The notes below the pieces were generated by a model, which was not told the origin of the DNA, ran no database searches, and saw nothing but the letters and a program-made list of their open reading frames with translations. A program made the position numbers and the translations under genes. Below, piece after piece: positions 1 to 64,000 of a stretch of DNA of 64,000 nt. Every line of letters begins with the position of its first letter. Within the stretch, counting starts at the first letter, position 1. The stretch spans positions 1,614,552 to 1,678,551 of the forward strand of contig NW_003101668.1 of the NCBI RefSeq assembly GCF_000003855.2, in the 5' to 3' direction. This DNA comes from Blastomyces gilchristii SLH14081. Taxonomy: Eukaryota > Ascomycota > Eurotiomycetes > Onygenales > Ajellomycetaceae.

Positions 1-666
1 TCCTTTGCTGCATTTGTCGGGGCATCGGGCTGCGGTAAATCTACCATAATCTCCCTTCTAGAACGCTTCTACGACCCCAGCTCCGGCTGCATAAAATTCG
101 ACGAGCACGACATCTCCCAACTATGTCCACGCGAATATCGCCGGGGCGTCGCTCTCGTTCAACAAGAACCGACTCTGTACCAGGGCAGTATCCGCGAAAA
201 TATTGCCATGGGCTTAGAAACGGAGGCAACACAAGAACAGATTGAGGAGGCAGCTCACCAATCAAATGCATTCACCTTCATCTCCTCCCTGCCGGACGGT
301 TTCAACACCCTCTGCGGCTCGCGGGGGACACAGATGTCTGGCGGCCAGAGGCAGCGGATCGCCATTGCCCGTGCGCTAATCCGTGAGCCGAAATTGCTCC
401 TGCTCGATGAAGCAACGTCTGCTCTTGATACAGATTCTGAAAAGATAGTTCAGGAAGCGTTGGAAAAGGCGTCATCGGGCAGGACAACGGTGGCGGTTGC
501 ACATCGTCTATCGACGATTAAAGATGCTTCCGTGATCTTTGTATTCGGAAGAGGAAAGGTTTTGGAATCTGGGACACATGCACAGTTGTTGGCCAAGAAG
601 GGGATTTATTACGAGATGTGTCTGGCACAGTCGTTAGACCAAAATATTCCGCATAAAGAGGGGTAG
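1..666 (+). CDS. ABC transporter, C-terminal nucleotide-binding domain (5' partial)
   Basis: The frame is open from base 1 to the TAG at 664-666, so 221 residues of the C-terminal end are visible and the rest lies outside the window. In order I see Walker A (GASGCGKST, residues 7-15), the Q-loop (VQQEPTLYQGSIRENI, about 56-71), the signature MSGGQRQRIAIARAL (about 115-129), Walker B with its catalytic Glu (LLLLDEATSALD) and the H-loop (AVAHRLSTI). This is the second NBD of a full-size ABC-B (MDR/P-glycoprotein-like) exporter, judged by sequence style and by its place at the protein's C-terminus. Such proteins couple ATP hydrolysis to export of hydrophobic drugs, lipids or peptides at the plasma or an organelle membrane. 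The membrane domains are not in view, so the substrate cannot be inferred. All ATPase residues look intact. Confidence 0.95.
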   Translation, partial: SFAAFVGASGCGKSTIISLLERFYDPSSGCIKFDEHDISQLCPREYRRGVALVQQEPTLYQGSIRENIAMGLETEATQEQIEEAAHQSNAFTFISSLPDGFNTLCGSRGTQMSGGQRQRIAIARALIREPKLLLLDEATSALDTDSEKIVQEALEKASSGRTTVAVAHRLSTIKDASVIFVFGRGKVLESGTHAQLLAKKGIYYEMCLAQSLDQNIPHKEG

Positions 667-1822
667 ATGGGTTCTAGATTGGGGCCTCGGTCGTTTCATA
701 GCGTCCTGTTTAATTTCTTACTCGTTTTCTTTGTCCATATCCTCTAGTTATCCCTGCTTATTTTTCTCTTCCCTTTTTATTTTAATCTTTGCACAACACC
801 TAGGTTAATCTCTTCTCCCTTCATATAGATCGGAATGTCATACTATATCTGAGATTTCCTTCACCTTTGTTCTTTCCGCCTTCTTACAGCTCACCTGCAA
901 CCTACCATACACAAAATACTTGCACGCCCGCTTGCTCAATCGCGAGACGAGTCGATATCTGTGTAGACGCAACTTTAATACTTTATAATTTCTATTATAA
1001 TATGACGTGTAGAGTAGAATACTAAAACTTAATAGAATCATTCTAAAGTGCTTTTATATGAGTAGAATATCGCCTCTAAACTTTCCGAGATGAAGTGTAG
1101 AGTGGAATTAGCAGAAGAAATGCAGCGCCCTTGGGAGGGCGGAGGGCGGGGCTTTCAGGGGCAACACCAAAATGAGATAAAAAATGCATATCTGTTGAAA
1201 ATAACAAGTTAAGAATGATACGAAGAAGTGCGCAGGTGTTATCTCTTCATTTTCTTCCTTTTCCAAAGTGCGAAGCAAAAACTCGTAGAACTTGAAACCT
1301 ATATATTTTGAACCTATAAAAAGACTCAAGGCAAAACGCAATGCTAGAACGCAGGACATGCAAAAGGAGCAAAGGGACTTCACTGCTTTTGAAAGAAACG
1401 TTAAACTGCACTATGCACCTGAGCTACCGGTTGCCTTTTTATAAAGATTAATCAATTGCCACGAAAAGTCCAAAAAAAAAGTCACCCATATGCACATAAA
1501 CTAATCTCAAAAATATCCGATAAAATAATCCATATCCTAAAAGGAAAGATTGTGCGAATATGTGGGGGAATCAAATCGTTACTTATCGTGAGGCATCACG
1601 GGTCGTGTTGCTGAGCCACTATAGAACTCCTGCCAGCGAATTATAAATGACACATAGAACGAGAGGGCAGATCAAAAATAATGCACTGTACATGTCATTC
1701 CCTTATCCTTCACGCGTTAAACATCTTTTGACAACGAAATCAGAGATAAGAACATGCTAAATAGGAAAATCGGCATTCGAAAGCCGCACGTTGGAAGGTA
1801 TATCGCTGGTCGTTTCAAATTA
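667..1822. other. Intergenic region between convergent genes
   Basis: This lies between the ABC transporter stop and the stop of the minus-strand transcription-factor-like gene, so it should hold two 3' ends. It is moderately AT-rich and has several stretches (about 960-1080) that look like degraded repeat. The open frames here are short, lack recognisable motifs and show no splice logic. I see no gene. Confidence 0.6.
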
Positions 1823-4008
1823 TCATAATTTGAAGCTTGACGGTTCGTAATCAGGAGCTGTTAATGGAAGCAGTGTGTGGTTCATATTTTCAGGATTGGG
1901 ATCCATAGAAAAAACGGGAGGGCCAGTGTATAACGGCCCTAAGATGTCTCTCCGCATTTCATCTTCATCCCATCGCAAGCTAGGACGATTTTGTCGGGCG
2001 AGCGTTTCCGCTTCGGTAATCTGATAGCTCCCGATTCCACATTCCACGTGCGTGGTTAAAAACCCAAGCAGGGTACTGCGTAGATTGTCCCATGATGTCC
2101 CACCTCGTTTCCACTCGAGCTTCTTGGCTACACGCAACATTCGTGATACGAACCAGCTTCGCTCTCCTTTATCTGCAGGTTCGTTCGCCATGTACCCTCC
2201 ATGTCCTAAGAATACCCATAGCAGTGACGAGATGCTAGGGGTTGAATGTGGATTAATTTTTTTGAGCTCCATTGTGACCCACTCAAGATAGTGGTCAAAA
2301 TTACGTGAGGTAAAATAGAAGTCGTACAACGCAATGTTGAGATAAAGTAGACAGGCCATGCAGGAATACTCATCGATAAAGCGAATGTCACGGATACCGT
2401 GATCGTAATCAGGGAGAGTGGTAAGGATGGAATATAGAGGTGTTGACGGGTCAAAAAGATTCAGCCTCGGCCGTTGAAAGTCTTGACCCTGATGATGGAA
2501 GCTTTGGGAAGGAGGGACCGCACTAGTAATAAGTGAAAGTTGTAATTCATCGAGAGAGCAGAAAAATGTTAGGAAATCTTCACACGCTCGTAATGCACTC
2601 GATATTTCCTCCGGGTCCGTACCCATAGAGTGATGGAGTGGAGTCAGAGGAATATGAAGTTCGGAAGACAGGTATGGCAGACTCGAAGGTACCGTATCAG
2701 GTATATCGCCAGTCCAAGGAAGGCTAGCTCCCACGATAGCCCTTGGAGCGCTGCTGAAATCAACCCTATGAAGATTATTCAGCCATCAAATTGCAGACCA
2801 ATTCAAATTATAACCTCCAACAGGTGCATACCAATAGAGGACACTTTCTAAGAAAGGGCTGGAGGCCCTCACACCACACATACCGCCACGGCGTCGCACT
2901 ATTTGCCGGATGCCTTGATGATGCATGCGTTCAACTGCTGGGTCCTTGGACCATTTCTGTAATAAATCAGAATCGCACAATAAAAACGCTAGAACTTAAA
3001 ACGGAGGTAATGCTGACTTCGATCACGGCCATAGTTGCAGCCGCGTAGATTGTACCATCATACTTTCCGCCTACGTCGCTCTGGAGGCGTTCGTTTAATA
3101 ACCTCAAAGCTCGCATTTTGTGAGTCAGCGATTGAACAGACTCATTCTGACCCGCCGCACCAGTTAGGTGCTTTGAGGAAATGGCGAGCATCGCCTGGAA
3201 TGGGACTGGGTCGTGCAAAGTCAAGTGATGGAATATCCCTTTAATTGGGTTGTCTTGATACGCATCGCCCATTTTATACATCATCATGGGGTATGTGGTG
3301 ACGACTAATGTAAACGTGAGCAAGTAACATCTATCAAAAGCTGAGGCAGGGCCACTCACAATGGTGTATCAGATTTTGATCAGGTCGGGTCAATTTCAAC
3401 GGGTAGCTGCTAAAAGGATCTAGATATCCTGAACCTGGCACTACGTTGAGGTTTGAAGAATGAATCTCCTGGAGGAATGTGGACATATGTTCATCAGTAT
3501 CGTTTGTCATATTGTCATCATCATCTAGCTTAGGTGTGTGTAGTTCAGTTGAAACGACACGATCCCGACTCCAATCACTTGGGGTATTCTTGGTATCAAC
3601 AGTCTTCTCATTCTTATCTAGCGACTCAATTCTCGACGAAGCCGGCGAAAGAAGGGTTGCGCTTGCGGAAGTGTTGCCCGCGTTCCAACTTCTAACCTGA
3701 GCGCGACTTGATTCCAGGCGTGCGATGCCGTCAAGACGCCGCTGGCGCATATACTGTCGCATCGCATGGCGTCGAACCTGCTTTCTGGACTCTGAGTCCG
3801 TGACCAAAACGAACTCGAAAGACTTGTTGGTACCTCCTTGCGGTTTGCTGGATGCCGATCTCGCTGCAGCACTCGGCGGCACATGTTGGGGAGCACAGGG
3901 AGTGGCGCGTGGCGCGCCAGAGGCCCTCAAGCGGTTGCTGTTACCTAAAGGGGTCGAGATATCAGAGCCATCCCCCTGGCCAGTCCCCGTGGCAATAGCT
4001 TTCCGCAT
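1823..4008 (-). CDS. Fungal transcription-factor-like protein (Fungal_trans_2/DUF3468 type), four exons
   Basis: Hand-built model: complement(join(1823..2765,2832..2956,3018..3304,3360..4008)), 2,004 nt, 667 aa, with all phases consistent. The introns are 55, 61 and 66 nt; two have clear donors (GTGAGT, GTATGC) and one a weaker GTCAGC. All end in AG and have plausible CTRAY-like branch sites. Residues 64-91 hold the basic motif FEFVLVTDSESRKQVRRHAM and following arginines, typical of a large fungal family annotated as transcription-factor-like or 'sigma-70 region 2-like'. The next blocks (DPFSSYPLKLTRPDQNLIHH; a QAMLAISSKHL helix; MHHQGIRQIVRRRGGM) match the regulatory half of that family. 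There is no Cys6 zinc cluster, which is normal for these proteins. Role inferred: nuclear regulator with unknown targets. It reads in the same direction as rad10 upstream, with 925 bp between. Confidence 0.8.
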
Positions 4009-4933
4009 GATGCCATCTTGCAGGGTAACTAAGTGTTAGCAAAGACGAGCTTAAGCTAATTAATTGGGCAAGGTAGTAGGAGATATGGTCCAATTACACG
4101 CCTATGAAAGCTACACAGAGGGACGAAGATGTTGACATACGATTGTTCATGAGATGGCACGGCCACCGGTGCAAGGAAAATCACTAACCACTAAGGCAGA
4201 GGTGTGGGAAACCGATGTGATTAGGGTAGAATAATAGTGATGGTTGACGTTTGTTTTTTTTTTTTTTTTTTTTTTTCGGCCAGTATGAAGCTCAAGATCG
4301 ATTTCCCGACTGGGACAGGTGGAGAATATCCCGGCTGTGGGGAGAGTCACGTGGCAGCGCTAGCCCCAGGAATGCGGAGACGCTTGGAAAGTGGAGGGTT
4401 AATGTACGCAGTAAACGAGCGCAGCGCTTGGCAGAAACCGGAATCATGGCGGCGCTGATGTGACTTGTTGAGATTGCTGGATACTTAATCTAATCTAATT
4501 TTGGAGGAAAAAACAAAAAAGTATTTCAAGGGACAAGGTCATGGCGGGGCGGACATGTCCAAAGAGCTGGATATTTCATGGCTTGCATATGTGAGGCTAT
4601 CTGGGGTTTCCTACCTATTTGTACATGTACTGTACATGTACAACGGCTTAAATGTACACTATCCATGTAGACTCTTCATCTTGTCTTTGTTAGTTCTGCC
4701 TCCGATGGCGAATTCTTAAATGTGGTGTTTTAATTTGACTGTTACGGTGATTGCGCGCGTTCAATCGCATTCAACTTCCCGACCCTAAGACAACATCTGA
4801 TAACGACCTATGATATCAGAGTCCCAATGCCAGGTTCCAAACTCAAACAGAATTATGCCAGGGCTCCCATACAGACGTTCATCGCAAACGCGATATGATT
4901 TTGGGTATACATGAAATCTGCCGTGATTCGGCT
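4009..4933. promoter_or_regulatory. Intergenic region, promoter of the TF-like gene
   Basis: This is the upstream region of the minus-strand transcription-factor-like gene and also holds the 3' flank of rad10. It contains a pure T run at about 4254-4276 (A run on the coding strand, nucleosome-disfavouring) and a perfect inverted repeat at 4619-4643. No coding sequence is supported. Confidence 0.5.
4619..4643. repeat. Perfect 25-nt palindrome (12-bp arms, 1-nt centre)
   Basis: The arms TTGTACATGTAC and GTACATGTACAA are exact reverse complements around one T. Each arm also contains the smaller palindrome GTACATGTAC. It lies about 610 bp upstream of the transcription-factor-like start and 290 bp beyond the rad10 stop. 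It could be a dimeric regulator site or a chance alternating repeat; nothing else in the window matches it. Confidence 0.7.
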
Positions 4934-6013
4934 TCAGCCACCGTTCTCTCGAAGTTTAGCGAGCGCTGCCATGACACCATCATTTAACTGCTCCTCGTGT
5001 TGATCTGAGCGGCGTATGCTTGATTCGGATTCATCCTCCTTTGAGGGAAGGTTTTCAAGTTCTGTATCATTTAGACCCTTCCGTTGATTTTTGTGAATCT
5101 GGCGTCCGGCATTCGCGGACAGCCGACTTGGCGCATCGCGATCGATTTCTTCGTTATGAGCAGCGAGAAACGCACTTTCTTCCTCAGTAAAATCCTCTTC
5201 CAGAGTCCTAGCTTCTCTGGTATTATCTATAGGCGGCTTTGCCCTCCGCTTGGCGGTCCTCCTTATCTGAAAATCATCTGTTACAGCATCATGCCACTGT
5301 TGGACCTTCCTTTCCCCCCATCCTGGAACTGCACTGATTTGCTCTGGCTGAGCGTTGACGGCGGCCTGTAAACTCCCGAATGTTGATATTAAGCTTGCCG
5401 CGTCCGATTTGTTGATACTTCTTGGAGCAGTAATGAACTCTACTAGGCTCTCGTTATATGACTGTGATTGCTGCGTGCGTATAGCAGTCGGTTGCGCGTG
5501 TTCGCAAGACTTAAAAAGTTCCAGATAGTGCCCTGCTTCAGCCGCAGACCAGCATAGAATCAATGTCAGATTATTGACGATTGATGTCTTTGATAATTCC
5601 CTAAGGCTGTCTTCGTGATTCGGAATATCGATCAGAGTTAAAAGAATGCGTAAATTGTACTTTCCCGCCAGGCCCTTGATTCGCGCATAGATGTATTCAG
5701 GGTGCAAACGGTAGTATTTTAACGATAGAAAGAGGACGCAGGTCGCGCTCCCCACGACGTAGTCTGCGGGAATGTCTGCATATTCCCAAGGTATGTGTCG
5801 CACATGGTTGAGAATTGGGTTCCCTCTTTGCCTTGCTGAAACTAGAATAGCAGAAGGGCCTGATCGGCTTGGGAGTGCTTGGGGTTTGGGTTGCTGGACT
5901 TTGGGTCGTTGATCTGAGGTTGTTGGTGCAGCAGAGCGCGGTAGGCTTTTATCAGATTTATTTGGCTGAAGCAACTCATCAAACTCTGGGATATCACCAA
6001 AGTCGTCGTCCAT
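4934..6013 (-). CDS. rad10: DNA repair protein Rad10/ERCC1 (Swi10)
   Basis: Single-exon gene of 359 aa. Rad10/ERCC1 is the non-catalytic partner of the XPF/Rad1 nuclease. Together they cut the damaged strand 5' of the lesion in nucleotide excision repair, and also act in single-strand annealing and crosslink repair in the nucleus. The central ERCC1 domain spans about residues 50-170; it begins SAILVSARQRGNPILNHVR and contains IPADYVVGSATCVLFLSLKY and HPEYIYARI. The tandem helix-hairpin-helix domain that binds XPF follows at about 199-245 (INKSDAASLISTFGSL, VPGWGERKVQQWHDA). The N-terminal 50 residues are low-complexity. The acidic/polar tail after 250, seen in fungal members, is longer than in human ERCC1. 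Start chosen at the first ATG, giving MDDDFGDIPEFDELL. It shares a 333-bp divergent promoter with nop4. Confidence 0.95.
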   Translation of the reverse strand: MDDDFGDIPEFDELLQPNKSDKSLPRSAAPTTSDQRPKVQQPKPQALPSRSGPSAILVSARQRGNPILNHVRHIPWEYADIPADYVVGSATCVLFLSLKYYRLHPEYIYARIKGLAGKYNLRILLTLIDIPNHEDSLRELSKTSIVNNLTLILCWSAAEAGHYLELFKSCEHAQPTAIRTQQSQSYNESLVEFITAPRSINKSDAASLISTFGSLQAAVNAQPEQISAVPGWGERKVQQWHDAVTDDFQIRRTAKRRAKPPIDNTREARTLEEDFTEEESAFLAAHNEEIDRDAPSRLSANAGRQIHKNQRKGLNDTELENLPSKEDESESSIRRSDQHEEQLNDGVMAALAKLRENGG

Positions 6014-6346
6014 GTTGTTTCGTGATCTGTTAACACTGCTCAGTTCTTAAAAAGAGGAAGTTCAAGAGAGTAAAGCAGGAACAACAGTATGTAGCCTCCG
6101 AGATATAGGAAAACAGACTTGATTTCTGCGGCCCTTTATCCTAGCTTGGGAAGCTGAAGACTGAGCTTGCTAGTCAACATTATATGCGGCGTATATTATA
6201 GGCGAGTTCTACCAATGAACATGAGGTGACAACCAATTAAACGCGCGGCTAAAATTCCCAAAACTACCCGCTCCTTAGTTTTTGCAACTGAAGTTTAATT
6301 TTCGGCAAATCAAGATTTTCCCAGATAGCTGGCAAAAACCCCAAGT
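6014..6346. promoter_or_regulatory. Divergent promoter between rad10 and nop4
   Basis: These 333 bp lie between the two start codons and must hold both 5' UTRs and core promoters. I see no strong TATA box next to either start. Short pyrimidine-rich stretches precede the nop4 ATG. Shared control of a repair gene and a ribosome-biogenesis gene is possible but not shown. Confidence 0.6.
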
Positions 6347-8581
6347 ATGGCAGAAACACGCAAAAGAAGACGTCTATCAGACAGTGGGAGCTTCCAGGAG
6401 GACGGAGGGGTCCCAGCGACAGAACAACAAACTGGGACGGTTGCGGATGGTGATGCTGCGGCTTCCTCGCAGCAAAAAACCAAATCTCGCCGAACACTTT
6501 TCGTGCGCTCCCTCCCTGCATCGGCAACGACAGAGAGTTTAACAGAGTACTTTTCGCAATCATACCCCTTAAAACATGCTACCGTCGTTCTAGATCCTCA
6601 GACAAAACAATCGAAAGGCTACGGATTTGTCACTTTCGCGGACCATGAAGATGCTGCGAAGGCCTTAGAAGAATTCAACGGCTCGGTTTTTGACGGGAAG
6701 AAACTCAAAATTGAGGTCGCTGAGCCACGCCATCGAGAGATTGACGAAAAGGGGGGGAAAAGCGTGTCTACTTCAAACCTGAAACAAGAGCGAGAAAATC
6801 GAAAACTCCAAGCTCAGCCCCCCAAACTCATCATCCGAAATCTGCCATGGAGCATAGCAGAACCGGACCAATTAGCCGCCCTTTTTCGAAGCTTTGGCAA
6901 GGTCAAACACGCGGTTATCCCGAAAAGAGGTACTCAGCATTCTGGGTTTGGATTTGTGGTATTAAGGGGTAGGAAAAACGCTGAGAAGGCGCTGGAGGCT
7001 GTCAACGGCAAGGAGATTGATGGAAGGACCCTGGCTGTTGATTGGGCGGTGGAGAAGAGCGTTTGGGATGAATTGCAAAATAACCAGGACAAAGGTGCTG
7101 ATGGGAAGGACAAAAAGAAGGAGCAGTGTGATAATGACGATGATGGGAATGGGGAAGACGGAGATGAATCCGCTCTAGATGATGAATTGAATGGTGGGCT
7201 GGAGGAGGAGGGAGAGGATGAGGATGAGGACGAGGATGAAGACGATATTTCTATGGCAGATGCTGATGAAGATGAAGAAATGGATGAGGAGGTTGAAGAT
7301 GAACGAAACGCTTCAACGATTTTTATCCGCAACCTGCCTTTTAGTGCTACAGATGAAACTCTCTACGAACATTTCGTTCAATTTGGGCCTTTAAGATATG
7401 CCAGAGTTGTGGTCGACCCGGAAACAGATCGGCCAAGAGGAACAGCTTTTGTTTGCTTTTGGAAACACGAGGACGCAATATCTTGTCTTCGTGATGCCCC
7501 TAAACGAACAGATTTACCGCGGGCGGAAGAGTCTAAGGCCAAGATATCTACCATAAAACATTCAGTGCTTGAAGATGAAAACAAAGACCCTTCAGGTAAA
7601 TATACAATGGATGGTCGGGTTCTACAGTTATCTCTCGCCGTGAGCAAATCCCAGGCCGCTAAACTTGAGGCCGAGGGCAGCTCGCGCAGGGAGGCTCGCG
7701 ATAAAGACAAACGACGACTATTCCTTCTCTCTGAGGGTACCATCCCATCTAATTCCCCTCTCTACAAACAGCTCTCACCGACGGAGATTGCAATGAGAGA
7801 AGCAAGCGCCAAACAACGACAGAAACTCATCAAAAGCAATCCGATGTTGCACATCAGCCTTACCCGTCTATCTGTCCGTAACATACCTCGGAACATCGAC
7901 TCCAAGGCTCTGAAGGCCCTTGCGAGAGAGGCAGTTGTCGGCTTCGCGAAAGACGTGAAGGGCGGTCTGCGTGAGCCATTATCAAAGGAGGAGCTTCACC
8001 GAAGTACTGATGACATGAAGGAAGAAGACAAGTTGCGGAGGGCAAAAGGGAAGGGTATCATCAAGCAGGCCAAAGTCGTCTTCGAAGGCAAAGAGGGTAG
8101 TAAGGTTGACGAGAAAAGCGGAGCTGGACGTAGTCGCGGATACGGATTCATTGAATACTACTCCCACCGCTCTGCGTTGATGGGACTTAGATGGCTCAAC
8201 GGACACGCAGTTGCTGGTCCCGACAAGAAGAAGAAACGGCTCATTGTCGAGTTTGCGATCGAGAACGCGCAGGTTGTCAAGCGGAGGCACGAGAAGGAGG
8301 AAAAATCGCGGAACCATGACGACGAAGGCGGGAGGCAGCAGGCACGTCCCCAAAAGAACGCATTCCCAAATCGTCGAGATTCTTCAAAGCCCGGCTTCCC
8401 TGCCAAGCAGGGGATGAAGCGAAAGTGGTCTGAAGGCGCTACTGGGCAAGGTAATCCAAATCCGATAGCGGCAAACAAGGCTGATAATGCGAAAGACGCC
8501 AAGCCTGAGAAGGATAACCAGATAGCGAAGAGAAACAGAATCATTGCAAAAAAGAGGATGCTGAGGAAGAATAGGAAGTGA
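6347..8581 (+). CDS. nop4: Nucleolar RNA-binding protein Nop4 (RBM28 homologue), four RRMs
   Basis: Single-exon gene of 744 aa. Nop4 is an essential nucleolar factor for 27S pre-rRNA processing and 60S subunit assembly. RRM1 is at about residues 49-128 (RNP2 LFVRSL; RNP1 KGYGFVTF). RRM2 is at about 160-240 (LIIRNLPW; HSGFGFVVL). A Glu/Asp-rich stretch covers about 260-320. RRM3 is at about 322-435 (IFIRNLPF; RGTAFVCF) with a long insert in its second half. RRM4 is at about 503-625 (LSVRNIP; SRGYGFIEY). The C-terminus is very basic and ends in KKRMLRKNRK, as expected for nucleolar targeting. RRM order, acidic linker and length fit the Nop4/RBM28 family. Frames on the other strand of the acidic repeat are compositional shadows. 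Confidence 0.95.
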   Translation: MAETRKRRRLSDSGSFQEDGGVPATEQQTGTVADGDAAASSQQKTKSRRTLFVRSLPASATTESLTEYFSQSYPLKHATVVLDPQTKQSKGYGFVTFADHEDAAKALEEFNGSVFDGKKLKIEVAEPRHREIDEKGGKSVSTSNLKQERENRKLQAQPPKLIIRNLPWSIAEPDQLAALFRSFGKVKHAVIPKRGTQHSGFGFVVLRGRKNAEKALEAVNGKEIDGRTLAVDWAVEKSVWDELQNNQDKGADGKDKKKEQCDNDDDGNGEDGDESALDDELNGGLEEEGEDEDEDEDEDDISMADADEDEEMDEEVEDERNASTIFIRNLPFSATDETLYEHFVQFGPLRYARVVVDPETDRPRGTAFVCFWKHEDAISCLRDAPKRTDLPRAEESKAKISTIKHSVLEDENKDPSGKYTMDGRVLQLSLAVSKSQAAKLEAEGSSRREARDKDKRRLFLLSEGTIPSNSPLYKQLSPTEIAMREASAKQRQKLIKSNPMLHISLTRLSVRNIPRNIDSKALKALAREAVVGFAKDVKGGLREPLSKEELHRSTDDMKEEDKLRRAKGKGIIKQAKVVFEGKEGSKVDEKSGAGRSRGYGFIEYYSHRSALMGLRWLNGHAVAGPDKKKKRLIVEFAIENAQVVKRRHEKEEKSRNHDDEGGRQQARPQKNAFPNRRDSSKPGFPAKQGMKRKWSEGATGQGNPNPIAANKADNAKDAKPEKDNQIAKRNRIIAKKRMLRKNRK

Positions 8582-9062
8582 ATTAACCGATGTCCCCATC
8601 AACATTCGTTGATTGGGCCATTTTTATTTGCGCTGCTTTGTAGTTTGTTTCATATTACTTATATATGCAGGCGTCGAGATTCGGAGCAATGCAAATTTAC
8701 CCACCATGAGCTTGCACATAAATAAGCCTGTTCTATACATACTAACATCTTCAACCGATTTGAGTCCCTTCCTGCACACTGTGTAGCTCAATTTTGGAAT
8801 GCAACTCAATGACGTCGCTTGAAATGTATACATATATCTGGATCAGGAACTTGTAGAGTTACCCATATTATGCATTCATGAAAACACAAAAGATGAGAAA
8901 AGAAAGGAGAAGTCCTACTCCCCTTCACCAGACGCGACTATGACCAGAGGAAGATCTGGTAGGAAAAGAGAAAAAATGTTACAAGAAAAAAAAGTCATTC
9001 ATTCGTTGAGACCCCCTCGGATTATCTCCCCTTACTCACCCCCCTTTCTGTGCAGGAACGTC
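8582..9062. other. Intergenic region between convergent nop4 and dap1
   Basis: These 481 bp hold the two 3' ends. AT-rich with no recognisable coding motif. The TAA of the dap1-like gene on the other strand is at its right edge. Confidence 0.6.
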
Positions 9063-9743
9063 TTAGGTATTCGTAGCGCCTTCAACCTTCCCCACAATAT
9101 TGTACCGCTTGCTGAAGAAGGTAAACCATTCTTCCAGCACCCCCTTTTCCTTGTCAGGCAAATCGTGCCACTCCGGTCTGCAGTCCTCTGGCTTCAGTGA
9201 AGATGAAGCTAGAGCTCGCGAAGCGTCCTTTCCAGCGAATACTATGTGACGAAAGAAGTGTTCGATTTAGCGCTTGTCCACAAGATGTCTTGTCATATAT
9301 ATATACGCCATCCACATAGTAAAGAGCAGGCTACGGAGAAACCATACCGTGATAATTACCACCGGGTCCGTAAGCAGGGTTTCCAGAAACGTTGAAGACA
9401 ACGCCCTTGATCGCAACGAGAGTCGGGCGATTTGGATCAGTGCCTAGCAAGAAGTTATCGGAGATCAGCCTAACCAATTCAGTCGTAGGTCTCATCTATC
9501 TATCTTGTCTAGTGAGAGCCCGAAAAATTTCAAGGAGTAACAAAAGACAAAGAGAAACACCGAAAAGAAAACGAGTAACAATCGGCGATATCACGATTAT
9601 CACGGCGGTAGTTAGGCTTGTTAATCCCCAGTCGATGTGTTCTGCATACCGTCTGATTTGCTTAGCTCCTCTACCGAAATTGGATCATCCTTTGGCGGAT
9701 CGAGGTTCGTTGCCTCCTTCGACATAATCCCTTTGCCCGTCAT
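9063..9743 (-). CDS. dap1: Dap1-like cytochrome b5-family heme protein (MAPR), three exons
   Basis: Hand-built model: complement(join(9063..9241,9348..9443,9650..9743)), 369 nt, 122 aa. Donors are GTATGC and GTATGG; acceptors are CTAG and ATAG; phases close exactly (introns 106 and 206 nt). The product has the MAPR core: DPNRPTLVAIKGVVFNVSG (about 34-52), then PAYGPGGNYHVFAGKDASRA (54-73), whose tyrosines include the expected axial heme ligand, then PEDCRPEWHDLP (81-92) and EEWFTFFSKRYNIVGKV (100-116). Dap1 proteins bind heme and support the sterol cytochrome P450s (Erg11), linking to ergosterol synthesis and azole tolerance; that role is family knowledge. There is no clear N-terminal membrane helix. 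Each exon is short, so open-reading-frame scans miss the gene. A second in-frame ATG sits at codon 7. Confidence 0.88.
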
Positions 9744-10561
9744 GGCGGTATATTCGTTTCCTGGTTTCCCCCGCGCGTGTTGATCGTTGGTATAGCTAGC
9801 TAACTGCTCTCTGTGGAGCGGTTCGGGTTTTGGAGGGAATTAGGCTCTCGCTGGATCAGGCGGTAGAGGGTTAAGCGGTGTGCGCAAGCTAGGTGCCACG
9901 TTCGGGACACTGGCTATTGAACTTGGCTATACAATTCTTGATTTTTTTGAAAGCTTGGATGCTTTGCCCAGGGCCGGTTGTGACGATTTCCGCATGGATA
10001 ATATTTCTTTGGCGGGGGACACCATCACGTGGATTGCGGGATATTTATTTAACTTCATCGACACCACAGATGAGATATATTTACATTATTGGAACGGAAT
10101 CTATACAACTGCATATAAATCTGATGCTGAAACCAGGCCAATGGCCGATGCAGGTCATCCTCCCATTCAGGTGGTTGGCATAAATACGAAACAAGGTCCA
10201 TCGGCCATCCGTGTGAAAAGGATCGAACTACGGAATATCAACTCTGGATTGAGAGACGGCAACGCCTAGCACTCGTCTTTTTATTCCCAAACTCCGAATT
10301 ATTATTAGCCCCAGCCCATTCATAAATGCCGGGTCTGGTCAGTCCGGTTTGCGACGTATCCGTTCCTGAAGCATTCATTGCCGCTAGAGCTACGGGTTCA
10401 CGCTGATTCCGAAAGCATTCAGGTTGGCATTTTAACCTCTGTTAGCCAAGAAGGAAAAAGGCAGCTTGGGGGGAAGTTGTCGTCCCGGATTTATTCACGA
10501 GCATATTGAAATTCTGCGTGGCTGTGACGGGATTTTTCTTTCAGACCTTGGATCAAGATTT

Positions 10562-10602
10562 CACCACCACCACCACCACACACATATATATATATATATA
10601 TA
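10562..10602. repeat. Compound microsatellite (CAC)n-(TA)n
   Basis: A run of CAC triplets passes into CACA and then an alternating TA tract. Likely length-variable; no function assigned. Confidence 0.85.
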
Positions 10603-11546
10603 CTTTGAGTACTTTGAGACCGAACTCGCGATTGAATAAGAACCTTCCTCCAAAACATGCTTTCATTGGCCTCCTCAGCAGAACAGCAGTCAAAAGGAGG
10701 CAGCGAAACTTGAACAAAACATGACGGACGCTAATCATATGGCAAGAGAATAGCACGAAATGAAGCTTCCGTTGAGAAGGCCCTCAAAACTTCGTTTACA
10801 CAGCCGCTGGCGGGGATAGACAAAAGGTATTCCGTTAATTCACGGCTTCGGTCAGGTCCGATTCTGACCAGCGAGCCCGGGGTAACTCTGGACTTATGCA
10901 ACATTCTCAGGGACAATGTATTCCGGATTCCCGAGAAAACAGACCATTTTTGCGAGACCAGTAGTAAACATGCCGTACGGCCCTGATTCATCCCTTGCTA
11001 GATGTGACTACTATAGAACTCTGTAGATATGCGTTGGTGGCAGAGGGAACTAGTTAAGCCTCAAGCCAAAAGAAGGGTTATTTTTTGTTGTATTGCAAAC
11101 CAATTTTTGTTTTCTTCCAATCTCTGACTGGCGATATAAAACTGTGTAGAAGAGATTGCTATATATGGGAGATATTACCATCAATTCTACGGATGCAATT
11201 AGCTATAGATACTCAGTCCCACACGCGACTTGTAGTCTGTAGAGGCGATAAAATTCTCTTCGAACAACACACACAGTCGCAGTTGACGAGAACTTATCCC
11301 AAGATTCATTGGCCAGTTCGCAAGGGATCCGCGAAAACAAGGACGAGGCTAAAAGAAAATAAGCTTGACAAGCTTCACTTCCTAGCAGCTAGTTAGTTAA
11401 CTAAGCATTGAGCCGGGTGGGTGGCTGTGGCGGCGCCCCAAGCACTAGATAGAGGCTAGGGGTGCGTTGTCCGCCGTGGCTACTTAAAACTCCCCCGAAC
11501 CTCGCACTCGGAATCTTGTCACACTTCTTTTTGAACCGGGATCCGG

Positions 11547-11601
11547 GGTTGAGGGGAGAGGGTTGAGGGTTGAGGGTTGAGGGGAGAGAGGAGAGAGGAG
11601 G
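11547..11601. repeat. GGGTTGA/GGGGAGA purine-rich simple repeat
   Basis: Short units of GGGTTGA, GGGGAGA and GAGAGGA are repeated head to tail. They look slightly telomere-like but are not TTAGGG. The tract lies about 670 bp upstream of the permease start. Confidence 0.8.
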
Positions 11602-11886
11602 TCTGACGGCAAGGAATCATCATCTAACTACTAACCATGAGCTCAACCATGCAAAGTTAGCAGTTGTATGACGCCATATAACGTCTCTCGTCTCGTCTCT
11701 TCTTTCCCCCCGAAAAGGAAAAAGCTGTCCTACCTAGCAAAGTCCCTCCCCCACGACGACGAGTCCGGCTTCTTTCGATTTGGATACTTGGATATTTGGC
11801 CGAGCTCAAATGGCCAATCCCGATCCCGAATTTGGTTGTCAGGTAGAACCGACCGAGCTTCGTGCTTGTTATCGCACTCAAAGTTA

Positions 11887-11945
11887 ACTTTTTTTTTTCT
11901 CTTCTCTCTTTTCCTTTCCTTTCTTTTCCTTTCCTTTCTTTTCCA
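11887..11945. repeat. Pyrimidine (CTTTT/CCTTT) tract
   Basis: A nearly pure C/T run about 320 bp upstream of the permease ATG. Such tracts are common close to transcription starts in filamentous fungi. Placing the permease transcription start nearby is an inference. Confidence 0.7.
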
Positions 11946-12265
11946 GGTATTATATATTCGTCTATTTCCCCGTCCATGTGCCCCTCCTCTGTCTTTCTTG
12001 TCTTTCTGCTGCTTGTATGTTTCCACCTCGCCTGACAGGTAGGGCTTCTCCCGGAAGTCTGCGCAACCTTAAACCTTTTAAGAAGCATGTATAAGGCCAC
12101 ACCCACTCGTCCCAGGGGTAAAAGGTAGGGAAAAAGAAAAAAGAAGAAAGACAAAAAGGAAAAGAAAAAAGACATTTTGCCCTCTGCCATCTCTCCAAGA
12201 AGTCCGTAGAGTAGGACAGAAGACGACGGATTAGCCCTCGTTCGCAGCAGATTCAAACTTCAAAA

Positions 12266-15200
12266 ATGGGCCTTCCAGAATCCGCTCCCATCTCAATTGA
12301 GAACATCGCGCACCCCACAGCCAGATCCTCTGACGTCGAAAAGTTCCCATCCGGCGAACTGCGCAAACGACCCTACACCGATTTTCTCGAACCGGTTTTC
12401 ACTGGCTCAAACGATGCCTCTTCAACCGACGAGGCCGGGTCCCTGAAACGCTCCGCCGACCAAACTCACCGCAAACTAAAGCCGCGACATATCCAGCTGA
12501 TTGGGATTGGAGGCACGATTGGGACGGCGCTCTACGTGCAGATTGGGAAGGGCTTGATGAATGGCGGCCCTGCGAGTTTGTTTCTTGCGTTCACGCTGTG
12601 GTAAGTCTGGGCTTTTGTTTTTTTTTTTTTTTTTTTTTTTTTTTCCCCTTCTGCCTTGCTGCTCTTTGGCGAGAGGTTGTTTTTTCTTTTTCCCTCTTTT
12701 TCCTTTGTTTCAAAAAAGGGTCTGCTTCTTGTGCATCAGATGGCTACTTGGAACAGGAGAGGGAAACAAACGAGGGAGGAAGCGCAAAAGGGTCGAGGTA
12801 AGTGTGGGAGATTGAGTATTGAAATCTATGATACTGAAGCTTCTCTCAGAAGAAGGAGAAAGTCAGGACATTGAAAAAAAAGAAGAAAAAAATGACAGTT
12901 AGGTAGAGGAGAAGGCTGCCTCTGTTGCATCACTGAGTATTAAAATATAGCAGATGTTCTCGTTCTTTAAACAGGGGACAAAAAAAAAAAAAGAAAAAAA
13001 AATCACTGAATGAAATTTCTCCTGCATTTCCATTTCACCCCCCTTCCTTTGCCCCTCTGGCTTTTGTTAACGATATCTTGCATATATGAATCTCATTTCC
13101 ATCTCTACAATAGGTCTTCCTTCATCCTAGCCGTCACCATATGTAAGATTCTTCCCGGAAGTCTTCTCTTTTTCAGCCCTTATGGCCCCGCGTCTCGCAA
13201 CCAAAAAGAAAACCCCGGAAAAAAACTGCAGATAAATATTCCACATCTGTTATCCTGCCCAAGCACGCCCTTTTTTCTTTACTTTACTTTCTTCCATGCA
13301 GCCATGTTGCCTCATATATCAGATCAGAACCTTGGAGAAAGCAAAATGATGCCCCAACAATGCGACATTTGTATCGCTGTCTACATCCCCTTTCCCAGGA
13401 CCACAGCTGAGAGGAGCGGACCTCCTCTCCCCCCCCCCCCCCTCCCCCTTTTTCCTCCACCTCCACATCCCCTATTACTATTTATTACATTTGGTCCATA
13501 TTTACTTCCATTCCACGTATTATCCCACAGAAAAGAAAAGATTGGTTTATAAAATTTAAGGAGGAAAACCGATTCTGTTTCCCTCCCCCCCCCCCTCTTT
13601 TTTTTGCGACTGGTTGGCTAAAAAACAAAACTAAAAAAAATAATACAGCTATGGCAGAGATGGTCACATATCTGCCTATATCGTCACCGTTTATCCGATT
13701 CGCCAGCCGCTATGTCGACGAGGCCTTCGGCGTGGCTACGGGATACAACTTCTTCGTCTTCGAGGCGGCCATGGTCCCCTTTGAGATTGTGGCTTGCAAT
13801 GTCATTATCCACTATTGGAGCGATGTTGTCCCTGTGGCGGGTATCATTACCATCGTGCTGGTGGCTTACGGGTAGGCCCACCATTTTTTTTTTTGGGTAG
13901 TAAAACTGGATACTAAGGATGATTCCGTTTGGGGAAAAAATAGTGTCATCAATTTCTTTGCAGTGCAGTGGTATGGCGAGTCTGAATTCTGGCTCGCGCT
14001 AGGTAAAGCGCTTCTCATCATTGGTCTCATCATCTTCACTTTCATCACCATGCTTGGTGGGAACCCGCTGGGCGATCGATATGGATTCCGCTACTGGCGC
14101 GAGCCCGGCGCCTTTGCTGAGTTGTATAAAACTGGAGATCTTGGCCGGTTCCTGGGATTCCTGCAATGTTTAATTCTGGTAAGCTGCTGCAGGATTCCCC
14201 TGTTTGTAAAAGTAGCATTGAATCTGTTGACTAATGACCCCACTAGGCTTCCTTCACAATTGCCGGACCAGATTACGTATCGATGGCTGCTGGAGAAACA
14301 GAAAATCCACGTTATGTCTTGCCCCGCGCGTTCAACGCCGTCTTCTACAGATTGACCGCCTTCTTCGTCCTGGGCAGCTTATGCGTGGGAATCGTTGTTC
14401 CCTACAACGATCCGACAATGTCAGACGCCTTCGGAAACGGCTTACCGGGCGCCGCTGCATCCCCCTATGTTGTCGCCATGGACAGGTTACAGATCAAAGT
14501 GCTCCCGCACATTGTCAACGCAATGGTGCTGGGCGCGGCATTCAGCGCAGGAAACTCTTACGTCTACTGCGCCAGCCGCAGCCTGTTCGGCCTCGCCCTT
14601 GAAGGAAAAGCACCCCGCATCTTCACCAAGTGCAACAAGCACGGCGTGCCGGGTCTACTGCGTCCTGCTTGTCCTGCTCATTGCACTGCTGTCCTTCCTC
14701 CAGGTTTCCAACGAAGCTGCCGTCGTGTTGGACTGGTTCGTCTCCCTCGTGACTGCTTCGCAGCTGCTCAATTTCTTCGCGGTAGCCTTTACGTTCACCC
14801 GGGTTCATGAAAGCGCTGGACGCGCAGGTGTCACTCGCGACTCGCTCCCATACAAGGGGCTCCTCCAGCCATATCTTGCATATTACGCTTGCGCGGGGAC
14901 GCTGACCATGGCCTTTGTGGGAGGGTATACGGTATTCTTACCTGGGACTGAGCATACCGACGTTTCTATTCTCGTACNNNNNNNNNNNNNNNNNNNNNNN
15001 NNNNNNNNNNNNNNNNNNNNNNNNNNNNNNNNNNNNNNNNNNNNNNNNNNNNNNNNNNNNNNNNNNNNNNNNNNNNNAAGAAGACAAAGTGGCTCAAACC
15101 TCATGAAGTCGACTTGTTCAAGGATGTCGCGGAAATTGATGAGTATACAAGAAACTTTGTTCCCACTCCGCCGAGGTAAAGTTTTTTGTTTCTTTTTGAT

Positions 15201-15348
15201 GCTGTTTCATATTCCCCTTCTAGATGAAGATGAGCTAGGGTTAGGGCTGAGAGTGGGAATTTGGCTTGAAAAATCTTGGAAGCTAACAAATGGCCCCCCT
15301 GAACACAGAAACTGGGTCGACAAATATTTCAACAAGCTCTTCGACTAG
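12266..15348 (+). CDS. Amino-acid permease (APC superfamily, fungal YAT type), six exons, frameshifted and gapped
   Basis: Model: join(12266..12600,13114..13142,13649..13871,13944..14178,14247..15175,15309..15348), with 100 Ns at 14978-15077. This is a plasma-membrane, proton-coupled amino-acid importer. A cytosolic N-terminus of about 70 residues is followed by the family motif RHIQLIGIGGTIGTALYVQ in TM1, then MAEMVTYLPI, a conserved block before TM3, GPDYVSMAAGETENPRYVLP, and SAGNSYVYCASRSLFGLA. The last exons read LKPHEVDLFKDVAEIDEY and RNWVDKYFNKLFD. Exon 2 has only 29 nt and is flanked by introns of 513 and 506 nt, far longer than the others (72, 68, 133). At 14651-14653 (GGG) one extra base shifts frame: before it reads KHGVP, after it VYCVLLVLLIALL, both matching the family. 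So either an assembly error near the gap or a real inactivating change. Confidence 0.85.
14978..15077. other. Assembly gap (100 N) inside the permease gene
   Basis: Exactly 100 Ns, the usual placeholder for a gap of unknown size. Permease sequence before and after is collinear with the family, so a loop/TM segment near the C-terminus is missing. The N count does not keep frame, which agrees with a placeholder length. Confidence 0.95.
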
Positions 15349-15885
15349 TGTGGACGCCTTTGTATACGCATATCAGCTTGGCGCGCCGCCACGGTTTCTT
15401 CTTTCCTTGCTCTTTCCATCGTTGACGCAAACGCAGAGTTTTGGCGACTCCTCAGCAGCAGCAGTGGCACGCCTTCGTACGAATCAATGTTCATGTAAAG
15501 AAATGTATGTGTAAACGTAGTCGATGTCACCCTTTATTTCCTAGATAACGATCATGAACGCTCTCTATTACCTCTTTGGGTGGATGAATCTGCGCCGTTG
15601 AAGTCTATTTATGTCGAATGTTGGTGCTTCCTAGTTGTTTTACTTCCTTTTTTGAAAGTAGTCGCTTGCCTTGGGTGGTAGATCTCCAGCGCTCTGTCAC
15701 GTAGTTAGATACTTACTGGGTTGGTGCGGTTTTGTTCGTGTATAAGATGAGTAGACAGTATCTTCTGTCTTTGCCTCGAATTCCGGATTGCTTGCGGGAT
15801 TCTACAGATATAAATATGAATATATATATCACACATTTATCAATCGGTACGCTGGTGTACCTAGCTGCGGCATGAAGTGCCATGC
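15349..15885. other. Intergenic region between convergent permease and JmjC gene
   Basis: These 537 bp hold the two 3' ends. No coding or repeat signal stands out apart from a short TATATA stretch near 15,818. Confidence 0.55.
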
Positions 15886-17008
15886 TCATCGAAACCACCA
15901 GTTGACCTATTGTAGTTTTGATAAAATTAGCAGACCAGGAATTTTATACAGCGAAGCTATCTCATGCTAGGCCGTACGTAGCTTATGACGGCCGATCTCA
16001 GAGGGCCAATAATATAGAACAACTTACCGAAGCCGTGATGCCCTCACCAACCCCCTTAATACTATGCCACCAGCCCATTGGTATAAAAATACCGTCTCCA
16101 GCATTCAGTTGCGCCTCGAATCCTTCCTTCATTTCCGGACTGACGTTTTTACTTTCTCCATCCACCCCGATTTCCATAGTATCCCCCCACACGTCCTTTT
16201 CAAGCAACTCCTTCTCCAACCCTTGCATCATCTCCTCCCCACGGAATTTGGCGTCACCCACGGTTATACTGTTTACTTTTAAATTTGCATCCTCCTTCTG
16301 CCGCTGTAAAATCGTTCGCCTAACCCGCTCAAAGACCCTTAGTCCCGTATCTGGAGCATACAATCTAATAACCTTACGCCCAGCCATCTGGACGAACAGA
16401 TTCGGATTAGGGTCCCGGTGGAGGGGAGTGTACGTGGGTGGGACGCCCATCCATATATTCGTATCGTATACATCTCCCTTGCCCGACTTTGAGACGAGAG
16501 CCGGGGTGGGAAAGTCTAAGCGGAGTGTTGGGGGAAGGTCGAGGAGTTGGCATTGGGCAAGGTATAGATTCGTATTGGGAGGAATACCCTCAGCACTGAG
16601 CGGAGCAGTTGTTTTGGTCCAGTTGAGGAATAGGCCTAGGGGTGCGTATAGGCGCTGGAAGGCGGGAGTTGCTGTGGAGTCAGGGTTCTGAGAGGAAGTG
16701 AATTCGACAGGGACGGAGCAGTCACTGTGTTTCTCTAAATAGGTGTAATTGAGGCTACTAGTTGAGGGCAAAGCACTAGAACCGTAAGCGGAGGAGGAGG
16801 AAGGGAAAGAAGGGATTGAGAACCATTTCTGGATAGCTGGGAGCTGGGCAAAATGGCCTCGAGGGAGGATGACAGGGAGCTGTGGCTGAAAATATGAGGT
16901 TCGGAATGCAGCGATGTCATGGCTGGGGAGGGTGTCGAGCAGTTTGAAGAGTAATGGAGGTTTTATCTTGCCTCTGACAGCTGAGGATGATGAAAAGGCC
17001 TTTCTCAT
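15886..17008 (-). CDS. JmjC/cupin_8 Fe(II)/2-oxoglutarate oxygenase-like protein, two exons
   Basis: Hand-built model: complement(join(15886..15906,16028..17008)), 333 aa. The fold is a cupin-like JmjC domain. The metal triad is visible as H197 and D199 (TPLHRDPNPNLFVQMAG) and H315 (GDGIFIPMGWWHSIKG). The segment GRKVIRLYAPD is a typical core strand. The long exon ends phase 0 at a perfect GTAAGT donor. A 21-nt last exon supplies the family's expected ending VNWWFR and stop, after ACAATAG. Without that exon the frame ends in eight unrelated residues. Family members of this layout (HSPBAP1/tRNA wybutosine-like group) hydroxylate protein or RNA targets; the substrate here is unknown. It shares a 317-bp divergent promoter with the Zn2Cys6 factor. 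Active-site residues are intact. Confidence 0.88.
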
Positions 17009-17325
17009 CTTGATCTATTTATCCAGTTGGATATAGTTTAGAGAGGTAAGTCACATACTCCCGTGACTAATATCAAACCACCCGAGAAGTTCGGAAGCCC
17101 ATATATTTAGTTAGCGCTCATCCTGACCCGACGGCAACGCGCTGCCTTGACCTATTTAACTACCCCACAAAACTCGCTCCCAAGGCGCTGCGACGGGCCA
17201 ACATCTCCCCCCAGTCCCAACGTCGATCGACTCTGGCTGGATCCATTATCTGCGACCTTTTGTTTTTTCTTCTTCAGGCGTTTGTTATAGATGTCATTCG
17301 GACAGGCGGCCGCTCTTCTAGCGCA
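17009..17325. promoter_or_regulatory. Divergent promoter between JmjC gene and Zn2Cys6 factor
   Basis: These 317 bp lie between the two start codons. No in-frame alternative ATG for the transcription factor precedes 17,326 apart from one at 17,260, whose first 22 residues look non-conserved and hydrophobic. I therefore treat that part as 5' UTR. Confidence 0.5.
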
Positions 17326-20112
17326 ATGACATCTACCTTCCCCGCTGGCGATGCCGCTCTCCATGCAGTCAGCGGCAGCAGCAGCAACAATGGCGGTGGC
17401 GACGCTGCTAAACGAAAAGCGGAACCCAACAGCGGAACTCATACGCGGACAAAGCGGAATCGGTACATCTCGCTGGCCTGGTTAGTTTCCTCGCTCATAC
17501 GACTGTCATACGACTGTCATACCGTGCCATAAGACGATGGCTGTTGTGGGTCTCCTGTAACTCTGACGTATGTTAAATAATACAGCAATGAATGCAAGCG
17601 TCGCAAAATCAAGTGCAATGGCCAGGTACCATGCCAGCGCTGCGGGCATCTTTCTCTGGAATGTAAGTTCGTCTTGCACTGATTCTGGTGGGCACTTAGC
17701 CGCATCAAGTTGTGAGCTGAGGCTCACTCATTTCGCAATTGCAAAATAGGCCTATATGCCCCTAACTGCTGCACCCGTAGCATTAAAGATTCAGAGTAAG
17801 TAACATGGTCTACCGGTTATTTCTGCTTTATTTACCTAGGTAGCTGAAATTTGTCTTTATTTGGTATATTTGCTACTGCTCTTAACCAAAAACAAAATAA
17901 AAATAAGAGATAAAACTAAAACTAAGACTATGAATTGTTCTACTAACTAATACGGTTTGTCTTCAGGGAATTTCGTTCGATGAAAGAGCATATCGAGACA
18001 TTACAAGATCAAGTGAACACCCTGTTTGCTAATATAAACGAGCTATATCAAAAGACCGACTCATCGGCTGTTGAATCCAATGCATACGGTCGAGAACCTT
18101 CACGCTCCCTCTCCCAGCCAAGCTATGATTCTCAAAATCAAACTCCGCCGCGGCCTCGCTCCAATCATCCTCGTTTCCATGGGCCCACCAGCACGACGTT
18201 CAATCTCCATGTCGCCAAGTCAAGCTTGCAAACGATGGGAATTACTCCCGCTGAGGATGGAAATCACGACTTATTTGCAGGTCAGGATGCGACGCCAGTG
18301 GACTCACCACCTCCGCAACAGCAACAACTACCTCCTATCCCACAGCTTTCGGCCCATCCGAACAAAGATCCATTGTGGGTCATAAAACGTGAGGAAGCCA
18401 TTAGGTTATGCCGGGTTTATGAACGGGAAATCGGAATCATGTACCCTCTCCTTGATATTGAGAGGCTGATTACGCACACTAACCTGCTCTTCACGTTCCT
18501 TGAGGCCGCTTCTCGGACTGGATTCACGAGACGTTTTAAACCAGGACCTGATATGCTGACTGACGATGACACTTGTATCCTTAAGATGGTCCTTGCAATT
18601 ACGTTGATCGTTGAAGGCAACGGCCAGAGTGCCCTAGGGATTCGACTTTTCACTACTACAAAACAGAGGATTGAGATGAAACTTTGGGAGCCAACGGATC
18701 TCAGAACAATTCAATTGTTTGCACTCATGGTATGCTGATCATGGGCGAGATGACTTGGGATGCTATTTATAGAATTACTCTGTTTAGCTAAGCATGCTGC
18801 AGGCCACATACCATTTTCATACTGACGAAGATAATATGGCTTATCGGTTTATCGGCCATACCACCCGCATGTGTCTTGAGCTTGGGCTGCATAGAAGAGA
18901 TGGCATGTTTAAAGTTTGCCCAAACGAAGCGGACATACCTTCTGTTGCCAAGCTGTTTTGGTCAGTCTACTGCTTGGATCGACGATGGAGTTTTGGCATG
19001 GGTTTACCATTTATCATTCAGGATGAAGACATCGATTCGTCTCTACCGGAACCTGTGAGAATCCTATATTCCCCTAAATTCTACGCAACTGTTATGCTTC
19101 GTTGACTGACACAGCCATGAAAACAACTAAACAGGATGATTCTGTGCCATATCTGAAAGCAATGATATCATATTGCCGTATTGGCTCTAAGATTTGGTAC
19201 TCCGGTTTGGGCTCTGTTGGTACTGTGACAGCCAAAAGAGAAGTAATTGGCTTTCTTGATTATCAGGTCCTTCAATGGCTGAAGAATGTCCCCGAGAACC
19301 TGAGATTTTATTCGCCCGAACACTCTCTAAATGGGGACGGAATCGATCGGGAGACCCGACGTTTGCGTGTGTTGCTGTACATTCGCGGTAATCATATGAG
19401 GATACTTATTTACCGCCCGGTGCTACATTCCACTAGCGGCATCCTCGAGAACATGGGATATGCCGAAACCGTCGTCGACATTGCCAAAGACACCATCCGC
19501 GTCCTCGCTCACCTCAACCAGACATCTGACATCTATCGCTCTCACCAGATGCTCTTCAACTACTTCCTCGTCTCTGCATTGGCAGTTCTCCTTCTAGCCG
19601 TATCTCACGCCCCCGCTGAATTCAACCGCCAGGTACGCGACGAGTTCTACATGGCCCTGGACCTGGTAAAAGGGTTCAGTGCGAAGTCATACGTCTCGAA
19701 GCGCTTGTGGAAAATGATCAAGGGGCTACGTGGAATTGGAGAGAAACTTGGCCTGCTCAATCGTCCCGCCCCACCAGATCCGAATGACCCCCATTCAACT
19801 GCAGCTGTTGCCATGGCCGGATTAGCCGGCCACCCCATGGACGTGATGGCTGTGTATCGCGACATCAGCGCGAGTGGTGAGCTAGGAAACAGCCCACAGG
19901 ATGGCGTTCAGATGAGCAATGAGCTGACGCACCTGTTTGAGGCTGTGGGTGGCTACGGTGGTTTTTTGGCCCAGACTAACAGTGCCGGGGATGGAGATGG
20001 CATTAATGGCGAGATGGTGAATGCCCAGGGCGATCTGACCAGTGCAGAGGGATTGGGTTCGATTCTCGGAAATGAAGCGGAGTTTGCCCGAATTATGCGA
20101 GATGTATTCTAG
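17326..20112 (+). CDS. Zn2Cys6 fungal transcription factor with Fungal_trans domain, six exons
   Basis: Hand-built model: join(17326..17480,17586..17662,17750..17795,17967..18729,18803..19054,19135..20112), 2,271 nt, 756 aa, all phases closing. The intron before 17,967 contains a perfect TACTAAC branch site. The binuclear zinc cluster is complete: C52-x2-C55-x6-C62-x5-C68-x2-C71-x6-C78 (CNECKRRKIKC, then PCQRC), preceded by KRNRYISLA and split over three exons. A coiled-coil linker follows (EFRSMKEHIETLQDQVNTL, about 94-112). The middle homology region of PF04082 includes FIGHTTRMCLELGLHRRDGM, encoded by exon 5, and continues with a DRRWSFGMGLPF segment. The C-terminus is Gly/Asn-rich. Role: nuclear, sequence-specific activator or repressor; the target pathway is unknown. 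It is the last intact gene before the AT-rich isochore. Confidence 0.9.
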
Positions 20113-21452
20113 ATGGCGGATAATTTGCGTCCCTTTGGTTTTCGACGGTAGTATCTTTATGAATGTCTTACGAATTTTAATTACATATATACATACATAT
20201 ATAGTTATTGGTTTGTATACTTTATATGATAAGGCAGTGGCACCTTCAAAAAAACGTCAGGAAGCAGAAAACTTGACCTCGCTAAGTGCGCCACTTGACC
20301 TCGTTATGTAAGCTGACCTCGCAAATGTGGCCTGTGCCACTACCTGATCTTGCACAATACATCTTTTCTTGTAATTTGAAACCACTCTTTCTTTCTTAAT
20401 TATTTATCATCAATTCTATAATCAATTTTTAATTAATTGTAGAACAATTCTTGTCTCTTATCATAATCTTCATACATGAAGAAGACTTTACTAATTTTAT
20501 TAATAATTACAATTCTTCTTCTAATACTGAGATTATTCTTATGTATACAGAAAACTTGATCTTACTAAGTACATCACTTAATCTTATTACATAATTATAA
20601 CTCTGATCTCACACAATACAGTAATAATCAGTTGATAATTAACTTTCAATCTTTTAATTACTTACTTATTTATTCACTTAATCTATTAATTAATTAAATT
20701 TTTCATTCTTTAATTAAAAAAGCTATGAAATAGTAGATAACAGCTCTAGCTCAGATAGTAAGTAAAATATTATAAAAAAGACAGAAAATCTGATAATTTT
20801 TAATGAAAAAAATAAAGAAGCTGATTTATATTATTTTATAGTTAAGTTATCAGCTATATCTTCAAGTAGTAATAGTAGAAGATCTTACTCTCTCAGAATA
20901 TAAAATAGTAATTAATTAAATATTACTTAAGAATTGATTTTCAAAGTATATATAGCTAATTTATAATTAATTAGATAAATAAGTAAATTTATATAGAATA
21001 TGAAAAGATATTTTACAGAATTTCAGAATATATTAAGATAAAGATATTTAATAATTAATTTTAAATTGATTTCAGATTAATTTTAAATTGATTATTAATT
21101 AATTATAGTATTAATTCTTATTAATAAATAATCTTTATTATTATATTAATATACATGAGAGAATCTGAGTACTGAAGTAGTAAAGAGACTGTGTTAAGTA
21201 GAAAGTGATTAATAAAACTGTTAATAAGTATTTATAAATTAATTATTAACTGATTTTTATATAATTATTCTTAACTGATTAATAAATACTTTAAAGTTTC
21301 ATAATAATATCACAGTGAACCTGTTCACTCTGAGAGAAAAGAATAAGATAATATTATTAAAGTTGTCTTAATACAAAGATAATAGTGAGATAGAAAATTA
21401 TACTTTAAAAGTTAATTAATTGATTCTGAATTAATTACTAACTGATTATCAG
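20113..21452. other. Isochore edge: AT-rich repeat relic with a small unmutated module
   Basis: Composition falls abruptly within about 200 bp of the transcription factor's stop. A GC-richer patch (about 20,234-20,345) is followed by AT-rich DNA without open frames of note. A mutated second version of the patch is visible at about 20,550-20,620. Probably the remains of a DNA transposon, family not assigned. Confidence 0.55.
20236..20341. repeat. Short inverted-repeat module with three TGACCTCG motifs (MITE-like)
   Basis: AGTGGCAC at 20236-20243 is inverted as GTGCCACT at 20334-20341. In between, TTGACCTCG, TTGACCTCG and TGACCTCG recur at 20273, 20295 and 20314 (19-22 nt spacing). It is either a miniature element or one terminus of a larger transposon. 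A degraded copy lies about 280 bp downstream. Confidence 0.5.
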
Positions 21453-22540
21453 TGTAGCGGGCTGCGCCTGATTAATTATACAGACTATTTTATTACATCT
21501 TATAGATTTCTACTGTTTTAATTCTCAGTTACTGATTCTCAGTTGAAAATCTACAGAATTTCTATTCTTTCACTCTGAACCTTTACTATGTACATGTATA
21601 AATATTCACTCTAATCACTGATTCTCATACTTTCTCTTTCTTTTCTTCTCTAACATTTTTCACTTTGTTATATAAGATCTATAAATACAATACTAATCTA
21701 TTCAGTATAGATCTCTTATATTTGAAAAACATTTATTATCTTCTTATTAGAAATAATTATTTATGTTTCATTGTCTTCTTATTAGAAATGATTACTCACT
21801 GAGATATCTGAATATGTAACAATGTATAAGAAATAGAGAAACAGTTTTAATCAGTTAAGTAAACACTGAGTCTTCAGATAGAAGCTTGCTTATCAGTTAC
21901 TCTGACTCTGTAACAAGATCTTACAAAGAGAATAAGATCTTATAAAGAGAATATCAGTGAAAGATCTGAAAGTTCTGACACTACAGATGTATAAGATATT
22001 CATATAATTACACTTCTTCAGACTTCACAGATATTACATATTCAATGAACAACATGTCTAATAATAATATAAGAGAACTCTTAAACATGAGTATAGACAC
22101 AGTGTCACAGTAACTCTGAGCAATGTTGAAATTATAATAATAATAAATAGCTGATGTACATGCAACTTAACAGCATCAATATAAAGAGATTTAACAATTA
22201 TTTCAATAAGAAACCTCTGTACAGACAATTTCAACATCTACAGAATTAAATACAAAAGTACTGAAAGAATACTTAGATACTCTCATATATTTTAATACTT
22301 TCAACCTCACTCTCTACTCATTATAAAGGATGGAAATGCTCATGAAACTGAGTATAGATGAAGATGTTATTGATTTACTAATCAATCAAGATTGATATAT
22401 CAATGAATAATTAAAGAATTGTATAAAATAGAAGTTTTATTCATGAATGAAAGCATGTGAATCAGTGTTGTGAACATCTGACAATATTATCAAACATCTT
22501 GATATTCTGTTCTGAGATACTGTCATGCAACAGAAAGCAT
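21453..22540 (+). mobile_element. Gypsy-A fragment: 5' LTR plus leader, truncated
   Basis: A 268-bp LTR (21453-21720) begins TGTAGCGGGCTGCGCC, like the other Gypsy-A LTRs, and ends CTCTTATA. About 820 bp of internal leader follow, collinear with 23,261-24,030 of the complete copy. Homology stops after AGAAAGCATT at 22,540. The rest of the element is absent on this side. It shares the first kilobase, in the same orientation, with the 22,896 element and is more mutated in its LTR. Confidence 0.8.
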
Positions 22541-22895
22541 TCAGAAAGTCAAAGTTAACCGCTTCACCACGAACTCACTCGATTTTTCGAATAAGAACCC
22601 GCCGATAGATCCATTGAAAAGCCCTCGATTATACAAGCATTTTGACCCCATCGCCGACTGCATACCCCGTGTGGTGGTGGAGTTATCCAGCCAAACATGA
22701 ACCAGATGTTGTTTGAAACTCCTGTGTGGGATTATCCCCCATTCTCCCCTACCACACCACAACCCCGGGCCAAATTGCCATATAAATTGTAAGGTGAAGA
22801 GACCTAGCCATATGCATCAATCTTCTTGATTTTGGAAGATTCCTGATCTGTAATTGTGGAGATATCTGAGAAGTGATCTCCATGAAAACCCTGTT

Positions 22896-23260
22896 TGTGG
22901 CGGGCTGCGCCCGATCAATCATATAGACTATTCCGTTACACTCCACAGATTCCAGCCGCTCCATTCTCGAACGCGTACGCTCCGATTCTCGGCCATTCTC
23001 GATCGCCGATCCTCGGCCGCCACGAACGCGTACGCTCCGATTCTCGGCCATTCTCGATCGCCGATCCTCGGCCACCATGAACATGTATAGATTCTTCCGC
23101 CCCGAAGCTCCACTGTGTATGCCATCACATACATGTATAAATATTCACTTCAATCACTGATTCTCACATTTTCTCTTTCTTTTTCTTCTCTAACATTTTT
23201 CTCTTTGTTATATAAGATCTATTAATATTATACTCATCTATTCAGTGTAGATCTCTTATA
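22896..23260 (+). repeat. Gypsy-A 5' LTR (partly unmutated)
   Basis: 365 bp. The first ~235 bp keep many CpG and CpC sites, while the rest is AT-rich. It contains a 55-bp tandem duplication (units starting 22969 and 23024, GAACGCGTACGCTCC). It pairs with the LTR at 28353. Confidence 0.92.
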
Positions 23261-23299
23261 CTAGAAAAATGTTCATTGTCTTCTTATTAGAAATGATTA

Positions 23300-26200
23300 T
23301 TCACACATTATCTTCTCATTAGAAATAATTATTCATTGAGAGATATCTGAACATGTAACAATGTGTAAAGAAAGAGAAACAATCAGTTAAAGTGAATACT
23401 GAGTTCTTAGATAGAAGCTTGCTTATCAGTCACTCTGACTCTGTAATAAGATTTTATAAGAGAATATCAGTGAAAGACCTGAGAGTTCTGATACTTAGAT
23501 ATATAAGAATACAATTGCACTTCTTCAGATTTCACAGATATCACACATTCAACAAACAATATAATCATGTCTAATGATAATATGAGAGAACTCTCAAGTG
23601 TGAGTATAGAAGTGATATCACAGTGACTCTGAGCAATGTTGAAATTATAACAGTAATAGATAGCAGACATGCATATAACTCAATAACTTTAATATAAAGA
23701 GATTTAATGATTAACTTATGTAATTTCAACATCTATAGAATTAAATACAAAAGTGTTAAAAAGAATACTTAGATACTTCTGTATATTTTAATACTTTCAA
23801 TCTCACTCTCTACTTATTATGAAGAATGGAAATGCTTATAAAACTGAGTGTAGATGAAAATGTCATCAGTTTATTAATTAATCAAGATTGATATATCAAT
23901 GAATGATTGAAGAATTACATGAAACAGAAATTCTACTCATGAATGAAAGCATGTGAATCAGTGTTGCAAATGTCTGACAATATTATCAAACATCTTAACA
24001 TTCTGTTTCAAGACACTGTTATATAGTAGAAAGTATTAGATTAATTACAGAGAATCTGACAGAGAAACATTTCTCTTACAACATTTATCCCTGACTTCAA
24101 TATCAAGATCTTAGAAGCAGGTGATCAATCTTGAGAGAATTAAATGAAGATTAACATGCTTAAGAAGACATTAACTTTTGAACTCTTACAGATTCTTATA
24201 AGTATAAATGAAGACTTCACTTATGAACATTTCTGCACACAGCTTCAGACATTGAATGACTATCTTATCAAGCTCAAGAGTATACAGAACAGTGGTAGAA
24301 GATATTACATCTCAGTTACTTATACATCTGTGCTGAAGAATAACAATGATGCAGATGCTATGAATTGAGTAGACTCAAATGTCTATATATAAGCAAGAGT
24401 CTCTGCTGTCTGAACAGGCTTCTGAGTTTCTGAGATCACTTCTGAAGAAGTCACTGATCAATATTAACAAGAAGTGTATATCAACTGTAACTGATCAGAG
24501 TACATTGCTTTTAACTGCTGATTAGTCTATATATCTTCTTGTTTAAAGAATGAATCAGTGTCTGTCTGTGTCAACTATATTATATTAGAGAAGAATTCAG
24601 AAGATAACTACAAGAATGCTCTGATGAAACAGAGAAAAGATTAGCTTCTGTTCAAATTTGTAAACAGAAGCTTGAAGAGATCAGATGATAATAATTTGAA
24701 GAGAAAATGATAATAAATACAATTCTTATATCTACTGTAATTAATAACATATATAATATGAAAGCTATAATAGACAGTGATCTATGTTACTATGTAATGA
24801 TAAAATCTTCAGTTATAAGATATTATAATCTTCAGTGTATTCTCTTATTAAAACTCTGATTTCTTGCAGAATTTGATGATTCAAAAGATGTTTATACCTG
24901 TTATATAATGAAACTAAACATAGATATAAGAGAACATTAACATGAAGATGTTTATATATATAAGATTAATAATCTCAATTATAATCTTATATTAGAACTT
25001 GCCTAGCTATCTGAACAAGATATCTTGTTAAATGCTTAAAACAGAAGCTTGATATTCTCTAACAATGATACAATTCACAAAGATGATATTCACAAGACTA
25101 TGAATCTTACACAGATCTCTGTCAACACTTATAAAATACTCTGAAAAAGAGGTTATTATTAAAATCACTGACAGAGTTGCTGATAAGATTATTAACAGCA
25201 GAATCATGTATCAATCTATTCTGTCAGTCTGACTGATATTAAAAAGACTCTAGAAAAGTTATTCTGTATTATAATAATAGATTCTTGTATGAAACTCTCT
25301 CAATAATATCATAAATATCTAGATGTCTTCTGATAAGATAATAATGCTACAGATCTACCTCTCTTATGAGGTTCAGAAGTGAATCACAGTATCAAGTTGA
25401 AAAAGAAGAACAGTAAGAACTCTGAATCATCATGAGACTCTCTTTATAACATGTTCTGAGATGAACTTCTTCTTCTTTGAAAGACACTTAATAATCTGTT
25501 GAATAAAGAGTTTATATGTATTAGTAACTCTTTCACTGCAGCCTCTATTCTCTTTGCAAAGAAATCAGATGAAGAACTCTGATTCTGTGTGAATTATCAA
25601 GAATTGAACAGATTAATAAAGAAGAACTGTTATTCTTTATCTCTTATCAATGAAACTCTAGCTCGCATTGAACAAGCTTAATAGTTTATAAAGTTAGATA
25701 TCATTACTGTGTTTTATAAGATTCATATCACTGAAGAAGATGAATAACTTACAGTGTTTCAAACATAATATAATCTCTTTGAATGAGTAGTTACACTCTT
25801 TGAACTGATTAATGCTCTTAGTACATTTCAGAAGTATATTAACTGAGCACTCTGAGACTTTCTTGATGAATTTGTATCTGTTTATCTAGATAACATCCTC
25901 ATCTTCACTGATGAATTCAGAAAGAAATATCAAGAGTATGTACAAAGAGTATTACAATAACTATAAGAAGCAGAACTATCAATTGATATTGATAAGAATG
26001 ATTTTGAAGATAAGAGTATTAAATATCTAGATTTTATTATAGAAGCTGGCAAGAAAATTCAAATGAATTCTGAGAAAGTCTCTATCATTCTTGAATGAGA
26101 AGCTCTGTATACTGTGAAAGATGTATAAAGCTTCATTGAATTTACTAACTTCTATCAGTGATTTATATGAAACTTCTCAGATATTATAAGATTACTTACA

Positions 26201-28350
26201 GAACTTATTAAGAAGAACTCAGTATTTCAGTAATCAGTGAATACTGAAGCTGTATTTACACAGATGAAGAAGATATTCATTAATATCTCTCTACTAATAA
26301 TATTTAATTCTAATCATGAAATAGTTGTTGAAGCTGATTTCTCTGACTATATAATAGAAGAAGTGATATTGTAATATGATAATAAAGATATTCTACAATC
26401 ATATATCTTCATGTCTAAGAAACTGAGTTCTGTTGAATACAATTATGAGATCTATGATAAGAAACTTCTCATCATTGTATACTATCTAGAAGAATGAGAC
26501 TCTGAACTCTGAAGCATCTTCAAATTTAAGATAATCACAGATTATAAGAATCTCAAGTACTTTATAATTATCTGTAAACTCACTGAATAATAGATACAAT
26601 GATCTGAATTTCTAAGCTGCTTTCATTTTACAATGCACTACTGCTCTGATAATCAGAACTCAATAGTAGATACTCTCTCACAATGAGAATAAGATATATC
26701 ATCTGATGTGACAGACACATACTGAATGAACTGAGAATATCAGCTCTTAGATTCAAAGATATTAATTGATCAAGATAGAACAACTCATGACACTATACAC
26801 ACTTCTCTGATTAGAATACTCTCTCTTCAAACTATTACTAATACTGATATCTTGACTTCTTCTGAATCTATACTGAATGAATTATGACATGCAACAGCTC
26901 AAACTGATGAACTTTTTCAAGTGCTTATTAAAGCAGTATATCAAGAAGCACTCTGATTCTTCTCAGAACTACATATAAGAACTGACATCTCAGAATACTT
27001 AATCAATGATAATAACACTCTGCAGTTCTGTAAATAATGTTGAGTTCTCTACTCTGAACTCTTATACACTCAGATAATGCAAGAGATGTATGATTTATAT
27101 ATAATCAGTCACTTAGATCATGAACAATTATATTGAATAATCTCTCAAGAGTGTCACTAATCTGAGATATTAAACAGTATCAGATATTTCATTTGAAACT
27201 GCAATTATTATTCTTTCATTATCTTATAAAATAACTATAGAAAAGATCTACTGAAATCACTTAATATCTCTGATAGAATCTGATGAGATGTGATAATTAA
27301 CTTTACTATTGATCTCTCTGAGAGTAAAGAGTTATAGAAACATTCTGATCATCATGAACTGATTAAAGCAAGAGTGTAATATTGAAATCTTGTAATAAGA
27401 TGAATACTAAACAAGTTACTGAAGCTTTTCTACAGAGTCTGTTCTATCAGATGTATAAATTACTGAGATTCATAGTATCAGATCAGAGCTGTCAATTTAT
27501 AAGCACTCTCTGAACAAGAATCTGTCAAGTTCTCAAGATTACACACTGTCTGTCAACTGTCTATCATCTCAAGACTGATGATGTGTCAGAACAGATAATT
27601 CAGACTGTAAAGAATTATCTTCACAAGTTCTGTAATTACTTATAAGATAATTGATATAATCTGCTTCTACATGCAGAGATCACTATCAATAAATAAGATG
27701 CTATTTTAACAGATATAAGCTCATTCTTTCTTATACACAGTTATTACATGAAAGTGTTAAATCTTCTAGAGATTACACAGTTCACACTGAATCTCTGCAG
27801 TCTGATTCAGATCACTGATAATATAGTAATAAAGCTCTGAGATACTCATAACTGAGCAGAGATCTTAATAACAACTGTAAAACAAGACTAAGAGAATCAA
27901 ATCATATTCACTAAGACTCTGTCAAATAATATAAGATAGAAGACTTGATGTGATTAAATCTTAAGAATATACAGATCATACATTCATCTTGTACACTGAA
28001 TTATCACTATATTAAGTATAAAGTGATAGAAGTTCTAGATAGTCATAACTATTATCTTAACACATTATCAGAGATTTATAATGTCTTTCATACAAGCTTG
28101 CTTTATCATATCATCACTGATCTGTTCTCTTCTCAACTGACATTCAACTGACAGCTGCCAGACATCATAGAAGAAGATAATAAGCTTGAGTGAGAGATTG
28201 AGAATATTCTTGATAAGAGATCTCATGATCACAGCTAACAATATCTTGTGAAATAAGTCAGCTATGATTAACTGATCTGAACTCTGAGTTTCATATTATC
28301 TGAAACAGCAGTTCTTGATCAATGAGAACTGCTTCTGAAAAAAGAGAGCT
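23300..28350 (+). pseudogene. Gypsy-A gag-pol relic
   Basis: Broken frames on the + strand keep recognisable Ty3/Gypsy blocks. A gag-like stretch is at about 24,144-24,370. The aspartic protease is near 24,750-25,010 (AIIDSDLCYY, NLNYNLILELA). RT is at about 25,490-26,050 (FCVNYQELNRLIKK, FLDEFVSVYLDNILIFTDE, where the YxDD box reads YLDN). RNase H is at about 26,280-26,700 (VVEADFSDY, KKLSSVEYNYEIYDKKLL). Integrase is at about 27,000-27,900. In-frame stops are frequent and mostly TGA where tryptophan is expected. Confidence 0.85.
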
Positions 28351-28352
28351 AA

Positions 28353-28717
28353 TGTGACAGACTGTGTCTGATCAATTATATAGACTATTCTGTTACACTT
28401 CACAGATTTCAACTGCTTTATTCTCAAACATGTACACTCTGATTCTCAGTCATTCTCAATCATCAATTCTCAGCTGCTATGAACACATACACTCTGATTC
28501 TCAGTCATTCTCAATTGCCAATTCTCAGTCATTATGAACATGTATAGATTCTTCCGCTCTAAAGCTTCATCACATACATCACCACATACGCGTATAAATA
28601 TTCACTTTAATCACTGATTCTCGCACTTTCTCTTTCTTTTCCTTCTCTAATGTTTTTCTCTTTGTTATATAAGACCTATCAATATTATACTGATCTATTC
28701 GGTGTAGGTCTCTTACA
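28353..28717 (+). repeat. Gypsy-A 3' LTR (heavily mutated)
   Basis: Same length as the 5' LTR (365 bp). Nearly all CpG and most CpC sites of its partner are changed here to TpG/CpA and TpC. It is followed by the CTGTT duplication. Confidence 0.92.
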
Positions 28718-30078
28718 CTGTTCATCTTTGATATTTCAAAACATTAACATCAAGTCTCATTCTTATACTGCTCTTCTCAGTCGGGCTCATTCTCAGCAGA
28801 AAAATACAAAAAGATATCTCAGTAATAATATTAAGTATATAATCAAGAAACACTTCTGAAGTGTAATCTTTATAAATACTCTGTCTGTCTTCAGTGTATC
28901 GAGACATTAATATCAAGTCTCACTCTCATATCATTTCTCTCAATCTAGCTCATTCTCAGCAGAATAATACAAAAAGATACCTCAGTAACAGTATTTAATA
29001 CATAATCAGTGAATAATGAGTCAACAGAACAAGTCAATAGTACATTAACAACTATAAATTCAGTATACTTTAAGATCTGACTGAGTCTTTGATCTCTGCA
29101 CAGTGAGATATATTAAATCTAGTTTTAATATCTTAATATTCAATAGATTCTGCAAGGGATTGAGAACAGCAATACTAGATTTTTATTGAATTTGAGAATT
29201 AATTCTATATTAATATAATCATTGATAAAGTCTTCTATTGTAAGTTATAAATAACCAGTTTCTCTACATCTCACTGACAATATTTATATTATTATATAGA
29301 AACAGACTTATATTCTCTATAATATTAAGACTCTGAAGAGAGAAAGCCTTGATAGAGAGTATACAGTAGTACATATCTTAGCAGTTTCTATCTCATTCTT
29401 CTGCAGCAGTTAATGCAAAAAAAAAGATCTTAAAAATAGTTTTTAACTTCTCTTGAAAAAGTAAGATGTTTTTCTCTGAGTTTTATATAATATTCTTATA
29501 AAGAATTAAAAACAGAGTTGTTTTCTGTTATAATTTCATATTCTTTTAAGTAAGAATTACTTTTTCAGTAGCTAAAGAGCTTTTATTATTACTTAATTCT
29601 TTTTTACACTCTTTATTAACTGATTTGAGTTGCACACTTATTGTGTGAGAAGAATTGAATGATTTAGAATAAAATTGAATAGTTTTAATCAATTTCTCTG
29701 CAAAAAATTAATTTATTTTTTATTAGTTTTTCTCTTAAAAACTGTTATATTATCTGATTTATTATCAATTGATATCATACTTTTTCTCACTTTATCTCAA
29801 GAAAGAGATTGTAAAGATTTTATTAATTTATCTTAAAAATCAATTTTAGTTTATTAGATTCTCTTTAAAAATCTAATCTAGTTACTGAACTAGTATGAAA
29901 AAAATCAGATGTTTTATATACAAAAGTCTTTTATTCTTCTTTTGAAACAGTCTGACTAACTTTTCAATTGAAAACAGACTTAAAAATCTCTTAATTAAAA
30001 CAGTCTGATCAACTTTTTAAAAGAGTGTAATAAATATCTCAATTGAAACAGTCTGATCAACTTTTCAGTGAGTGAGAA

Positions 30079-31690
30079 CAATGAGTTCAAAAATACACTC
30101 AGTTAATATGGAAAAAGATGCTTTCTCAAATGCTATTTCTGAGATTGAAATTCTGAAGAGAAGAAAGAAAGAAGAAATAGAGAAATAACAAGTTCTTGAA
30201 ATACAGAAACTTGAAAAAGTAAGCAAGATTCTTGAAAAGCAGTATCTGAGTGAGATGAATGAAGAAGTTCTGTTAATTCTTCATACTCAGACTAGACAAC
30301 TACAGAAGATGATCAAGTTCAAACTTAGAATTTCAAACACAGTTTAAAAAACATTGAAAATTTCTAGTACAATCACTGACTCTTCATTTTACTCTTCTTC
30401 TTTTTCTACTTCTTCTTCTTTTTCTACTTCTTCTTCTTCTTTAAATTAGAAGAAAACATATACTCAAGCAGCTGAATCTGCTGTCTCTAAACCTACTGTC
30501 TCAAAACCTGCTCAAAATGCTGAGAAAACTGAGAAGAATACTGCTCATACTTCTATTCATAGAAAAGTGAAGAAAAAAATACAAAAGAAGAAAAACTTTC
30601 AAATCTTCAGAAATAGAAGACTTATTCTCAAAGTCTTAAATCAGAATATCTTGCAAAGAAACAAGCTAAACTCAAATCTCATTTTCAGAATCAGAAATGA
30701 AATTAATCAGCAGTTCTTTTCTCAGTTAATGACTGATATTGAAGTTCAAAAATCAGTTATGACTTCAATTGAGTCATTCTTCTTTGAAAACTTCATTATT
30801 CTGACTACAATGTCTGAATTCAGTGCAGAATTTCTTATTCAGAATGAGAATCTCTGAAAATCAGCAGTAGAATCTTTGTTAAACACAATAATTCTATTTA
30901 AGAGATATGAAAAGTGAGATAAATTCATTCTTTATAATATTTCAGTTGAAATTTTTGACTGTGAAGAAGAAATGCTACTTTTCAAAAATGAACTAGAAGA
31001 ATACAACTCTACTCAACTGAGAAAAGAGTCTGTATAACTAAATTTAAATTAAGTTTAGATAAAGTAGAAGAAATGTCTCTTGTTTTAGTATATATAAAAA
31101 ACACTTGAACAGNNNNNNNNNNNNNNNNNNNNNNNNNNNNNNNNNNNNNNNNNNNNNNNNNNNNNNNNNNNNNNNNNNNNNNNNNNNNNNNNNNNNNNNN
31201 NNNNNNNNNNNNNNNNNNNNNNTCTTGTTTTAGAGACTTGAAATGTGCATTCTGTATCAGAGATCACAAAACTAGTGAGTATAAATATGAAACATGCTCA
31301 AAAAGAGATGAAATATGTCAACACACTCTGCTTAAGTGCTCTAATTGCAAAGAAAAATATGCATCTAGCTCAAAAGAATGTATGTTTGCTCCTAGAACTC
31401 AAAAGAACTGAAGAAAAGATGAAGCTCAAAGTCAATCTAGAACTGAAGAGAAGAGTCAAGCCAGTAGACTTACAACTGCAAGCTTAAAAAGAAGAAACTC
31501 TCAACTATCTAAATCTTCAAACTTTAATTCTTCAGCTAAATGTAAACAGAATTTGAATACTCAAACTTCTGTTAAGATTAGAGAATTGAGAAATAACTCT
31601 GGTGATAAACTAGATATAATGCAAGCTGTTGAGATCCCTACTTTTCAAAATAGTTATAATCTACTATCTGATGATAGTAACTAGATTCTA
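30079..31690 (+). pseudogene. LINE ORF1 (gag-like) relic, outer copy
   Basis: The frame opens with MSSKIHSV, then a charged helical region (EIEILKRRKKEEIEK) that is probably coiled-coil, a Ser-rich stretch, and downstream a Cys/His-rich zinc-knuckle region, partly lost in an assembly gap. It parallels the better-preserved inner copy at 37,400-38,886 (-). Stops and frameshifts interrupt it. Confidence 0.75.
31114..31222. other. Assembly gap (N run) inside the LINE ORF1 relic
   Basis: About 109 Ns lie within repeat sequence. The matching inner LINE region on the minus strand (about 37,740-37,890) is continuous and predicts the missing zinc-knuckle segment. Confidence 0.95.
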
Positions 31691-31879
31691 CTCTATCTCT
31701 ACTCTCTTTTAGTATGAATATACAATAAAAACAATAAAAAAAGTTTAAAACTCTTCAAAAATCACATTTATTCAAAATAATGTGAATAGAAACTCAAATT
31801 ATATTTATTCTTGTCTTCAAATTACATTTGAATAAAAAGTTGATTTTATACTACTTCAGGAATCAAATTTTGATACTGA

Positions 31880-32920
31880 GTAAAATTACATCATTTCTCA
31901 TTCAAGCTACTACTGCTTTCTACCTCAAAAGTCTGAGATAAAGTCAAGAGTAGTGATCTATGAAAGAAAGAGATCAAGATATTAATTTAATCTAAGATTT
32001 AATATCATGTCTGACCCTGATATTCTGGTGAGTGATATTATAGATAAAGAAAATGAGTTTAATACTATACAGCTCATAAATATCTATAATGAAAAGTCAT
32101 TGAAGAAAAATAACAATATCTGAACAATTGATAGAGGATTTCTGAACATAACTTTATCAAGAAACTCTATAATTGCAGGAGATTTCAATGCATATCATCT
32201 CTGATGAAATTCAGAATGCAAGAGAGTAGTGAGAGCTGATAATCTAGTTAAATGAATCTTTGAGCATTCAATAGATTTGGTTAATAAGTCTGATCAATAA
32301 ACATTCTTTAGAAAAGACATGAAACAGAAATCTATTATAGATCTAATCTTCATGTCACAAAATCTAATGAAAAGAAGACTTGTAAACTGATTTATTAATT
32401 CAAATGAGACATCAGAATCAGATCATGAGATTATTCAATTTGATATTGAACTGAGTGAAAAATAAATGAGTGAAAATCCTCTTCTCTCTAATTAGTTTAG
32501 CTTTGAAAAAGCTGATTGAAAAGCAGTTGAAGAAAGTATAAAACTGTTAAAATCTGAAAGACAGAATGAGCTATATTGAAATTCTGGTCAAGATATCTCA
32601 AATGAAATGCTTGAGAATAGAGTGAAGCTTATTACATCTATTATTCTAACAAGTGTTAGAGATAATATTTCAAAGAGAAAATCTTCTGAGTATTCAAAAC
32701 CTTGATGAAATGAGAATATCTCATCTAAAAGAAAAGAATTAGCTACTGCTAGAAGAGATTGAAAGAATGATGTAATATCTGATGAAGAGTTCAAAGCTGT
32801 CAGAAATGAATATTTTTCAGATATTAAAAGAGCTAAAACAGACTGCTGGAATAAATTTCTTAAAGAAGCATAAGAGAAGGAAGTTTTTAAAGCTTTTAAC
32901 TATACTAAAACAAGAAGTAT
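31880..32920 (+). pseudogene. LINE ORF2 relic, N-terminal part (endonuclease), outer copy
   Basis: AP-endonuclease blocks are visible: SIIAGDFNAYHL near 32,170-32,205, followed by a TGA where the family has Trp, and SNETSESDHEIIQFDI near 32,400-32,450. The frame is cut at 32,920 by the inner LINE and resumes at 42,810. Confidence 0.82.
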
Positions 32921-32978
32921 TATTATTATTATTATTCTTCAATTATAGATGTATGCAGTCAGAGACTATGACATCTAC

Positions 32979-32999
32979 CTGAGAACTTTTAGTTCTCAG
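32979..32999 (-). other. Conserved 3' UTR hairpin of the inner LINE
   Basis: CTGAGAACT and AGTTCTCAG pair around a 3-nt loop, about 45 nt before the (AAT)n tail. The same hairpin is at the 3' end of the outer LINE and of the composite element. A likely recognition element for the LINE RT (inference from stringent-type LINEs). Confidence 0.65.
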
Positions 33000-33296
33000 G
33001 GTTTTTCCTATATCTGTAAAGTTAACTATTATACATTCATCAATTTCAGATATGCAAAATCAGAAAATTCCAGCTCAGAATACAAAAACTGTTTACAAAT
33101 TACAGTGTTTTAATATCTTCTGATACTTTGAAATCATTTGACAATATCATGACAAAGGAAAAGAGAAAAAGAACACAGTCTTAAAGATAGACACATTAAA
33201 TAGATAGATAGAAAGAAATTGAAAGAAAAAGATAAAGTAAAGAGAGACTGTAACAAAATAAATTATTAAAAAATAGTGTATAGCTGTTTTAACAGA

Positions 33297-36200
33297 CTAT
33301 ATCTGATTAATTTCCTTCTCTTCATATTCAGATAATTCTGAATTTAGCCATTTTCTTATAGCTGCTTGAGTTTCTGATAGACAGTCTATTAAGTATTTAA
33401 TTTCTGTCTCAGTTGAGAATAAGAATCTCATATTTAATTGATTTAGATTATACTTCTCTTTCAATCTGGCTCTGAGACTATTGTATAATACACAGTGTAT
33501 TACAATATACTCAGGATTCTCATTTGTATTGCAGAATAAGCATTCTATTGAGTCAAATCTATCATCAAATCTTTGTATATAAGATTTGAAATAGTCATGT
33601 TCTAGTTTCAGCTGTATTATAGATGAGAATATTTTCATTTTATATTTAATTAAACAAGATTTTCACTTGGGTTTTGTTTTAAATCTTGAATAATGTATAC
33701 TCTTCTTTTGTTTCTGCCAGCTTTCATTTCACTTGTCTAAATAAGATTCTTTCATTTTTCTCTTTATAAAAGATCAGGACATAATTTTTTGAATAGATCT
33801 GCTTAATTCTGCACTCTTTTTTACAGCTGAATCAGTCAATTCATTGTCATGAATATTCATATGAGCAGGAACTCATTGCAGATGAATTATCAGCTTTGAT
33901 GTTCTTCTCTTTTGAATTTTTAAAACAGAGTTTAAGATCAGTTCAAGATTCATTTAATTATTATGAATCTGACTATTTCTAAGTCTTTTTAAAGCAGCTT
34001 AACTATCAGAGAATATTCATGTCTCTTTTAAACAATTTCCTCTTTTATGAGATTTTATTTCTATGAGTTTGAAAGCTTTCACTACTGTAAATAGTTCAGT
34101 ATCAAAGACTTCAGATTCACAGTCTAAATTTCAGAAATCTGAGATAAAATTGATATTATCTTCAGTATAAGCAATGCCTGTGCCTAATCTATTCAAATTC
34201 TCATTTTTTGAGTTATCTAAATAAATCAGAATACAGTCTTTTATATTGATTGTAGAAATTCTCTTCAAATACTGTTTATATTCTTTCTCTTTTGATAGTT
34301 CACTTATTTGTAAGTCTATAAGAGATTCAAGCTTTTCTCTTCAGAGAGATAACTTCTCATGATCAACTTTTTCAATATTTAAAGAAGAAAATTGATTTTT
34401 AATCAGAGAGTATAGTCTGTACAGTTGAGAAGGCATTTTCTTTGAAGAATTATTTTCATTTCAATCAAGAAATCTATTTCAATTCAGTTCATTTTCAGAG
34501 TTAATTGATGAAAATGAAGAAGAGACTCTTTCTCTGATTATATGATTTGAGCTCATCTTTATAACTCTCAGAGCATAGTTCATACAGGTCTTTTCAAATC
34601 TAATAGTAGAAGAAGGAATTGAAGCTTCAATTTTCATTACTTTAATAGAAGATGATTTGAATGCTTTCAGAATTCTTCTCAAGACTCTGTTTTACAGACT
34701 TTGAAAGAGTTCAGTGAAATTTTCTTGATTATTTCATCAAACTTGAACTTCATAATCAGCTACTGATGTAATACAGACTATATATAACTGTCTCATAGCC
34801 TGGAAGAATAGATCTCTCTCTGTATTTGATAGTCTGATTATGTTGTTCAATAGTCTTTCTGCCTTGACAGTTCTTTGTTGAATGTGATATTTAAAATTCA
34901 ACTTGGAGTTTAATCATACTTCTAATCATTTGATATTTACACTGAGTTTAATCTCTCTATTTAAAAGAGTTAGAGATAGTTCTTTCTTATTGAATCTAGA
35001 AAAGAAATGAATTAACTCAGTTTTATTTATATTAAATTAAATTTGATTAATATCTGCTCTAATAAAGATTTTCTTTGCAGCTTCTTCAATCACTTTCAAA
35101 TTCTCTTTGATAGTTTTTGAGCTGTAGACTAGATTAATATCATTCATATACTCAGAGATCATACTATTCTCATATTTCTATTTTGAATAGATATGCAGTG
35201 TATATTGGCAGATAAGATAGATAAGATTGAAGATTCTTATGATACTTCTATTTTTATCTCAGTCTTGTCTTATTTTATTTCATCAAAGAAAAGTTATATA
35301 ATTCTTTTAGATATAAAACAGTTATTTTATTTTATTAGAGAAAGTGACAGTTTTAACATCTTCAATATCTGAATTAACTTTGACTTTGAAACATAATCAA
35401 ATACTTCTTTTATATCAATAAAAACTGCAGTTGAGATCAGATCTTCATGCTTTGCTATTTAAATATCATGAACAACTGAGAGAACAGTGTCAATTGTAGA
35501 ACACTGTTTTCTATCTCTCATTTATTCACTGAATAAAAGAAAATTACTGACAGAGCTTATAAAAGATAGTTGAGTAGCTATTATCTTTTCTAAAACCTTT
35601 TCTAGACAGTTCAATAGAGATATTACTCTATATGACTTAAAAATTGAAGTTTTTCTATTAGATTTTATAAGAATCACTTCAGTGGCTTCTCTCCAGCATT
35701 CAGAATGATATTCATTTTTTAAGAGATTGAAAAAGAGCTCAAAATATTCATTCTTTAAGTAGAAGTATGTATTTTGATTAATTAAGTGATTAATTGAATC
35801 AGGCCCTGCAGCAGTCTTAACTGAACTTGAGAAGATAGCTGACTCTAATTCATCTTGAGTAAGATCAGGTCATTCTCAGTCATTTTCATTAATATAGTTA
35901 AGAAGTGATATATTCTCTTTCTCTGAATCTGAATCTGATGAGTTTTGAAAGAGAGTTCTTATAAAAGCTTGACATTTTTTCTTAAAAGAGTTTGCTGTAT
36001 ATGATTCATTCTGAAACTCATATTCTAAGATTGAAAGTTTTGCTATACTTCTTGTTTTAATATAGTTAAAAGCTTTAAAAACTTTCTTTTCTTATGCTTC
36101 TTTAAGAAATTTATTTCAGCAGTCTGTTTTAGCTTTTTTAATATCTGAAAAATATTCATTTCTGACAGCTTTGAACTCTTTATCAGAAATTATATCATTC

Positions 36201-37040
36201 TTTCAATCTCTTCTAGCAGTAGTCAATTGTTTTCTTTTAGATGTGATATTCTCATTTTATCAAGGTTTTGAATACTCAGAAGACTTTCTCTTTGAAATAT
36301 TATCTTTAACACTTACTAGAATAATAGATGTAATGAGCTTCACTCTATTCTCAAGCATTTCATTTAAGATATCTTGACCAGGATTTCAATATAGCTCACT
36401 CTGTCTTTCAGATTTTAACAGTTTTATGCTTTCTTCAACTGTCTTTCAGTCAGCTTTTTCAAAGTTAAACTGATTAGAGAGAAGAGGATTTTCACTCATT
36501 TATTCCTCACTCAGTTCAATATCAAATTGAATAATCTCATGATCTGATTCTGATGTCTCATTTGAATTAATAAATCAGTTTATAAGTCTTTTTTTCATTA
36601 GATTTTATAACATGAAGATTAGATCTATAATAGATTTCTGTTTCATGCCTTTTCTAAAGAATGTGTATTGATCAGACTTATTAACTAAATCTATTGAATA
36701 CTCAAAGGTTCATTCAATCAGATTATCAGCTCTTACTGCTCTTTTACATTCTGAATTTCATCAGAGATAATGTGCATTGAAATCTTCTACAATTATAGAG
36801 TTTCTTGATGAAGTTATGTTCAGAAATTCTCTATTAATTGTTCAGATGTTATTATTTTTCTTCAATGACTTTTCATTATAGATATTTATAAGCTGTATAG
36901 TATCAAACTCATTCTCTTTATCTATAATATCACTCACCAGAATATCAGGGTCAGACATGATATTAAATCTTAGATTAAATTGATATCTTGATCTCTTTCT
37001 TTCATAGATCACTACTCTTGACTTTATCTCAGACTTTTGA
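33297..37040 (-). pseudogene. LINE ORF2 relic, inner copy (endonuclease-RT-RNase H-CCHC)
   Basis: Read right to left: endonuclease (about 37,000-36,480; NSIIVEDFNAHYL, ETSESDHEIIQF), RT (about 35,850-35,080; WREATEVILIKSNRKTSI, SYRVISLLNCLEKVLEKII), RNase H (about 34,240-33,830; FSDSQAALKRLRNSQ and a VPAHMNIHDNE block), and a Cys-rich C-terminus (CLFCNTNENPEYIVIHC, about 33,530-33,480) ending NQI-stop at 33,297. Numerous in-frame stops. Confidence 0.85.
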
Positions 37041-37399
37041 GATAGAAAGCAGTAGTAGCTTGAATAAGAAATGACATATTTTTACTCAGGATCAAAATTC
37101 AGCTCCTGAAGCAGTATAAAATCAACTTTTTATTTAAATGCAATTTGAAGATAAGAATAAATACAATTTGAGTTTCTATTCACATTATTTTAAATAAATG
37201 TGATTTTTGAAGAGTTTTTAAACTTTTTTTGTTGTTTTTGTTGTATATTTATACTAAAAGAGAGTAGAGTAGAATCTAATCACTATCATTAGATAGTAGA
37301 TTATAACTATTCTGAAAAGTAGAAATCTCAACTGCTTACATTATATCTAGTTTATCATCAGAGTCATTTCTCAATTCTCTAATCTTAACAGAAGTTTGA

Positions 37400-38886
37400 G
37401 AATTCAAATTCTGTTTACATTTAGCTGGAGAATTGAAGTTTGAAGATTTAGATAGTTGAGAGTTTCTTCTTTTTAAGCTTGCAGTTGTGAGTTTACTGAC
37501 TTGACTATTCTCTTCAGTTCTAGATTTACTTTAAGCTTCATCTTTTCTTCAGTTCTTTTGAGTTCTTGAAGCAAACATACATTCTTTTGAGCTAGATGCA
37601 TGTTTTTCTTTGCAATTAGAGCATTTAAGCAGAGTATATTAACATATTTCATCTCTTTTTAAGCATGTTTCACATTTATGCTCACTAGTTTTGTGATCTC
37701 TGACACAGAATACATATTTTGAGTCTCTGAAACAGAAGATTGTAAAGTATTCATATCTTTGACAGTTTGAACACTGTGTTTGAGCTTTGAGATTCATTCT
37801 TAAGTCTTTGTATTCATGAACTCTCATTTTCAAACCTGCTACTCTTACTTCAGAGATCTTTGACTGTTCAAGTGTTTTTGTATATACTAGAACAGAGGCA
37901 TTTCTTCTGCTTTATCTGAACTCAATTGAATTTAGTTATACAGGCTCTTTTCTCAGTTGAATAGAGTTGTATTCTTCTAATTCATTTTTGAGAAGTAGCA
38001 TTTCTTCTTCACAGTCAAAAATTTCAACTGAAATATCATGAAGAATGAATTTGTCTCATTTTTCATCTCTCTCAGATAGAATTATTATGTTTAATAAAGA
38101 TTCTATTACTGATTTTCAGAGATTCTCATTCTGAATAAGGAATTCTGTACTGAATTCAGACATTGTAGTCAGAATAATGAAGTTTTCAAAGAAGAATGAC
38201 TCAATTGAAGTCATAACTGATTTTTGAACTTCAATATCAGTCATTAACTGAGAAAAGAACTGCTGATTAATTTCATTTCTGATTCTGAAAATGAGATTTG
38301 AGTTTAGCTTGTTCCTTTACAAGATGTTCTGATTTGAGACTTTGAGAATAAGTCTTCTATTTCTGAAGATTTGAAAGTTTTTCTTCTTTTGCATTTTTTT
38401 CTTCACTTTTCTATCAATAGAAGTATGAGCATTATTCTTCTCAGTTTTTTCAGGATTTTAAGCATGTTTTGAGATAGCAGGTTTAGAGACAGCAGATTCA
38501 GCTGCTTGAGCATATGTTTTCTTCTGATTTAAAGAAGAAGAAGAAGTAGAAAAAGAGAAAGAAGAGTAAGATAAGAAGTCAGTGATTGTACTAGGAATTT
38601 TCAATGTTTTTTGAACTGTGTTTGAAATTCCAAGTTTGAACTTGATCATCTTCTGTAGTTGTCTAGTCTGAGTATGAAGAATTAGCAGAACCTCTTCATT
38701 TATCTCACTCAGACACTGCTTTTCAAGAATCTTGCTTACTTTTTCAAGTTTCTGTATTTCAAGAACTTGTTGTTTCTCTATTTCTTCTTTCTTTCTTCTC
38801 TTCAGAATTTCAATCTCAGGAATAGCATTTGACAAAGCATCTTTTTCCACATCAACTGAGTGTATTTTTGAACTCATTGTTCTCAC
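37400..38886 (-). pseudogene. LINE ORF1 relic, inner copy
   Basis: The longest surviving frame (38,886-38,458) encodes MSSKIHSVDVEKDALSNAI, a charged coiled-coil-like helix and a Ser-rich stretch ending in Ala-rich sequence. Further on, at 37,833-37,639, is a zinc-knuckle-like CSNCQRYEYFTIFC and RDHKTSEHKCETC, as in Tad1/I-group ORF1 nucleic-acid-binding proteins. Confidence 0.8.
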
Positions 38887-39472
38887 TCAATGAAAAGTTA
38901 GTCAGACTGTTTCAATTGAGATATGTATTGAACTCTTTTGAAAAGTTGATCAGACTGTTTTAATTCAGAGGTTTCTAAGTCTGTTTTCAATTGAAAAGTT
39001 GGTTAGACTGTTTCAAAAGAAGAATAAAAGACTTTTATGTATAAAACACCTGATTTTTTTCACACTAGTTCAGTAACTAGGTTAGATTTTTGAAGAGAAT
39101 CTAATAAACTAAAATTGATTTTTGAGATAAATCAATAAAATCTTTACAATCTCTTTCTTGAGATACAGTGAGGAAAAGTATGATATCAATTGATAATAAA
39201 TCAGATAATATGACAGTTTTTGAGAGAAAAACTGATAAAAAATAAATCAATTTTTTGCAGAGAAATTGATTAAAACTATTCAATTTTATTCTAAATCATT
39301 CAATTATTCTCACACAACAAGTGTGCAACTCAAATCAGTTAATAAAGAGTGTAAAAAAGAATTAAGTATTAATGAAAGCTCTTCAGCTACTGAAAAAGTA
39401 ATTCTTACTTAAAATAATATGAAATTATGACAGAAAACAGCTCTGTTTTTAATTCTTTGTAAGAATATTGTA

Positions 39473-40588
39473 TAAAACTCAGAGAAAAACATCTTACTTT
39501 TTTAAGAGAAGTAAAAATCTATTTCTAAGATCTTTTTTTTTTTTTTTCATTAACTGCTGCAGAAGAATGAGATAGAAACTACTAAGATATACACTACTGT
39601 ATACTCTCTATCAAGACTTTCTCTCTTCAGAGTCTTGATATTATAGAGAATATAAGTCTGTTTCTATATAATAATATAAATATTGTCAGTGAGATGTAGA
39701 GAAACTGGTTATTTATATCTTAAAATAGAAGACTTTATCAATGATTATATCAATATAGAGTTAATTCTCAAATTCAATAGAAATCTAGTATTGCTGTTCT
39801 CAATCCCTTGCAGAATCTATTGAATATTGAGGTATTAAAACTAGATTTAATATATCTCACTGTGCAGGGATTAAAGGCTCAGTCAGATCTTGAAGTATAC
39901 TGAATTTATAGTTGTTGATATGCTGTTGACTTGTTCTGTTGACTTGTTATCTGCTGATTATGTATCAAATACTGTTACTGAGGTATCTTTTTGTATTGTT
40001 CTGCCGGGGATGGGCCAGATTGAGAGGGGTAGTACAAGAGTGAGACTTGGTGTTGATGTTCAGATACACTGAAGACAGATCACAGAGATTGCACTTCAGA
40101 AGTATCTGTTGATTATATGCTTGATATTATCACTGAGGTATCTTTTTGTATTTTTCTGCCGAGGATGGGCCAGATTGGGAAGGGCGGTACGAGGGTGGGA
40201 CTTGGTGTTGGTGTTTTGGAACATCAAAGATGGACAGGGTTTTCGCGGAGGTCACTCCTCAGATATCTTCACAACTACAGATTGGGGATCTTCCAAAATT
40301 GAGAAGATTGATGCATATGGCTAGGTCTCTTCACCTTACAATTTGTATGGCAATTTGGCCCGGGGTTGTGATGTGGTAGGAAAGAATGAGGGATAATCCC
40401 ACACAGGAGTTTTGAATGACATCTGGTTCATGTTTGGCTGGATAACTCCATCACCACACAGGGTATGCAGTCGGTGATGGGGTCAAAATGCTCATATGAT
40501 CAAGGGCTTTTCAATGAATCTATCAGCGGGTTCTTATTTGAAAAATTGAGTGAGTTTGTGATGAAGTGATTGATGAAATTCTCTTGAA
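39473..40588 (-). repeat. LINE 5' monomer, copy a (proximal to ORF1)
   Basis: First of three head-to-tail units, about 1,116 bp. It contains a T run (A run on the element's strand), a repeated pair of GGGCCAGATTG boxes and a GC-richer core near 40,200-40,540. This is the most mutated of the three outside its core. Confidence 0.85.
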
Positions 40589-41690
40589 GAATATTGTGTA
40601 AAATTCAGAGAAAAACATCTTACTTTTTCAAGAGAAGTAAAAAACTATTTCTAAAATCTTTTTTTTTTTTTTTTTTTTGCATTAACTGCTGCAGAAGAAT
40701 GAGATAGAAACTGCTAAGATATACACTACTATATACTCTCTATCAAGACTTTCTCTCTTCAGAGTTATGATATTATAGAGAATATAAGTCTGTTTCTATA
40801 TAATAATGTAAATATTATCAGCAGAATGTAGAGAAACTGATTATTTATATCTTAAAATAGAAGACTTTGTCAATGATTATATTAATATAGAGTTAATTCT
40901 TAAATTCAATAGAAATCTAGTATTGCTATTCTCAATCTCTTACAGAATCTATTGAATATTGAGATATTAAAACTAGATTTAATATATCTCACTATGCAGG
41001 GATCAAAGGCTCAGTCAGACCTTGAGATATACTGATTTTATAGTTATCATGTCTGCTGATTATGTATTGAGTACAGTTGCTGAGGTATCTTTTTGTACTT
41101 TTCTGTCAGAGATGGGCCAGATTGAGAGAGGTGGTATGAGGGTGAGACTTGATGTTGATGTCTAGATACACTGAAGACAGACCACAGAGATTGCACTTCA
41201 GAAGTGACTGTTGATTATGTGCTTAATATTATCACTGAGGTATCTTTTTGTATTTTTCTGCTGAGAATGGGCCAGATTGAGAAGAGCGGTATGAGGGTGA
41301 GACTTGGCATTGATGTTTTGAAACATCAAAGATGGACAGGGTTTTCGCAGAGGTTGCTCCTCAGATATCTTCACAACTACAGATCAGGGATCTTTCAAAA
41401 TCAAGAAGATTGGTGCATATGGCTAGGTCTCTTCACCTTACAATTTGTATGGCAATTTGGCCCGGGGTTGTGGTGTGATAGGGGAGAATGAGGGATAATC
41501 CCACACAGGAGTTTCAAATGACATCTGGTTCATGTTTGGCTGAATAACTCCACCACCACACGGGGTATGCGGTCGGCGATGGGGTCAAAATGCTTGTATG
41601 ATTGAGGGCTTTTTGATGGATCTATCAGCGGGTTCTTATTTGAAAAATTGAGTGAGTTTGTGATGAAGTGATTGATGAAATTCTCTTGAA
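40589..41690 (-). repeat. LINE 5' monomer, copy b (middle)
   Basis: 1,102 bp, with the same internal order as copy a. It carries CpG and CpC losses relative to copy c (for example GCCGAGG is ACTGAGG here). Confidence 0.88.
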
Positions 41691-42778
41691 GAATATTGTG
41701 TAAAATTCAGAGAAAAACATCTTACTTTTTCAAGAGAAGTAAAAAACTATTTCTAAAATCTTTTTTTTTTTTTTTTTTTTTTTGCATTAACTGCTGCAGA
41801 AGAATGAGATAGAAACTGCTAAGATATACACTACTGTATACTCTCTATCAAGACTTTCTCTCTTCAGAGTTATAATATTATAGAGAATATAAGTCTGTTT
41901 CTATATAATAATGTAAATATTATCAGCAGAATGTAGAGAAACTGATTATTTATATCTCAAAATAGAAGACTTTGTCAATGATTATATTAATATAGAGTTA
42001 ATTCTTAAATTCAATAGAAATCTAGTATTACTATTCTCAATCTCTTACAGAATCTATTGAATATTGAGATATTAAAACTAGATTTAATATATCTTACTAT
42101 GCAGGGATCAAAGGCTCAGTCAGACCTTGAGATATACTGATTTTATAGTTGTCATGTCTGCTGATTATGTATCAAGTACAGTTGCTGAGGTATCTTTTTG
42201 TACTTTTCTGTCGGGGATGAGCCAGATTGAGAGGGGTGGTACAAGGGTGAGACTTGGTGTTGATGTCTAGATACACTGAAGACAGACCGCGGAGGTTGCA
42301 CTTCAGAAGTGGCTGTTGGTTATGTGCTTGATATTATCGCCGAGGTATCTTTTTGTATTTTTCTGCTGGGGATGGGCCAGATTGGGAAGGGCGGTACGAG
42401 GGTGGGACTTGGCGTTGGTGTTTTGGAACATCAAAGATGGACAGGGTTTTCGCGGAGGTCGCTCCTCAGATATCTCCACAACTACAGATCGGGGATCTTC
42501 CAAAATCGAGAAGATTGGTGCATATGGCTAGGTCTCTTCACCTTACAATTTGTATGGCAATTTGGCCCGGGGTTGTGGTGTGGTAGGGGAGAATGGGGGA
42601 TAATCCCACACAGGAGTTTCGAACGACGTCTGGTTCATGTTTGGCTGGATAACTCCACCACCACACGGGGTATGCAGTCGGCGATGTGGTCAAAATGCTC
42701 ATATGATCGAGGGCTTTTCGATGGATCTATCGGCGGGTTCTTATTCGAAAAATCGAGCGAGTTCGTGGTGAAGCGGTT
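41691..42778 (-). repeat. LINE 5' monomer, copy c (5'-most, least mutated)
   Basis: 1,088 bp, ending in the element's 5' start AACCGCTTCACC on the minus strand. Its last ~500 bp keep many CpG and GG sites lost in copies a and b. The same stretch is found at 22,557-22,895 in the outer LINE. Confidence 0.88.
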
Positions 42779-42809
42779 GTTTTTCAGATGATCGTAAAAC
42801 AAGAAGTAT

Positions 42810-45558
42810 AGCAAAACTTTCAATCTTAGAATATGAGTTTCAGAATGAATCATATACAGCAAACTCTTTTAAGAAAAAATGTCAAGCTTTTATAAGAACT
42901 CTCTTTCAAAACTCATCAGATTCAGATTCAGAGAAAGAGAATATATCACTTCTTAACTATATTGATGAAAATGACTGAGAATGATCTGATCTTACTCAAG
43001 ATGAATTAGAGTCAGCTATCTTCTCAAGTTCAGTTAAGACTGCTGCAGGGCCTGATTCAATTAATCACTTAATTAATCAAAATACATACTCCTACTTAAA
43101 GAATGAATATTTTGAGCTCTTTTTCAATCTCTTGAAAAATGAATATCATTCTGAATGCTGGAGAGAAGCCACTGAAGTGATTCTTATAAAATCTAATAGA
43201 AAAACTTCAATTTTTAAGTCATATAGAGTAATATCTCTATTGAACTGTCTAGAAAAGGTTTTAGAAAAGATAATAGCTACTCAACTATCTTTTATAAGCT
43301 CTGTCAGTAATTTTCTTTTATTCAGTGAATAAATGAGAGATAGAAAACAGTGTTCTACAATTGACACTGTTCTCTCAGTTGTTCATGATATTTAAATAGC
43401 AAAGCATGAAGATCTGATCTCAACTGCAGTTTTTATTGATATAAAAGAAGTATTTGATTATGTTTCAAAGTCAAAGTTAATTCAGATATTGAAGATGTTA
43501 AAACTGTCACTTTCTCTAATAAAATAAAATAACTGTTTTATATCTAAAAGAATTATATAACTTTTCTTTGATGAAATAAAATAAGACAAGACTGAGATAA
43601 AAATAGAAGTATCATAAGAATCTTCAATCTTATCTATTTTATTTGCAATATACACTGCATATCTATTCAAAAATAGAAATATGAGAATAGTATGATCTCT
43701 GAGTTATATGAATGATATTAATCTAGTCTACAGCTCAAAAACTATCAAAGAGAATTTGAAAGTGATTGAAGAAGCTGCAAAGAAAATCTTTATTAGAGCA
43801 GATATTAATCAAATTTAATTTAATATAAATAAAACTGAGTTAATTCATTTCTTTTCTAGATTCAATAAGAAAGAACTATCTCTAACTCTTTTAAATAGAG
43901 AGATTAAACTCAGTGTAAATATCAAATGATTAGAAGTATGGTTAAACTTCAAGTTGAATTTTAAATATCACATTCAACAAAGAACTGTCAAGGCAGAAAG
44001 ACTATTGAACAACATAATCAGACTATCAAATACAGAGAGAGATCTATTCTTCCAGGCTATGAGACAGTTATATATAGTCTGTATTACATCAGTAGCTGAT
44101 TATGAAGTTCAAGTTTGATGAAATAATCAAGGAAATTTCACTGAACTCTTTCAAAGTCTGTAAAACAGAGTCTTGAGAAGAATTCTAGAAGCATTCAAAT
44201 CATCTTCTATTAAAGCAATGAAAATTGAAGCTTCAATTTCTCCTTCTGCTATTAGATTTGAAAAGGCCTGTATGAACTATGCACTGAGAGTTATAAAGAT
44301 GAGCTTAAATTATATAATCAGAGAAAGAGTCTCTTCTTCATTTTCATCAATTAACTCTGGAAATGAACTGAATTGAAATAGATTTCTTGATTGAAATGAA
44401 AATAATTCTTTAAAGAAAATGTCTTCTCAACTTTACAGACTATGCTCTCTGATTAAAAATCAATTTTCTTCTTTAAATGTTGAAAAAGTGAATCATGAGA
44501 AGTTATCTCTCTGGAGAGAAAAGCTTGAATCTCTTATAGACTTATAAATAAGTGAACTATCAAAAGAGAAAGAATATGAACAGCATTTGAAGAGAATTTC
44601 TACAATCAATATAAAAGACTCTATTCTGATTTATTCAGATGACTTAAAAAATGAGAATCTGAATAGATTAGATGCAGGCATTGCTTATACTGAAGATAAT
44701 ATCAATTTTATCTCAGATTTCTGAAATCTAGGCTGTGAATCTGAAGTCTTTGATGCTGAACTATTTGCAATAGTGAAAGCTTTCAAACTCATAGAAATAA
44801 AATCTCATAAAAGAGAAAATAGTTTGAAAGAGATATGAATATTCTCTGATAGTCAAGCTGCTTTAAAAAGACTTAGAAATAGTCAGATTCATAATGATCA
44901 AATGAATCTTGAACTGATCTTAAACTCTGTTTTAAAAATTCAAAAGAGAAGAATATCAAAGCTGATAATTCATCTGCAATAAGTTCCTGCTCATATGAAT
45001 ATTCATGACAATGAATTGACTGATTCAGCTGTAAAAAAGAGTGCAGAATTAAGCAGATCTATTCATAAAATTATGTTCTGGTTTTTTATAAAGAGAAAAA
45101 TAAAAGAATCTTGTTTAGACAAGTGAAATGCAAGCTGGTAGAAACAAAAGAAGAGTATACATTATTCAAGATTTGAAATAAAACCCAAGTGAAAATCTTG
45201 TTCAATTAAATGTAAAAAGAAAATATTCTCATCTATAATACAGCTGAAACTAGAACATGACTATTTCAAATCTTATATACAAAGATTTGATGATAGATTT
45301 GACTCAATAGAATGCTCATTCTGCAATGTAAATGAGAATTCTGAGTATATTATAATGCACTGTGCATTATACAATAGTCTCAGAGTCAGATTGAAAGAGA
45401 AGTATAATCTAAATCAATTAAATATGAGATTCTTATTCTCAACTGAGACAGAAATTAAATACTTAATAGACTTTTTATCAGAAACTCAAGCAGCTATAAG
45501 AAAATGGCTAAATTCAGAATTATCTGAATATGAAGAGGAGGAAATTAATCAGATATAG
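42810..45558 (+). pseudogene. LINE ORF2 relic, C-terminal part (RT-RNase H-CCHC), outer copy
   Basis: Continues the frame broken at 32,920. RT motifs are at about 43,030-43,870 (WREATEVILIKSNRKTSI; VFIDIKEVFDYVSK; YMNDINLVYSS in place of the YxDD box). RNase H is at about 44,630-45,050 (DAELFAIVKAF, FSDSQAALKRL). The CCHC end (CSFCNVNENSEYIIMHC) is near 45,315-45,365, with stop NQI-stop at 45,558. Confidence 0.85.
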
Positions 45559-45855
45559 TCTGTTAAAACAGCTATACACTATTTTTTAATAATTTGTTTT
45601 GTTACAGTCTCTCTTTACTTTATCTTTTTCTTTCAATTTCTTTCTATCTATCTATTTAATGTGTCTATCTTTAAGACTGTGTTCTTTTTCTCTTTTCCTT
45701 TGTCATGATATTGTCAAATGATTTCAAAGTATCAGAAGATATTAAAACACTGTAATTTGTAAACAGTTTTTGTATTCTGAGCTGGAATTTTCTGATTTTG
45801 CATATCTGAAATTGATGAATGTATAATAGTTAACTTTACAGATATAGGAAAAACT

Positions 45856-45876
45856 CTGAGAACTAAAAGTTCTCAG
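45856..45876 (+). other. Conserved 3' UTR hairpin of the outer LINE
   Basis: CTGAGAACT-AAA-AGTTCTCAG, a 9-bp perfect stem about 40-60 nt before the (AAT)n tail. Same position and sequence as in the inner LINE and the composite element. Confidence 0.65.
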
Positions 45877-48316
45877 GTAGATGTCATAGTCTCTGACTGC
45901 ATACATCTATAATTGAAGAATAATAATAATAATAAGATGATGAAAAAATAATGATTACAGTTTCAGACAAAACATCTGATACTATTTAATATCTTGAGTC
46001 AGTAGAACTTCCGAGAGATTATTTAATACAGTTGTTCATGACCTGAATAACTGATTATACACAAATCATGCATCTCTTGCATTATTCAAGTGTATAAGAA
46101 TTCAGAGTGAGAGATTTAACATTGTTCATGAAACTGTAGAGTATTATTATCATTAATTGAGCATTCTGAGATGTCAGTTCTTATACATAGTTCTGAGAGA
46201 AATCAGAGTGCTTCTTGACATACTGCTTCAGTGAGTGCTTGAAGAAGTTCATCAGTTTAAGCTGTTATATATTATAATTCATTCAGTGTAGATTCAGAAG
46301 AAGTTGAGATATCAGTATCAGTGTCAGTTCAGAAAGAGAATGTTCTAATCAGAGAAGTGTATATAGTGTCATAAGCTGTTTCATCTTGATTAACTAATAT
46401 CTTCAGATTTAAGAGTCAGTGCTCTCAGTTCATTCAGTGAGTATCTGTTACATCAGATGATATATCTTACTCTTGTTATAAAAGAGCATCTATCATTGAG
46501 TTCTGACTGCTGAGATGATAGTGTATTATAAAATGAAAGCAGCTTAAGAACTCAGATTATCATATCTATCATTCAGTGAGTTTACAGATAGTTATAAAGT
46601 ACTTGAGATTCTTATAATCTGTGATTCTCTCAAATTCAGAGACACTTTAGAGTTCAGAGTTCTATTCTTCTAGACAGTGTATAATTGTAAGAAGTTTCTT
46701 ATTATAGATCTCATAGTTGCATTCAGTGTAGACTGACCGTGTGACCGTGTCTGAGACCAGAATCAAACTTTACAGTTGTTATATTGTCTAAAAGCATTAC
46801 TTCTGATCATGATTTGTGTTCATCACATTGATTTCAAATCATATTATTTCAAATATTAAAGGTTCTAGATTCACTTTTCAAATAAAAATCTAGTTCTGAA
46901 TAAAGAATATATTTGAATTCTTAGTCACATTTTCATTCTGATCTCATTATTGAGAATGACATTAAATGAGATTATAAAATCACTTCTCACTTACATAATA
47001 TCATAACATAGTACTCATTTGTTGAAAATTCAACAGAGAGTGTTATCAAATATTATTACTTTTCTAAACACAGATCATAATTCATATAATTTTAATTATG
47101 AAAAAAATATAAAATACAAAAACAAAAAACAAAAAACAAAAAACAAAACAAAAACAAGAAAAAATCAGAATGAAAAAAAAAAAAGAGAAAGAAAAAAAAA
47201 ATAAAAACAAAAGAAATCAAGATTGCAGAGCTATAGTATCTTCAAAATACTTACTTCTCAGAGTCTTTGCAATGTTTATCACTAACTATGTATTTCTTAC
47301 AGTGAGAATAACACAGCTGTGATAAGTCATTGTCTTAACATTATCTAATAAATAATCAGTATATATCTGTATAAATGTGAATATTTAGAAAATATACACT
47401 TAAAAAGTGTGATCAGAGTGAACTCTGCTGTCACTTGTATAATATTAAGAGTAGAACACTGAAATCAATGATTTCTCTCATTGATTTCATGAATAAGATA
47501 TATGAAGATGATCTTGAGAAATATAAGATTCTCTGACTTCTGATAAAAATGAATCTCATGAAGAGACTCTATTTTCATGATATCAGAGACTGAGTGTTAT
47601 TAAAAAGTGTTACTTTTATACAATGCATATGCACTTACTGTGACAATTCATTCTCTGTGCATGTGACTGAGAGTTGCAGCTTTCTTACATCACATAGCTC
47701 TCTCTGAAATGCTGGCACTGGTTTACAACTCACACAGTCTCTCAGTTCAGTACATGCTGTGTGTATACAGTTCTGCATACTAGAGCTGTGTTAGTCATTA
47801 TAATCTGATGTGATACTCACTTTTCACAGGCCATGTTTTGTTTGAGAGAGAGAGAGAAAGACACAACTGTGATTTAATTAAGAGAGAATAAATAATTAGT
47901 AATGTTAAATGTAATTTAATTCTTCTATATTTAAAATTTGATTAGTCTATACTCTTCAATTTGAGAGTTTCTAAGAGTGTTTTAATAGTTTTCATATCAG
48001 CTTGAACTTAGTGATGAATTGAAGAAGAAGAGAAAAGAGAGAAGAAAGAAATAAGAATAACTTATCTTTATAATATAAAAATAGAGAATTACTGCAATCA
48101 TTCTTTCTAGTAATAAAGATCTATTTTCTGCATGTATCTCTGATATAGATTATATAATAACTGTATATAAAGAATATCAATACTGCATGCGTTGAATGAA
48201 GATGATGTTACTATGCAACACTATAGCTGTTTTCATATATCTCTGAAAGCTGTTAATATTTTCTTTGTCTCTTTATATTTGATAAGTCAGTAATATATTT
48301 CAATGCACTCTCTCTT

Positions 48317-48388
48317 TTATCATTATCATCATCATCATCATCATCACTATTATTATCATTATCATCATTATCATTATTATCATCATCA

Positions 48389-48428
<40 letters not shown>
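48317..48428. repeat. (ATC/ATT)n microsatellite inside the hAT element
   Basis: Over 100 bp of CAT, ATT and TAT triplets. The His/Tyr-rich open frame across it is an artefact of the repeat. Confidence 0.9.
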
Positions 48429-48430
<2 letters not shown>

Positions 48431-49979
48431 TATTTCTAACTGTCTCTTCTGCCTTCATCTCTCTTCAATACTTACTAAAATTAATCATGTCATTCTTCTT
48501 CAAATATTCTGTGGTTCTGCAGACTATCAAGGCGCGTGAGTGCTGTCACAGATTGAAGAGAGAGAAGAAGAAGATGTTTAAGTAAGAAGAGATAGATTGT
48601 AAGATATATTATAATGCCTTGAAGAGACTCTGTAAGAAAGTAGAATGATAATAATTTTAAGTAACACTTCTGATAGATTTAGACTGAACTAAGTATAGAA
48701 ATAATGCAGATAGCACTGTCTATAAGAGATTGAAGAAGAAGACAGTGAAGAGTCTTATATAGTAGTGATAAGATCAGAAGAAGTTCTGAGAATAATTGAA
48801 GTTTAAGATAAAGAGAGAGAGAGAGAAGAAGAGTATTACTGTAAATAAACAGTAGCAGAAGAAGATTAAGAGAGTGTTAAAGTAAGAGATAAAGAAGTTA
48901 AAACTGATAAGTTTTTTATTTATTGAGAGAGAGTGATTTTTAATAATACTTCTATTCTCTAATTAATTAGCAGAAGTTGACAGAGAAGAAGGGGATTGAG
49001 ACCTTGTTCAGATCTCAAATGCATTTCATAATTCAGAATATTAAGAAGACAGCTCTGCTCTCTGAGCATGTCAATCTGCTTATCACTGAGATGAAACCTG
49101 AGACAGCAGACCAGGAAATGCAGGATTTTGAGATGCAGATTAACCTGGCTGAGAGAGAGCAGTGAAAACCCTTTTCTAAGAAGACAGTGAAGAGAGATTT
49201 TGAGATGATTATTATCTCAGATGAGAAGAAGAAGAAGAAGAAGAAAAATAAGAAGTGAATTATGAAGAATGATAAGAAGAATGAGAAAGAGAAGAAGTAG
49301 AAAAAGTTTTTTTCTTTTTATATTAATTAGTTATAAGTTCATAATTATTAATAATTAAAATTGATTTTGAGTTTTCAAAAATTATTATACAAGTTGTAAT
49401 CAAGTCAGGAATAATATATATATATATATATATTTAACTATCATGATTCATAAATCACTATAATGTATAAGTATCAACACTTTTTCAATATTGATATTTA
49501 TAATATTAATATATTTTTAATAATATTATCTGATAACATAATTTGATAACACTCTCTTTCACAATATTAATATATTTCAAGAAATATGACAGAGATTAAT
49601 CAAGATTGTTTATTTACTTTTATACATTGATGATATTCAATCTGAGTTAGTACTAAAATTATAACTAAGCTAAGAAACAAGATTATTTTCTCTTATATTA
49701 ATTCTTCTTACACACATCAGTGATTAGTTATTGAAAATAAATTATTATCTTTCTTAAATTATTATCATATCTTCTGAATTCACTTCTTTTACTTCTTTTA
49801 ATTCTATTGAAGATTCATAAACTCTTTAAGAAATCACTGTGAATCACAAAGTCTATATTATTTACAATTCAACACAGAATGCTCTCTTTCAATTATAATA
49901 AATAATCACTTCATTCTTCACATCTGATTTCAGGTCATAAAATTTATGAAAAACTCAATATAAATATTGAGATGAACTA

Positions 49980-51720
49980 TAAAATAATTATCAACAGATT
50001 GCATTGCAGATTACTGAAGAGTTATCTCTCTACTATAATCACTGTAACTTCATTCAGAAACATTTATCATGAACTGATTATAACTCTGAAGTAATTTTCT
50101 GACATCTGAAGTCATCAGAATGCAGATAATAAAAGAAAAATAATCAGAAAATTACTACTGAGCTGATAAGTTACTCTATCAGATAATAATTTTTAATAAT
50201 ACTAACTTTCTAATTTGAAGAAAATCATATGAAAATGATCATGTATTAGTACTCTGATTTCATAACTCTTATCTGATAACTTCTGTAAATAATTACTTTG
50301 TATGTATATATCTCTGAATCTTTCTCTTTGATTAATTGAAAACCTTGAATTCTGAACACTTCTTCAAATGCTTAATTTAAATCTTCATATTTCACATTAA
50401 TTCTGTCTTCAGTTCAATCTCAAGATACACTACAAAGTTAATATATAATATCTAGAATCAGAGTTGAAGAATTATTGAAGAGTGCCTCTCACAGTGAATG
50501 CATGAACTAGTATAAACAATCTTACATTTATGAGAGTTATATGTTATTATATTGATAAGAACTGAACTTATTAAGAGACATTAATTGAATTTGAATCATT
50601 AATCAGTAGTTATACTGAGAATTATATAACAGAGATATTAATAACTGTGATTAAAAATAACTATTGAAATATTAGTCTCAGTCTTCTTACAATTACAACT
50701 GATAATGCTGTGAATAACTACACTATGATGAAGAGCTTGAAGCAAAAATTGACTTTGTATTTCTGAAATAATAAACAAGATTATATTCTCTACATTGCTC
50801 ATGTGGTTCAACTTATAATGCAAACACTGATAAAGAATCTTAATATTAAGATGAAGAATAATGAGATGACTGATTCTTGAAATGAGAATGAGATGAAAGT
50901 GATTACTTAAGTAACTTTTACATTCACTTTATAAAAGATAATATTTTTTAATAATACTTTTTAATATTGTTTTTTAATAATGCTTTTTGATAACACTACT
51001 GTTAATTTTGAATAGATTGACTAATAATTTAAATATCACAGATTCAAAATATTGCTAATATGATTTGTATCTTCTCTAAATAACAATAATGATTTCATGA
51101 TATTTAATAAATAAATAAATCAGTTATATCACTGAATATGATACAGAATGTTAGAATATGATAAAGTTCAATATATAAGATAACTATTCAAGCTCTTCAA
51201 TTATACCAGATGATTGATTATTGAGTGTAATACTCTGATCAGAAAAAGATTCAGATATTGAAACTTTCTGATATAAAGTAAACTCAGTTGAAATATGTGA
51301 TTGATTTACTGTTTCAGTTTTATAAGATAATAAAGACAGTCTCAAACACTTGTATATCAATGCTGCAGTCAGTTTTATAAATGTATAACAGTTTATTTAC
51401 TCATCTTGAGAAGTAGTTGAATCACTTAAAAAGAAATTCAGTCTGAAATAATGCTATAGCACAGACTATTATTGCTGCAAGGAATAAACTGATATATTAC
51501 TACAGCAAAACTGAACAATCTTTTACAGAGTACTATACTATAGCAGCTCTACTAGATCTCTTCTATTGAGTTAATATCTACACTTCTCAAGATTAAACAG
51601 AGAAGAAATGAGACTTATATATTAAATTAGTCTGAAACTACTACAATATCAACTATCAGAGATTTGAATGAGCAGATATTTAAGATGTAGAGACAGTGAA
51701 ATACAATTTTCTAGTAAGTA
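49980..51720 (+). pseudogene. hAT transposase relic
   Basis: The catalytic-core block TTDNAVNNYTMMKSL is at 50,695-50,740 (family consensus TTDNASNN), followed by YIAHVVQLIMQTLI at 50,789-50,830. A C-terminal dimerisation-like block YYSKTEQSFTEYYTIAALLD is near 51,495-51,555. Stops occur throughout. Upstream, at 48,540-49,260, is a Lys/Glu-rich remnant that I cannot assign. Confidence 0.75.
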
Positions 51721-52509
51721 ATAATCTTTAATAACACTTCATATTATATAGAACTATAATACTAACTTTGAAACAGAACTTACATACATTGATTATAACT
51801 GAAAATCAGGCAAAACTACATACTTGTAAAACTGAATTTGACTGCTATCTTCAAGAAGATTTGATGAATTTACATGTTAAATTAATTCTAGAGTTATGAA
51901 AAATTGTTAAGAGTACATATTCAACTATTGCACTGATAATGTGTGATATTCTAACAATTTCATTGACAGAGATGAGAATGAAGTGAAAGTTCAACTCAAG
52001 TTGAGATATTTATTACTATCACTGAGAACAATTACAAGAAGAAACAATCAAGAAACTCATGATTATAAAACATGAAATTATCAGACAGTTTAATACCTCT
52101 GATCACAGTATATCAGAGAAGTGTAGTTTTCATGAGAAAGTGAAGAATACACTTACACAAGAATGTATTTAGTTATTTCATGAGTGTTATTAATAATTGT
52201 TATCAAATTCTGATTATATAAATAATCACTGAATGAACTGAATGAAACTGATTTTGATCTTCAGTCTCAGTCTCATTCTGATTTTGAAAGAATGATCATC
52301 TTTCACAGTTTATTCTGAGAAATTACTCTCATTTCACTGTTCTTGAATTAAATCTGGTCATTTTTCACATCATTTCTCTCAGAAATGGTTCATTTTCAGA
52401 TTTTTTTGAGGCTTGGTCCTGGTGGGACTCACGTCAAGAAATGTATGAAACCAGATTAAATGAGACTAAATGTGAAATTCATGGTCCCGCCGGCCAGTCT
52501 AATTCAGTG

Positions 52510-55500
52510 AGACTCAGTTTCTTAGATATGAAAATGTATGATTATAAGACATCTTTATCATTATATTGTAATATAGCTCTCTCTGTAACATAGTTAGAGA
52601 AGTCAGCTTCAATAACTGTTTTATAATCAGAGTTAAATATCATTAGCAGAGAAGTGTTAATGAACATCTTCTTTATCTATATAAATGCAGCTTCAGTGTC
52701 TGCTGATCACTGAAATACTGAGTTCTTTCTGATAAGTTCTGTAAGTGATCTTACAATATCTGAGAAGTTTCATATAAATCACTGATAGAAGTTAGTAAAT
52801 CTGATGAAGCTCTGTACATCTTTCACAGTATATGAAGCTTCTCATTCAAGAATAATGAAGACTTTCTCAGAATTCATTTGAATTCTCTCATCAGCTTCTA
52901 TGATAAAACCTAGATATTTAATACTCTTGACTTTAAAGTCATACTTGTCAATATCTATTGATAGTTCTGCTTCTTATAATCATTGTAATACTCTTTGCAT
53001 GTGTTCTTGATATTCTTTTCTGAACTCATCAGTGAAGATGAGAATGTCATTAAGATATGCAGATACAAATTCATCAAGGAAATTCTAAAGTACTCAGTTG
53101 ATATACTTCTGAAATGTACTGAGAGCATTGATCAGTTCAAAGAGTGTAACTATTCATTCAAGGACATCATAACATGTTCAGAATACTGTAAGTCATTCAT
53201 CTTCTTCAGTAATACAGATTTTATGAAATGTGATGATGACATCTAGTTTTGTAAATTATTGAGCTTATTCAATATGAGCTAGAGTTTCATTGATAAGAGA
53301 TAAAGAATAGCAGTTCTTCTTGATTAATCTGTTCAATTCTTAATAGTTCACACAGAATCAGAGTTCTTCACCTGATTTCTTTGCAAAGAGAATAGAAGCT
53401 GCAGTGAAAGAGTTACTAACACATATGAATTTCTTATTCAACAGATCATTGAGTGTCTTTCAAAGAAGAAGAAGTTCATCTCAAGACATGTTATAAAGAG
53501 AGTCTTATGATGACTTAGAGTTCTTATCATTCTTCTTTTCTAACTTGATACTATGATCTACTTCTGAGCCTTATAAGAGAGGTATATTTATAGTATTATC
53601 TTGTTGAAAGATATCTAGATATTTGTGATATTGTTAAGAGAGTTTTGTATGAGAATCTGTTATTATAATATGAGATAACTTTTCTAGAGTCTTTTTAATA
53701 TCAGTTAGACTGATGAAATAAATTGATACATAATTCTGCTGTCAGTGATTCTTTCAGCAACTTCTTTTTCTGAGCATTTCATAGGCATTGACAGAGATCT
53801 GTATCAGGTTTATAGTCTTGTGAATGTCATTCTTATGAACCCTATCATTGTTAGAGAATATTAAACTTCTGTTTCAAGTGTTTAATAAGATGCCTTGTTC
53901 AGATAGTCAGATAAGTTCTAATATAAGATTATAATTAAGATTATTAACTTCATATGTGTAGGCATCTTCACACTGATATTCTCTGACATCTATGTTTAGT
54001 TTCACTATGTAACAGATGCAAACATCTTTTGAACTATTAAATTCTGTAAGAAGTCAGGATTTTGATAAGAGAATACACTGAAGGTTATAATATCTTACAA
54101 CTGAAGATTTAATCATTGCATAGTAACATAGATCACTGTCTATCATAGCTTTCATATTATACATGTTATTAATCATAGTAGATACAAGAATCACATTCAT
54201 TATTATTTTCTTTTCAAATCATTGTCATCTGATCTCTTCAAGCTTCTGTTTATAAATTTGAACAGAAGTTAATCTTTTTCCTGTTTCACTGAGACATTCT
54301 TGTAGTTATCTTTCAAATCTTTCTTCACTACAATGTGATTGACATAGACAGGCACTGATTCATTCTTTGAATAAGAAGACACTGATCTTTCTCTTAATTG
54401 AGAAGATGCTGATCTTTCTCTTGAGTGTGAAAACACATAGGTTGATCAGCAGTTAAAAGTGATGTGTTCTAATCAGTTACAGTTAATGTATACTTCACAT
54501 TGACATTAATCAGTGACTTCTTCAGAAGTGATCTCAGAGACTTAAAAGCCTGTTCAAATAGTGAAAACTCTTGCTTATATATAGACATTTGAATCTATTC
54601 AGTTCATAGCATCTGCATTATTGCTGTTCTTCAGTGCAGATATATAAGTGACTGAAGTGTAATATTTTCTGTCACTGTTCTATATACTCTTGAGCTTGGT
54701 AAGACAGTCATTCAATGTTCAGAGCTGTGTGCAGAAACCTTTATAAGTCTGATCTTCATCTACACTTACAAGAGTCTGTAAGAGTTCAAAAGTTAATGTC
54801 TTCTTGAGCATACTAGTCTTCATTCAATCCTCTCAAGATTGATCACCTGTCTTTAGAATCTTGATGTTGAAGTCAGGAATAAATGTTGTAAGAGAAGTGT
54901 TTCTCTGTCAGACACTCTATAATCAATCTAATGCTTTCTATTGCATAGCAGTGTCTCAGAACAGAATATCAAGATGTTTAATAATGTTATCAGATGTTCA
55001 TAACACTGGTTCATATGCTTTCATTTATGAATAAAACTTCTGTTTCACATGATTCTTCAATCATTCATTGATATATCAATCTTGATTGATTAATAAACTG
55101 ATGACATCTTCATCTACACTCAGTTTCGCGAGCATTTCCATTCTCCATGATGAGTAGAGAGTGAGGTTGAAAGTATTGAAATATATAAGAGTATCTAAGT
55201 GTTCTTTCAGTGCTTTTATATTCAATTCTGTAGATATTGAAATTGTCTATACAGAGATTTCTTATTAAGATAATTGTTGAATTTCTTCATATTGATATTA
55301 TTCAGTTGCATGCATATCAGCTATTTATTGTTGTTGTAATTTCAACATTGCTCAGAGTCACTGTGATATCACTTCTATACTTATATTTGAGAGTTCTCTT
55401 ATATTATCATTAGACATGTCATTCATTGAGTGTATGATATCTGTGAAATCTTGAAGAAGTGTAATTATATGAATATCTCATATATCTGAGTGTCAGAACT

Positions 55501-55718
55501 CTCAGGTCTTTTACTAATATTCTGTTTGTAAGATCTTATTGCAGGGTCAGAGTGACTGGTAAGCAAGCTTCTATCTGAAAACTCAGTGTTCACTTAACTG
55601 TTTCTCTTTCTTACATATTGTTACACATTCAGATATCTCTTGATTAATAATTATTTCTAATGAGAAGATGATGCATGAATAATTGTTTCTAATAAGAAGA
55701 CAATGAATATTTTTCTAG
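52510..55718 (-). pseudogene. Gypsy-A gag-pol relic, minus copy
   Basis: Reverse-strand equivalent of 23,261-26,360 in the complete copy. RT sequence lies around 52,700-53,450, protease near 53,890-54,180 and gag-like sequence near 54,600-54,830. Heavily interrupted; useful mainly for aligning against the plus copy. Confidence 0.78.
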
Positions 55719-56025
55719 TGTAAGAGGCCTACGCTGAATAGATCAGTATAATATATAGGTCTTATATAACAAAGAGAAAAACATTAGAGAAGAAAAGAAA
55801 GAGAAAGTGTGAGAATCAGTGATCAGAGTGAATATTTATACATGTATGTAATAATGTACACAGTGGAGCTTCAGGGCGGAAGAATCTATACGCGTTCATA
55901 GCAGCTGAGAATCAGTGATTGAGAATGGCTGAAAATCAGAGTATATACATTCAAGAATGAAGTGGTTGAAATCTGTGAAGTGTAACAGAATAGTCTATAT
56001 CATTGATCGGGCGCAGCCTGTCACA
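55719..56025 (-). repeat. Gypsy-A 5' LTR of the minus copy
   Basis: On the minus strand it begins TGTGACAGGCTGCGCCCG and ends CTCTTACA. Length 307 bp, which fits one 55-bp unit fewer than the 365-bp LTRs. Confidence 0.85.
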
Positions 56026-59000
56026 GATTCTGACATTCAGTCTGACTATCTGTCTGTGAATGAAATATAATACTAAGAAGACATCTTATTATAAGATGAT
56101 AGTAAAAGACTGATCAGTATTTACTAATAAAGAGAAATTCTTGATCTTTTATTAATAACTTCAGAGTATTATAATTATAAATAATAATATTTAAAAATAG
56201 ATTAGTTAATTTAGAGGCTTTAATCTTTTTATAAATAGAGATATATTTAATTATCTTTATAAAGTAGTTAATAATAATTAAAATTAAGTTATATTCTTTG
56301 ACTCTTATTGACTTTAGCAGATTAACTATGAAATTCATTAATAGATTCTATTATAAGCTCTTTGAAACAGGCAGTGATACTAACTCATTGTATTACTTAT
56401 ATTATAGAATCTTTATTCTTTAACAGATATTATAAGTCTTAACATACTCTTTGATATCTGCTTAAAGCTTGTCTTAAATATATTTATATTTTAGAAGCTT
56501 TTCAGTCTTCTCTAATCTAAAGTACTCTGAATAAGAATTATCATGATAAATTCTCAATAACTTCTAACATATCACTCTGCTATAAGAGATAAAGACTGAA
56601 TTATTCAGCAGTAGAAGTTCACATTCTTCTAGTTATCAGTAACTTAATTTCTTAGCAGTATTACTCTGCTCAGAGTCTATCTCTTTCAAGTTTAAACTAG
56701 ATTCTTTCTTCTTTAACTTCTGAATTTAAGCTACAGTAGAGATATTCTTCTTCTATCACTTATTAATAAATTTTAAAAGTAGTCAGATTAAAAGATTGTA
56801 GACTGTTTTATTCTTTATCAATTTAATAATAGTAAGATATAACATGAGAAGCTCATGATCTTCAGTGTCAGTTCTCTGCAGAGACTTAGATTTTCTTTCA
56901 TCTTCTATACTGAGTTATATAGCTGTCTTATCAGTGCTGTTCTCAAGCTTCAGAGAACTTTAACTCTCTGTAGTCAGCTTCTTCTACAGTGATGATAGAG
57001 GTTCTTTTATAGAATTCTTCTTCTCATTAATAATATTATAATTGAGCTGTTTAAACAGTGTATCAGCAGAATTAAGCTGATCTGAATAGTATTAAATATA
57101 GAAATTATACTCTGAAAGCGTGGTCATCTGACTTAACATTCTATCAAGCTCTTTATTATCAAGAAGGAACACAGATTTATATAATTAGTAAGAACTTACA
57201 CTGAGTACTTACTACTCTGAAGATAATGTTGTCAGATCTTAAAAAATTTAATAATTACTAATATCTCTTAATTATAAGTATTATATCTTCTCTATATAAG
57301 TAATAACTTCTTAAAGAAGAAGATCACTGATCTTCATTTATAATATCTTATAGACTCTGTGAAAAAGCCTTCTTTTACAGACATTTTATTATCTATATTC
57401 TCAGATATTATTATTCTCTGATTCTTTCAATATTGAAAGATCTTCAGTGTCAACTATGAAAAGATTTCATAGATCTTATTTCTGAATATATCAGTCTTAC
57501 ACTAACTGAATAAATCAGAGTTAAAGTGATTCAGTATTGTAATATCTGTAAAAGCTTGTTTTAATTCTACAAATATCTGCACAGTGCCACAGTATCTTAA
57601 GTGAGAATAAATAGTCTTATTTTTCTATCTTTCACACTTCTCTTTAACAGATCTGTAAGAGAGGTAGTAATCTATGAATATATATAGATGAATTATCTGT
57701 AGAAATTCATAAATTCTAGAAATATCTATATCTTGTAATATGTTCACAGTACTGATTAGTTCTCAATGACAGAGACTCAGCTTCTGTTTATTAAAATGTT
57801 CTTAATCTTAATAATATAATTTAAGAAATCAATCTCCTGTATATAGAACAAGTGTTTTTCAGTGTTTGTATAGAGTTAATACTGTCTCAAGTGACTCAAC
57901 ACTTCTTGAATATGAGTATTATATTCTTTCTCTATTTTCAAGAAGATTAGAATGTTGTTCAAGTATACTATACAGAAGACATTGACAAGACCTTACAGTA
58001 TCTCATTTATATAGATCTGAAAGATGACTAAAGCATTACAAAGATTAAAAGATAAAACAAGATACTTAAAATTGCTGTACTTGATATAAAAAGCTGTTTT
58101 TCAAACATCATCTTCATTAACTCTGATTCTATGATAGATATTCTGTATATCAATCTTTGAGAATATCTTTGCTTCAGATAATTAATCAATTATCTCATTA
58201 ATTAACAGTAATAAATAGTAATTCTTAATCATCATCTTATTAAGATCTCTGTAGTTTATATATAGATATAGTCTACTGTTCTTTTTAAGTATAAAGAGTA
58301 TGAGTACTTCTGTCAGACTCTTTAATAAGTGTATTCAGTTCTTTGATTACACTTTCTTGAGATATTTATACAGAACATTCAATTTCTTTATAAATAAGTT
58401 ATAAAGAGATCTGTACAGTACTGTTACATTATCTTTAAGATAGATTTTATATTATATCTTGATATTAGAAAACTTCACTACTTCTCTTTCTGAAAAGACA
58501 TTCTTATAATCTGTAAAGAGATATTGTATATATTCATCTTTAATAATGAATACTGCTGTTAATCTTGCAGTGAGAGTGATAGCTTCTTTAACTATTCTTA
58601 AGTCTCAGTTATCTGCTATATAGTATATTAACTTTATTCTTTTCTCAAGATTCTTCTAATGAAACTCTTTAGATTTCTCTATCACTGTCTCTTTATTAGT
58701 GAGATAATATCATCATATCTAAGTGACTCAGTTAATAAGAGAATTGTTTTCTCTTAATTATAGAAGATCTAGAATGATGTTCTTATCTATAATATTAACA
58801 GTGTAAAGAAGCAGACTGCTTTTCTTAAAGATTTCTTCTAAGTCTGTGATCACACACTTTACTTACATTATGTTAAAACAGTGACACTTCATTTCATTAG
58901 TAAATTTCACATAGTCTGACAGATCTATCTTCTTTCAATTCTTCATTAAAGAAAAGAAATAGAATATAAAGTTAGTATTTATCTCAGAGTCAAGTAGATA

Positions 59001-60600
59001 TCTTACTGATATCTTCTTATTCAGAGTATATATTGTAATTATAATATAAACTTAGAGATATAAGAATTATTAATTCTTTATTTCTTTCTCTTCTTTATCT
59101 TTCATAGATATATTTGTCAGAAGAGAAGTTAACTTTAAGATGATATCTTCTTAATTTCTTTTCTTCTTCAGCTTCTTATAATCACTAGTATAGTGATTAT
59201 CAGCTTCACAGTTAAAAATAGAGATCTTTATCAAATCTTTTTTAACATTTCTTCATAGTGAGTGAAGAATCAGAATATTTAAAATTCTTCTTTACTTTTT
59301 TTATACTAGAGCTGTTATAGTATTATTTAAATTCTATTATTAATTACTTAAAAGAGATCTTATTAATCTTTTTCTCAGAGTATTAATTATTCAAATAGAT
59401 TCAGAAAGTCAAGTTAATAAGCTCAGTATAATTAATTAATAAACTCTGATACTGTGATATTATTATTCATATCTTATAAGTCAGCTTTATAAGATAAAGC
59501 TATATCTTTAATTAATTTAAATTATCAGTTAATTTCTTTTAATATTCTTTAAATCTTGTATTGAAATTAGAAGAATTCTCATTATTTTATTAATATAATA
59601 AGTTAAACTACTGTACTGCTGTGAAGCTATGATTACAGTGATTCTTAATTTAATTCAGTAGAAAGTTCTTGAATTCTTTCTAAGTTATAATAGTATTAAT
59701 ATACTCAAGCTCTCTCTTCTTAATAATCTAAGTAGTTACAGAGATGTCTTTAAGAAGGTTAACAGCATATATTACTTATATCTCATGAGTATTAAACTGA
59801 CTTAGATTAAGGTGAAATTTCTGTTCAAGAGTACAGATGAAGTTATGAAATTCAGATAATATATTTCTCTTATAATTTAAAGAATCTCTGATCTTAATCT
59901 CTCTATCTTCATAATAGATATAGATGTGTAGAGGCTGTGACAGTGATAGAGTGATTAAAGAGCTTATGTTAAAATGTGCAGCAGGTTCAGAAATCTCAGA
60001 TTTCTGCTAGAATAGAGATGTACACACTCTAGAAAATGATGTGAAGTTTCTCTCAGAGAGTGAGATCAGATCAGTCTTAATACAGATGTATGAGATTATA
60101 TCAGTCTATTAATAGAGCTTGACTGATTCAAACTTGTAATTAGATTGAGTAATTTGAATTGTAATATAACAGAACTAAAGCAGTGACTAGTTAGCAGTAT
60201 TATATAAAGATAGTTATTTAAGAAGCTGTATAAGTAAGTTTAACTATCTTGCTTAAATAGTGAGCTTGTAGACTACAGAGTTATTATAAGAATATCACAG
60301 ATACAGTACTTAGTATACTAAGAAGATTGTATGAGAAACATAGTAACTCTTGTATATATTTCAGTAGAAGAAAAATTAATTACTAACTTCTTTAATAAGA
60401 AGTCAGCATCTAGTTATTCTATATAGATAATAGTGAATACTCTTCTCTCATTTCATGAGCAAGAATAGTCAGAGTGATATCTCAGTGATATCTCACTACT
60501 ATGAAAGAGTAATCTGCTGATCTTATATAGAAGTAGAGTTCTTATATTTATCAATCAGATCTTTCTATAATATATTCAAATAATGTTATAGAGTGATTGA
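56026..60600 (-). mobile_element. Second Gypsy family (Gypsy-B), degraded, minus strand
   Basis: On the minus strand a Gypsy RT is recognisable at about 58,340-57,870 (AKIFSKIDIQNIYHRIRV, KTAFYIKYSNFKYLVLSF, GLVNVFCIVYLNNILIF). A gag-like region lies at about 60,020-59,330 (FICTLEQKFHLNLSQF, KREL then EYINTI) and a degraded zinc-knuckle near 59,210. The RT differs clearly from Gypsy-A, so this is another family. Element ends are not resolved; the left edge abuts the Gypsy-A LTR. Confidence 0.7.
57870..60020 (-). pseudogene. Gypsy-B gag and RT relic
   Basis: Gag (60,020-59,330), nucleocapsid-like Cys/His remnant, then RT down to about 57,870, in the order expected for Ty3/Gypsy. The YxDD box appears as YLNN. 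Stops are abundant. Confidence 0.7.
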
Positions 60601-61414
60601 AAACTGGTTTAAACAGTCTGCGGGATGAATAGAATCATCCGCAAGAAAGTGATGAGCCGTGTGAAACCGTAATAAGGTCTTAACGCGGCTGAGAGCGTGA
60701 TAAGTAAATAAAGAGTGATTGTAAATTACAGATTTAAATCTTTTTATATAACTATAAAGAGTAATTGTAGACTGTAGATATCTTAATTCTACAATTCTAC
60801 AGAGTTAATAAAACAATGAAAAATTTCTCACAATTTTACAGTGTTAAAAAATGATGATTTATAAGAATAAGTAAAAGATTAACTTATAAATACTTTTCTT
60901 TGATAAGAGTGATCTTATAGAAAGTAATTTATCTGCAGAATAAATCTATGTAATAATCACACAAGAATCTTGTGAAAAAATGATTGAAGATTAACTGAAA
61001 TTCTTCAGATTAAGATATGAAATGAATCTGTGTAATAATTATATAAGAATCTTATGAAAATAATTGAGAGTTAATCAGAACTCTTCTATATAAAAGATAT
61101 AAGATAAATCTATATAATAGTCAGAGAAAGATCTGCAGATTATAAAGAATCTTATAAAATAAGAAACTAAGTAACAGACTCTTTTCTCTTTATAGTAATA
61201 AGGGATTTTTTTCCTCACTGAGGTTTTTTTTTTATAGATACAAAGAGTTTTTAGTGAGTATTACTACAGTGCTGAGTCTGATTTTATAAAAGCACTTAGT
61301 GAAAGACTTCACAGATGAAGTCTTAGAGAGAGAAAAGTATATAAGAAATTCTGCTTCTCACAGATTCTTTATCTCTATTTCTATCTCTTGTATAATTAAT
61401 AGAGTTAGCAGCTC
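60601..61414. repeat. LTR-like tract with a GC-richer patch
   Basis: About 60,610-60,705 keeps several CpGs (CTGCGGGATG, AAACCGTAA, AACGCGGC) in an AT-rich setting. Downstream is a TATATAA-type sequence near 61,338 followed by CT-rich DNA. It may be an LTR of Gypsy-B or of a separate element; orientation is not settled. It is interrupted at 61,428 by the composite element and resumes at 63,676. Confidence 0.45.
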
Positions 61415-61428
61415 TTGACTACACACAT

Positions 61429-61509
61429 GCCAGCGTGGCCCAGTTGATAAGACTGGTAACCAAGGCCGCATACATTAGAGGTGTGTGGGTTCGAATCCCA
61501 CCGCTGGCA
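61429..61509 (+). ncRNA. tRNA-like head with pol III A and B boxes (probably not a working tRNA)
   Basis: The acceptor arms pair perfectly (GCCAGCG with CGCTGGC, discriminator A). The T arm is perfect (GTGGG-TTCGAAT-CCCAC) and includes the B box GGTTCGAATCC. The A box TGGCCCAGTTGATAAG fits the consensus. The middle does not fold into a normal D arm plus anticodon arm: GGTAACC would leave a loop that is too small, and the total is 81 nt. So no anticodon can be assigned. Its location at the 5' end of a retroelement points to a SINE-type promoter. Confidence 0.75.
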
Positions 61510-62178
61510 CCTGCCACTTCTTACCCATGAAAGCCCCCATGTAATAGAGGCTGAGCCTAATTAGTAAGGCTTGGTGCGGGGTAGAACTCTCTACTGCAAG
61601 CCAAGCCACTAGTTAAGTGAGATCCTGCAAACACCCATCAGGGCTGGTATGAGATGTCAATGTCTCACTATCCTACTGTGCACCCGTCAAGGTTCTAATG
61701 ATATAGAGCCAAGCCTAATGTAGTGGTTATACACTACTTAAGCGAGTCCCTAACTAGGGCTGTCATTGAAGCCTAGCTCCCCCTCAAATACAGGGAATGA
61801 TTTTGAAAACCACCTGACTAGCAGGCCTAGATGCGTATCTAGGCCCTAGGCAGGGCACCCTGATAGGCTAGAGCCTGCAAGCTCCCTGCCAAGCCCTAAT
61901 ACTGGGAGAGAGAACTGCAGTCATCAAGCCTATGATTAGTCCCTAACACAGGGTGAGGCCACGATGGCTGATTGATAGGCCTATGAGCATCTAATGAGGC
62001 CGAGATCAGCAACCGGAAGCTTGGTGTGTACACCACCAAGTGAGCAGTGGCAGTCACTAACTAACACCCCTGGAAATTAGTGACTGGCCTGAGAGAACAG
62101 ACGCGGTGATTGATTAATTATAGAGGGTTAAATGTAATTAGCTTAAGATGCATCCTGTGGGTGGCTAGTGCCTGTAGT
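61510..62178 (+). other. Unmutated body of the composite element, unknown origin
   Basis: About 670 bp of near-balanced composition in an AT-rich setting, with CC and GG common and no long open frame. It contains recurring words (GAGCCTA, AGCCTA, CCCTAA, TAGGCCTA) suggestive of an RNA gene or SINE body. A TTTT at 61801-61804 could end pol III transcription. I do not recognise it. No second copy is in the window. Confidence 0.6.
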
Positions 62179-63276
62179 CAATTTTCTTCTTTAAATATTG
62201 AAAAAGTTACTCATGAGAAGTTATCTCTCTGAAGAGAAAAGCTTGAATCTCTTATAGACTTATAAATAAGTGAACTATTAAAAGAGAAAGAATATAAACA
62301 GCATTTGAAGAGAATTTCTACAATTAATATAAAAGACTCTATTCTGATTTATTCAGATGACTCAAAAAATGAGAACTTGAATAGATTAGATGCAGGCATT
62401 GCTTATACTGAAGATAATATTAATTTTATCTCAGATTTCTGAAATCTAGACTCTGAATGTGAAGTCTTTGATACTGAACTATTTATAATAGTGAAAGCTT
62501 TCAAACTCATTGAAATAAAATCTTATAAAAGAGGAAATTATTTGAAAGAGATATAAATATTCTCTGATAGTCAAGCTACTTTAAAAAGACTTAGAAATAG
62601 TCAGATTTATAATAATCAAATGAATCTTGAACTGATCTTAAACTCTGTTTTGAAAATTCAAAAGAGAAGAATATCAAAGCTGATAATTCATCTACACTGA
62701 GTTCCTACTTAAATGAATATTCATGATAATGAATTGACTGATTCAGCTGTAAAAAAGAGTGCAGAATTAAGCAGATCTATTCAAAAAATTATGTCCTGAT
62801 CTTTTATAAAGAGAAAAATAAAAGAATCTTGTTTAGACAAGTGAAATGAAAGCTGGCAGAAATAAAAGAAGAGTATACATTATTCAAGATTTAAAATAAA
62901 ACTCAAGTGAAAATCTTGTTTAATTAAATGTAAAAAGAAAATATTCTCATCTATAATACAGCTGAAACTAGAATATGACTATTTCAAATCTTATATACAA
63001 AGATTTAATGATAGATTTGACTCAATAGAATGCTTATTCTGTAATACAAATAAGAATTCTGAGTATATTGTAATACACTGTGCATTATACAATAGTCTCA
63101 GAGTCAGATTGAAAGAGAAGTATAATCTAAATCAATTAAATATAAGATTCTTATTCTTAACTGAGACAGGAATTAAATACTTAATAGACTTTCTATCAGA
63201 AACTCAAGCAGCTATAAGAAAATGACTAAATTCAGAATTATCTGAATATGAAGAGAAGAAAATCAATCAGATATAG
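62179..63276 (+). pseudogene. LINE ORF2 C-terminal relic in the composite element
   Basis: RNase H and CCHC region equivalent to 44,461-45,558 of the outer LINE, ending at the same NQI-stop. More TGG-to-TGA changes than in the outer copy. No start codon of its own is expected to be used. Confidence 0.8.
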
Positions 63277-63585
63277 TCTGTTAAAACAGCTATACACTCT
63301 CTTTTAATAATTTGTTTTGTTATAGTCTCTCTTTACTTTATCTTTTTCTTTATCTTTTTCTTTCAATTTCTTTCTATCTATCTATTTTAATGTGTTTATC
63401 TTTGAGACTGTGTTCTTTTTCTCTTTTCTTTTATCATGATATTGTCAAATAGTTTCAAAGTATCAAAAGATGTTAAAACACTGCAATTTGTAAACAGTTT
63501 TTGTATTCTGAGCTGGAATTTTTTGATTTTGTATATCTGAAATTGATGAATGTATAATAGTTAACTTTACAGATATAGGAAAAAC

Positions 63586-63607
63586 CCTGAGAACTAAAGT
63601 TCTCAGG
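63586..63607 (+). other. Conserved 3' UTR hairpin of the composite element
   Basis: CCTGAGAACT and AGTTCTCAGG form a 10-bp stem with a 2-nt loop in a copy that is otherwise mutated. Third instance of the LINE 3' hairpin. Confidence 0.65.
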
Positions 63608-63675
63608 TAGATGTCATAGTCTCTGACTGCATACATCTATAATTGAAGAATAATAATAATAATTGACTACACACA

Positions 63676-64000
63676 ACTATATAGACTGAAGTTTATAAAT
63701 ACTATTTATAATTCAGCTTAAATACTATTATATATTTAATCTCTATAGTTTATCTTTCTACTGTGAATACTTCTAGTAGATAATAGTATATATTATACTA
63801 AGTTATAACATCTGAATAATTATCTGCAAGTACTTATTCTTACAAGTTATTAAAAAAACATACAAAGTAACTATATATCAAATCTCAAAATGAAATTATA
63901 ACTTGAAAAAATAAGAAAGTAATTTTATTTAATTTCATTTAATTTTATTCTTGATAATAAAGTTACTATTATTAGACATTTTAAAGTTTTTTTTAAACTA
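63676..64000. other. AT-rich tail of the window
   Basis: Continuation of the tract interrupted by the composite element. Very AT-rich; no coding motif or clear element boundary seen. Confidence 0.5.

Follow-up and report, generated by a model that had tools for sequence, protein, structure and literature searches.

What is the insertion at positions 61415-63675 of the window, that is, the 64,000-nt stretch of the Blastomyces gilchristii SLH14081 genome analysed here: a one-off chimera, a member of a mobile family, or a composite that propagates as one unit? The initial annotation had read it as a single insertion framed by an exact 13-bp target duplication. This is borne out by the recurrence of TTGACTACACACA at both ends, with the copy at 61415..61427 repeated exactly at 63663..63675; the two target site duplications (TSDs) enclose three parts, all on the forward strand: a head resembling a tRNA, then a body, and finally ~1.48 kb from the 3' end of a Tad1-like LINE. 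The head (61429..61509) matches the Rfam tRNA model with 32.1 bits against a gathering score of 29, Rfam yielding beyond tRNA only matches under the gathering score. ARAGORN run by default reported no tRNA gene, and its relaxed threshold gave just a weak tRNA-Trp-like call in five of the five heads tried, so that this part resembles a tRNA without being a functional tRNA gene. It starts with the G at 61429, the T at 61428 being an extra or RNA-derived base, and contains the polymerase III A box TGGCCCAGTTG (61436..61446) and B box GGTTCGAATCC (61488..61498), both identical in letters in the window and in another copy, L048. The tRNA-like head with polymerase III boxes described at first is therefore upheld.

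The non-coding body (61510..62177) is GC-richer up to the GTAG at 62177, a 3' end that is constant among the copies read, and the insertion itself lies in an AT-rich part of the window. Downstream of the body, a 5'-truncated LINE 3' part (62178..63662) runs to an (AAT)n end, as annotated, but the RNase H and CCHC regions said to be carried along are relics in this copy, because its LINE half is mutated and has many stops. The junction formerly placed at 62,178/62,179 does recur in other copies, although it is ambiguous by one base: the T at 62178 fits either side, the body thus ending at 62177 or 62178, and by analogy with other copies this T is probably LINE-coded. A paralogous empty site was found at L150 (252-672), where the flanking repeat is uninterrupted and 86-88% identical to window positions 61170-61427 and 63662-63844. 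This AT-rich repeat is the host of the window insertion, and a related repeat holds one further copy, L016, a few bases off the position used in the window. Elsewhere in the window, a Nop4-like ORF (6347-8581) shows 100% identity with a protein of Blastomyces dermatitidis ER-3, and an ORF in a GC-rich block (14395-15348) contains a run of unknown residues.

A family of chimeric copies

Pattern searches of the 74.8-Mb, 75-contig genome at up to three mismatches returned 153 heads and 155 body ends, with five matches to the reversed body-end pattern and none to the head control. We examined 121 copies (the window, 20 loci read at length, 80 further junctions and 20 further heads), and in 120 of them the body continues into the LINE in sense; in L150 the body itself is interrupted by a different repeat, and L036 enters the LINE for only 23 bp before another repeat follows. 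Counted on a reference LINE copy in the window (3' end at 32920..34394, reverse strand), the LINE parts are between 313 and 7,662 nt long; the place of the longest is uncertain because it falls in the tandem-repeat region of this reference. TSDs flank all 21 copies read to both ends, 20 of them exact over 11-17 bp and that of L019 15 bp long with one mismatch, as compared with a mean of 5.8 bp, a maximum of 14 and 7 of 398 at ≥10 bp in the control with mismatched flanks. The head is reached, or nearly so, in 58 of the 61 bodies read. L017, L063 and L076 are short at the 5' side, which in the latter two may stem from later disruption; these two were left out of the body comparisons below, and L150 of the second body set. 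A search for genome copies had been advised as a way to tell a mobile family from a one-off chimera, and with ~150 copies, of which the 21 read to both ends bear their own TSDs, the outcome is a mobile one: the window element is a member of a large chimeric retroelement family.

These observations also bear on two further explanations. An assembly artefact, which the use of a single assembly and a run of N at locus L023 might suggest, has a negligible probability given that TSDs, flanks and LINE lengths differ among the 21 loci and that a paralogous empty site exists. Since head and body always lie 5' of the LINE and in line with it, they could also represent the native 5' end of the LINE, with the copies arising as internal deletions of it. 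Yet LINE copies lacking head and body, such as the reference copy, continue upstream past the mapped junctions into ~1.1-kb tandem repeats, so the body is not the 5' end of the LINE and we hold this reading for extremely improbable. Within the window, LINE copies with such repeats at their 5' side occupy 32900-45960, the repeats being perhaps promoter monomers.

Fusion sites and their repeated use

The 99 placed junctions, which fall at 72 distinct LINE sites sharing a short motif, make this genome an extensive natural archive of LINE-mediated RNA joining (L062 and L072, with an indel near the joint, were dropped from the site counts). In 92 of the 99 the base after GTAG is the LINE base, which makes the final G of this motif the simplest 3' end for the acceptor RNA. 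Among the distinct sites, A occupies position -3 in 65 of 72 and position -1 in 51 (background 0.39 for both), T position +1 in 55 (background 0.32), and C or T position +2 in 61 (background 0.47). The whole A-N-A|T-Y motif fits 33 of the 72 and is present at 167 of 7,677 LINE positions, as measured on one mutated LINE copy; fusion sites thus follow this LINE motif. Trans-splicing was disfavoured because a single site out of the 72 has G at -1. An attack of ribozyme type by the 3' end of the body, comparable to intron reverse splicing, was discarded by reasoning, no longer pairing stretch being conserved at the sites.

The window's joint is common to ~11 copies within one base (nine places at ≤2 mismatches, plus L010 and L017), as would be expected if the composite moved as one unit with its LINE tail, that is, as the self-propagating family that the initial annotation would have recognised in many copies with the same junction. 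Three transversion markers define four stepwise haplotypes in 78 bodies, namely ACG (31), AAG (25), AAC (13) and TAC (9), and a genome pattern search for these markers listed 83 places with no other combination among them. Eight of the copies read at the window's site join at the exact nucleotide and two, L010 and L017, one base off. Within them, a 12-bp LINE indel gap is present in L010 and L012 and absent from L013 and L015 (all AAC), present in L016 and absent from L009 (AAG), and present in L017 and absent from L011, L014 and the window (ACG). The coexistence of three haplotypes and two LINE subfamilies at one joint indicates that shared joints are repeated independent fusions. Even without L010 and L017, five combinations of haplotype and LINE subfamily are found at the window's exact junction nucleotide, which by these markers has been used in at least five independent fusions. 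Site 1135 likewise gathers three haplotypes in eight bodies. Across the family, pairs sharing a LINE site had equal haplotypes in 34 of 110 cases versus 32.1 expected (p 0.35; sites one base apart merged in pair and haplotype tests where so stated), i.e., they are no closer than shuffled pairs, and no fixed marker of the window-joint group was found in the bodies compared. Copies with the same joint are hence not of common descent, which renders the movement of the composite as one unit very unlikely.

Sampling has to be considered when site usage is judged. The window's site is over-represented in the first set because L009-L017 were drawn with a query containing its LINE start; L029-L108 were chosen by body end alone. 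In this latter set, 14 repeats were scored among 78 placed joints, against 15.5 expected from sampling 167 motif places, an expectation that counts all these places yet only 32 of the 64 distinct L029-L108 sites fit the whole motif. The window's site (~11 copies) and site 1135 (nine copies) look over-used beyond what sampling predicts.

Probable joining of two RNAs and possible source of the acceptor

We consider it probable that the window carries one insertion of a chimeric retroelement family in which a second RNA is joined during target-primed reverse transcription of a LINE. The LINE protein would nick the target and start copying LINE RNA from its 3' end; at an A-N-A|U-Y site the enzyme would leave the LINE template, or meet a cut end, and resume copying from the 3' end of a second, separate RNA, structured and ~750 nt long, which would comprise the tRNA-like head, the body, a terminal hairpin and a GUAG end. 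Copying of this RNA to its 5' end, followed by repair, would then yield the TSD. This reading, which develops the template switching favoured in the initial annotation, is supported by the constant 5' part with its constant acceptor 3' end at the joint, the variable LINE point, the LINE 3' end in (AAT)n and the TSDs of the 21 copies, junctions being variable in the wider sample too. Bodies lacking 5' sequence (L017, together with L063 and L076 provided that these were not disrupted afterwards) are also consistent with it, since copying would begin at the body 3' end.

The main rival is RNA ligation before copying, by which LINE RNA would be cut at A-N-A|U-Y, its 3' fragment attached by ligation to the tRNA-headed RNA at the 3' end of the latter, and the chimera copied in one pass. 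Such a route, named as an alternative path for U6/LINE-1 in the accessible part of one report (PMC13174262), would account for plain head-to-tail joints without extra bases (92/99) and for a motif as sharp across the joint (A at -3 in 65/72) as expected of a cut site, but the different joint motif given for Magnaporthe (PMC2104539) favours, if weakly, a LINE-specific cause over a shared host enzyme. We rate ligation as unlikely, and infer that joining occurs by a template jump. Site recurrences here are shown to be independent by the crossing of two marker sets, body haplotype and LINE subfamily, and a large record of joints with a motif and independent reuse makes the choice between jump and ligation testable with defined RNAs. 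The family points to an RNA that spreads by exploiting the copying machinery of another element.

The putative acceptor, ~750 nt long with the ends deduced from the copies, may be a polymerase III transcript started at its own head, as the A and B boxes would allow. A TTTT at 61801..61804, the sole T run of four or more in head and body, had been held against a single polymerase III transcript; it is the only T4 run in the body (L048) and is little informative about polymerase III. When a 751-nt stretch of L026 was folded, it reached -316.4 kcal/mol (z -4.46, with only 20 shuffles) and displayed a 9-bp hairpin at its end. This terminal hairpin, which maps to 62155..62177, is predicted in four of the six copies folded (L026, L048, L047 and L025, but not L029 or the window), with pair probabilities of 0.95-0.97 in L048, and the GTAG body end is its predicted base. 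The lowest-energy folds of two copies, L026 and L025, show a cloverleaf-like head, whereas those of L048, L047 and L029 do not.

A search for the body as an independent SINE, also advised at the outset, revealed no LINE-free copy among the 121 examined, nor any free copy with its own fixed 3' end as in a tRNA-derived SINE. Specifically, no LINE-less source gene was found among all 80 body ends with 0-1 mismatch, eight of the 20 listed with two mismatches, or 20 good heads without a listed body end. L036 (C2:3347046-3347795) was tried as such a source, as it has a GC-rich 5' flank, TTTT directly after GTAG and no LINE in the next 1.2 kb. It was counted as a chimera cut by a later insertion because its flanks (L170 and L171) are repeats, another repeat begins exactly at the end of the LINE match (23 bp, E 1e-5), and its body has C>T at a marker. 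L036 lies within a short GC-rich repeat; of the 120 chimeras it is the weakest case.

Where, then, does the acceptor come from? We give about even chances to one-way copying, in which all heads and bodies derive from a single host RNA gene, absent from the assembly or among the unread copies. A gene of this kind was proposed for WEIRD in Magnaporthe, likewise without a solo copy, in the text available (PMC2104539), and a diverged LINE-less source is possible since reading covered 88 of the 100 listed body ends and ~55 of the 155 were counted but not listed. Against it, no LINE-less copy emerged when the complete set of 80 body ends with 0-1 mismatch was read, and four stepwise haplotypes require several sources or a changing one. 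Somewhat less probable, and put forward tentatively, is an obligate template-jump parasite with no LINE-recognised tail and no separate source gene, the inserted chimeras being themselves the source genes. Each would be transcribed from its tRNA head, the read-through RNA would be trimmed to the base of the terminal hairpin, and the LINE enzyme would land on this clean 3' end, thereby providing every new copy with a new LINE tail. Besides the lack of LINE-less copies, the arguments for such a parasite are the stepwise haplotypes, the body end at a hairpin base and the near identity of the youngest copies L047, L048 and L052, ~0.5% apart at three different joints. If true, it would be a SINE spreading only as a second template, and an RNA mobile without any tail recognised by the LINE.

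The bodies also record mutation. Changes in 51 pooled bodies are nearly all C>T and G>A, with rates of 0.34 at CG, 0.29 at CC, 0.07 at CA and 0.01 at CT, and of 0.006 at A and T, the share of C/G changed per body ranging from 1% to 40%. This RIP-like C>T thus prefers CpG and CpC, unlike the CpA preference stated for fungal RIP-like mutation in the portion consulted of a published account (PMC12543289). Body damage showed a rank correlation of -0.09 with LINE GC (p 0.51; 59 copies), and LINE halves are AT-rich already in the youngest copies. C/G positions of the body are changed at 4% in L018 and at 3% in L022; their best LINE frame has 46 and 31 stops, respectively, and more than 4 kb of LINE contains 0 and 1 CpG. 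Most simply, the LINE RNAs were damaged before being copied, although the LINE half may instead have been selectively mutated after insertion. Stop-filled LINE halves in the youngest chimeras suggest that transcripts of defunct LINE copies continued to be used as templates. Of 907 PF14529 candidates, the 150 best included no live LINE of the partner family. One LINE on C18, L169 (C18:991400-993400), was rejected as the live partner: it belongs to a second family, with no nucleotide match and 24% protein identity, has a GC of 0.45 and an open endonuclease domain, and contains stops elsewhere in the 2 kb read.

Relation to known chimeras and SINEs

The family belongs to the MINE type of chimera known from Magnaporthe, with two RNAs joined in the course of LINE retrotransposition, most likely by a template jump; the comparison with MINE made in the initial annotation is therefore supported by the same plan. 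As described in the sections available, the 31 MINEs are WEIRD-MGL chimeras in which a full-length non-coding RNA of 1.1 kb lies in sense on variable LINE 3' parts, with TSDs of 10-20 bp and no solo WEIRD copy, and their joints use preferred sites with the motif GCC|A/U, some of them repeatedly (PMC2104539). The Blastomyces elements share the constant full-length RNA at the 5' side, the variable in-sense LINE part, TSDs of ~10-20 bp, the lack of a solo RNA copy, preferred joint sites with a short motif and site reuse (PMC2104539).

Other systems match in part. Like fungal tRNA SINEs such as AfuSINE2, the Blastomyces element has a tRNA-like head with A and B boxes, an unrelated body and TSDs (PMC5063351). 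However, fungal SINEs measure 140-493 bp and have their own 3' end, that of AfuSINE2-1a of Aspergillus fumigatus resembling a LINE 3' UTR, according to the excerpts available (PMC5063351), whereas in Blastomyces the body comes without its own LINE tail, and the LINE part varies from copy to copy, up to several kb. As in U6/LINE-1 and Alu/LINE-1 chimeras, a mostly full-length small RNA lies 5' of a 5'-truncated LINE, mostly in sense and with TSDs; 452 mammalian Alu/LINE-1 chimeras are reported in the part of the source consulted (PMC13174262). Unlike Alu, a free SINE for which chimeras are exceptional (PMC13174262), no free copy occurs among the 121 examined. A search of the literature outside subscription papers found no description of a tRNA-headed family in Blastomyces, and two Blastomyces genome papers, in the text available, mention Tad1 or non-LTR elements only in passing.

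With respect to MINE itself, compared by description, the Blastomyces element has a tRNA-like head, no tRNA being mentioned in the accessible text on WEIRD, and reaches about 150 copies in the genome instead of 31 (PMC2104539). Its joints lie at A-N-A|T-Y rather than GCC|A/U (PMC2104539); the latter motif characterises the Magnaporthe LINE and not the MINE type as such. In addition, the independence of shared sites was tested here with haplotypes. Together, the tRNA head, the copy number, a different site motif, proven site reuse and degraded LINE halves in the youngest copies are what this family adds to MINE.
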